Source of the DNA: Fibrobacter sp.
GTDB taxonomy: Bacteria; Fibrobacterota; Fibrobacteria; Fibrobacterales; Fibrobacteraceae
Reading direction: 5' to 3'
NCBI GenBank assembly: GCA_031271785.1
Contig: JAISUZ010000012.1
Location: 1 to 36,704, forward strand
DNA length: 36,704 bases
Part shown: positions 1 to 36,704 of the stretch, piece after piece
Position numbering within the stretch: position 1 is the stretch's first letter
Layout of the letters: the number at the start of each line of letters is the position of its first letter
The notes under the pieces: model-generated
What the model saw: only the letters and a program-made list of their open reading frames with translations
Told to the model about the DNA's origin: nothing
Databases searched by the model: none
Made by a program: the position numbers and the translations under genes

Positions 1-127
1 ACCCTCCGCCTGCCTCACGCGAAGAAAAGGCATTCGTATATGCCTCCAAAAACATTGTCAGCACGCAAGCGTATTGACGTTGTTTTTTACGGCATATACA
101 AACGCCTTAAAAATGTAAAATGCAACT

Positions 128-241
128 CAAGTTCCTCGGGTATGAAATGCCGGGAATAGAAATGTGATTCCGGATTTCGATTCACAATTGAAACATGACA
201 ATAACGATGGTAGGGGTCGAATATTTTCGACTCGGTTTTAG
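128..241 (+). repeat. Dispersed intergenic repeat, family 2, copy 1
   Basis: This stretch shares two blocks with 5212-5350. The first is a small hairpin region of the form GTTCCTCGGGTATGAAA...GGGAA (131-157). The second is GGGGTCGAATATTTTCGAC followed by a C/T-rich end and GGTTTT (213-239), which can fold as a hairpin followed by a T-run, like a terminator. The spacing between the blocks differs between copies. I do not recognise the family. A weaker copy of the first block lies near 10984-11020. Confidence 0.5.
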
Positions 242-260
242 AGTGGAAAAACCGGCTTCC

Positions 261-371
261 GTCACTGCGAGCCAAAGGCGCGGCAGTCCATTTTCCTGTC
301 ATGGCGAGAGGATTGCTCGTGACCATCCGTTCCTTACTGGATCACCACGCCACTGCGTGACTGGTGATGAC
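261..371. repeat. GTCATTGCGAG-type dispersed inverted repeat
   Basis: The left arm begins GTCACTGCGAGCC and the right arm ends GACTGGTGATGAC, with inner GGATTGC and GGATCACC blocks. This matches the general form of a degenerate inverted repeat seen in many bacterial genomes (GTCATTGCGAGC ... GCAATCC and its reverse). The arms have drifted (CACTG and TGGTGA instead of CATTG and CAATGA). A second, single-arm copy lies at 11085-11117. Function unknown; noncoding. Confidence 0.55.
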
Positions 372-453
372 AAAAAGGGGTTGACATTACATGCAAACAC
401 CGTCAATATTGACACATAAACGGATGACCTGGGAACTTGCCTTTAAGGGGATA

Positions 454-522
454 GCGAATAGGTATCGCCGCCGATTTGGAAAGTCTTACATGAAATCGCG
501 AACTCAACCGATGCGGTCAAAA
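454..522 (+). repeat. Fragment of structured element: isolated 61-bp inner module
   Basis: This matches the inner module found at 2425-2485, 2486-2546 and 4129-4188. It includes the shared core AAAGTCTTACATGA followed by A(T)xGCGAA and a GATGC end. The outer parts of the element (GGCGGCTCCC... and ...CATCCCTGCCGC) are not seen on either side, so this is an orphan module or a decayed copy. Confidence 0.6.
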
Positions 523-601
523 CCGCGCCGGGCCGGCGAGGCTCCGGAAGCCGATGAAAGTTCTGCGGTATTCGCCGGTTGAAGCGAGAGGGATATTTCC
601 C

Positions 602-2209
602 CTACCCCGCCAAAGAACGTTTCAAAATTACGCCTTCCATCGCTTGCAATACCACGCCGGTTTCGGATAACTTTGTACTCTTATGCGTAGAAAACAGCAA
701 AGCCGCATTGCCGAACGCACCCTTATATTTCTTTTTCCGGCGGCTGAAATTCAAAAGCACGATAATTTCCTCCTGACCGTACACTCTCGAATAAGCCAAA
801 ATATTATTTTCGCCTTTTCCCAAAAAAGTAATATCGCCTTTTTGCAAAGCAACTTCTTTTTTCCGAAGCGCGAGCAGCGATTTATAAATACTCAAAATAG
901 AGTTGCTATCGTCCTGTTGTTTCTTCACATTGACGGTGGCATAATTTCCCGCCACAGGCAGCCACGGCGTTTCCTTGCTGAATCCGGCATGCGGTTTATC
1001 GCTCCATTGCATGGGCGTTCGCGCGCGGTCACGGCCCCTAAAAAACGGATAAAGTAACCGACCGTACAAATCCCGGATATGCGTTTTAGGAATCGTCACA
1101 TTCTCCATTCCGATTTCTTCACCGTAATAAATAAAAGGTGTTCCTTTTAACGTAGCAAGCAACACGGCGTGCAGTTTCGCCCGTTCGTATTTACTCCATT
1201 CCCAAAGCAACCGCCGAATACTCCGGCCGATATCGTGATTCGAGAGAAAAAAACAAGGCCAGCCGTCCGCCGGAATTTTTTCGTAATAACCGGTGAGCGT
1301 TTTGTAATAACCCGGCGCTCTCCACAACGTAAAAATCAGCGAGAAATCAAAAACCATGTGCAGCATATCCGTGCCGTTACCGAGGAAACTCGCCGCCAAA
1401 AACGGATCGCCGGGCGGCGGCGTATAAATTTCACCGACGCTGGTTTTCCCGGGGTAACTGTCCAGCAGCTTCCGGAAATCCCGCAATAACTCATAAGCTT
1501 CCGGCTGATTGCGATTGTGAATTTCCGACTTTTTGAAAACCCGGGATTTGTTATTTCTCAAATCCTTATCTTTATAAATCAGGTTAATCACATCCAACCG
1601 GAATCCGTCCACACCCATATCCAGCCAAAAGCGCATCACATCGAACATCGCCTCTTTCACTTCCGGATTGCGCCAATTCAAATCGGCTTGCTGCCAAAAA
1701 AACGAGTGATAATAATATTCCTTGGTTTTATGATCGTAACGCCACGCTTTTTTACCGAAGTTCGTGATCCAATTATTGGGCTTCTTGCCCTTTTGCCCCT
1801 TTCGAGGCGGCCGCCATATATACCAATCGCGCTTGGGGTTTTTCCTGGAAGACCGCGACTGCAAAAACCAGGGGTGCAAATCCGAAGTATGGTTCAGCAC
1901 CAAATCCATAATAACGCGAATTCCTCTTTGATGCGCCTCGGCAAGCAGATTTTTGAAATCATCCATGGTCCCGTAATGCTCATCAATATTTTGATAATCG
2001 CAAATATCGTAACCCATATCCACCATCGGCGAAGAATAAACCGGCGAAAGCCAAATAGCATCAACCCCGAGTTCTTTCAGGTAGTCCAGTTTTTTAATGA
2101 TACCGGGAATATCGCCGATCCCATCATCATTGCTATCTTTAAAACTATGAGGATAAATGTGATACACCACCCCATATTTCCACCAGTCGGGAGAATTGCT
2201 ATCGTACAT
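602..2209 (-). CDS. GH13 alpha-glucosidase / oligo-1,6-glucosidase
   Basis: Glycoside hydrolase family 13 enzyme of 535 residues, the usual length for oligo-1,6-glucosidase, trehalose-6-phosphate hydrolase or alpha-glucosidase. The TIM barrel starts at once (WWKYGVVYHIYP, residues 9-20). Conserved region I is DLVLNHTSD (102-110), region II GFRLDVIN with nucleophile D206, region III VGEIY with acid/base E260, and region IV FLSNHDIGR with D326. The DSNDDGIGD calcium-loop motif (25-33) is also present. No signal peptide, so it is probably cytoplasmic and acts on imported malto- or isomalto-oligosaccharides. The exact linkage (alpha-1,4 or alpha-1,6) cannot be read with confidence. The start is the ATG at 2209, with a weak ribosome binding site. 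It is a lone gene, divergent from the ABC gene at 2680, and no clear terminator is visible after it. Confidence 0.93.
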   Translation of the reverse strand: MYDSNSPDWWKYGVVYHIYPHSFKDSNDDGIGDIPGIIKKLDYLKELGVDAIWLSPVYSSPMVDMGYDICDYQNIDEHYGTMDDFKNLLAEAHQRGIRVIMDLVLNHTSDLHPWFLQSRSSRKNPKRDWYIWRPPRKGQKGKKPNNWITNFGKKAWRYDHKTKEYYYHSFFWQQADLNWRNPEVKEAMFDVMRFWLDMGVDGFRLDVINLIYKDKDLRNNKSRVFKKSEIHNRNQPEAYELLRDFRKLLDSYPGKTSVGEIYTPPPGDPFLAASFLGNGTDMLHMVFDFSLIFTLWRAPGYYKTLTGYYEKIPADGWPCFFLSNHDIGRSIRRLLWEWSKYERAKLHAVLLATLKGTPFIYYGEEIGMENVTIPKTHIRDLYGRLLYPFFRGRDRARTPMQWSDKPHAGFSKETPWLPVAGNYATVNVKKQQDDSNSILSIYKSLLALRKKEVALQKGDITFLGKGENNILAYSRVYGQEEIIVLLNFSRRKKKYKGAFGNAALLFSTHKSTKLSETGVVLQAMEGVILKRSLAG

Positions 2210-2364
2210 AAGCCGTCAGGGAACGTGGTTTTGCCGAATAAAAAAAGAACATGTTTCCGTAATTTAAGAAAGAGATGTTAAAATTTCGTTAGAATGATGT
2301 AAAAACGGTGTCAAGTATTTTTTATCATGACTTCTCTTTTGAAAAGAACGGCGCTTATTTTACG

Positions 2365-2603
2365 GGCGGCTTCCTCCGCATTCGCTCCGGAACCGGGCTG
2401 GCATTTTACACGGCATCAAAGATACCGGTAATAGTATCACCGCAGACTTGGAAAGTCTTACATGAAATCGCGAATTAAACTGATGCCGGTAATAAGTATC
2501 ACCGCAGATTTGAAAAGTCTTACATGACATTGCGAACTAATTGATGCCGGTAAAACGGAGCCGCGAAACGCGTCTCCGCCCGTTCGGGTCGCATCCCTGC
2601 CGC
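2365..2603 (+). repeat. Structured dispersed element, copy A (with two inner modules)
   Basis: Full copy of an intergenic element found four times here (also 4071-4244, 5094-5203, 27999-28135). The ends pair as GCGGC (2366-2370) with GCCGC (2599-2603). An inner stem pairs TTTTAC-(a)-CGGCATCA (2404-2418) with TGATGCCG-GTAAAA (2542-2555). Next comes a hairpin CGGAGcCGCG-AAA-CGCGtCTCCG (2556-2578), then CGGGTCGCATCCCTG. The large inner loop holds two tandem 61-bp modules (2425-2485 and 2486-2546). It lies in the divergent spacer between the GH13 and ABC genes, so it could affect either promoter. I do not recognise the family; structured RNA and mobile hairpin DNA are both possible. Confidence 0.75.
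2425..2546 (+). repeat. Tandem pair of 61-bp inner modules
   Basis: Two head-to-tail copies (2425-2485 and 2486-2546) of a module beginning CCGGTAATA and ending GATG. They share TATCACCGCAGA, AAAGTCTTACATGA and GCGAA, and differ at about ten scattered positions. Single copies occur in the element at 4071-4244 and alone at 454-522. The pair shows that the module can multiply within the element. Confidence 0.7.
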
Positions 2604-2679
2604 AGTAACTCATTCACGCTCGAACGTATTTTATCATTTACTATTTTGAATAACCGTTTCACAAAAGGTCTATCAATCC

Positions 2680-4047
2680 GTGAATTATTCTTCTTTGAAA
2701 TCTCTCGTTGATGCGTTTCCGCAGGCACAACTCGTACCGTTTCCGTCGGGCGATGCGCCGGAACTCTTAGCGATACTCTCGCAAAAGTTTTCGCAAGTCG
2801 GTTTCTTTTCGGGAGAACTTCAAAAGAAAATTCAGCGCGCACTCGCTCCTTTCTGGCAGCAACGCTTAATTAGCCTTGAAGACCGCGAAACGCCCCGCGT
2901 GCGCAATTTACTCTTGAAGAAAAAATTCTTTCTGCAATCCGATTATGCAGTCGAAGCCGAAGCGTTCCCACCAACCGATGAAACACGTTTACAATCAGGC
3001 CTTGAATTTGCAGATCTGCCGCCCGGTATTTTGGATCGCACCCTCTTGAGTCTCTCCAACGGGGAACTCCGCCGCGTTCTTCTCGCCCGCCTCACCATGG
3101 AAAACCCGAAAAGTATTTTGATCGACGATTTGTTCGGCGGCCTGGATCCGGAATTCCGCGAGGAACTCGCCAAACATATTCTGCAACTCCGAAAAGAAAA
3201 AATCCCCATGCTGATCGGCCTCAAACGCGAAGACGAACTCCTCCCCGAAATCCCGGCATTCCGGTTTGAAAACGGCGTATGGAAAAATATTTCGGACAAA
3301 CTCCCGCATGCCCTTTCTCATTTTTCGGAACCCGCACACCCGAACCGTTACGAAATCCGCACGCTCCAACCGGTCGATAATCCGGGCGAAGTCCTTGTGA
3401 AACTCAACCATGTGAACGTCTCTTTCGGAGAAACACCGGTCATCCGCGACCTCTCCTGGGAAATCCGGCGCGGAGAACATTGGGTCGTCATGGGCGCAAA
3501 CGGCGCCGGCAAAAGCACGCTGCTTTCCCTGCTCTCCGCCGATCACCCTCAGATTTACAAAAACGATATTGTCCTTTTGGGAGAACGCCCCGGGCAAGGT
3601 CTAAACATTTGGGAACACAAAGCCAAAGTCGGATTTTTCTCACCGGAACTCGCATTGCAGTACCGCGAAAAATTGAGCCTCCTCGAAGTCGTTTGCACCG
3701 GATTCACGCCTTACCTCACGCTCGTTCGAGAACCCTCGTGGGAAGAAAAACAAAAAGCAAAGATCTGGCTCACCGAATCGGGATTCCCGGACCCCGGCAA
3801 ACCCTTCGCGGCGCTCACCCCCGAAGAAAAACGATTCGCACTCCTCCTTCGCGCCACCGTGAAACCGCCGCAACTCCTGCTTTTAGACGAACCCACCCAA
3901 GGCATGAGCGAAACCTGCCGCGAAACCCTTTTCAGCCTGCTTCAATTCTTATCCGAACACACCACGCTCGTGTTTGTCACGCATTACGAAAACGAATGGG
4001 CGCCCTGCATGACGCATTTACTTTCCATGCCGAAATTTTCGATGTAA
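2680..4047 (+). CDS. ModF-like double ABC ATPase with one complete ATP site
   Basis: Cytoplasmic protein of 455 residues with two ABC ATPase halves and no membrane segment, resembling the ModF/PhrA group. The N-terminal half has the signature LSNGELRR (125-132) and a Walker B-like ILIDDLFGGLD (146-156), but no Walker A loop; its region before the signature is short. The C-terminal half has Walker A GANGAGKST (272-280), Walker B plus glutamate LLLLDEPTQG (399-408) and a switch histidine in VFVTHYE, but its signature is worn to LTPEEKR (379-385). The Walker A of one half and the signature of the other would make a single complete composite site. The start is GTG at 2680, behind AAAAGG. No permease gene is adjacent, so the partner is unknown. 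A regulatory or repair role is as likely as transport. Confidence 0.88.
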   Translation: MNYSSLKSLVDAFPQAQLVPFPSGDAPELLAILSQKFSQVGFFSGELQKKIQRALAPFWQQRLISLEDRETPRVRNLLLKKKFFLQSDYAVEAEAFPPTDETRLQSGLEFADLPPGILDRTLLSLSNGELRRVLLARLTMENPKSILIDDLFGGLDPEFREELAKHILQLRKEKIPMLIGLKREDELLPEIPAFRFENGVWKNISDKLPHALSHFSEPAHPNRYEIRTLQPVDNPGEVLVKLNHVNVSFGETPVIRDLSWEIRRGEHWVVMGANGAGKSTLLSLLSADHPQIYKNDIVLLGERPGQGLNIWEHKAKVGFFSPELALQYREKLSLLEVVCTGFTPYLTLVREPSWEEKQKAKIWLTESGFPDPGKPFAALTPEEKRFALLLRATVKPPQLLLLDEPTQGMSETCRETLFSLLQFLSEHTTLVFVTHYENEWAPCMTHLLSMPKFSM

Positions 4048-4070
4048 AGGGATTGCTCCCTTTTTTATGG

Positions 4071-4244
4071 ACGGCTCCCGGCATTTCATTCCGGGACCGG
4101 GCTTGCATTTTACACGACATCAAAGATACGGCAATAAGTATCGCCGCCGATTTGAAAAGTCTTACATGACATTGCGAACTAATTGATGCGGTCAAAACGG
4201 AGCCGCGAAACGCGTCTCCGCAATTCCGGTCGCATCCCTGCCGT
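4071..4244 (+). repeat. Structured dispersed element, copy B
   Basis: The ends pair as ACGGC (4071-4075) with GCCGT (4240-4244): both sides differ from copies A and D yet still pair. The order is hairpin CCCGG...CCGGG near 4077-4095, then ACCGGGCTTGCATTTTAC, one inner module (4129-4188), the CGGAG...CTCCG hairpin (4198-4220) and GGTCGCATCCC. The inner long stem is less perfect than in copy A (CACGACATCA against TGATGCGGTC). It lies between the convergent ends of the ABC gene and the small gene at 4259. There is no T-run, so it is not a classical terminator. Confidence 0.75.
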
Positions 4245-4258
4245 ACTCCCGCGCGATT

Positions 4259-4507
4259 TTAGTCTTTGGGCTTAAACGTCTCCGCCACTTTTCTCACTCT
4301 TTCGCGAGTCACGCTATCCGGCGCTTCTTCGCAATCGCGCGCAACTTCCCGGGACATTTTCAAAAACCCGTTGGAAAGTTCCACGATAAAACCGTTCGCA
4401 CTCGGATCATAGGTATGATCCTTATACGAACCGATTTCCGAATCCATAGAATGCACGCGGCGAACCACTTCTTCCACGCCTTTTTGATACAGATGTGTTG
4501 CTTCCAT
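4259..4507 (-). CDS. Small uncharacterised protein
   Basis: Predicted protein of 82 residues (beginning MEATHLYQKG), rich in charged residues, probably helical, with no signal peptide or membrane segment. I do not recognise the family. Support for a real gene: a TATAAGGA ribosome binding site upstream, a frame free of stops with normal composition, and clean placement between repeats. The start is uncertain. The ATG at 4507 lies about 13 bases from the AAGGA, while an in-frame GTG at 4516 lies only about 4 bases from it and adds three residues. It faces the ABC gene tail to tail and has no operon partner. Confidence 0.6.
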   Translation of the reverse strand: MEATHLYQKGVEEVVRRVHSMDSEIGSYKDHTYDPSANGFIVELSNGFLKMSREVARDCEEAPDSVTRERVRKVAETFKPKD

Positions 4508-4689
4508 AATGATCACCCATTCCTTATAAAAAGTGATAACGCCGCATTCTTAACATTTCATTAAGAACAAAGGCATTCTCAATTAAAGAAACCTAAAAAA
4601 ACGATTTTTGTCAAGAGGCAGTGAGATTTTATTGAAAAATCATTTACGGGATCAAGAAAATCAATCCCCTTTTGGGGAGAATCCGGCGA

Positions 4690-5069
4690 AGTTTTGCGGC
4701 GTTACGCCGTTTTTCTATTCGCAAAAATAATAATCAACGCTTGCGGCAAAAAAAGCCACTCCCGGTCAATCCCGGCGTCACAAAGTTTCGGATCCGCATA
4801 CCCGCGCGCGTAGCCATTAAAACAACCCGGTTATCCCCTCGAGGCAAATTCCGGATAAAGTCAAACGTAATTTTCGGATAAGAAAAACCGTGTACCGGTG
4901 AAATAATCGCCACCGTCGTATCGGAATCAAACTTTTCCAAAGAACCCACCGTTGAAATATCACAAAGCGAAAAACGGATCCCCCGTTACGCCGCGCATTC
5001 GGAAAACCACAATGCAATTTGCTTTGCATTTCCCGTGCCTGAAAAATAAAACAACACCCATTTGTTCAT
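4690..5069 (-). pseudogene. Decayed EFR1-type flavodoxin-fold protein
   Basis: Read from an ATG at 5069, the minus strand encodes MNKWVLFYFSGTGNAKQIA, the typical flavodoxin start with the FMN phosphate loop SGTGN. It then reaches an early stop (about 4988). A second frame continues the same protein: DISTVGSLEKF, SPVHGFSYPKITF and TRAGMRIRNFVTPGLTG, which are hallmarks of EFR1-family flavodoxin/ferrodoxin proteins. At a run of seven Ts (near 4750) the frame shifts again; one base over it reads FLPQALIIIF, as expected for the family, and then ends. The iron-sulfur cluster half is missing. At least two frame breaks plus truncation make this a pseudogene. Confidence 0.8.
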
Positions 5070-5093
5070 AAACACAATCTATTATTTTTATGG

Positions 5094-5203
5094 GTGGCTC
5101 CCGGAATTTCATTCCGGGACCGGGCTGGCATTCCGCTAAACAGCAAAGCTGTTAAGCGGAACGGAGCCGCGCGTCTCCGCAGTTCCTGTCGCATCCCTGC
5201 CAC
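5094..5203 (+). repeat. Structured dispersed element, copy C (short form)
   Basis: The ends pair as GTGGC (5094-5098) with GCCAC (5199-5203), a third paired variant. CCCGGAAT-TTC-ATTCCGGG forms an 8-bp hairpin (5100-5118). The inner module is replaced by a simple hairpin, TTCCGCT...AGCGGAA, around CAGC-AAA-GCTG (about 5131-5161). The hairpin CGGAGccGCGCGTCTCCG and the GTCGCATCCCTGCC end follow. This copy shows that the inner part is interchangeable while the outer frame is kept. It lies upstream of the decayed flavodoxin gene. Confidence 0.75.
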
Positions 5204-5211
5204 AAAAAAAA

Positions 5212-5350
5212 CAGGTTCTTCAGGTATGAAAGTCAGGAACAAGGGAATTGGGATGTGGGATATGAAAATATCCGGCCCAATTGTTTGACAACACCGATTT
5301 CGATTTGAACGCGGTAATGCAGGGGTCAAATATTTTCGACCCGGTTTTTT
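5212..5350 (+). repeat. Dispersed intergenic repeat, family 2, copy 2
   Basis: Counterpart of 128-241. GTTCTTCAGGTATGAAAG...GGAAC (5215-5239) matches the first block. GGGGTCAAATATTTTCGACC followed by CGGTTTTTT (5322-5350) matches the second and forms a hairpin followed by a T-run. The block between them differs. It directly follows copy C of the structured element. The remaining bases to 5505 hold nothing I can name. Confidence 0.5.
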
Positions 5351-5505
5351 CATATTACATATTAGCCAAGTTCGCTCCGGCGTAAAAAATATTCCCAATG
5401 TGCACCGCTACTTAGCCTTGCCAAATTGGAGCGGATTCAAAATTATTGACGAAAAACATCATTTTACGCGATTTTCGTCAATAAGGAGACTTTGAAATTA
5501 ATGGA

Positions 5506-6075
5506 TTATAATTTCCAATATGGTTGGAATTTATCCCAAATATCAGCGATCCACTTACTGGGATGGTATTCACTAATGTCATAAACACAGCCTGGTTGAT
5601 ATGGCCATTTTAAATCATAAAGGATATCTATTTTAGTCATGGCGATCACCATTACCCAACGCCCGGACCATGATGCCGGATCATGTGTAATTTCCTTTTC
5701 TTCATATGGAATCAACTTTGCAGGAGAATCAATAGGAGTAACCAAATGAGTACAGTATCTTCTATTGTGAATATTTTGAGTGATTACAATAATTTCACTC
5801 GGTTTAACTTTTAACAGATTCTTTTGATTTCTTGGATTTATAGTAAGACAAAAAATGTGACCTCGTTCAATTTTTATAAGCCGTTGATCATCGGGTAAAA
5901 AGGCATTATTTAAAGCACCAAATTGATCACCACCAGTTACACTTTTTATCCACTTAACATCATTGACAGAATATTTTTTATTTCGCAACATCTCTAAATT
6001 CTTTAATATCTCTGATTTCTTTAACATTCCTAACTTCTCTAATTTCTCAAGAACATTAAATATCTCTAAACTCAT
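5506..6075 (-). CDS. Uncharacterised AT-rich protein
   Basis: Predicted protein of 189 residues; I do not recognise the family. The first 35 residues are Leu/Lys/Glu-rich and probably helical (EIFNVLEKLEKLGMLKKSE). The rest looks globular, with many Trp and Tyr residues near the end (DLKWPYQPG, WIADIWDKFQPYWKL). No signal peptide or membrane segment. The start is the ATG at 6075, with a good AAGGAG ribosome binding site about 6 bases upstream. Its base composition is clearly AT-richer than the core genes and it borders a decayed KilA-N gene, so it is probably part of a transferred patch. Possibly a phage or defence-island gene, but nothing in the sequence proves it. Confidence 0.7.
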   Translation of the reverse strand: MSLEIFNVLEKLEKLGMLKKSEILKNLEMLRNKKYSVNDVKWIKSVTGGDQFGALNNAFLPDDQRLIKIERGHIFCLTINPRNQKNLLKVKPSEIIVITQNIHNRRYCTHLVTPIDSPAKLIPYEEKEITHDPASWSGRWVMVIAMTKIDILYDLKWPYQPGCVYDISEYHPSKWIADIWDKFQPYWKL

Positions 6076-6207
6076 TTTAAACTCCTTGATAAAGAATATA
6101 TGATGTAATTATAACAATAACATAAAAAGCGCCTCTCTGTCAAGTGGTTTCAAAAAGCTTTGTCATTTCAATTGTTTTCGACTTTTAATTTCCTGTAAAA
6201 TTTTCAT

Positions 6208-6690
6208 TTATTGTATTGCTATCGCATTTAACTTTATTAGTCGCTCTTGCTGCGAAGTAAGTTTCGCCGGAATAAGATTGCGCTTAATGGCTTCCGTATG
6301 AAGATGATAATTAATTTTGCAAGTTCTCGTTTCGCTGTCCAACTAATGTTTTTTTGTTCTTCTTCTTTTAAACGCTGAAACTCTTTGATAATATATAACT
6401 TAAATTCAATAGAAATCCATAAGGCAAAATCCAAAGCGATATCTTTATGTGCAAACGTACCACCATATCGTCCTGCTTTGGAAATAATACCTATAGCATT
6501 TATCAATTCTATCCATTTTTAGGTGTCATCACAAAACTATTTAATCCGAATAATTCTATCGTATTTCTGTTTCTTAACCAATTTTTCACCATATCATTGA
6601 TATGTTCGGAATTTTTATATCGCGCAAGGTCTCGGTAATACTAATATAATCCGTATCATTAATTTGAATCACATTTAAACCGGCACCTTT
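6208..6690 (-). pseudogene. Decayed KilA-N domain protein
   Basis: Fragments in successive minus-strand frames rebuild one KilA-N family protein. QINDTDYISITETL (about 6660) is followed, after a one-base loss in an A-run near 6620, by NSEHINDMVKNWLRNRNTIELFGL. Then come NSFVMTPK, a second A-run shift near 6526, and NAIGIISKAGRYGGTFAHKD with ALDFALWISIEFKLYIIKEF. After a third shift near 6318 it reads NYHLHTEAIKRNLIPAKLT, ending at 6208. The part expected between ELFGL and NSFVMT appears to be missing, an internal deletion. KilA-N proteins are DNA-binding proteins of phages and phage-derived islands. The broken gene supports past mobile-element activity here. Exact ends are uncertain. Confidence 0.8.
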
Positions 6691-6723
6691 TTGCTAAATT
6701 TGCAAAGAACCCAAGGAGTTGAA

Positions 6724-7845
6724 GTGTCCCTTTTAACGAAAGAAAAAATTCTTCACGCACTCGAAAGCATCATGGATCCGGATCTTCACAAAAATATTGT
6801 GGAACTCGGATTTGTTCAAAACCTGCAAATTTCCGAAACAAACGAAGTCTCCCTTGATCTCGTTCTCACCACCCCCGCATGCCCCGTGCGCGAACAATTT
6901 CAGGATTCCTGTAAAAAACTGATTCTCGCTCTCGGCGCAAACGCCGTTACCGTGAATCTCTCGGGAGCCGCCCAAACGCAAAACAACGCCTCGCTTGAAA
7001 ATTCCTACTTGAAATCCGTCGCCAACATTATCGCCGTTTCTTCCGGGAAAGGCGGAGTCGGCAAATCAACCGTCACCGCAAATCTCGCCATGGCGCTCAG
7101 CCTTTCCGGCGCGCGCGTAGGGATTTTAGACGCCGATATTTACGGCCCCTCCATGAGCCTCATGTTCGGAATTCAAACCGCGCCCGAAGTTCACGACGAC
7201 AAAACCATTTCCCCCGTTACCGTTCGGGGCGGCATTGAAATTATTTCCATGTCCATGTTCGCCGATGCGGAAACCGCCACCATTTGGCGCGGCCCCATGG
7301 CAAGCCAAATGATCCAAAACTTTCTTCACCGCGTGCGTTGGGGCGCTTTGGACTACCTCCTAATCGACTTTCCGCCGGGCACAGGCGATATTCAGCTCAC
7401 GCTCACGCAAACCGCGCCGATCTCCGGCGCGATCGTGGTGACTACGCCTCAGGAAGTGGCTCTCGCCGATACGCGGAAAGGGCTTTCCATGTTCGACTCC
7501 GTTGGCGTTCCGGTGCTTGGGATTGTGGAAAACATGAGTTATTTTATCTGTGACCACTGCGAGAAAAAGCATTTTATTTTCCCTGCCGGCGGCGGAAAAT
7601 CCCTCGAAAAAAAATGGGGCGTACCGCTCCTTGCGGAAATACCCATAGAACCTGCCATTGCCGAAGGGAGCGATCTCGGTACCCCGATTGTGCTCCGCGC
7701 CCCGAACAGCGTATCCGCTCATGTATTCACCTCCATCGCCGAAAAAACCATCCGGAGCCTTGCCATCCTTCAATCAAAACAAAATCAGGGCATGTACCCG
7801 TTTGAATTGAGTTGGGAAGAACTTCTCATAAAGGAGGAAAAATGA
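6724..7845 (+). CDS. mrp: Mrp/ApbC-type iron-sulfur carrier ATPase
   Basis: P-loop ATPase of 373 residues that carries and delivers Fe-S clusters in the cytoplasm. The N-terminal MIP18/DUF59 domain (about 1-82) contains DPDLHKNIVELGF and TTPACPV. The Mrp/ParA-like domain has the deviant Walker A GKGGVGKST (108-116), switch region DADIYGPS (136-143), DFPPGTGD (215-222) and the cluster-binding C-x2-C pair CDHC (276-279). I chose the GTG at 6724 because AAGGAG lies 5 bases upstream; a TTG at 6691 would add 11 unlikely residues. The stop overlaps the ATG of the DUF971 gene (ATGA), so the two are translationally coupled. The pairing of Mrp with DUF971 is known elsewhere and fits an Fe-S role. Confidence 0.95.
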   Translation: MSLLTKEKILHALESIMDPDLHKNIVELGFVQNLQISETNEVSLDLVLTTPACPVREQFQDSCKKLILALGANAVTVNLSGAAQTQNNASLENSYLKSVANIIAVSSGKGGVGKSTVTANLAMALSLSGARVGILDADIYGPSMSLMFGIQTAPEVHDDKTISPVTVRGGIEIISMSMFADAETATIWRGPMASQMIQNFLHRVRWGALDYLLIDFPPGTGDIQLTLTQTAPISGAIVVTTPQEVALADTRKGLSMFDSVGVPVLGIVENMSYFICDHCEKKHFIFPAGGGKSLEKKWGVPLLAEIPIEPAIAEGSDLGTPIVLRAPNSVSAHVFTSIAEKTIRSLAILQSKQNQGMYPFELSWEELLIKEEK

Positions 7846-8132
7846 TTCAACCCGTTTCTATTTTCAAAACGCCTGCCGGAGAACTCGGAATAGAGTGGAA
7901 TGACGGCGCCCGTTCAACCTTTAATTTGCACAATCTGCGCGCGGCCTGCCCCTGCGCCCTTTGCGTGGATGAAATCACCGGGCAAAAAATTTTGGACCCG
8001 CGGACCATCCCCGAAAATATCGGCATACTCAAAGTGCGCTCTATTGGACGCTACGCCATCGGAATTTACTGGTCGGACGGTCATCAAAGCGGAATTTACC
8101 CCTACTCTCTGCTGAAACAATTGACGAAATGA
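7842..8132 (+). CDS. DUF971 domain protein (GBBH-like N-terminal fold)
   Basis: Protein of 96 residues made of a single DUF971 domain, the small zinc-binding fold also found at the N-terminus of gamma-butyrobetaine hydroxylase. Key motif: NLRAACPCALCVDE (31-44), with cysteines 36, 38 and 41, then the conserved SDGHQSGIYPYSLL end (78-91). The start is the ATG at 7842, behind AAGGAGG, overlapping the mrp stop by four bases; longer in-frame starts lie inside mrp and are not needed. Coupling to mrp suggests help in Fe-S cluster transfer, but the biochemical role of stand-alone DUF971 proteins is not settled. Confidence 0.92.
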   Translation: MIQPVSIFKTPAGELGIEWNDGARSTFNLHNLRAACPCALCVDEITGQKILDPRTIPENIGILKVRSIGRYAIGIYWSDGHQSGIYPYSLLKQLTK

Positions 8133-8163
8133 GTATTATATGCAATATTTAAATCGTTTTGGC

Positions 8164-8218
8164 GGCTTCCGGCGAAATAAGCCCGTAAGTCCGGGGAAAT
8201 CCCGGACAGAGGCTTCCG
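8164..8218 (+). promoter_or_regulatory. Hairpin region upstream of the sigma gene
   Basis: A 7-bp stem GTCCGGG-GAAAT-CCCGGAC (8189-8207) sits between two direct copies of GGCTTCCG (8164-8171 and 8211-8218). There is no T-run, so it is not a clear terminator for mrp-DUF971. It lies within the 111-bp gap before the sigma factor and may form part of its 5' untranslated region. I do not recognise a known RNA family. Confidence 0.35.
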
Positions 8219-8243
8219 AACTACCTTTTAGGCTATGTAAAAT

Positions 8244-9086
8244 ATGAGCGATTTGAACGAGTCCCTTTACTTCCGTGATTTGAACCGTTACCCTACCTTG
8301 ACGCCTCAAGAAGAGTCTGTTTTATTGACGATTATCAAAAATGGGGAAACCGAAGAAATCCGGAAGTCGGCGTTACAGCGCCTTATTCGCGGAAACCTGC
8401 GTTTTGTGGTGAGTGTAGCAAGAAAGTATCAAGGGCGCGGCCTTTCCCTCCTGGATTTGATCAACGAAGGGAATCTCGGACTGTTTAAGGCGGCTCGCCG
8501 CTTCGACATGGGAAAAGACGTCAAATTTATTTCTTACGCCGTTTGGTGGATCCGTCAGTCCATTCAGAAAGCGCTCTTCGAGCAGGTAGGCGCGGTACGG
8601 ATTCCGCCGAACAAACTCGCCCTTGTAAATCGTTTTAAACGCGCCCTCGTCCTCAACGGCGGCGATTACGAATTAACCATGTCCATGCCCGAATTTGCAG
8701 GCTCGGAAAGGGATATTGTGGAAGTTATGGAGAAAATCGTCGATATTTCTTTGGATGCGCCCATCGGCGACGACGGCAGTTCCGGTGATTCCGTAAGTAC
8801 CCTCATGGATGTGCTCGGCACCGAAGGAAACCAGGAAGAGGAAATGGAAAAACAGGAGCGCAAACGCCTGATCCGGGAAACGCTCTCCGCTCTTCCGGAA
8901 CGCGAAGAAGAAATTCTCCGGATGTTCTACGGACTGGATTCCGTAGAAGACACGACCCTCAAAGATATCGGTGAAGATTTGAAACTGAGCCGCGAGCGCG
9001 TGCGCCAAATCAAAAACAAAACGCTCCGCAAGTTACAAAAAAGCAAGGAAAACAAAGAACGGCTCTCCGATCTCTTGGGAGGCTAA
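8244..9086 (+). CDS. RNA polymerase sigma factor, sigma-70 family (short primary type)
   Basis: Sigma factor of 280 residues with regions 1.2, 2, 3 and 4 but no region 1.1. Region 1.2 is YFRDLNRYPTLTPQEE (9-24). Region 2 covers LRFVVSVARKYQGRGLSLLD, NEGNLGLFKAARRFD and the -10 recognition helix SYAVWWIRQSIQKAL (97-111). Region 3 begins RIPPNKLALVNRF (119-131). Region 4 includes LPEREEEILRMFYGL and the -35 helix-turn-helix LSRERVRQIKNKTLRKL. Region 2.4 looks like the RpoD/RpoS/RpoH group, which suggests -10/-35 promoters of the usual kind. Primary sigma factors of this small size exist, but whether this is the housekeeping factor or an RpoS-like alternative cannot be decided here. The ATG start has only a weak ribosome binding site. 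Its stop overlaps the next gene by one base (TAATG). Confidence 0.93.
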   Translation: MSDLNESLYFRDLNRYPTLTPQEESVLLTIIKNGETEEIRKSALQRLIRGNLRFVVSVARKYQGRGLSLLDLINEGNLGLFKAARRFDMGKDVKFISYAVWWIRQSIQKALFEQVGAVRIPPNKLALVNRFKRALVLNGGDYELTMSMPEFAGSERDIVEVMEKIVDISLDAPIGDDGSSGDSVSTLMDVLGTEGNQEEEMEKQERKRLIRETLSALPEREEEILRMFYGLDSVEDTTLKDIGEDLKLSRERVRQIKNKTLRKLQKSKENKERLSDLLGG

Positions 9087-10792
9087 TGAAATACGCGTCT
9101 TCAGTTTCCCGGAAAGCGGCTCTTGTTTTTCTGTGCATCAGTTTAGGCGGAGTCGCCGCCCTCCTCGGTTACTCGCTTTATCAAAAAATCGGTCCGGCGG
9201 AAATCTCCGTGGAAAATATTCCGTTCGGACTCCCGGCAGGCACTGCAGTCAAGAAAGGGGATCTCCCCGATTTAACCAAAGGCGTTTCCGCTCTGCCGCT
9301 TGCCGTTCAAGAAGAAATCAAGCGCGCCGGAAACCTCGAAAGCAACGGCTTCACCCGCGAAGCCCTTGAAATCTACGAAACGCTCAACCTTCAATATCCG
9401 GGTTTATTCTTTTCCAAATGGGGCGCCATGAACTCGCTTTTTGAAATACCGAATCTCACTTCGGTTCAAAAAGAACGGCTCCACACGCTCGCCGGCATTG
9501 TGAAATCCGGCCGGGAAAACCTGAGTCTCGAATTTTATACCGACAGCCGGCTCGCTTTGTTTTCGGGAAACTCCAACGGCGCGTTGGAATACGCCCGTCT
9601 TTCGGTGGAAAACGCGCCGGCATTTTTCGATGCCCGGTTCCTTTATGCAAAACTCCTTTCGGCAGAGGCGCGTTACGCCCAGAGCCTCGAAGAATCGAAA
9701 GCCGCTATTTCTCTTTCTCTCGGGAATCATCCCGGCGCTTACTACCTCCTCGCGGAAACTTACCACAACCAAGGGCTTCTCGACAGCTGCCGCCAAGTGA
9801 CGGAATACGCGTTAACAAAATTCCCGGCGCATACCGATTTACTCCGCCTGCAAGGATTCCTGATGGAATACGGCGGAAACTTTGACGCCGCGGAAAAAAT
9901 TTACAAACGCATTCTCGCCATTCTCCCCGACGACGCCAAAACACTCGAAGCCATGCGCACCCTCGGTGAAAAATCACCGCCCGGCGCGGAAGGGCAAGGT
10001 TTCCGGTTTACTCCCGGAGATCAAGCTCAAGTAGCCGTAACCATTCTCGAACCGCTCGTGGCCGCTTACCCCGAAAACCTGCCGCTCAAAGAAGCCCTCG
10101 GGCAAGCTTACCTCAAAGCGCGCCGGTTCGACCTCGCGCGGTATCAATTCCGGGATATTCAGCAGCAAGATCCGGAATATCCGGACATTCAGCTCCATAT
10201 TCAAGAATCGGAAGCCTCTAAAAATTATTCCGCACAAGATAACAACCTGCTTACCGATAACTTAATCCGCGCGGTGGATAGCCTCCGCACAAGCTCTCCG
10301 CAGGCGGAACAAAATTCCGAAACGTTTCTCGGGCATTACCTGGTGCGCTACGGCGCCTCTTCCAAAGAATTCTTTGCCAAATATTCCGCCGACCGTTTTA
10401 AGCCGGTTTCGAGTGGCGTTTGGCGGGAAACGTTTCTCGATGAAGACTACACCCACCAATACACGGTTCTTTTCGGCGACCGGGATCAGTATTACGGCGT
10501 CCACATTATCGTCACCGATTCTTCCTCGATTCAGGCCGGGAAAAACTCCGATGTTTACGGTCGGCTTTTGAAACGCAATTCCCGGATTTCGGGTATCGGA
10601 AGCGGAACCGGAGAAACGGATTGCGGGAGCGCCGTCATGGAAGCGATGGTTTGGGAATCCCGCGATAATATGGAAATTCTCGCCCGGATTATCGGAAAAC
10701 CGGCCGAAGCGCGCATGATCCGTCTCGACCGGAGCGTAATTCCCGACACCACAAGGCTTTGCGATTACCTCCATTACTTGAATCTTTATTGA
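9086..10792 (+). CDS. TPR-repeat protein with N-terminal membrane anchor
   Basis: Protein of 568 residues. One hydrophobic segment (about 11-32, ALVFLCISLGGVAALLGY) acts as a signal anchor, followed by a long run of tetratricopeptide-like helices (about 75-400; examples EALEIYETLNLQYPG, SLEESKAAISLSLG and AAEKIYKRILAILPDD). The C-terminal 170 residues form a separate, probably mixed alpha/beta domain. The protein is probably in the inner membrane with its TPR part in the periplasm, a scaffold for partners. It starts one base inside the sigma factor stop, with GGGAGG upstream, so the two are translated together; that link with a sigma factor is unexplained. No enzyme motif seen. Confidence 0.82.
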   Translation: MKYASSVSRKAALVFLCISLGGVAALLGYSLYQKIGPAEISVENIPFGLPAGTAVKKGDLPDLTKGVSALPLAVQEEIKRAGNLESNGFTREALEIYETLNLQYPGLFFSKWGAMNSLFEIPNLTSVQKERLHTLAGIVKSGRENLSLEFYTDSRLALFSGNSNGALEYARLSVENAPAFFDARFLYAKLLSAEARYAQSLEESKAAISLSLGNHPGAYYLLAETYHNQGLLDSCRQVTEYALTKFPAHTDLLRLQGFLMEYGGNFDAAEKIYKRILAILPDDAKTLEAMRTLGEKSPPGAEGQGFRFTPGDQAQVAVTILEPLVAAYPENLPLKEALGQAYLKARRFDLARYQFRDIQQQDPEYPDIQLHIQESEASKNYSAQDNNLLTDNLIRAVDSLRTSSPQAEQNSETFLGHYLVRYGASSKEFFAKYSADRFKPVSSGVWRETFLDEDYTHQYTVLFGDRDQYYGVHIIVTDSSSIQAGKNSDVYGRLLKRNSRISGIGSGTGETDCGSAVMEAMVWESRDNMEILARIIGKPAEARMIRLDRSVIPDTTRLCDYLHYLNLY

Positions 10793-10811
10793 GTGCGATT
10801 ATTTATTAAAA

Positions 10812-10824
10812 GGGGGGCGCCCCC
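10812..10824 (+). terminator. GC palindrome after the TPR gene (weak terminator candidate)
   Basis: GGGGGGCGCCCCC, 20 bases after the stop at 10792. It is strongly self-complementary but almost loop-free and is followed by TCGC, not by Ts, so it is a poor match to an intrinsic terminator. It may instead be part of a repeat. Confidence 0.25.
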
Positions 10825-11084
10825 TCGCTCCAACTCCGCTTGATCGCGCGCCTCTGTTTCTCCAGACATAAAAGAATCCTCTTATCCCATATCCCACAAA
10901 GAACATGCCGGAATAACCGATTCTTCCGGCTTCCGTTAGTCGCCGGGGCGCGCGGCGGATTTTCCGCTACCCCCTTAAAGCATGATCTTCGGGCATGAAA
11001 GGTTTGGGAATGGGGAAATGGATAATTCAGTCATTGAAATCACGAAGAACACATCCGCCGTTATCGGGAGCCACACCCCTTCTT

Positions 11085-11117
11085 GTCATCGCGAACGCGG
11101 AACGCGTGTGGCGATCC
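11085..11117. repeat. GTCATTGCGAG-type repeat, single arm
   Basis: GTCATCGCGAACGCGG ... GTGGCGATCC: one arm of the same repeat type as 261-371, here with CATCG and GCGATCC forms that pair with each other (GTCATCGC with GCGAT). Noncoding. Confidence 0.5.
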
Positions 11118-11242
11118 GGTGAGGAACAATACAGAATCCGGATGGCTATGGGTAATGCCTCGGCAAGTCCCAATTGCACGATTTCATGAGCACAACGCCA
11201 TTTTTAGAGGTACTCTTGAGGTTCTTTTTGTATTTTAGCGGC

Positions 11243-13159
11243 ATGTTTCTAAAAACCCTCGGAGTTCTTTTCTTCGTTTCGTTTGCCGCCCTGTTTCAAG
11301 GCTGTACTTGCTGTGCCTATTTAAACCACATGTTCAACGCCGAGCGCACTTACGAAGAAGCCGCCGAACTCCGGCAAACACGCCTCGACAGCATTCCCGA
11401 AGATTCCACGAGCCTCCCGACAGGCGACGAACTAAAAAAATACGACCGCGTAATTGAAAAAGGTTCCCGTGTTTTGGAGCGCTTTCCCGAAAACGAACGC
11501 CAAACCGCAAATGCAATTCTCTTAATCGGGGAATCGTTCCGCCACAAAGGAGAATGGGCGCAGGCGATCATCAAATACGATGAATTCGAACGTTACTTTT
11601 CCTCTCACGATTCCATGCCCATGGTAGAATACGAGCGCGCTTACTGCCTCTACCGCAACGGCGAATACAATATCAGCCGGTTTGCCCTGGAGCCGGTATT
11701 AAACCCGAACCACCCTTATTATTACGACGGCCTGAACTTACTCTCCCTTTTAGACGAACAATCGGACACGCCGGACGAAGCGATCCTTGCGCTTGAAAAA
11801 ATGCTGGAAGACAGCACGGCAGGAACTCCGTACATCCGCGGAAAAGCGCATTTCCGTTTAGCCGGACTCTATTATAAACTTGAAAAATGGGAAAACGCAC
11901 GCAAGCATTTTCGGGCTCCGGAAATCCGGGAACTATCGCTTGCGAACCGCTTTGCCGCCGCCATTTACAGCGCGGAATGCGAAGTGAACCTCAAACACTA
12001 CGCGGCGGCCGGAGAAGAATACGCGGCCATGATGTCGAATAAAGAATTTGAGGAACACCTGCCGGAACTCATGGTGCGCCGCGCCGAAATTTTACTCCTT
12101 GCCGCCAATTGGACGGAGAGCGAGCGTTTATTTCACCGCGTAAACAGCGAGTACCCCAAAACCGAAGTCAGCGCGCGCAGTTATTACAATCTCGGTGATT
12201 TTTACCAAACCGAAAAACGCGCCTACCCCGAAGCCCTCGCTTATTACGACAGCAGCACCATCGCCATGTCCGCTTCTTCCTGGGGGCAAAACAGCCGTGA
12301 ACGAAAACAGGCTCTGGAACGATTACTCGCCCTCGAACAGCAAAACGCCGGACTTGAAAAAGATTCCGCAGCCAAAAAGCCTTTCTTTGAAAACGAATTT
12401 CAAATTTCCGAATTGTTCCTGTTCCGCCTTTCGGAACTCGACAGTTCCCTCGCCCGTTTAGACCGCATTATCAACGAAGCCGAAGACACAACCCTTGTAT
12501 TGCGGGCCACGTACGCGCGCGCCTTTATTTTCGATGAATACAAAAACGAGCCCAATCAAGCGGAAGCCCTCTACCGCGAAATCATTGAAAAATACCCGAA
12601 CACGGAATACGCGAAAAGCGCACAAAGTATTCTCGGAATGCGCGTCACCATGAAAACAAATGAAGACCTTGCACACGAAGCCTTTTTGCATGCCGAAAGT
12701 CTTTGGGTCGCCGCCGAAGCCGTACCGCTTGAAAGCATGTCGCTTGTGGATTCGGCATTTGCGCAAGCCATCACCGCTTATGATTCGGTTTACCGCGCCT
12801 TCCCGAAAACAAATTACGGCGCGCAAGCTCTTTTTATGAAAGCGAACCTGCTTGCCATGGATCCGGTAAAAAAAGACAGCACTATCGCCGTTCTTATTAT
12901 TCTCCGAAACGAATATGCGGCAACCCCATGGGGAAAAGAAGCCGCCTACCTTTTAAATTCCAAACAAACCATCACCAACGATGAATTAACACGCCTCAGA
13001 AATCGTTCCGCGGCGAACGAAGCTTATTTGGAAAAACTTTCCAAACAGTATTACGAGAGTTTCAAACCGGTAGAAAAAAAGCCCGAAGTACAGCAGCAAA
13101 AATCTACGGAAGACGAAATTCTCGAAAATACTTACAACAGCATGTATGACTTTGATTAA
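11243..13159 (+). CDS. TPR-repeat outer-membrane-type lipoprotein
   Basis: Predicted lipoprotein of 638 residues. I chose the ATG at 11243 because it gives a clean signal peptide (MFLKTLGVLFFVSFAAL) ending in the lipobox LFQGC, with the lipidated Cys at residue 21. Longer starts at 11174 would put extra polar residues before it. The rest is made of TPR-like helices in two blocks: YDRVIEKGSRVLERFPEN, AQAIIKYDEFERYFSS and NEPNQAEALYREIIEKYPNTEYAKSA, the last typical of BamD/YbgF-like TPRs. No residue after the Cys predicts inner-membrane retention, so an outer-membrane location is likely. It overlaps rlpA by 14 bases, forming an envelope operon. Partner unknown. Confidence 0.85.
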   Translation: MFLKTLGVLFFVSFAALFQGCTCCAYLNHMFNAERTYEEAAELRQTRLDSIPEDSTSLPTGDELKKYDRVIEKGSRVLERFPENERQTANAILLIGESFRHKGEWAQAIIKYDEFERYFSSHDSMPMVEYERAYCLYRNGEYNISRFALEPVLNPNHPYYYDGLNLLSLLDEQSDTPDEAILALEKMLEDSTAGTPYIRGKAHFRLAGLYYKLEKWENARKHFRAPEIRELSLANRFAAAIYSAECEVNLKHYAAAGEEYAAMMSNKEFEEHLPELMVRRAEILLLAANWTESERLFHRVNSEYPKTEVSARSYYNLGDFYQTEKRAYPEALAYYDSSTIAMSASSWGQNSRERKQALERLLALEQQNAGLEKDSAAKKPFFENEFQISELFLFRLSELDSSLARLDRIINEAEDTTLVLRATYARAFIFDEYKNEPNQAEALYREIIEKYPNTEYAKSAQSILGMRVTMKTNEDLAHEAFLHAESLWVAAEAVPLESMSLVDSAFAQAITAYDSVYRAFPKTNYGAQALFMKANLLAMDPVKKDSTIAVLIILRNEYAATPWGKEAAYLLNSKQTITNDELTRLRNRSAANEAYLEKLSKQYYESFKPVEKKPEVQQQKSTEDEILENTYNSMYDFD

Positions 13160-13568
13160 AAGCTTCCTTCTTTTACTGACTCTCATACTGCTTATCAGCT
13201 GCGCCGGGAGCGCGAGTATCGGCGCCCGCAAAGGTTACGACCGCAATCACAAATCGGGAACCTCCGCAAATACCGGAAGTTCGTTCCGCGGAGAAGCGAG
13301 TTTCTACGGACCCGGATTTGCCGGAAAAAAAACCGCAAACGGTGAAATTTTCGACCCCGAAGCCATGACCTGCGCCCACCAAACGCTCCCTTTCGGCACC
13401 AAATTGCGAGTCACTCACCAAGGGAACGGTAAAAGCGTGGAAGTGCGCGTGAACGACCGCGGCCCCTTTGCTCATAACCGCGTACTGGATCTAAGCGTTG
13501 CCGCCGCCCGGAAACTCAATATGGAAAAAGAAGGGCACGCGGAAATTACGGCGGAAGTCATAGAATAA
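13146..13568 (+). CDS. rlpA: RlpA-like DPBB lipoprotein (septal lytic transglycosylase type)
   Basis: Lipoprotein of 140 residues with signal peptide and lipobox LLISC (Cys19), followed by a double-psi beta-barrel domain (about 48-138). Diagnostic motifs: GEASFYGPGFAGKKTANGE, MTCAHQTLPFGT, VRVNDRGPF and RVLDLS. The catalytic Glu and Asp of RlpA-type lytic transglycosylases correspond to the E of GEASFYG and the D of VNDRGPF. No C-terminal SPOR domain, so this is the short form. It probably acts on peptidoglycan from the outer membrane. It starts inside the end of the TPR lipoprotein gene (14-base overlap) and is followed by a strong hairpin terminator. Confidence 0.92.
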   Translation: MTLIKSFLLLLTLILLISCAGSASIGARKGYDRNHKSGTSANTGSSFRGEASFYGPGFAGKKTANGEIFDPEAMTCAHQTLPFGTKLRVTHQGNGKSVEVRVNDRGPFAHNRVLDLSVAAARKLNMEKEGHAEITAEVIE

Positions 13569-13588
13569 ACCGCATTACTGCATTAAAA

Positions 13589-13607
13589 ACGCCCGCAAAG
13601 CGGGCGT
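13589..13607. terminator. Bidirectional intrinsic terminator
   Basis: ACGCCCGC-AAA-GCGGGCGT, a perfect 8-bp stem. T-rich on the plus side (GATTTTT, 13611-13617) and preceded by an A-run (13585-13588) that would be Ts on the other strand. It lies between the convergent ends of rlpA and the lamin-tail gene and can serve both. Confidence 0.85.
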
Positions 13608-13638
13608 AATGATTTTTAAACCTGAGTATAAACCGGAG

Positions 13639-15162
13639 TTATTTCCCCGGGGTGGGAGTCCGGGCTTCCCAATTACCGGGTTCGTGTCCGGATAAATTAA
13701 AGTCTTTGCGGTTCAGACTTTTTCCGAGACCGTCCGCTTCCGTTGGCCAGGCGCCGCGATCCGAATAAAGAATGGCATCCGACCATTGGTAGGCGCATTG
13801 CTTTTCCGCAGGGTTCAGCGGGTCGATAAAACAAGGCGGATAAGGTTTCTGCAATACCAAAAGCTCGCCGCGGTTGGAAACTTTTCCGGGGTAAGTCACA
13901 ATCGGAATTTCGTTTGCAATGCCGTAAGCCGCTCTGAATTCCGCCGTGTCCATGGAAAGCGTATCTTGAATCAGGAGCATCATACCGTTTGCCGGCACGG
14001 CATCTGTTGAACTGAATGTAAGCGCAATTCCTTTCACGCTCCAAGCGGCTTGTTCCGCCACATCGTAAAGCGGCACCACGGTATCGGAAAGGTTTCGAAT
14101 CTCAATAAATTCAAGCGTGCCGGTGTTTTCTACCGGGTGATAATGAATCTCATTGAAATAAAGAGGTCCCATCAAAGGCCCGCTGTTTTGCTTGCCCCGT
14201 GTGGGTTCAATCAGCGAACCCTGCTCCAGCGAGCCGTCGGAAAGCGTAATCACGCCGGCCGAAGAATTCGGCGTTACCGGATATTCCAAACCGCTTTCCG
14301 CCCCGGTCTCCTTTCCATTTACGACCTCTCTGAGGTAAAGCGATTCCCCATTCTGAGAGAAGAATTGAAAATCTTCCGCATCGGAAACCAAATAAGCGTT
14401 AGCCGGAACTACGGAACCGGCGGGGACTTCATAAACTTCATAAGAATCTCCCACTTCACGCACCACATGCCACCCGCTGATATCCTTCGCTTCCGCGCCG
14501 GAATTATAAAATTCAACCCAACCCGGCGTACCGCTGTAAGGCATCACTTCGTTGATGCGTACCGTGAGCGGCGCAATATATTCATCGGGGCCGCCCGGAT
14601 TGCCGCCGTCTGTTTTACTCGCCGCCCAAGAGAACGGGGACCCCGGGAAACCGCCGGTATAAACAAGGGTATGCCCTTCCCCGGCAGCAAGGCTCGGCCA
14701 AGGCGGAGCACCGTCAAAACGGCAATCCACATCGCCTTTTCCGTCCAATTTGACTTCAATTACATCGCCTTCATTCGAAAGCCGCCCCACCGTTCCTTTC
14801 TCGGGATCAATATCCCACGGCCCGAACAAACGTCCGGAAAAGTTAGGATAACGCTCGTGAAAAAGCGCTACATCATTGGTGACGACAATGTATTCTCCGG
14901 TATCGAGAGGCTCTGCCGGGAATGTATAAGTAATAGCGCCGTCCAGGCGGAGCAGCGCATCCGTCATATTTTGAATCGCAGGTCCGCTTTCGATTTTGAG
15001 TTCTATAAATTCAAGATCGGTGGTATCGTTAAACATGATTTCGGAACACGACATAATCGTGACATCGGAATTTTTGGTTTTGGTTCCGCTGCCCGGATCA
15101 CAAGCGCAAAAGCCCGCCGCCAAAAGCGGCAAACTCCATTTGAGTAATTTCCTTTTTTGCAT
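13639..15162 (-). CDS. Lamin-tail-domain (LTD) lipoprotein
   Basis: Predicted surface lipoprotein of 507 residues. The start at 15162 is chosen because GAGAGG lies 5 bases upstream. The hydrophobic lead (LLKWSLPLLAAGF) ends in a Cys-Ala-Cys stretch, so lipidation at Cys19 or Cys21 is likely although the box is unusual. Three lamin-tail-like beta domains are visible, each beginning with a conserved asparagine strand: SEIMFNDTTDLEFIEL, RINEVMPYSGTPGWVEFYN and FNEIHYHPVENTGTLEFIEIRN. LTD domains in bacteria are secreted binding or structural modules; no catalytic motif is seen. It is the last gene of the DUF4956-HlyD-TolC-VTC unit (29-base gap after the VTC gene). In other genomes LTD segments are often joined to CotH-type kinase domains; no such domain is present here. 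Confidence 0.85.
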   Translation of the reverse strand: MQKRKLLKWSLPLLAAGFCACDPGSGTKTKNSDVTIMSCSEIMFNDTTDLEFIELKIESGPAIQNMTDALLRLDGAITYTFPAEPLDTGEYIVVTNDVALFHERYPNFSGRLFGPWDIDPEKGTVGRLSNEGDVIEVKLDGKGDVDCRFDGAPPWPSLAAGEGHTLVYTGGFPGSPFSWAASKTDGGNPGGPDEYIAPLTVRINEVMPYSGTPGWVEFYNSGAEAKDISGWHVVREVGDSYEVYEVPAGSVVPANAYLVSDAEDFQFFSQNGESLYLREVVNGKETGAESGLEYPVTPNSSAGVITLSDGSLEQGSLIEPTRGKQNSGPLMGPLYFNEIHYHPVENTGTLEFIEIRNLSDTVVPLYDVAEQAAWSVKGIALTFSSTDAVPANGMMLLIQDTLSMDTAEFRAAYGIANEIPIVTYPGKVSNRGELLVLQKPYPPCFIDPLNPAEKQCAYQWSDAILYSDRGAWPTEADGLGKSLNRKDFNLSGHEPGNWEARTPTPGK

Positions 15163-15191
15163 ACACACCTCTCAATTAATATATCAAACTT

Positions 15192-15998
15192 TCAAAATCC
15201 GTCACAATGCGGCGTTCTGAAGTTTTGCGGATTTTCATAAACTCGCCGCCATTCCGCGGCAGCATTCCCGAATTTGGAAAAACTGCTCTGTTTCAAATTC
15301 AAAGTTCTAATCAAATCAATCATCCAAAACGGCACTTGAGAACTCGGACATTTCAGTTCAAGCACCGCATCGCAGCCCGGCACAAAAAAGCGCGGAAGCC
15401 CCGTTGAAAACATATAATGCGGATCCACGGAATAATCCAGCCCGTTTTCTTCGCGGAAACGCATTCCGGTATCAATCGTCACCCGGGAATACTCCTCGGT
15501 GGTACCGAACCAGGCGCGCCGTTTATACTGCGTGAGAAGCCGGGGCCTTGCATGAAATGTTTCGGTTTTGTATAAAAACTCTTCCAGATAAGCGCGGTCT
15601 TTCTCTTTCTTGACCGGCCATTCTTCCGGAGATTTTTTCCAAACCGCCTCAGGATTTTCTCCGCTGATGGTCGCACGGCTTTTAAAACACACGTCTCTGA
15701 CTTTCCGTTTCACTTCAAAATGAAAAACGCCGTCCGGATCGGGATGTTCGCCGTAAGTGCGAATCCGCATATTGAAGCGGTCCAGAAGCCTCGCTTTTTT
15801 CCAGCCTAAAAAAGTCCAGGAAGGGGAATCCAAATAAAGATTCGTGATCCAGTAAAAACCGCCGGGAGTCACTTTGGAATAATGATCTTCTTCGCAGTAA
15901 GGCGCAATCAATTCTCCGATACGATCCGCCCATTCCACCGGAATGTGATACTTCAACTCAAAACGCTCCAACAGGCTGAATCCGCGCGCGCCGCTCAT
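15192..15998 (-). CDS. VTC-domain polyphosphate polymerase-like protein
   Basis: Protein of 268 residues made of one VTC domain, the triphosphate-tunnel fold that makes polyphosphate in yeast Vtc4. Tunnel motifs in order: FELKYHIP (13-20), ITNLYLDS, RFNMRIRTYG, FHFEVKRK, SRVTIDTGMRF, VLELKCP and SSFSKFG. The basic and acidic residues expected to line the tunnel are all kept, so activity is plausible. No membrane segment. Its ATG follows the TAA of the TolC-like gene with no gap, so it is coupled. VTC and DUF4956 genes are commonly adjacent in bacteria; the product and purpose of such systems are not established. Polyphosphate as product is inferred from the fold only. Confidence 0.9.
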   Translation of the reverse strand: MSGARGFSLLERFELKYHIPVEWADRIGELIAPYCEEDHYSKVTPGGFYWITNLYLDSPSWTFLGWKKARLLDRFNMRIRTYGEHPDPDGVFHFEVKRKVRDVCFKSRATISGENPEAVWKKSPEEWPVKKEKDRAYLEEFLYKTETFHARPRLLTQYKRRAWFGTTEEYSRVTIDTGMRFREENGLDYSVDPHYMFSTGLPRFFVPGCDAVLELKCPSSQVPFWMIDLIRTLNLKQSSFSKFGNAAAEWRRVYENPQNFRTPHCDGF

Positions 15999-17294
15999 TT
16001 AGAGCCCTACTTGCAAATGGTTCAACAAGTTTTCCCGGGAGAAAATACCGGCGTAATCCAAAAGGATAAAGAAACGTGAGTAAATTTCATATTCAAGGCG
16101 CACTTGCTTTAGCGTACTTTCGAGCGCGACTTCCCGGGCGCGCAAAAGGAGCAGAGGATCCGAGCCCGCATTCATTGCAAAATCCTGAAAAAGCTGGCCG
16201 GCATCTACTTCCCGTACAAATTCTTTTTGAATATTCCGCTGCGCAATAATCGCCGCCATTTCTTCGCGAATCCGCGCCGCTTTCTGGGTTAAGTCCCGCC
16301 GAACTTCGAGGTAATCGCTTTCATCGTCCAAAACGGAAATCTGGCGCCTCATATCGCCGTCGCTGTTATCGGTAAACCACGGCAGTTTAAGCGCGAGGTT
16401 GATATAGAATTTGTCGATCAGGCGGCGGTCATCTTCCGAGCGTATCAAAATCCATTCTTTCTCGGAATAAGAACCCGGTACATACTCCCACTTGTATTTT
16501 TTCTCCGCAATCACATGTTTATAACCGAAACCGATGTATGAAAACATATCGTTATCCGTAGCGCTTTCCTGATGATAACGTTTCTCGGAAGCATTCCACT
16601 TGCTTTTCGCCTGTGCAATCTGCGGATAAGCGGAATCGGGAGAAGAGGCTTCTTTCAGAAACTTCTCAATTTGTTCTATGGAAGGAAGCCAGGCCGAATC
16701 CAGTTGAATTTGATCGAACTCCGGAATCCAGGAACGAAACTTCATTTCAATGTCCAAAAGCGCATTGCTGTCCGCCACGAGTGCCGCCGAAATTTCAGCT
16801 TCCCGCTCCCGCGCGGAAATTAAACTTTGCAAATCAAAACCTTCCGCTCCGCTTTTCATGCGAAGCACTTCTATCCGGTCTTTATTGACTTGAAACAACT
16901 CGCGGTTGATTTTCTGAATGCGCTCTTGAATCACAAAACGAAGCCCGCGCTCATAACGTTCATACATAATGTAAGAACGGTCCACCGCTTTCCGCGCTTT
17001 CTGGTAAGTCTCCATAGCGTCCCAATATTCCGAGGTCGCCTTTGTTTCTCCCCACGGATTCGGTTTTAAACGAAGTTCAAAATCGTGTTCCAAAAACCCC
17101 AAACCGTTCAGTTGGTAGCGAAACTCCAAATCATCCCACAACTTGGTAGAAGCCCCCTGGCTCACCGAATTAATACGGCGATCCGCGGCGTTCAACACCG
17201 GATCGTCATTGACGGAACCGATCAATGTTTCCCACGTCAGCGAGGAGCCAAAAGAAAGTACGGCAAAAAGCAGAATAGTCCACAAAATTTTCAT
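15999..17294 (-). CDS. TolC-like outer-membrane factor
   Basis: Protein of 431 residues with a signal peptide (MKILWTILLFAVLSFGSS) and long helical segments resembling outer-membrane efflux (TolC/OEP) proteins: about 85-175 (YWDAMETYQKARKAVDRSY, ERIQKINRELFQVNKDRIE) and about 310-420 (DYLEVRRDLTQKAARIREE, REVALESTLKQVRLEYEI). The two helical halves around a central polar part fit a TolC-type hairpin layout, but similarity is low and it is shorter than many members. It sits directly after the HlyD-like gene (4-base overlap), as expected for an adaptor/outer-membrane pair. It would form the outer-membrane channel of the unit. An alternative is a periplasmic coiled-coil protein. Confidence 0.7.
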   Translation of the reverse strand: MKILWTILLFAVLSFGSSLTWETLIGSVNDDPVLNAADRRINSVSQGASTKLWDDLEFRYQLNGLGFLEHDFELRLKPNPWGETKATSEYWDAMETYQKARKAVDRSYIMYERYERGLRFVIQERIQKINRELFQVNKDRIEVLRMKSGAEGFDLQSLISAREREAEISAALVADSNALLDIEMKFRSWIPEFDQIQLDSAWLPSIEQIEKFLKEASSPDSAYPQIAQAKSKWNASEKRYHQESATDNDMFSYIGFGYKHVIAEKKYKWEYVPGSYSEKEWILIRSEDDRRLIDKFYINLALKLPWFTDNSDGDMRRQISVLDDESDYLEVRRDLTQKAARIREEMAAIIAQRNIQKEFVREVDAGQLFQDFAMNAGSDPLLLLRAREVALESTLKQVRLEYEIYSRFFILLDYAGIFSRENLLNHLQVGL

Positions 17295-18340
17295 TGAGGA
17301 TTCTCCGTAGCCTCATAATTCAAAAGCTTTTTCCATTCGGGGACTTCCGAAATCGAAACTTTTTCTCCGAGAAGCAAATCGTTTTTCTCGGGAATGCGAA
17401 TAATCACTTCGCGCCCATAAATCATAAATTCCGGAACCTTACGGAGGCGTATCGGAAATTCCACAATCCGGCTGCTCATTCCCGTCACGACCCCTTGATA
17501 GCGATGTCCGCCCGCTTGAGAAGAAATCACATCGACATTCGCCCCTACCTGAATTTGATTGTAAACGGTTTCGTGCACATAGCCGCGAATCATGGACGGC
17601 GCTTTTTTCGTGAGCGTCAAAAGCGGGAAAAAACTCGAAGCGCGTTCGCCGTCGCGCACATTCACAGCGCCCACTACCCAATCTTCTTTCGCCGTCACCA
17701 CAAGTTCTTCCTGCTCTTTTTTCAGCATTTCCAACTCGCGCAGGAGCGCCTCGGCTTCGCTTGCGTTACTGGTTTTCTGCAAACCCTTGCTCCCCTGTAA
17801 AAGCCGGATCTGCGAACGGGCGTTTTCTTCTACCATTCGGAGTTCCTGTTCCAAGTTGCGAATCCGCATCACCATCGCATTATTGGAATCGGCTGGAGCG
17901 GCTTTAGGCAAACTGCTTAATTTGGAAGTAATCTCCTGATTATGCCGATACTCGCTTTTCAAGCGGTTGATTTCAAAAACGAGGGCGTTTTTCCGTGTGG
18001 CCAAATCGGCCTGAACTTCCGCCACCCGCTGGTCGATAGAAGCGGAACTCACATGCGTGCGCCCCTCGATAATATCCAGTTCGCGCGCCACTTCGTTCAT
18101 CCGGACGGCAAGGTCGGAGCGGCTGAGTTCCACAAGCGTATCGCCGTTTTTCACTTCTTGCCCCGGAATTACATGCACCTTGACAATTTCCACCGCCGTT
18201 TGAACGCTCACCACCGTTTCCGAGGCTTCCGCCACGCCGGCAAAAATGATCGTTTCCCCGCGAAACAAATAACCGAAAGTAACGATGGCCGCCACCGCTA
18301 AAATCCAAGCAAAAAGAAATTTATTCCTGAAAATCACCAT
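17291..18340 (-). CDS. HlyD/membrane-fusion-type periplasmic adaptor
   Basis: Protein of 349 residues: an N-terminal membrane anchor (about 6-27, FLFAWILAVAAIVTFGYLF), a biotinyl-lipoyl-like half (VKVHVIPGQEVKNGDTLVEL), a coiled-coil hairpin (about 75-215, including INRLKSEYRHNQEI and LLRELEMLKKEQEELV), the second lipoyl half (VTAKEDWVVGAVNVRDGERA) and a beta-barrel part ending KNDLLLGEKVSISEVP. This is the order of HlyD/AcrA-family adaptors. I prefer the ATG at 18340: a GTG at 18346 overlaps the DUF4956 stop but leaves too little room for a ribosome binding site. No ABC or RND pump gene accompanies it here; DUF4956 is the only inner-membrane candidate in the unit. Confidence 0.85.
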   Translation of the reverse strand: MVIFRNKFLFAWILAVAAIVTFGYLFRGETIIFAGVAEASETVVSVQTAVEIVKVHVIPGQEVKNGDTLVELSRSDLAVRMNEVARELDIIEGRTHVSSASIDQRVAEVQADLATRKNALVFEINRLKSEYRHNQEITSKLSSLPKAAPADSNNAMVMRIRNLEQELRMVEENARSQIRLLQGSKGLQKTSNASEAEALLRELEMLKKEQEELVVTAKEDWVVGAVNVRDGERASSFFPLLTLTKKAPSMIRGYVHETVYNQIQVGANVDVISSQAGGHRYQGVVTGMSSRIVEFPIRLRKVPEFMIYGREVIIRIPEKNDLLLGEKVSISEVPEWKKLLNYEATENPQ

Positions 18341-18342
18341 AA

Positions 18343-19026
18343 TCACATCTCGGTGGTAGCATCTTGCATCATGAACTGAACTCCGGAAAGCCCTTGAATT
18401 TGCGTCAACTTTTTAAGCACTTGCGCCGCGCCCAGGTTCCGCCTTAAATGGATCTGATACGCCACATCAATCCGCGAACCGCCATCGACTTCCCGCATGG
18501 TTACCAGAACAAAAGTTCTCAAATTCTCGCGCAGAATCTTTTCGAGCTGAAGCCGCGCTTCGGATTCGTTCGGCATGGCGAAACGGAGCATGCCGTCAAA
18601 AAAGTTCCGGCTACCGAGCCCCGAACGGCTGACAATCGCCGCCACTAAACAAAACGCCGCCGTACCGCCGGCGGCAACGCCCCAGGCAAACACGCCGCAG
18701 CCGATCCCCGCGCCGAGAGCGGCAAACAGAAACATAATATCCCGCGGGTCTTTAAAACTCGTTCGGAAACGCACAATCGAAAGGGCGCCGAGCATCCCGA
18801 GACCGCGCCCCACATTATCGCCGATCGCCTGCATCACCGTTGCCGCCACAATCGAACTCAATACGAGCGCCTGCACAAAATTCCGGGAATAGGAAAGCCC
18901 TAAAAAGGTCTTCTCATAGGTAAAACCAATCAGCGAAGACAGAATAAAAGCTAACAAAAGGGTGTAAATCATTGTGATCACAGTCGGATACGCAGTACTC
19001 GACTGAACGGTCAGCAAATCAATCAT
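18343..19026 (-). CDS. DUF4956 multi-pass membrane protein
   Basis: Inner-membrane protein of 227 residues. Four hydrophobic segments: about 17-37 (VITMIYTLLLAFILSSLIGF), 50-68 (FVQALVLSSIVAATVMQAI), 95-115 (RDIMFLFAALGAGIGCGVFA) and 116-133. Then comes a soluble C-terminal domain of about 90 residues (ARLQLEKILRENLRTFVLVTM). The conserved DUF4956 feature GMLGALSIVRFRTSFKDPRD lies between segments 2 and 3. The start is the ATG at 19026, preceded by GGAGAG; the longer frame to 19065 is not supported. It is the first gene of a five-gene minus-strand unit, so its promoter lies in the 215-bp divergent gap shared with rubrerythrin. Function unknown; the family is often next to VTC-domain genes. 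Confidence 0.9.
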   Translation of the reverse strand: MIDLLTVQSSTAYPTVITMIYTLLLAFILSSLIGFTYEKTFLGLSYSRNFVQALVLSSIVAATVMQAIGDNVGRGLGMLGALSIVRFRTSFKDPRDIMFLFAALGAGIGCGVFAWGVAAGGTAAFCLVAAIVSRSGLGSRNFFDGMLRFAMPNESEARLQLEKILRENLRTFVLVTMREVDGGSRIDVAYQIHLRRNLGAAQVLKKLTQIQGLSGVQFMMQDATTEM

Positions 19027-19086
19027 ATAACTCTCCAGAGAACAATGCCGCCTACAAACTACCAATAATTTTTTCCAAACGAACTA

Positions 19087-19109
19087 TTCTTCTTGTAAAA
19101 ATCGAAGAA
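19087..19109. promoter_or_regulatory. Inverted repeat in divergent DUF4956/rubrerythrin spacer
   Basis: TTCTTC (19087-19092) and GAAGAA (19104-19109) form an inverted repeat with 11 bases between, 61 bp from the DUF4956 start and about 130 bp from rubrerythrin. It could be an operator, but no regulator is identifiable and a 6-bp arm can arise by chance. A second small hairpin, GGAAAA...TTTTCC, lies near 19200-19217, just before the rubrerythrin ribosome binding site. Confidence 0.25.
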
Positions 19110-19241
19110 ACATACCCGTTTCGGACATCAAATCACCGGATTTAGGCAAAAAATAATCATCACCTTATCACTTAATTGCAAAAATTACATAGATTGTTCG
19201 GAAAAGGCAAATTTTCCCTTTAATTAACAAAGGAATCCGTC

Positions 19242-19820
19242 ATGAAAAAGAGCATCAAAGGAACACAAACAGAAAAGAATTTACTCGCCGCTTTCGCCGG
19301 AGAATCCCAGGCACGGATGCGTTACACCTATTTTTCAAGTGTGGCCCGCAAAGAAGGTCTCATTCAAATTTCCCTGATTTTTGAAGAAACCGCAAACCAG
19401 GAAAAAGAACACGCCAAACGCTTTTGGAAATTTTTGGAAGGCGGGATGGTTGAAATCACGAGTTCTTACCCGGCAGGCGTAACATCCAGCACGCTGGATA
19501 ACCTCAAAGCCGCTGCCGACGGTGAAAACGAAGAATGGACTCACCTTTACCCGCATTTTGCCGTGATCGCACGCGAAGAAGGTTTCGAGGACGTTGCCTG
19601 CGCGTTCGAACGTATTTCCGTTTCCGAAAAACAGCACGAGAAACGCTACCGCGATCTTTACAACAATCTGATGGCCGGGCGCGTTTTCAAAAAAGAAGGA
19701 AAAGTCACCTGGCGTTGCCTCAACTGCGGTTATCTCCACGAAGCCGAAAGCGCTCCGGAACTCTGCCCCGCCTGCCTGCATCCGAAAGCTTATTTCGAGA
19801 TTCTCGCAGAAAACTGGTAA
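19242..19820 (+). CDS. rbr: Rubrerythrin
   Basis: Di-iron peroxidase of 192 residues that reduces hydrogen peroxide in anaerobic or microaerobic bacteria. The ferritin-like four-helix part has E21 (FAGESQARMRY), the E-x2-H pair E54/H57 (NQEKEH), EE near 97-98 and the second E-x2-H pair E129/H132 (SEKQH). The C-terminal rubredoxin domain binds one iron through C159/C162 (CLNC) and C175/C178 (CPAC). Length and order match classical rubrerythrin. Start ATG behind AAAGGA. It implies an anaerobic lifestyle with oxidative-stress protection. The response-regulator gene follows after 54 bases, so co-transcription with the signalling genes is possible but not shown. Confidence 0.96.
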   Translation: MKKSIKGTQTEKNLLAAFAGESQARMRYTYFSSVARKEGLIQISLIFEETANQEKEHAKRFWKFLEGGMVEITSSYPAGVTSSTLDNLKAAADGENEEWTHLYPHFAVIAREEGFEDVACAFERISVSEKQHEKRYRDLYNNLMAGRVFKKEGKVTWRCLNCGYLHEAESAPELCPACLHPKAYFEILAENW

Positions 19821-19874
19821 GTTCATGTTTTTTTAACAGACCGTATAGAGCTCAAATAAAAATGAGGTAAAATC

Positions 19875-20921
19875 TTGTTTAGACAAAAAATTTTAATCGT
19901 TGATGATGAGTTCATCAACCGGGAAATTTTAAAAGAAATACTGCAAGACGAATATTGTTTAATAGAGGCTTCTAACGGACAGGAAGCCATTGATATCTAT
20001 AAGGCTAAAGAGAAAGAATTATCGCTTGTGTTATTAGATATGATGATGCCCGATAAAGACGGCATCACCGTGATTAAAGAATTGAAAAGAGACTTAAAGG
20101 AACTGGAAGTTCCTATTATTTTCGTTACCGGCAATAACGACGACGAGCTGGAAACGAATTCTATTAAAATGGGCGCGACGGATTATATCCGGAAACCTTT
20201 TAAAACGGAAGTGATCAAAGCAAGAATCGCCGCGCAGATTGCCCTAAAGCAAAACATCAACCATTTGAATGCCGAAATCGAAAAAGGGATTCTCGAAAGG
20301 ACCAAAATAACGGAATCCATTATATTGGCGCTTGCTAATATGGTGGAATACAGAAGCACGGAATCCGGCGAGCATGTAAAAAGAGTGCAGGATATTACCA
20401 AACTTATTGTAAAGCAATTAAAACTTTCGACCCATCTTTTGGATGAATATTCAACAACCGAATTAACTTATATGGGATACGCCGCCGCCTTGCACGATAT
20501 CGGCAAAGTCAGAATCAAAGATTCCATATTGCTTAAGCCCGGATGCTTCACTCCCGAAGAATACGAAGAAATGAAAAAGCACACCATTTACGGTGAAGAA
20601 ATGGCAAAAAAATTCTACATAGGCGAAAACGAAGAAATGTTGAAGCTATGCAGCGAAGTTTGCAGACATCATCATGAAAAATGGGACGGCACCGGTTATC
20701 CGGACAGATTAAAAGGGGCCAATATTCCCATATCCTCAAGAATCGTTTGTATCGCCGATTCATTCGACGCCATTGTGAGCAAAAGAGTCTATAAAGACGA
20801 AAGAACATTAGAGGACGGCTTTGAAATTATAAAAAAAGATTCGGGAATCTATTTTGACCCGCAAATCGCAGAAGTATTTCTAACATTAAATCAGGAATTA
20901 CACGGAATGTATCAAAAGTAA
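19875..20921 (+). CDS. Response regulator with HD-GYP domain (c-di-GMP phosphodiesterase type)
   Basis: Protein of 348 residues. The receiver domain (about 3-120) has acidic pair D10/D11, phospho-acceptor D55 (LVLLDMMMPD), T85 and K107. The HD-GYP domain (about 140-340) has the HD pair H207/D208 (LHDIGKVRI), HHEKWDGTGYP (266-276) with GYP at 274-276, and H167 upstream, so all usual metal and signature residues are kept. It should hydrolyse cyclic di-GMP when phosphorylated. The start is TTG at 19875, supported by GAGGT 6 bases upstream. The Hpt gene follows after 12 bases. Likely partners are the hybrid kinases next door. Confidence 0.94.
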   Translation: MFRQKILIVDDEFINREILKEILQDEYCLIEASNGQEAIDIYKAKEKELSLVLLDMMMPDKDGITVIKELKRDLKELEVPIIFVTGNNDDELETNSIKMGATDYIRKPFKTEVIKARIAAQIALKQNINHLNAEIEKGILERTKITESIILALANMVEYRSTESGEHVKRVQDITKLIVKQLKLSTHLLDEYSTTELTYMGYAAALHDIGKVRIKDSILLKPGCFTPEEYEEMKKHTIYGEEMAKKFYIGENEEMLKLCSEVCRHHHEKWDGTGYPDRLKGANIPISSRIVCIADSFDAIVSKRVYKDERTLEDGFEIIKKDSGIYFDPQIAEVFLTLNQELHGMYQK

Positions 20922-20933
20922 GGAGTCTCTGTC

Positions 20934-21254
20934 ATGAGCGAAGATTACAGAAAAATAGATATGGCCGAAGCCGCCGGAAGATTACACTTGGATAAAGCGA
21001 TCATAGAAAGACTGATGAAAAAATTTCTGGATAGCGACGTCATGGAAAAGGCGGAAAAAGCTTTCGGCGAATCTAATGTGGAAGAGGCGAGACTTGCCAT
21101 TCATTCGATTAAAGGCACCGCCGCGAATTTAGGAGCCACCGGCTTAAGCAAACTCGCGCTCGATATCGAAACAAAAATAAAAGAAAACGGCACTTTGGAT
21201 TCCGACTTACTGAAGCTGATGAAAGAAATTTGGAGCGAATTAAAAGCGATGTAA
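20934..21254 (+). CDS. Hpt phosphotransfer protein
   Basis: Single-domain histidine phosphotransfer protein of 106 residues. The phosphorylatable histidine is H57 in [14 protein letters not shown], the standard Hpt motif, within a helical bundle (helices about 18-34, 36-46, 50-66, 70-86 and 92-104). AAGGAG lies 8 bases before the ATG. It sits between the HD-GYP regulator and a hybrid kinase whose own receiver lacks a built-in Hpt domain, so it probably moves phosphate from the kinase receiver to the HD-GYP receiver. Confidence 0.93.
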
Positions 21255-21265
21255 GAGATTTTCCA

Positions 21266-23092
21266 ATGCCGAAAAAGAATATTATCGAAAGGTGCGCCCG
21301 GTTCATTTTTGTCATTTACATTGCCATTGTAATAGCGATTACCCTATTCTTAAATTACTATGTCAATGAATACACTACGGTTCTGCAAACATCGTTAATA
21401 CATCGTTTAACTATCAATTGCATATCGGTACGGGATTTAGTCAGCGCCGAACAATTAAATGAATTCGTATCACCCGAAGATATGGAAAAGGCGGAATACA
21501 AACAAATTTCGCAAAAACTCACGAAATATGCCGAAGAACACGAATTGCGGTACGTTTATTTTATAAGAATCAAAAACGGTAAAATTCAATACATACTGGA
21601 TAGCGACCCTAATCCCAAAACACACCACGGGTTAAATAAATTTGAACCCATAGAAAAAAATCCGCTCGCATCCAAAACGTTCTTTGAAGGAAAAATATCT
21701 CACAGCACCATCGGAGAACATTCTAAAAAACAGAAAGGTATTTTCTCGGTATATGTCCCCGTATTCAGCGAAAACGAAACGGTAATTGCCGCCGCCGGCA
21801 TTGATGTACCGGATGAGGGCCTGATCCAAAGAAAAAGCATCACGCAAATATTACTTTTGATTTCTTCTTTGATTGTCCTTTTCTTTATAGGAACGAGCCT
21901 GTTACTCGTGATCAACTATTCCAAAAAAACGAAAATTTTCAGAGAGGCCAATCAGGCCAAAAGCCAGTTTTTATCCCGCATGAGCCATGAAATGAGAACG
22001 CCTATGAATGCAATTATAGGGTTTTGCCGAATGGCCAAAAAAACAAAAGAGCTTGAGAAAAAGAACGAATTTTTAAGCGATATCACCAACGCCTCGGATT
22101 ATTTACTCAAAATAATCAATGATGTTTTAGACTTGTCTAAAATAGAAGCCGGTAAAATAAAGCTGAATATTGAAAAAACCAATATTCATGAAATAATGGA
22201 AGAAATTGAAAAAATGTTTGCCTCTCAAGTTAAAAATAAAGAGCAAATTTTTTCCATTCATATTTCCGATAAAGTTCCTCAATATGTTTATTGCGATAAA
22301 ATGCGTTTAACACAAATATTGATGAATTTGATTTCAAACGCCTTGAAGTTTACTCCGAATAAAGGGAGAATATCCGTTTTCGTTTCCGTACTCGAACAAA
22401 CATCAAGTACTTGCAGTTTGGAATTTGCAGTACAGGATACGGGAATCGGAATCAAAGAAGAATATATTCCCAAAGCATTCCAAATTTTTGAGCAGGGAGA
22501 CGGCGGAACGACAAGGAAATACGGCGGTACCGGCTTAGGGCTTTCCATCTCAAAATATTTAGCGGAAATAATGAAAGGCGAAATTTCCGTGATCAGTAAA
22601 GTAAACGAGGGAAGTACATTTAAATTTAATGTGGTGCTGAATATCGTAACCAAAGAAGACGAGCCCCGCGAAAACCAAACCGAAGAAAATATAGAAGAAA
22701 CTCTCGATCTTAAAGGAAAAACATTCTTAGTCATAGAAGATAACGAAATCAACCAAATCATTGTGCAAAATCTTTTGGAAGAGTGGGGAGCAAAGGTAGA
22801 GTTCGCCAATGACGGAAGAGAAGGCGTTAATAAATTCGTTGAAAATCACAGTAAATACGATTTCATATTTATGGACATACAAATGCCGGTGATGGATGGG
22901 CTCACGGCAACCCGGAAAATTAGAGAAAGCCTTGCGGGAAATGCGAAAACCATTCCGATTGTCGCCATGACGGCAGAGGTATTCCGGGAAAATATAGAGA
23001 GCGCCCTCCATGCGGGAATGAACGCCCATATCGGAAAGCCGTTCAGTATAAAAGAAGTTATACGCATCATTAAGCAGAATCTGAAAATATAG
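21266..23092 (+). CDS. Hybrid sensor histidine kinase with extracytoplasmic sensor
   Basis: Protein of 608 residues. TM1 about 12-32, a periplasmic sensor of about 160 residues (including [22 protein letters not shown]/Cache-like), TM2 about 193-216. HisKA domain with H241 ([12 protein letters not shown]); HATPase with N box NLISNALKF (354-362), G1 DTGIGI (391-396) and G2 GGTGLGL (420-426). C-terminal receiver (about 486-605) with D537 (FIFMDIQMP). The start is the ATG at 21266; the TTG frame from 21230 overlaps the Hpt gene and is not preferred. It lies 11 bases after the Hpt gene, so the three form one phosphorelay operon. The signal is unknown. Confidence 0.93.
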
Positions 23093-23200
23093 AGAAACTA
23101 TCGTTATTTTTTGAGTTTTTTTGCTTCTGCGTTAAAATTATTTATAGCTTATTTAATAGCGTGTTATTACGAAAGCGTTTTTTGTGAACCGGAGTAGAAA

Positions 23201-25168
23201 ATGAGGATGATCAACAATAACGATGCAATGGAAAATTTTGAAACGATATGGGAACATGTCGAATGCGGTATCATGATCATCGATGCGGAAACACGCGAAA
23301 TCCTCAACGTCAATCCGGTGGCAGCAAGGATATTCGGCGAAGATAAAACCAAACTTATCGGCAGAAAATGCCATAAATTCATATGCCCCACCGAAGGCTG
23401 CGACTGCCCTATCATGGATAAGGGACAAGTGGTCGATCGCTCGGAACGCACATTCATCAAAGCGGACGGCAGCAATTTACCCATCATCAAATCGGTTGTC
23501 AAAATAAATTATAACGGCAAGCTCGCCTTGCTTGAAAGTTTCACGGATATCTCTAATTTAAAAGAAGCCGAAGAAAAGCTGCTGCAGCTCGGTATTCTCG
23601 AACAATCCGGCAAAGCAAAAAGCGATTTCCTTTCACGCATGACTCACGAGATCCGCACACCGATCAACGCCATTGTAGGCATGACCAAAATTGCGGAAAA
23701 CACAAGCGATATTGAAAAACTCAAATACTGTATTTCGAGTATCGGAACATCATCCCAACATCTTTTAGACATTATCAACGACGTACTGGATATGTCCAAA
23801 ATCGAATCGGGAAAATTCGAGCTTTATAACGCGCCCATGAGTCTCGAAAAGATGCTTTCCAAAATTTGCGGAATATTTGCCGACATGATGGAGCAAAAAG
23901 GCATTAAATTCGGAATCTTTGTACACCCGGAAACGAAAGTCAATTACATCGCAGACGAAATGCGGCTCTCCCAGGCGATCGCCAATCTTTTATCCAACGC
24001 CATCAAGTTCACGCCTCAAGGCGGTTCCGTAAAACTCGCGGTAAAAGAACTGGAAAAAGGCGAAAATGACAGCATACTGCGTTTCAGCGTTACGGACACC
24101 GGCATCGGCATGACGGAAGACCAAATCCGCCGGCTTTTCCAGTCTTTCGAACAGGCGGACAACAGCATATCACGGAACTACGGCGGCACAGGCCTTGGAC
24201 TTACCATCTCCCAAACCATCGTCGAAAAAATGGACGGAAAAATCTGGGCGGAATCGGTTTACGGCAAAGGCTCCCTGTTTATTTTCGATGTCCGGCTCGC
24301 GCATGACAATTCGTGCGGAAGAAGCGCAGGGATCCAAAACCTCAACCCCGCAGACATCAAGGCGCTTGTCATAGAAAGCGAAACGGAAAACCGCGAATAT
24401 ATGGATTCGATCCTCCGTTCTTTCGGAATGAACCCCGATACCGCCGCTACAGGAACAGAAGCAGTCCAGATCACCACCGAAGCCGCCATACCTTACGACG
24501 TAATATTCCTGGACGCAGGGCTTACGGATTCGGACGCGCTGGAAACCGCCAAAAAATTGAAAGCCCAAAATGAAGATACAGTCATTATCATGACCTCTTT
24601 TGCCTGCTGGAATCAAATCGAGGAACCGGCGCAACAAGCAGGCGTAGCGCGCGTATTATTGAAACCGGTGCTGCCGTCTTCGGTACTTGACGCCATCAAC
24701 GAACTCGTGGGTGCAACGGTAATAGACGATGAAACAACGAGCCAAAATAATACCATGCCGAATTTCTCGGGGCGGCATTTACTCCTCGCCGAAGACGTAG
24801 GGATCAACAGAGAAATATTCATTTCCCTTTTCGAAAATTCCGGTTTGGATATCGATATTGCGGAAAACGGAGCCGAAGCCGTACAAAAATTCGGTAACGC
24901 CCCCGAAAAGTACGACCTGATTCTGATGGACATACAAATGCCCGAAATGGACGGCTACGAGGCCACGAAACAAATACGCAGCATGGACGCCCCTTCGGCA
25001 AAAACCATACCGATCATCGCGCTTTCCGCAAACGTATTCAAAGAAGATATTGAAAAAAGTTTGGAAGCCGGCATGAACGATCACCTCGGCAAACCGATAG
25101 AAATTCAAGAAGTTATCAAAAAATTAAAGAAGTTTATGAAAAAAGGCGGAGCGCGCCGTAAATCATAA
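23201..25168 (+). CDS. Cytoplasmic PAS hybrid histidine kinase with two receivers
   Basis: Protein of 655 residues without membrane segments. A PAS domain (about 12-120) carries a cysteine cluster C57, C62, C67 and C69 (KCHKFICPTEGCDCP), which could sense redox state or bind metal. A short coiled coil leads to HisKA with H149 (MTHEIRTPINAI). HATPase has NLLSNAIKF (262-270), DTGIGM (299-304) and GGTGLGL (328-334). Receiver 1 (about 387-500) keeps D438, T465 and K488 but has Glu-Ser instead of the usual acidic pair. Receiver 2 (about 526-645) is complete, with D577 (LILMDIQMP). The ATG at 23201 follows GGAG with good spacing. It ends 20 bases from the convergent kinase at 25189. Confidence 0.93.
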   Translation: MRMINNNDAMENFETIWEHVECGIMIIDAETREILNVNPVAARIFGEDKTKLIGRKCHKFICPTEGCDCPIMDKGQVVDRSERTFIKADGSNLPIIKSVVKINYNGKLALLESFTDISNLKEAEEKLLQLGILEQSGKAKSDFLSRMTHEIRTPINAIVGMTKIAENTSDIEKLKYCISSIGTSSQHLLDIINDVLDMSKIESGKFELYNAPMSLEKMLSKICGIFADMMEQKGIKFGIFVHPETKVNYIADEMRLSQAIANLLSNAIKFTPQGGSVKLAVKELEKGENDSILRFSVTDTGIGMTEDQIRRLFQSFEQADNSISRNYGGTGLGLTISQTIVEKMDGKIWAESVYGKGSLFIFDVRLAHDNSCGRSAGIQNLNPADIKALVIESETENREYMDSILRSFGMNPDTAATGTEAVQITTEAAIPYDVIFLDAGLTDSDALETAKKLKAQNEDTVIIMTSFACWNQIEEPAQQAGVARVLLKPVLPSSVLDAINELVGATVIDDETTSQNNTMPNFSGRHLLLAEDVGINREIFISLFENSGLDIDIAENGAEAVQKFGNAPEKYDLILMDIQMPEMDGYEATKQIRSMDAPSAKTIPIIALSANVFKEDIEKSLEAGMNDHLGKPIEIQEVIKKLKKFMKKGGARRKS

Positions 25169-25188
25169 AACGCGGGTGAACAACATTA

Positions 25189-27327
25189 TTATCTCATATC
25201 CCCTTTGGGAATCCATTTTTCAAGAATAACGTTTAATGCGTTTACGCTAATCGGTTTCGACAGAAAATCGTTAAAACCGTTCTCCATAAAAAACTCTTTC
25301 ATTCCGTTAACGGCATTGGCGGTAAGCGCCACAATCGGCAAATCGCGGTAATACGGATTTCTAAGATCCAATTCTCTAATTCGCTTAGTCGTTTCCACGC
25401 CATCCATACCCGGCATCATGTGATCCATAAAAATCAAATCGTAATGGTTGTGTTCTATTTTTTCAACCGCTTCCATACCGCTCAAACACGAATCCACCTG
25501 CACGCGATACGGAAGGAGCAAACCCTCCATCACATCCAAATTCACTTCGATATCATCGACAACGAGAACTTTCGCATAGGGAGCGGTAAATTCCTTCATT
25601 TTACCGCCGGATTCCGTCAATTTCCCCATGGGCTCCAAAGACGTTATTTTTTGCGGAAGCGTAACGGTAAAAATACTGCCTTTGCCGTAAATACTTTCCA
25701 CTTTGATATTACCGTTCATCGCTTTCAGCAAATTTTTCGTAATAGCAAGCCCAAGCCCCGTCCCTTCCACATTTTTATTGGCGACCGGATCAATCTGAAC
25801 GAAATCATTAAAGAGTTTATTGATGTTTTCCGGCTTAATGCCTTTCCCGGTGTCCGCCACATTGATCGTTAAAACCACGGTATCTTCGTTCACCATATCT
25901 CCGTTCACTACAAACGAAACCGATCCTTTGTCCGTATATTTCACGGCATTACTTAAAATATTCAGTAATATCTGCCGGACTCTCTTTTCATCGCCGACAA
26001 GCGCATCCGGAATATCCGTATCGATCTCCGTTTCAAGCCGGATTCCCGTACGGGTCAACCTCGCCTCTACAATACTCACCACATCGCTAATCAAAGACGA
26101 AAGCGAATAATTCGCAGGGACAATCTCCAATTTTCCGCTCTCGATTTTCGAAAAATCCAAAATATCGTTAATAATCAACAACAAACTTTCGGACGCCCGC
26201 TTAACGGTCACTATCTGCTTCTGTGCGGCCGGCGGCAAATTTTCCCGCAAAGCAAGTTCCGTCATACCGATAATCGCGTTCATGGGCGTTCGAATCTCAT
26301 GACTCATTTTTGCCAAAAACTCGTTCTTCGCTTTCGACGCCACCTTAAGCGCTTTCACGGCATTCACCAAATCTTTAAAAATCTTAGCGATAAACACATT
26401 AAACACGGCAAGAATCAAAGCCATCACAAACAAAACCGAAAGGAAAAGCCATGTCATCGCCGTATTATAATCACGGATACCGCCCGGAGAAATCGCGAGA
26501 ATATACCAATCGAAAATCGGGATCGCAGTAATACCTATTTCTCCGTCCGCCGTGTGAAACATTTTTGTGCTATCCTGTTTAAGACTCTTTGCCGCCTGCA
26601 TCATCTCAGCTCCGGTACTGCCGAACTCGCTCTCGACTTTCTTTTTTGTCTCCACCAGCGTAATATCTTTCGCTCCGGTAATTTCTCCGAAAGAATTAAA
26701 GAAATAAAGTCCGGCCGATTCTTTATAATTTTCATAAATCGCGTCAATGAAAGCCGAAATATCAATACCGATACCCGTAATGCCGATCACCCGGCCGTTT
26801 TTCTTCATGGGAATATTCACCCACAACTTGCTCTTCTTAATACCGATATCGTAATTTACGTTCAAACTGTATAATTCTTTCTGACGAAGCGTTCGCAAAT
26901 ACCAGTCGGAAGAAGGGTCCAAAGTATCCAAAGTGTATTGATATTTATTATCAAAATAATATTTCTTGTCCTTATCGCTGATCCAAAAAATACTGTTCGC
27001 CCCAAAAGATTTCTTATAACTTAATATCTCCTCCAAAGCGAGTTTTTTAAGTTCCGCATTATCCGGCTCGGTGAAATAGCGCTGAATCAGCGGCGAATAG
27101 GCCATCTTTACGGCAAGGTTAATTTCGCTGATAATCGACGTTTCAAGCTTTATTTTTTCGTTATCCAAAATCCGCGTCAGCTCGTTGTGCTTGTTCTCCC
27201 GGATCGTCTGCTGCATGGAAAGAATGAAAATCGCGCCGCCGATCAGGGAAACAAAAACAAACAGCAATGCGGAAAACAGGACTGTTTTATGCACTAAAAT
27301 CTTCAATTTTATCTGCTGCGCATTCAT
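25189..27327 (-). CDS. Cache-domain hybrid sensor histidine kinase
   Basis: Protein of 712 residues. TM1 about 14-38, a periplasmic double-Cache-type sensor (about 40-288; typical motifs SSDWYLRTLRQKELYSLN, GRVIGITGIGIDIS and FDWYILAISPG), TM2 about 290-314. HisKA with H343 (MSHEIRTPMNAI), HATPase with NILSNAVKY (456-464), DTGKGI (492-497) and GTGLGL, and a receiver (about 586-705) with D635 (LIFMDHMMPGMDG). Cache sensors usually bind small metabolites. It is convergent with the 23201 kinase and divergent from the secreted protein at 27527. No separate output gene is nearby, so it may feed the same Hpt and HD-GYP regulator. Confidence 0.93.
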   Translation of the reverse strand: MNAQQIKLKILVHKTVLFSALLFVFVSLIGGAIFILSMQQTIRENKHNELTRILDNEKIKLETSIISEINLAVKMAYSPLIQRYFTEPDNAELKKLALEEILSYKKSFGANSIFWISDKDKKYYFDNKYQYTLDTLDPSSDWYLRTLRQKELYSLNVNYDIGIKKSKLWVNIPMKKNGRVIGITGIGIDISAFIDAIYENYKESAGLYFFNSFGEITGAKDITLVETKKKVESEFGSTGAEMMQAAKSLKQDSTKMFHTADGEIGITAIPIFDWYILAISPGGIRDYNTAMTWLFLSVLFVMALILAVFNVFIAKIFKDLVNAVKALKVASKAKNEFLAKMSHEIRTPMNAIIGMTELALRENLPPAAQKQIVTVKRASESLLLIINDILDFSKIESGKLEIVPANYSLSSLISDVVSIVEARLTRTGIRLETEIDTDIPDALVGDEKRVRQILLNILSNAVKYTDKGSVSFVVNGDMVNEDTVVLTINVADTGKGIKPENINKLFNDFVQIDPVANKNVEGTGLGLAITKNLLKAMNGNIKVESIYGKGSIFTVTLPQKITSLEPMGKLTESGGKMKEFTAPYAKVLVVDDIEVNLDVMEGLLLPYRVQVDSCLSGMEAVEKIEHNHYDLIFMDHMMPGMDGVETTKRIRELDLRNPYYRDLPIVALTANAVNGMKEFFMENGFNDFLSKPISVNALNVILEKWIPKGDMR

Positions 27328-27526
27328 AAGCGGATTCCTGTTTTACCGGAAAATCGGTAGCGTTTCTAAATATAGCACCCGTTACCCGTATATCCCCCGT
27401 AACTGGAGCGAATTATAAAAGAAATGCCCGAAAAAACCAACTTATCGGCGTCTAAACTCCTTAATTCACCCGTAATACCGCTATTTTCGTATATTAAATC
27501 GCAGAATCGTCAATAAAGGAACCCGC

Positions 27527-27970
27527 ATGAGATTCACATTCATGGTAATCACGTTTATGTGGTGCGCGCTAAGCGCCTACGGAGAAATGCCCGCCGCCGG
27601 CACAGAAGAATCAAAAAACAGAACGATTCTCATAAAAACGCTCCTTGAACTCAGAACTTCCGGCGGCCTCACCTCCGGAATATTCGACTATATCGCCGGC
27701 GACAACAGAGAATTACAGGGAATCAGACACCAAATGCTCTCGAACGGAAGAATCGGCACCCTCTCTCTACACTCAAACGGAATCGCCTCCACCGCATCAC
27801 CAACCATAGAAGAATCGAAAAACAAAGCGATCCTGATAAAAATGCTTGTGGAACTCCAAAAATCGGATAACTTAACATTCGAATTATTCGATTATATAGC
27901 CGGAGACAACGAAGATTTACAAATGTTAAAATTCCAACTGATCAAGAACGGCGGCATCAAACGTTTCTGA
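27527..27970 (+). CDS. Small secreted protein with two internal repeats
   Basis: Protein of 147 residues with a likely signal peptide (MRFTFMVITFMWCALSAYG). The mature part is two copies of a repeat of about 50 residues. Copy 1 (about 27-78) contains EESKNRTILIKTLLEL and IFDYIAGDNRELQ. Copy 2 (about 93-145) contains EESKNKAILIKMLVEL and LFDYIAGDNEDLQ. Each unit looks like two or three helices. No cysteines in the repeats and no known motif; I do not recognise the family. Good AAAGGA ribosome binding site before the ATG. It stands alone, divergent from the Cache kinase, and is followed by copy D of the structured element. Confidence 0.75.
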   Translation: MRFTFMVITFMWCALSAYGEMPAAGTEESKNRTILIKTLLELRTSGGLTSGIFDYIAGDNRELQGIRHQMLSNGRIGTLSLHSNGIASTASPTIEESKNKAILIKMLVELQKSDNLTFELFDYIAGDNEDLQMLKFQLIKNGGIKRF

Positions 27971-27998
27971 CAAGATACTGTTTTTATCATGTATAATG

Positions 27999-28135
27999 GG
28001 CGGCTCCCTCCATTTCATTCCGGGACCGGGCTTGTATTTTAGCGGTGGTGAAACCACCGGCTAAAACGGAGCCGCATTCTTTTCAGACAAGTGACTCATG
28101 CGTCTCCGCCCATCCGGGTGCAAATCCCTGCCGCC
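27999..28135 (+). repeat. Structured dispersed element, copy D
   Basis: The ends pair as GGCGGC (27999-28004) with GCCGCC (28130-28135), six base pairs. The inner hairpin is TTTTAGC-ggtggt-GAAA-accacc-gGCTAAAA (28037-28066), unlike copies A-C in sequence but with the same place and shape. CGGAGCCGC and GCGTCTCCGCC are further apart here (about 20 extra bases). The 3' part reads CCGGGTGCAAATCCC. It lies between the convergent ends of the secreted-protein gene and the methyltransferase gene. Confidence 0.75.
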
Positions 28136-28162
28136 GTAAATCTTTTGCAAATATTAACCATT

Positions 28163-28936
28163 CTAAGTTTTTACCGCACGAATCGTATATACAAGAGGCA
28201 CAGGATTATTTCGGTGCATAAAATAATATCGGCCGGGCTCCCGTTCTTCAAGCCCACTAAAACACGGATAAGGACTAAACGGATATTCTCTTACCGATTG
28301 TATCATAAGACCGGCCTTTATCAAACTATCTAATACACTGCTAAACGGATGCGTCCATTCGAGCTCCTCATTCGTTTCTTCACCGCTATTTTCAGTATAA
28401 GTTTCAGCATCCAGTTTTACAGGTTCCTTTTTGTAAAAATACGGATAACCGATTAACAAATCATGCAGAGGATGAAACTCCGCCATATAAAAGATCCCTC
28501 CGGTCTTGAGACTGCCGGATACCAGATTAGCCCATTGACTGATTGACGGAAGCCAGCTGAGTACTCCATACGATGTATAAACGATATCATACTTTTTACC
28601 GTTTTTTTCACCGAACGAATAAATATCATCACAAATAAAATCTGCATTGATCTTAAGTTCACCGGCAAGTTCTTTTGCATAGTGGATCGCAGTATCGGAG
28701 AAATCAACGCCTGTTACACGAGCGCCCTTTACAGCCCAAGAAAGTGTGTCAAGCCCAAAATGACATTGCAAATGGAGGAGTTCTTTTCCTTTCACATCCG
28801 GCATCTCTCCAAGTTCAATCTCTTTTAAAGAGTTTAAACTCTTTTTAAAACCGGAAACATCATAAAATTCCGAATGAATATGTTTTTCCGTTTTTTTATT
28901 CCATGAAGCCGAATTAACTTGTAAATAATCTGCCAT
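28163..28936 (-). CDS. Class I SAM-dependent methyltransferase
   Basis: Cytoplasmic enzyme of 257 residues with the Rossmann methyltransferase fold. Motif I is the variant LLHLQCHFGLDTLSWAVKGA (about 53-72), then acidic VTGVDFSDTAI (about 74-84), ADFICDDIYSF and YDIVYTSYGVLSWL (motif IV region). The substrate cannot be told; a small molecule is likely for this size. Its ATG follows the PNPOx-like gene stop by 4 bases, so they form a two-gene unit, although no clear ribosome binding site is seen and it may depend on coupling. Confidence 0.9.
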   Translation of the reverse strand: MADYLQVNSASWNKKTEKHIHSEFYDVSGFKKSLNSLKEIELGEMPDVKGKELLHLQCHFGLDTLSWAVKGARVTGVDFSDTAIHYAKELAGELKINADFICDDIYSFGEKNGKKYDIVYTSYGVLSWLPSISQWANLVSGSLKTGGIFYMAEFHPLHDLLIGYPYFYKKEPVKLDAETYTENSGEETNEELEWTHPFSSVLDSLIKAGLMIQSVREYPFSPYPCFSGLEEREPGRYYFMHRNNPVPLVYTIRAVKT

Positions 28937-28940
28937 AAAA

Positions 28941-29339
28941 TTAAAATTTTACCGTTTTAGGCTCGCCTGAAAAAGAATTAAATGTTGCCGCGGCCTCTTT
29001 CAGGAAAAGAACCAAAGTATTATCGTCTGCCGCGGAATACATGGATTTCAATGACGGATACTGATCCAGCATAAATTGCTTCGCTTCAATGCGTTCATCG
29101 GGCACCACAATCGCGGAAATTCGTAACCATACGCCATTAGCCTTGTCATAAGCACAAATTTCGATTTTCGGATTTGCCGCTATTTGCCTGGCTACATTTT
29201 TGCGCTTTCCCGTTTGAATATACAGCTTATTTTCAAAAATAACCGCCGTACCGAACGGACGAACACGCGGCTGATCGCCTTCAACGGTCGCGATAAAATA
29301 ATCACCGCATTGCTTGAGAAACTCATAGACTTCTTTCAC
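28941..29339 (-). CDS. Pyridoxamine 5'-phosphate oxidase-like flavin protein
   Basis: Protein of 132 residues with the split-barrel FMN-binding fold of the PNPOx-like family. Features: YFIATVEGDQPRVRPFG (about 14-30), KLYIQTGKRKNVARQIAANPKIEI and a C-terminal strand rich in Phe. Small stand-alone members are often FMN- or F420-binding reductases or general stress proteins, so real pyridoxamine oxidase activity should not be assumed. The start is GTG at 29339, with GGAG 7 bases upstream. First gene of the unit with the methyltransferase. Confidence 0.9.
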   Translation of the reverse strand: MKEVYEFLKQCGDYFIATVEGDQPRVRPFGTAVIFENKLYIQTGKRKNVARQIAANPKIEICAYDKANGVWLRISAIVVPDERIEAKQFMLDQYPSLKSMYSAADDNTLVLFLKEAAATFNSFSGEPKTVKF

Positions 29340-29418
29340 GGATGACTCCTCTTCAGGTGTGGTTTGTAAAACATATATAATGTTGTGACTTTATCATTAA
29401 ACGATGACTCTCGGATCG

Positions 29419-29446
29419 TTGGAAATGGGGGGGATTAATCTATATT
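29419..29446 (+). promoter_or_regulatory. Predicted promoter, -10 inside a CRISPR-repeat fragment
   Basis: TTGGAA (29419-29424), 16 bases, then TATATT (29441-29446). The TATATT belongs to the 22-base CRISPR-repeat fragment at 29440-29461. Transcription would begin near 29453, inside the fragment, and run into the 115-aa gene. The same TATATT hexamer serves as -10 in the tracrRNA promoter and occurs in every repeat. Prediction only. Confidence 0.4.
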
Positions 29447-29461
29447 AGGATTGTTTACAAC
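29440..29461 (+). repeat. Orphan 3' fragment of the CRISPR repeat
   Basis: Exact match to repeat positions 26-47 (begins CTATATTAGG, ends GTTTACAAC), lying 1.23 kb left of the array and in the same orientation. The 5' half, which would pair with the tracrRNA, is absent; only a 7-base GTTGTGA at 29382 recalls it, probably by chance. The fragment cannot act as an ordinary type II guide repeat. It sits 17 bases before the start codon of the 115-aa gene. Confidence 0.9.
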
Positions 29462-29478
29462 CACAGGAGATAAATAAG

Positions 29479-29826
29479 ATGAATCAGACTACATTATTGC
29501 TCAACAACACATTGTTTGCCCGGTGGAACAGTGTGAAAATCGACACAAGTATAACCACCGATTCGGTCGGTGTGCAAACCGTACTGCTCGCTGTTTGGGT
29601 GGACGGGGTAAAGGCGCATCCCGAGTACTACGACTGTGCTACGCTGCAGACGTCCCCGGAACCGTTCTCGAATATCAAAAGGGCGCTTGACGATTATGTA
29701 GCAGAGGGCATTTACAACACCGTTGTGGGCAACGCCGTTACGGGATCCTACAGAGCAGTCACAGCGGACAACCTTATAACAGCTGTTCGCAATAAACTCT
29801 TGAAATTGAACTTCACCATTATATAG
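29479..29826 (+). CDS. Uncharacterised protein next to the CRISPR array
   Basis: Predicted protein of 115 residues; family not recognised. It looks like a small globular alpha/beta protein, with strands near 18-27 (VKIDTSITTD) and 31-43 (VQTVLLAVWVDGV) and helices near 62-75 (NIKRALDDYVAEG) and 95-110. No signal peptide, membrane segment or helix-turn-helix. The start is ATG behind AGGAG (29465-29469), just downstream of the CRISPR-repeat fragment. Its stop TAG overlaps the AGGAGG that serves the DUF805-like gene, so the two are co-translated. Position by the array suggests, without proof, a link to CRISPR or to a cargo insertion. Confidence 0.72.
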   Translation: MNQTTLLLNNTLFARWNSVKIDTSITTDSVGVQTVLLAVWVDGVKAHPEYYDCATLQTSPEPFSNIKRALDDYVAEGIYNTVVGNAVTGSYRAVTADNLITAVRNKLLKLNFTII

Positions 29827-29839
29827 GAGGGGTAAAAGG

Positions 29840-30685
29840 ATTACAGCATTTTTCAACCTGTTTAGATGGACAACCCGTGGGCGTGATACCCGCAACGAGG
29901 TACTGTGGTTCGCTATACTAACGAACCTGGTGAGCTGGGGGATGTTTGCCGTTGTAATGCTTACCGAGTATGAGAATACGGATCTTGCATTCAGTATTGT
30001 GGGGATCCCATTCGGGATAGCAACCTTGTTCATGTACGCCCGGCGTTACCGGGATATTGTGGGTGAAGAGAGTTACGCGCTTATGGGCATCGGCGGTCAC
30101 TTGTGGCGCATACTTTTGGTGATTATAAGCGCTATGCTGTCGTGCGGACTGCTGCCCTTACTGTACTTCGGGCTGTACCGCGGCGAAAGCGAAGAGGATC
30201 TGCACATGACCCCGGTAGTTATCTCCGGACTCATACTTACCGCATGGCTTGTGTTGTTTAGCGTGCTGTTTGAAAAGCAAACTAAACTTTTGGGGGACTA
30301 TGAAGCCGTACTGGGGATGGAAACGGAGGCGGAAGCGCTTGTGCGCTCGGACATACGCACCTACAAACAATACCGCGCCGTATTTCACAGTAAGTCCATG
30401 CCCGAGCTGGCATTTAGTAACTTTGCGGCTATGGAGTTGAAGTGCCGCAAAGTGGCGGAAAATGAACGTGCAATGGGTTGCGTTCAGGAGTTGATGCGTA
30501 CGTTTCAGCCTTATGCTGTTGTGGATTCCGCATTCCCGCAGCTGGATCACGCCAATAAGAGTGAGTACTCCGAATTTTGGCAATTCCTCATTGAATCTGG
30601 GCATTACTATTATATAGTTACGGAGGAAGATGGGGTTACATTTACTTTAGATTATTTTGAAGAAATACTTGACAACGGACAGTAA
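29840..30685 (+). CDS. DUF805-like membrane protein with probable ATT start
   Basis: Reading from an ATT at 29840 gives 281 residues beginning ITAFFNLFRWTTRGRDTRNE. The F-x-GR-x2-R-x-E-type pattern followed by a hydrophobic segment is typical of DUF805 proteins. AGGAGG (29825-29830) lies 9 bases upstream of the ATT, and no ATG, GTG or TTG lies closer. The first GTG (29930) would delete the conserved motif and cut the first membrane segment. Four hydrophobic segments follow (about 20-42, 48-66, 88-110 and 124-145), then a soluble C-terminal half of about 130 residues. Function of the family is unknown. The stop lies 8 bases before the first CRISPR repeat, so read-through would enter the array. 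Confidence 0.7.
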   Translation: MTAFFNLFRWTTRGRDTRNEVLWFAILTNLVSWGMFAVVMLTEYENTDLAFSIVGIPFGIATLFMYARRYRDIVGEESYALMGIGGHLWRILLVIISAMLSCGLLPLLYFGLYRGESEEDLHMTPVVISGLILTAWLVLFSVLFEKQTKLLGDYEAVLGMETEAEALVRSDIRTYKQYRAVFHSKSMPELAFSNFAAMELKCRKVAENERAMGCVQELMRTFQPYAVVDSAFPQLDHANKSEYSEFWQFLIESGHYYYIVTEEDGVTFTLDYFEEILDNGQ

Positions 30686-30693
30686 ATGTGATA

Positions 30694-32356
30694 GTTGTGA
30701 ATTGCTTTCAGTATTTTCCTATATTAGGATTGTTTACAACAGATTAGCGCGTATGTGGAGTACATCTCGAGTTGTGAATTGCTTTCAGTATTTTCCTATA
30801 TTAGGATTGTTTACAACGCGGCAATGAGTTTATCAAGCGTGTAAGAAGTTGTGAATTGCTTTCAGTATTTTCCTATATTAGGATTGTTTACAACACGGAA
30901 GAAGTGAAACCTCTTCGTGATTCAGTTGTGAATTGCTTTCAGTATTTTCCTATATTAGGATTGTTTACAACATCTTGGCTCCCTTTTGCATAATGGCGAA
31001 TGTTGTGAATTGCTTTCAGTATTTTCCTATATTAGGATTGTTTACAACATCAGAAAGAAACACAGGAACATCCCAGTAGTTGTGAATTGCTTTCAGTATT
31101 TTCCTATATTAGGATTGTTTACAACTTTGTCCTTTTTTCCCAAGCGATTATACCAGTTGTGAATTGCTTTCAGTATTTTCCTATATTAGGATTGTTTACA
31201 ACCTTGGTTAATCTTCGAATGCTGGTAACCGGGTTGTGAATTGCTTTCAGTATTTTCCTATATTAGGATTGTTTACAACGCTTCTATTGCTGCGAATACC
31301 CGGCTGACGGTTGTGAATTGCTTTCAGTATTTTCCTATATTAGGATTGTTTACAACCCGTCGATAACTTACTAGTCAACGGCTAACGTTGTGAATTGCTT
31401 TCAGTATTTTCCTATATTAGGATTGTTTACAACATTAGAAGTATCACCAAATTGTAATACATCGTTGTGAATTGCTTTCAGTATTTTCCTATATTAGGAT
31501 TGTTTACAACATTCAACCTTTTCCTTAAATTAATTCATCTGTTGTGAATTGCTTTCAGTATTTTCCTATATTAGGATTGTTTACAACAATACGGCGAGTG
31601 TAGCCGTGGACTCCGGAGTTGTGAATTGCTTTCAGTATTTTCCTATATTAGGATTGTTTACAACAAGTCATAGAAAATACAAAGAATATTAAAGGTTGTG
31701 AATTGCTTTCAGTATTTTCCTATATTAGGATTGTTTACAACTTTCATCCGTTTTATTCATGACAAGCGAAGGTTGTGAATTGCTTTCAGTATTTTCCTAT
31801 ATTAGGATTGTTTACAACCATCCTCCGTGTGGCTTCAGAAAAAAGGATGTTGTGAATTGCTTTCAGTATTTTCCTATATTAGGATTGTTTACAACGAACT
31901 TGAATAGGGATGGTGGATTGGCCAAGTTGTGAATTGCTTTCAGTATTTTCCTATATTAGGATTGTTTACAACCGACATAATCCGGTATGTCGCGGAATTG
32001 CGGTTGTGAATTGCTTTCAGTATTTTCCTATATTAGGATTGTTTACAACGATGCGGAACCGAGTTAACAACAAAATACTGTTGTGAATTGCTTTCAGTAT
32101 TTTCCTATATTAGGATTGTTTACAACTTATGGCTTTTGTTAATTACATACAAAGTAGTTGTGAATTGCTTTCAGTATTTTCCTATATTAGGATTGTTTAC
32201 AACGCTACAAAAAAAGATTTCTTGCGAAATTAGTTGTGAATTGCTTTCAGTATTTTCCTATATTAGGATTGTTTACAACTTATGAGCTGGGGAGACCTCG
32301 ATGAGAATGGTTGTGAATTGCTTTCAGTATTTTCCTATATTAGGATTGTTTACAAC
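30694..32356 (+). CRISPR. Type II-C CRISPR array, 22 repeats, 21 spacers
   Basis: The 47-base repeat begins GTTGTGAATTGCTTTCAG, has the inner palindrome TCCTATATTAGGA and ends TTGTTTACAAC. All 22 copies appear identical. Spacers are 30 bases except the twentieth (32204-32232), which is 29. crRNA direction is plus: repeat positions 2-23 match the anti-repeat of the minus-strand tracrRNA, and type II guides keep the 5' part of the repeat. No degenerate end repeat and no usual AT-rich leader is seen on the left, where a coding region ends 8 bases before repeat 1. A strong terminator (32412-32451) follows the array. No spacer matches another part of this window that I could find. Confidence 0.98.
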
Positions 32357-32411
32357 ATTACGCTTGTAACTTCCCTAATTTGAACCACTTATGGCGGTTC
32401 GCAGGAAATGA

Positions 32412-32451
32412 AAAAGAACGGATTTTGGGTAATTCTAAAATCCGTTCTTTT
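32412..32451 (+). terminator. Strong terminator after the CRISPR array
   Basis: A perfect 15-bp stem: AAAAGAACGGATTTT (32412-32426) pairs with AAAATCCGTTCTTTT (32437-32451), with a 10-base loop and a T-rich tail (ATTTT). It lies 56 bases past the last repeat and would end plus-strand pre-crRNA. With A-runs on both sides it could also work from the minus strand, insulating the array from tracrRNA transcription. Confidence 0.85.
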
Positions 32452-32479
32452 ATTTTAAAGTTTGTATTGCTAGTAAAAG

Positions 32480-32557
32480 AAAAAACCCCGGAGATAGCCG
32501 AGGCACTAAATGTTTTCACAACGGAATAATCCTTATTGTGAATTGCTTTCAGTATTT
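32480..32557 (-). ncRNA. tracrRNA of the type II-C system
   Basis: On the minus strand the order is: anti-repeat AAATACTGAAAGCAATTCAC... (32557-32536), complementary without mismatch to repeat positions 2-23; linker TAA; nexus hairpin GGA-TTAT-TCC (32533-32524), which can extend with TTCACAA pairing TTGTGAA; GAAAACATTTAGTG; and the terminator CCTCGG-CTATCT-CCGGGG (32503-32486) followed by six Ts (32485-32480). Length about 78 bases. The GGA...TCCG nexus right after the anti-repeat is typical of type II-C tracrRNAs. A predicted promoter places the start at the anti-repeat edge. Confidence 0.88.
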
Positions 32558-32563
32558 ATAAGT

Positions 32564-32593
32564 AATATAGAATTCAAAGACACTTTATGCCAA
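32564..32593 (-). promoter_or_regulatory. tracrRNA promoter
   Basis: On the minus strand TTGGCA (32593-32588), 18 bases, then TATATT (32569-32564). Each hexamer has one mismatch to the sigma-70 consensus. Initiation about seven bases downstream falls at 32557, the first base of the anti-repeat. It fits the short sigma-70-type regulator of the host. Confidence 0.65.
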
Positions 32594-32629
32594 ACTTTTT
32601 TTGAAAAAATCGTAATAAATTGAAAAAAT

Positions 32630-32968
32630 TCAGAACATTTCCAACTGAACGGAGCCCAGCGGTGGGAGAGTATCTTTATTACCGTAAAAAATCTGCATAT
32701 CACCGAATTGTTTGTCCGTAAGGTGCAAAATACAAACCTTACCGCCCGGCTGTAAAAATTTTCTCACTCGCTCCACATGGACGCTCATGTTTTCTTTGCT
32801 CGCGCAATGCCGCCAATAAACGGAAAGTTGCCCCATCACAAAGCCATCCTTGAGGAGGTCTTTCCTGAATTGAGCGTGCCGTCGCTTATCTTCCTTGGTT
32901 TCGGTCGGCAAATCAAAAAATACCATGATCCACATAACTCGATACTGATTAAGTGCATTCTGTTTCAT
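32630..32968 (-). CDS. cas2: CRISPR-associated protein Cas2
   Basis: Adaptation protein of 112 residues, partner of Cas1 in spacer integration. The first strand RVMWIMVFFDLP (10-21) carries the conserved Asp; then TKEDKRRHAQFRKDLLKDGFV and QLSVYWRHC fit the type II Cas2 ferredoxin-like fold. The start is the ATG at 32968 (MKQNALNQYR); the frame open to 33007 lies in cas1 and adds nothing typical. It overlaps the cas1 end by 20 bases, so they are coupled. No cas4 or csn2 follows, in line with type II-C. Confidence 0.95.
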   Translation of the reverse strand: MKQNALNQYRVMWIMVFFDLPTETKEDKRRHAQFRKDLLKDGFVMGQLSVYWRHCASKENMSVHVERVRKFLQPGGKVCILHLTDKQFGDMQIFYGNKDTLPPLGSVQLEMF

Positions 32969-33854
32969 AAATTCTCGGGTACAAGAGTTTCTTCTTTTTC
33001 CCTTCAAAGCACGCCACTAAAGAGGCGGAAGTTCGCGAAAGAGCCACAAGCATAGGGCTTTTTTCTTTTTCAAAACGACAATCGAAAGCAAGAATACCCA
33101 GTAAATGTTTTTTTATTTCAGGGGTCAGTTCATTACTCCGATTTGCCGAAAAAATTTCCCGCACCGCCATATCCACATAAGGACGATAAGGTTCCATAAT
33201 GTCGTCGGCAAGGCAATAAGCATTATATTGGTTCCTATGAAAAATTCCGAGTGTAGGCAAGAGTCCGGAGCCCACAAGCGCGCGGGCAGTAGCAGCACGC
33301 AGAATAGCATAGCCGTAATTGAGTAAATGATTAGGCGAATTGCCTTCGGGCGAACGCGAAAAGCCGTTAATGAAATCTTCAAAAATCAATTTCCAGTAAT
33401 AACTCGCAGCTTGAGCTTCGCAATTATTGGTATCGCCGCTATTCACCGTTTTGGCAAGGTATTCCATTCGTTTCACATCCTTACCAAGATGCCTTAAAAC
33501 AGCGGATTGATTTTGAATTTTAGCTTGCACTGTTTGCAACCAAAGTTGTTTTTTAAGCGGCTCACTCGCTTCGATCTGTTTTTGAAAACGATTACTTTGC
33601 AATGTATTTCCATCCAAATTCAAAAACATACCGACCGGCAAATGCTTTGAATCGGTAGTGATAATCACCGCATTATTTTCAAGTAAAAGCGCCATTGCTC
33701 GCTGAGTAATGGTAATTTGCGGATTATCTAAAATAATCACCCCAATATCTTCAATCGGGCGCGTGATTTCTCTTTCACTTGTCTTGATCACAAGCTGAAA
33801 GTCTTTCACACTCAGGTACGCCGGATTGGAGAAATTGAGGGTTTGTTTTATCAT
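32949..33854 (-). CDS. cas1: CRISPR-associated endonuclease Cas1 (type II)
   Basis: Integrase of 301 residues, normal for type II Cas1. The N-terminal beta domain has EDIGVIILDNPQITIT (35-50). In the helical domain the metal ligands are E146 (NNCEAQAASYYW), H206 (LGIFHRNQYN) and E221 or D217/D218 (LADDIMEPYRP). LLNYGYAILRAATARALV (177-194) is the usual conserved stretch. Nine bases separate it from the cas9 stop and it overlaps cas2, so cas9-cas1-cas2 is one operon. Confidence 0.97.
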   Translation of the reverse strand: MIKQTLNFSNPAYLSVKDFQLVIKTSEREITRPIEDIGVIILDNPQITITQRAMALLLENNAVIITTDSKHLPVGMFLNLDGNTLQSNRFQKQIEASEPLKKQLWLQTVQAKIQNQSAVLRHLGKDVKRMEYLAKTVNSGDTNNCEAQAASYYWKLIFEDFINGFSRSPEGNSPNHLLNYGYAILRAATARALVGSGLLPTLGIFHRNQYNAYCLADDIMEPYRPYVDMAVREIFSANRSNELTPEIKKHLLGILAFDCRFEKEKSPMLVALSRTSASLVACFEGKKKKLLYPRIYETECT

Positions 33855-33863
33855 GATAGATGA

Positions 33864-36704
33864 TTAAAATTGTGGAACAATCGTTATCGTCCCTAACCAA
33901 TCAATCTGTATTTTAATGCAACTATCTTGAATCTTCAAAGGCTTAGTACCTTTAAATTCTTTTTTTAAAACTAATTCTTTTATAAAATTTTCATTCACTT
34001 CGGTTTTGGCAGAAGTTCCAAATGAGCCAAATTCTTCATAATTTTTTTCCTGTTTAGGAATGGTTTTATCTTGATATTTTTCTTTTAATTTTTTCCTATC
34101 CTCTTCTGATAAATCTTTTGATACACTAATTGAATTTGCATAGTTATGAGGAATAAAGAAACAATCTTTACCAGAAAATTTTACAACCTTATAAACTTGT
34201 TTACAAAATGTCTTTTTATTTTCTTTATCTTGAATCCATTTCTCAAATTCACTATTTGACATTTTCAAAACAAAATCTTCAGAATCAGTAGGTAAATAAA
34301 CCAATTCATTTTGTTGAAGTATAAATAAAACTTTATCGGGTTTTTCTTTGTGTTTAACTCTAAAATCTTCGGCAATTTTTTGCTTGAAATTAGTGTTATT
34401 TTCTTTCAATGTGGCTTTTGCAATATCAACAGAATCATATAGAGAAGCAACATCAAAGATTCGTTTGCCGTTCTTTTCCATTATTAAAAACAAATAATTA
34501 TCTCCCGTGATAACGCTTTGTTTATCGTTGTTTTCATAAAGCTGTTGTAAAGAACTCTCTGTTGTTTCTTTTGTATTATACCAGACTTTTACTTTATAGA
34601 CAGGTGGTTTTAGTTTTTGCTCTTTTGTCTTCTTATCTACATAAAACCTATTTTCATTAAACATTTTCAAGCCTTCGCCGGTAAATGCCTCTTTCATAGA
34701 ATCGTATTTCCTTTTATGAGTTTCTATTTCTTCTGCTAACACATTTTGGTCTATAATTTTAGAAATGTCTTTTGCCGATAGTTTGGAAATATCTATTGTT
34801 TTTGTATCACGCCCAAGCGTTTTTCCGTAGTATGTCGCATCGTGCAATGCACCTCTGATTTTCAATTGCTTTTTATTGGTTTTATCATCAATTTTTATTC
34901 CTAATTTGTCTTTGGGTTTGATTGATACAACCATTGTTTCTAAATGTTCTCGAACTTGTTTTACCAAGTCCTGAATTGGTGTGTCAAATTTTCTTGAACT
35001 TTCAATTTGTCGCAGAATTTCATCTCGCCGCATTTCTTCTAAATTGAAAAATGCTTCTAAAATAGTTTCATCATCTTTTAAAACGATTTTAAACTCATCT
35101 TTTCTATTGGTTAATTCGTCTTGCAGATATTTATTCAAATTGTTAAGGCGTTGAATATGGCTTTGTTCTGTTAATGCAACAACTAAAGCATCAATAGCGT
35201 GGTGGCGGTGGTCGTAACGCTTGCTCCAATTTTTGATTTCGTAAATATGTTTTTGTTTTTCTTTATCGAAATATTTTTGGATCCATTCTGTTTTTGGATT
35301 GCCATTTTCGTCCAAATCCCAAAACGCCATTTGCCTGAAACGATTTTCTGTAAGTTCCATAAAGAGTTTTTTCAGTCCCCAACGGCTACGCAAAAAGTCC
35401 GTAACTTCTCCTGTACTTGTTTTTATATTTTCGCTTCCAACAATTTTTGCCAATTCATTTTTTACTGCAACAGAAATATATTGCGTATCTTTTAATTGTC
35501 GTTCAACAGGATTTGTGGGAATTTTCTCTGCTAATAAATTTTTCTTCTTTTTGCCGAAGAAATTATCATTAATATGTCCGACATAATCTTCAACAGAACG
35601 GATTGCTGAAGTTCCGTCTTCATTTTTGTATTTAGAATTTTGTCGTGTAATATATTCCCACGCAGTTTGATTGCTCTTTTCTTCATTAATATGAGTTTCA
35701 CAAACTACTTTATTTGAAAATGAGTCGTCATAATACCTTGATTTAGGAATAATGTGGTCAATATCATATTGTCTTTTGTCAAATAATGCTGCAAATGGAA
35801 TTATCTCTTTATTGGTATATGGCGACCTGTATTTTTGTTGCTCGTACAACCTATATTTGAGAATATTTTCATCAGTAATAGCAATATTATTTTCTTGCAA
35901 TCTTTCTTTTGCCTTATCATTTATTTTTTTGCTTTTTATTTGCCCTTTCCAAATTTTATCCCTTTCTTGCGCACTATTTTTTAAATCTCGTGCTAATTCT
36001 ACACGAATTTCCAAATCTTCGGGATTGATTTTGTGCTGTTTCCATATTGCTTTTATAACTTGCATTGTTTCGTTTGCAAGTTGTTCAACAATTGGATTAC
36101 GCAAGCTACGTTTTTCATATTTTATGTCGTGATAATTGGTAATTTGCGCTTTTATGGTTTCAGCGGTGTGTTTTCCATAAATCAATGAAATTGCCAAATA
36201 TTCCATTAAACCACCTATTTCCAAAATGTTTGGATTGCTTTGGACAAAGTCAATAACATATTCTTCTAAATTAATGATTTCGCCTGTTTCTGTATCAACA
36301 CTTTCGCCTTTACCTAATCTTTCAATGTTTTTTGCTATATAGTTGAATTTGGCATAAGTATGCTCTGAAATATTTTGCGGGTTAAGTTGCATCAATGGCA
36401 AAATATTCCTAATAGCTTTAGCCGAAAGACTTCCGTATTTACGAGGAAATTTTATATTTTGAGCTAATTTTAATGCTAATTCCGTTGCAGTTTCTTTATC
36501 AGTGTAATTTTGCAAAACTTCAATAATGGAAGACACTCGCATACTATTTGTATCATATTCACTCCCATCGTGATTTTTAACATCGTAAATTACACTCCAA
36601 ATCTTTTCTATCAGCTTTTCATCTTGCACGGTAAATGTATTGCCCAAAATCTTTTTGATAGAAATTTGAGTGTCGCAACCTGTTAACTTTGCTTTGACAT
36701 TCAA
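33864..36704 (-). CDS. cas9: Cas9 endonuclease, type II-C (5' part beyond window)
   Basis: The C-terminal 946 codons of Cas9; the frame runs off the right edge, so RuvC-I, the bridge helix and part of the recognition lobe lie outside. Visible parts, numbered from the edge: recognition-lobe helices (1-225); RuvC-II with E236 (IRVELARDLKN); HNH domain with DIDHIIPKS (315-322, D316/H317) and N331 (DSFSNKVV); RuvC-III with H502 and D505 (RYDHRHHAIDALVVAL); then the wedge/PAM-interacting region to the end. All visible catalytic residues are present. Size and motifs fit the large Bacteroidota-type II-C Cas9, usually 1400-1500 residues. It is markedly AT-rich compared with the left part of the window, which suggests transfer. 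Confidence 0.96.
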   Translation of the reverse strand: MNVKAKLTGCDTQISIKKILGNTFTVQDEKLIEKIWSVIYDVKNHDGSEYDTNSMRVSSIIEVLQNYTDKETATELALKLAQNIKFPRKYGSLSAKAIRNILPLMQLNPQNISEHTYAKFNYIAKNIERLGKGESVDTETGEIINLEEYVIDFVQSNPNILEIGGLMEYLAISLIYGKHTAETIKAQITNYHDIKYEKRSLRNPIVEQLANETMQVIKAIWKQHKINPEDLEIRVELARDLKNSAQERDKIWKGQIKSKKINDKAKERLQENNIAITDENILKYRLYEQQKYRSPYTNKEIIPFAALFDKRQYDIDHIIPKSRYYDDSFSNKVVCETHINEEKSNQTAWEYITRQNSKYKNEDGTSAIRSVEDYVGHINDNFFGKKKKNLLAEKIPTNPVERQLKDTQYISVAVKNELAKIVGSENIKTSTGEVTDFLRSRWGLKKLFMELTENRFRQMAFWDLDENGNPKTEWIQKYFDKEKQKHIYEIKNWSKRYDHRHHAIDALVVALTEQSHIQRLNNLNKYLQDELTNRKDEFKIVLKDDETILEAFFNLEEMRRDEILRQIESSRKFDTPIQDLVKQVREHLETMVVSIKPKDKLGIKIDDKTNKKQLKIRGALHDATYYGKTLGRDTKTIDISKLSAKDISKIIDQNVLAEEIETHKRKYDSMKEAFTGEGLKMFNENRFYVDKKTKEQKLKPPVYKVKVWYNTKETTESSLQQLYENNDKQSVITGDNYLFLIMEKNGKRIFDVASLYDSVDIAKATLKENNTNFKQKIAEDFRVKHKEKPDKVLFILQQNELVYLPTDSEDFVLKMSNSEFEKWIQDKENKKTFCKQVYKVVKFSGKDCFFIPHNYANSISVSKDLSEEDRKKLKEKYQDKTIPKQEKNYEEFGSFGTSAKTEVNENFIKELVLKKEFKGTKPLKIQDSCIKIQIDWLGTITIVPQF

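Follow-up and report, generated by a model that had tools for sequence, protein, structure and literature searches.

How could a HlyD-type adaptor and a TolC-fold outer-membrane factor (OMF) work without a pump, and what would they carry? The question is raised by a five-gene unit in the window, i.e., the whole analyzed stretch of 36,704 nucleotides from Fibrobacter sp. (contig JAISUZ010000012.1). The five tightly packed genes of the original prediction are all present, on the minus strand at positions 13639 to 19026 (Table 1). They encode, in this order, a divergent DUF4956 protein, a HlyD-type adaptor, a TolC-fold OMF, a VTC-domain protein, and a lamin-tail lipoprotein, and their successive joints are a 2-nt gap, a 4-nt overlap, a direct abutment, and a 29-nt gap. 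This architecture is firm, and on it we build a proposal for the polymer, its direction, and its client.

Table 1. Features of the unit in the window
Feature	Positions	Strand	Basis
DUF4956 inner-membrane protein, 227 aa from ATG at 19026	18343..19026	-	PF16316
HlyD-type periplasmic adaptor, 349 aa	17291..18340	-	PF13437
TolC-fold outer-membrane factor (OMF), 431 aa	15999..17294	-	AlphaFold model + Foldseek
VTC-domain (triphosphate tunnel) protein, 268 aa, putative polyphosphate polymerase	15192..15998	-	PF09359
Lamin-tail-domain lipoprotein, 507 aa	13639..15162	-	PF00932
Terminator-like hairpin at the unit's end	13589..13607	listed on both strands	8 pairs, 7 G-C

Components of the unit

The DUF4956 protein (about 55 bits to PF16316; cut-off, 30.6) consists of five predicted helices and an ACT/ferredoxin-like C-terminal domain. 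Its AF2 model is modest (pLDDT 78.7; pTM 0.59). In a fold search with this model, residues 142 to 223 resemble ACT/ferredoxin-like folds (Z up to 10.7), and among the matches listed only this domain was matched, with no known fold for the membrane part. Sequence searches gave no meaningful solved relative. Residues G77, R86, and R88 are invariant in an alignment of 52 sequences, and segment 86 to 95 has a mean net charge of +3.0 over 81 sequences, which may reflect the ordinary positive-inside rule. DUF4956 stands, as predicted, as the sole candidate of the unit for an inner-membrane channel, and it is the putative translocation channel of our proposal. One Fibrobacterota member (G166) passes the MgtC cut-off (PF02308; 33.2 versus 31.4 bits) and 11 of 52 members show weak MgtC matches (best E value, 0.006), yet profile-profile comparison with hhalign gives a probability of <2% and negligible scores, so that kinship with MgtC/SapB is a lead only. 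The family is named in PMC7112168, PMC10434189 (in a table row), and PMC6848847.

The adaptor has one N-terminal membrane helix, as read from its sequence, and matches PF13437 at 25.8 bits (cut-off, 22.2); HlyD_D23 and, by far, the EmrA/MdtN/HlyD-like NCBIfam models stay under their cut-offs. Among 106 HlyD-labelled ORFs, a set that includes Fibrobacter pump adaptors, the RLS/RLT tip motif RxxxLxxxxxx[ST], which is defined for partners of Escherichia coli TolC (PMC3391258), is found in 5, and a different N..L...L.S pattern in 69. The OMF of the window has no Pfam match of its own, and 19 of 39 members of its family match OEP (PF02321) at E values of up to 0.1. Its AlphaFold model (pLDDT 86.4) gives 44 Foldseek matches in the PDB at E<0.001, all of them TolC/OprM/CusC-type channels, and on the strength of this model the OMF is of the TolC fold.

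The lamin-tail protein (PF00932, 70.9 bits) starts at an ATG at 15162 or possibly a GTG at 15168. Three lamin-tail domains had been predicted; two stretches pass Pfam, and the third repeat is a sequence reading that is only partly seen. Most relatives have a lipobox-like N terminus, and that of the window is non-canonical. The gene follows VTC in 22 of 25 Fibrobacterota regions of type A, i.e., those with HlyD-OMF. Terminator-like patterns are about as frequent in shuffled sequence (mean, 10.0) as in the region (11), so that the role of the hairpin at the unit's end is read from its position only.

A conserved core without a pump

The clusters sought in other genomes exist: DUF4956, HlyD, OMF, and VTC form one uninterrupted run in 69 of 80 named loci (here and in the type-A and type-B counts, runs are limited to ORFs of one strand that are at most 350 bp away, and some genomes are represented twice). 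Of the 11 remaining loci, seven (L141, L158, L160, L164, L188, L195, and L209) are on short contigs or at the edge of a contig; L146 and L149 have all four genes, not in one run, L155 is without a recognized VTC, and L200 is without a recognized OMF. Within Fibrobacterota, the core is intact in 24 of 25 type-A regions, the exception (L103) being without a recognized OMF. The carriers belong to Fibrobacterota, Desulfobacterota, Gammaproteobacteria, and one Arcobacteraceae genome, and the cultured environmental species Desulfoluna limicola is among them. A search of 297 Desulfobacterota genomes gave 6 that matched at E<=1e-20, 3 of them at E<1e-100; the unit is thus patchy rather than widespread in that phylum. 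The trees of the core genes, compared only among themselves, agree (pairwise distance r of 0.85 to 0.95 over 37 loci, and of 0.80 to 0.96 over 17 loci outside Fibrobacterota). The four-gene set is solidly conserved beyond chance. No named NCBIfam family for the unit scores over its cut-off, and no published description of it was found in the literature within our scope, with subscription papers and preprints outside it.

An adaptor and an outer channel without a pump were the crux of the original prediction, and none of the five genes encodes an ABC, RND, or MFS transporter. A Pfam scan of 18 of the proteins encoded in the window detects no ABC-2, RND, or MFS genes; its sole ABC match, at 2680-4047, is a protein in which two stretches hit ABC_tran. 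The unit might use a pump encoded elsewhere, HlyD-OMF being half of an ordinary tripartite exporter, and in Fibrobacter a complete OEP-HlyD-ABC2 operon does lie directly after the lamin-tail gene. This operon has its own adaptor and OMF, however, and its OEP gene adjoins the unit in 30 of 46 Fibrobacter loci and 0 of 34 others, a count of limited sensitivity since it used single-sequence profiles. The core of related units includes no energized transporter, and DUF4956, HlyD, OMF, and VTC are kept together across phyla without that operon; homologous clusters are thus not always accompanied by a pump, and a pump elsewhere is improbable. A missing pump nearby was likewise rejected as a general explanation.

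The putative polymerase, the proposed exits, and possible surface partners

The VTC protein scores 111.9 bits against PF09359 (cut-off, 23), with no membrane segment seen. Because the single sequence gave no solved relative, a profile was used for the structure search; it matches the catalytic subunit Vtc4 of yeast (E=5.6e-8) ahead of Vtc2 and Vtc3. All 18 positions checked are invariant in 72 of 72 sequences, the VTC/OMF/HlyD comparison covering ORFs of at least 240, 350, and 280 aa, respectively. In alignment, the protein has the residues expected of a polyphosphate polymerase. Excerpts of PMC4641920 give Lys-458 of Vtc4 as catalytic, list tripolyphosphatases in the same fold, and note that the hydrolase AtTTM3 has Glu in place of four basic residues of Vtc4. 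Those that could be placed, R12 by inspection and K216 in the Vtc4 alignment, are basic here and invariant. The numbers used for the other catalytic residues of Vtc4 are assumed. The acidic E14 is presumably akin to a residue that hydrolases with the VTC/TTM fold carry, which counts against a polymerase.

If the protein were instead a triphosphate or polyphosphate hydrolase, the device could import or scavenge phosphate or polyphosphate through the OMF. The C-terminal part of the long adaptors, which matches SdiA-regulated, Phytase-like, and DUF3616 models, is in line with this, as are a full Phytase-like protein next after the unit in L172 and PPK1, which is also encoded in the genome of the window and counts against export. 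With the polymerase Vtc4 as the best solved relative, R12 and K216 basic, and adaptor-OMF conduits being, to our knowledge, export ducts in known systems, we consider import quite unlikely.

In other Fibrobacterota, type-B units combine VTC and DUF4956 without HlyD-OMF and have a Porin_O_P-like barrel instead. It is found in 24 of 44 type-B loci versus 0 of 56 type-A loci and, when counted by genome and by reading, stands beside DUF4956 in 20 of 27 canonical type-B genomes; in 4 of the 7 barrel-less ones (G006, G026, G042, and G049), DUF4956 is about 1.2 kb or less from a contig end. All six type-B neighbors tested match PF07396, two of them over the cut-off, and most type-B barrels score under it; membership in this family is no proof of phosphate selectivity. 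Since the barrel stands where type A has HlyD-OMF, many units carry their own outer-membrane exit. This replacement lends independent support to the predicted passage of an anionic phosphate polymer across the outer membrane.

CotH is not adjacent to the unit in the window, and two CotH genes are found elsewhere in the genome. It adjoins the unit in several relatives (L095, L107, L110, L112, L113, L130, L138, L146, L148, L149, L152-L154, and L157). VTC and the extracytoplasmic CotH kinases co-occur over 167 genomes (134/2/8/23; P=2e-19, uncorrected for kinship) and over 40 genera (27/1/2/10; P=8e-7), and PPK1, taken for comparison in the same 167-genome analysis, shows a negative association (30/106/21/10). 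Outside Fibrobacterota, where the check covered 22 of 24 loci, CotH was not found in 7 of 22 genomes with the unit, several of these assemblies being possibly incomplete. The link, which the original prediction did not include, suggests that the product may be delivered to surface kinases, instead of or besides polymer anchoring.

Fibrobacter genomes encode up to a dozen or more CotH candidates and one putative exporter.

These partners also fit a unit in which HlyD-OMF exports a protein or polysaccharide, VTC-DUF4956 is its regulatory or energizing phosphate module, and the matrix, once exported, is a target of CotH and lamin-tail proteins as modifying factors. The ACT-like, possibly regulatory, domain of DUF4956 points that way, as do the Cthe_2159-type carbohydrate-binding protein frequent in type-B units and the Gram-positive CotH, polyphosphate polymerase, and DUF4956 genes beside Pel genes (PMC7112168). 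Across the 80 loci, however, the core includes neither a glycosyltransferase nor an exported protein that is conserved, and the lamin-tail partner resembles an ordinary lipoprotein in most relatives. An ordinary lipoprotein would need no HlyD-OMF route, and we regard such a cargo as unlikely.

Proposed mechanism and comparison with known systems

We give an even chance to the reading that the unit exports polyphosphate through both membranes and that synthesis of the polymer drives this export. The cytosolic VTC protein, judging by its similarity to Vtc4 and its invariant aligned residues, would polymerize phosphate from ATP. The growing chain would enter DUF4956, which would form an oligomeric channel in the inner membrane, with a basic loop on the cytosolic side and an ACT-like domain for regulation. 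In yeast VTC, translocation is tied to synthesis (PMC10167327); by analogy, polymerization would be the engine here, and hence no ABC, RND, or MFS pump would be required. HlyD and the TolC-fold OMF, or the Porin_O_P-like barrel in sister units, would lead the chain over the periplasm and the outer membrane. Outside, lamin-tail and CotH lipoproteins would take the polymer, to judge from co-occurrence most likely as the substrate or phosphate donor of CotH kinases.

The full version of this proposal, which we advance tentatively and consider less likely than not, is that the pumpless conduit exports polyphosphate during synthesis as a high-energy phosphate donor for surface CotH kinases, which have no ATP there, HlyD-TolC and the barrel being interchangeable exits. 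Because sister units differ by a swap of these exits, the idea can be tested one gene at a time. If true, it would reveal a bacterial route for polyphosphate through two membranes with polymerization as the only engine, free adaptor-OMF conduits from their bond to ABC, RND, or MFS pumps, assign a function to DUF4956, bring VTC-type polymerases into surface biology, and directly answer how kinases outside the cell are supplied with phosphate.

Tripartite efflux and type I secretion systems (AcrAB-TolC, MacAB-TolC, and HlyBD-TolC) share with the unit neighboring genes for a HlyD-type adaptor and a TolC-fold channel, whereas the unit is without their ABC, RND, or MFS transporter and the RLS/RLT docking motif (PMC3391258) is mostly absent from the HlyD-labelled ORFs. 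The Gram-positive sets beside Pel clusters likewise combine VTC ("poly-phosphate polymerase") with DUF4956, and they share the CotH companion with several relatives of the unit; the excerpts of PMC7112168 mention no HlyD or OMF, and in the window CotH is non-adjacent and DUF4956 divergent. Type-B units have in common with the unit VTC and DUF4956, an exit through the outer membrane, and companions at the surface (CotH and Cthe_2159-like), and differ in the beta-barrel that replaces HlyD-OMF and in a canonical DUF4956 (>130 bits versus roughly 40 to 60). The yeast VTC complex shares a VTC/TTM catalytic domain aligned with Vtc4, the pairing of a polymerase with a membrane protein, and, as the proposed engine, synthesis-coupled translocation (PMC10167327). 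In contrast to yeast, Pfam finds no SPX domain or Vtc1-type membrane domain in the five proteins of the window; the membrane partner here is DUF4956, and the proposed target is the outside of the cell, reached via HlyD-OMF.

The five-gene unit and its relatives

The set of five same-strand genes proposed in the original prediction is borne out. It runs on the minus strand from 19026 to 13639 in the order DUF4956, HlyD-type adaptor, TolC-fold outer-membrane factor (OMF), VTC protein, and lamin-tail protein. As also proposed, the genes nearly touch or overlap, their successive joints being a 2-nt gap, a 4-nt overlap, a direct abutment, and a 29-nt gap. No ABC-2, RND, or MFS transporter is found among the 18 window proteins scanned with Pfam. 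The genome carrying the window is a 2.28-Mb assembly; the window end (32949-36704) reads, by domain content, as a type II CRISPR-Cas locus.

Features next to the unit and at the window end
Feature	Position	Strand	Location	Remark
RlpA-like protein, DPBB domain	13146-13568		flanking/facing unit	
Terminator-like hairpin	13589-13607		after unit	similar patterns about equally common in shuffles
Rubrerythrin-like protein	19242-19820		flanking/facing unit	from reading of the translation
Cas1	32949-33854	minus	window end region	
Protein with RuvC_III and HNH_4 domains	33864-36704	minus	continues to window end	

Among 167 Fibrobacterota genomes, DUF4956 is found in 133, an OMF match in 107, VTC in 136, and the kinase family CotH in 142. 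The VTC units of this phylum come in two flavors. Type A, that of the window, combines a divergent DUF4956 with HlyD, OMF, and VTC, mostly followed by the lamin-tail protein; in type B, VTC adjoins a canonical DUF4956, with neither HlyD nor OMF. The whole core (DUF4956, HlyD, OMF, and VTC) is present in 24 of the 25 fetched type-A regions, and the lamin-tail gene comes next in 22 of the 25.

A scan of named genomes with the type-A DUF4956 alignment shows 180 relatives, the best 80 of which were retained. Sorted by record title, 56 of these belong to Fibrobacterota; the other 24 are Desulfobacterota and Gammaproteobacteria, plus an Arcobacteraceae MAG and an unclassified bacterium. In this best 80, the closest named relatives of the window are Fibrobacter and other Fibrobacterota, which would place its genome in that phylum. 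DUF4956-HlyD-OMF-VTC clusters do occur elsewhere: the core forms a single run in 69 of the best 80 of 180 loci, and all four genes are present in 18 of the 24 loci outside Fibrobacterota. Mere inherited order is an unlikely reason for this grouping, because several of the latter loci have a permuted gene order (HlyD-OMF-VTC-DUF4956). The four core gene trees agree (r of 0.85 to 0.95 for 37 loci and 0.80 to 0.96 for the 17 outside Fibrobacterota). In the phylum of Desulfonema magnum, matches are found in only 6 of 297 genomes, 3 of them strong, a patchy presence compatible with block transfer. One locus without a recognized OMF (L200) and one without a recognized VTC (L155) count against reading the unit as a polyphosphate exporter.

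Several loci have peculiarities of their own. The VTC gene of Desulfamplus magnetovallimortis reads as a pair of ORFs, one of 101 aa and one of 164 aa (L138, 12290-13110). In L143, L138, L146, and others, the HlyD adaptors are long (about 600 to 750 aa), and their C-terminal part is similar to SdiA-regulated/Phytase-like propellers; in L144, L147, and L150, this part stands as its own gene. In L201, a protein with the ATP/phosphate-transfer domain PPDK_N (2060-4003, plus strand) directly precedes a HlyD-OMF-VTC-DUF4956 unit.

Component proteins

The window's own OMF has no Pfam match. Its family matches OEP (PF02321) in 19 of 39 members, and its model (pLDDT 86.4) has 44 PDB matches with E < 0.001, every one of the TolC/OprM/CusC type. 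Yeast Vtc4 matches the VTC family profile with E = 5.6e-8; the matches of Vtc2 and Vtc3 are weaker. Residues R78, R80, K97, K106, R160, R172, E214, K216, and K242 of the window VTC align with arginines, lysines, and a glutamate of Vtc4; at these nine positions and at nine further checked ones, all 72 sequences carry the same residue. In Vtc4, Lys-458 is described as catalytic (PMC4641920). The acidic E14 of VTC speaks against polyphosphate export.

The DUF4956 model consists of five helices and an ACT/ferredoxin-like domain. The mean net charges of its loops (in order, -1.2, +0.4, -1.0, +3.0, 0.0, and +0.7) suggest an N-out, C-in topology, which would place the conserved RFRT-KDPR loop and the ACT-like domain on the cytosolic side. 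The searches gave no known-fold match for the membrane part, whose model is modest, another point against export. So is the presence of PPK1 in the window's genome, although in one genus (G060 to G139) just 3 of 80 genomes have a PPK1, against 76 with VTC. In the genus Fibrobacter (L097, L102, L126, L128, and others), a tripartite OEP-HlyD-ABC2 export operon lies directly downstream of the lamin-tail gene, which argues against export without a pump.

Alternative exits and the CotH link

All six tested neighbors of type-B DUF4956 match the phosphate-selective porin O and P family (PF07396; E of 1.4e-5 to 8.2e-4), two of them exceeding its cut-off of 20.9 bits, and a DUF4956 neighbor in the genome G166 matches at 1.8e-10. 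With a profile made from these six, and in a locus set that includes some genomes twice, the run that holds the unit also contains the barrel in 24 of 44 type-B loci (including L116, L117, L119, and L132 to L134, where it follows the canonical DUF4956, and L121, at only 23 bits) and in 0 of 56 type-A loci. This pattern suggests that HlyD-OMF and the barrel stand in for each other. Such a swap is what an exporter of a VTC-DUF4956 product would show, and PF07396 would be the expected family were that product polyphosphate, though a match to it is no proof of phosphate selectivity. We take DUF2490 to be an outer-membrane barrel as well. DUF4956 is tabulated with DUF2490 in Bacteroides thetaiotaomicron (PMC10434189).

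In type-B loci, a Cthe_2159-type carbohydrate-binding protein often precedes VTC. In L114, a locus of G166, the DUF4956 protein (8788-9309, minus strand) also scores above the MgtC cut-off (33.2 versus 31.4 bits) and adjoins a 565-aa thymidylate-kinase-domain protein and a Porin_O_P gene.

CotH adjoins the unit in six loci (L095, L107, L110, L112, L113, and L130) and in eight Desulfobacterota loci. Across the 167 genomes, 134 have both VTC and CotH, 2 VTC only, 8 CotH only, and 23 neither (P = 2e-19, kinship ignored); for 40 genera, the respective counts are 27, 1, 2, and 10 (P = 8e-7). The comparison gene PPK1 is negatively associated with VTC (30, 106, 21, and 10 among 167 genomes). A CotH match is absent from 7 of 22 non-Fibrobacterota genomes with the unit, which argues against a strict link. 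The window's genome has one unit versus two CotH genes, both with lipoprotein-like N termini and, by reading, apparent lamin-tail-like stretches; Fibrobacter genomes have up to 12 scored CotH matches. The Bacillus CotH is described as a kinase acting on spore-coat proteins (PMC9765600). Clostridial VTC genes adjoin a CotH gene and 222- to 226-aa membrane "tubulin/FtsZ" genes (rows CP4_0460 to CP4_0465 in PMC2879425), probably misannotated DUF4956.

Proposed mechanism and known systems

In yeast VTC, polymerization is reported to drive translocation (PMC10167327). A similar engine would explain a unit without a pump: VTC would feed polyphosphate into DUF4956 from the cytosolic side, and HlyD-OMF would prolong the channel to the cell exterior. 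The clients would be CotH and lamin-tail lipoproteins at the surface, and the lamin-tail protein may tether clients close to the exit. The analysis establishes the set of genes, the OMF and ACT-like folds, the conservation of the VTC residues, the two alternative exits, and the VTC-CotH co-occurrence; the product, its direction, the engine, the contacts, and the client belong to the proposed mechanism.

The literature search found no description of the HlyD-OMF or barrel version of the VTC-DUF4956 unit. The DUF4956-VTC-CotH grouping has been published; the available part of that source gives no DUF4956 function and, for the Gram-positive VTC-DUF4956 sets, describes no outer-membrane exit part (PMC7112168). 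The unit is filed here as a VTC-type polymerase unit, built of known parts and provided with an exit across the envelope, and would warrant its own class if export and donor supply proved true.

Follow-up and report, generated by a model that had tools for sequence, protein, structure and literature searches.

A probable foreign two-gene operon in the oldest spacer slot of a Fibrobacter type II-C CRISPR array

Architecture of the locus

The window analysed here, a stretch of 36,704 nucleotides from Fibrobacter sp. (contig JAISUZ010000012.1), ends in a CRISPR-cas locus. Direct reading and a repeat search delineate an array of 22 identical 47-nt repeats and 21 spacers on the plus strand (30694-32356); the spacers are 30 nt long, save one of 29 nt. 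To its right, on the minus strand, lie a tracrRNA (32410-32560) with a 22-nt exact anti-repeat at 32536-32557 and a terminator hairpin at about 32411-32455, cas2 (32630-33007; PF09827, TIGR01573), a type II cas1 (32949-33854; TIGR03639, 305 bits) and a cas9 that is cut by the contig end (33864-36704; TIGR01865, E 5e-80). The tracrRNA stands alone between cas2 and the array, with neither csn2 nor cas4 there; for this gene-content test, the far side of cas9 lies off the contig. Gene content, together with an acquisition end that lies downstream when the array is read in the crRNA sense (see below), identifies the locus, on sequence criteria, as type II-C.

On the other side of the array, a copy of repeat positions 26-47 at 29440-29461 is followed after 17 nt by ORF1 (29479-29826, 115 aa) and then by ORF2 (29840-30685, about 281 aa), whose end is separated from the first full repeat by 8 nt; all three are on the plus strand. 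The earlier note had described a perfect 22-base repeat fragment 17 bases before a 115-aa gene, right to the base, and a DUF805-like gene ending 8 bases before the first full repeat, likewise correctly. The 1232 nt on the plus strand from 29462 to 30693, referred to below as the insert, lie exactly between the half-repeat and the first full repeat. No second copy of the insert was found in the genome, the array spacers showed no self-targeting of the insert, and an Rfam search of 29300-32700 gave no match.

Polarity of the array

Relatives of the window Cas1 are encoded in 31 further genomes of the phylum, and a Cas1-seeded scan returned 80 loci, nearly all from Bacteroidota. The three closest arrays belong to the genomes G034 (Candidatus Fibrimonas termitidis), G026 and G023, with Cas1 identities to the window of 80%, 78% and 76%, respectively. 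In these three and in the window, the 55 nt that separate the tracrRNA from the array (32357-32411, minus strand) are conserved, 37 of 55 columns being invariant, and the block reaches the repeat nearest cas2 without a gap; in all four loci, with the window taken on its reverse strand, CTCAAATTAGG-AAGTTACAAGC immediately adjoins the array. Comparison of the gene-side flank of the array with the relatives revealed no conserved flank there, and thus nothing that resembles a CRISPR leader. Because the conserved block abuts the cas2-side repeat and the gene-side flank is unconserved, the acquisition end is placed at 32357-32411, and since this leader sits on the right, beside the tracrRNA and cas2, the left, gene-side end is the oldest. 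Judging from these alignments, the type II-C array is read on the plus strand with its leader right and its oldest end left. The suggestion in the earlier note that the gene pair occupies the place expected of a leader does not hold, as the leader is found instead at the cas2/tracrRNA end, as usual in type II-C. These systems acquire spacers at the last repeat, carry promoters within their repeats and possess an oldest, 'extra' repeat that is mutated (PMC12080349).

The cas genes have a less uniform history. The window Cas9 is only about 35% identical to the Cas9 of G034, G026 and G023, as opposed to 76-80% for Cas1 (window 32949-36704), while the nearest Cas9, that of the genome G112, is 60% identical and is accompanied by a Cas1 of 57%; these identities suggest a shuffling between the adaptation module and Cas9. 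The G112 array (locus L030, 8076-9136) contains two repeat variants that share the tracr-pairing half, one present in nine copies near cas2 and the other in five at the old end.

A displaced terminal repeat

Repeat positions 26-47 recur exactly once more to the left of the array (E = 7e-8 in the repeat search), where about 1e-7 exact 22-mers would be expected by chance. In 13 related type II-C arrays a truncated repeat lies 29-30 nt beyond the last full repeat and has kept the same half, with 19-22 of 22 leader-side and 4-15 of 22 tracr-side positions retained. These arrays are related, have their old end on the contig and were chosen because 16 or more leader-side positions matched at an offset of 29-31; because they were selected on leader-side match and offset, it is the loss of the tracr side that constitutes the independent fact, and the one-spacer distance of such fragments rests on a search without such restriction that covered 5 kb past each array. 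In G023, a close relative, the array is followed by a 30-nt spacer and then by 18 exact nt of the terminal repeat, with no genes between. The window fragment retains 22 of 22 leader-side and 7 of 22 tracr-side positions at an offset of 1232 nt, and its predicted duplex with the tracrRNA amounts to -9.8 kcal/mol compared with -32.7 kcal/mol for the full repeat.

In 60% of type II-C arrays the extra repeat is mutated, and the changes fall mainly within the first 15 nt (PMC12080349). The window fragment resembles them in missing the tracr-pairing half and departs from them in its distance, 1232 nt rather than 29-30, because the insert has displaced it. By its retained half and position, the 22-nt fragment is an ordinary decayed extra repeat of this array, moved outwards by 1232 nt. 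A truncated terminal repeat is a normal feature that prevents the production of a useless guide, and the earlier remark that the fragment cannot make a normal guide agrees with this type II-C biology (PMC12080349), the tracr-pairing half being absent.

Two other kinds of repeat irregularity were observed among the loci of the scan. In L076, L091, L111 and L114 internal repeats are split or altered mid-way such that their halves are separated by extra bases, and in L057 a 17-nt tracr-side repeat piece (16165-16181) lies 565 nt past the array end, which is the opposite half from that found in terminal repeats.

The two genes of the insert

The ATG of ORF1 is preceded at 9 nt by an AGGAG ribosome-binding site. 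For ORF2, the listed GTG start (29930) is too late, since the DUF805 hallmark F..RGR..R.E..WF is encoded upstream of it. The frame opens at an ATT codon (29840) after AGGAGG, with no ATG, GTG or TTG nearby before 29930, and this ATT is the probable start. An ATT behind a perfect AGGAGG (29840-29842) represents either an uncommon initiation codon or a mutated start codon. The same AGGAGG overlaps the ORF1 stop codon, an arrangement that suggests translational coupling of the two genes. ORF2 aligns with Pfam DUF805 over 102 of 111 positions with 14.4 bits, below the gathering cut-off of 25.7, and its hydropathy peaks near residues 20, 48, 90 and 125. It is predicted to be a membrane protein whose N-terminal part is DUF805-like with four helices and whose C-terminal part, about 130 aa long, is soluble; with the DUF805 membrane proteins (PF05656) it has in common the full-domain alignment and the F..RGR..R.E..WF motif, whereas the score under the family cut-off and the extra C-terminal domain set it apart.

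In both ORFs the codon score exceeds that of all their other frames and is lower than that of most window genes; at -0.011 for each, against a typical 0.1-0.2, it is similar to that of cas9 and a few other atypical genes. The GC content is 0.49 in the insert, 0.31 in cas9 and 0.44 in the window. This atypical codon usage is as would be expected for acquired genes. Single-sequence fold models (pLDDT 56 for ORF1 and 49 for ORF2) were too poor to use, and a Foldseek search with the poor ORF1 model found no match at E <= 0.001 in PDB or viral structures.

The earlier note had proposed looking for homologues repeatedly associated with type II-C loci; none came to light. Neither ORF1 nor ORF2 has a homologue in the relatives searched or in any of 168 phylum genomes, those that encode a Cas1 relative included; tblastn searches of phages and plasmids were negative for both; and pattern-seeded scans, which reach close relatives only, found none in viral contigs (both ORFs) or genome contigs (ORF2). 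A PDB sequence search returned nothing for ORF1 and chance-level matches only for ORF2. PADLOC, Pfam and NCBIfam assigned neither gene to an anti-CRISPR or known defence family, Pfam detected no recombinase in the two ORFs, and no clear duplication could be seen by eye at the borders.

A parallel in another array

Of the 44 arrays whose old end could be read, one besides that of the window has a displaced terminal repeat. This locus (L043) belongs to a metagenome genome, Chitinophagaceae bacterium ACE_NR_BACT11, in which 882 nt separate the array from a decayed repeat that retains 21 of 22 leader-side positions. The intervening DNA encodes a frameshifted HicA toxin homologue (69 bits with two frames read as one) and a 128-aa partner that is HicB-like by eye and was left unassigned by Pfam or NCBIfam; both genes point toward the array, as in the window. 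As in the window, a small two-gene operon is situated between a decayed terminal repeat and the array and is transcribed arrayward, but L043 contains a HicA homologue and the window genes are not hicAB. By this comparison, L043 is an independent parallel, and small two-gene operons can lodge, rarely, in the slot of the oldest spacer. The neighbours beyond the old ends of other type II-C arrays are mostly unrelated ordinary genes, for which reason recurrent cargo at old array ends was rejected. An apparent 2345-nt gap inside the array of L042 proved to be a run of N with no insert.

The array of Candidatus Fibrimonas termitidis (L037, 13840-16816, and also L039) presents a different junction. 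Here a 605-aa ORF without a family match follows directly after the last repeat, its stop codon lies inside the repeat, there is no recognisable terminal repeat, and further ORFs without known families extend up to the contig end. No viral relative of the array-abutting ORF was found, and the junction represents either a foreign element abutting the array or an assembly jump through a spacer.

Origin of the insert

The array anatomy, i.e. the leader side, the terminal repeat and the slot between this repeat and the next, is established at the sequence level, and the gene pair fills the slot of one 30-nt spacer. We consider it likely that a foreign two-gene operon was inserted between the terminal repeat and its neighbour at the leader-distal, oldest end. 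The operon, predicted to encode a soluble 115-aa protein and a four-helix DUF805-like membrane protein, would thereby have replaced or swallowed the oldest spacer, or else have taken the place of several repeat-spacer units. From the absence of relatives and the atypical codon usage we infer horizontal acquisition. The operon may be selfish or defence-like cargo, for example a toxin-antitoxin-like or membrane-acting pair, the fit to toxin-antitoxin systems lying in the coupled two-gene layout only. The genes are best read as passengers and not as working parts of CRISPR immunity. Two of the readings offered in the earlier note, decay of an old array end and insertion of cargo into the array, are thus right in combination: the oldest repeat survives in truncated form as the fragment, and the pair fills the oldest spacer slot between it and the first full repeat.

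A third reading, that these are accessory, regulatory or anti-CRISPR genes working with CRISPR and controlled by it, in the manner of a CreTA-like guard or an Acr, draws on the location beside the array and the possible promoter in the half-repeat, on the toxin-antitoxin-like pair in the same slot of L043 and on ParDE, which forms part of a type II-C locus in Flavobacterium columnare (PMC8092290). Neither homology nor recurrence supports it, since no other genome of the phylum carries either gene, even where a Cas1 relative is present, PADLOC, Pfam and NCBIfam give no assignment, and the old ends of type II-C arrays elsewhere are bordered mostly by ordinary genes; the half-repeat, moreover, lacks the tracr-pairing part that a CreA-like guide requires. 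Such a role is therefore improbable.

It is also conceivable that Cas1-Cas2 once integrated 1.2 kb of foreign DNA with two genes as an oversized oldest 'spacer', as an integration product would be located exactly between two intact repeat borders, and the last repeat of G034, too, is immediately followed by a long ORF on a stretch that appears foreign. All 21 other spacers, however, measure 29-30 nt, and the ends of the insert coincide with gene ends (17 nt with the ribosome-binding site before, 8 nt after), which would be rare for random capture; nor was a donor found in viral contigs, phages, plasmids or, for ORF2, genome contigs. We regard such an event as very unlikely, and its extension to an operon captured as a spacer and now expressed from a repeat-embedded promoter as slightly more so, even if, were it true, a type II-C array would be a gene-capture platform somewhat like an integron. 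Least credible of all is a metagenome contig that wrongly joins array, genes and flank. The draft genome comprises 112 contigs, arrays are difficult to assemble and the array-to-ORF junction in G034 is suspicious, but a single contig spans both borders of the insert, each of which carries the repeat to be expected there, the genome has one copy of the insert, and the fragment is the very half that other arrays retain at this end.

Transcription and a possible extraneous guide

The half-repeat retains a TATATT, and the flank provides TTGGAA at a distance of 16 nt. This tentative promoter-like element, TTGGAA-N16-TATATT (29419-29446, plus strand), has its -10 inside the repeat fragment and matches the consensus in 9 of 12 positions, while chance alone would give 2.9 such matches in this region. 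CRISPR-linked transcription from the half-repeat is thus possible, at a level of evidence not above chance. No terminator-like site was found on this strand between ORF2 and the array. It is possible that the operon mRNA starts in or near the -10-like TATATT, and transcription of the pair would then run on into the array and its first full repeat, because ORF2 is followed by 8 nt only and no terminator. The tracrRNA and RNase III would cut at this repeat, just behind the ORF2 stop codon, and a new extraneous crRNA would arise with the final 20-30 nt of ORF2 as its guide. In this way the insert would cancel the benefit of the truncated terminal repeat.

Implications and comparison with known systems

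If the inserted-operon reading is correct, foreign operons can be accommodated at the oldest, dead end of type II-C arrays. This end is not remodelled by acquisition, and its half-repeat may still promote inward transcription. The insert may even restore, from its own mRNA, the extraneous guide that the truncated repeat had abolished.

The closest known counterparts of the fragment are the mutated or truncated extra repeats of type II-C arrays (Feussner et al. 2025, PMC12080349). Like these, it is the oldest repeat, lies upstream in the crRNA sense and has lost the tracrRNA-pairing part; unlike these, it is 1232 nt off the array with two genes between. That survey took mutated repeats only 20-45 nt from the array (PMC12080349), and owing to this limit displaced repeats such as the one in the window escape it, as they do any search restricted to one-spacer distance.

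The CreTA guard modules (PMC9458426) similarly combine an ectopic degenerate repeat with small genes beside it. They operate, however, with type I effectors and a repeat-derived antitoxin RNA, whereas the window system is type II and its repeat half cannot pair with the tracrRNA; a repeat-derived guide RNA that silences a toxin via the effector, the defining property of CreTA, is not to be expected from a repeat without its tracr-pairing part and a type II effector. ParDE, which Flavobacterium columnare carries in its type II-C locus (PMC8092290), is like the window pair a two-gene module within a II-C locus, with the difference that it lies between cas9 and the array while the pair described here sits in a spacer slot.
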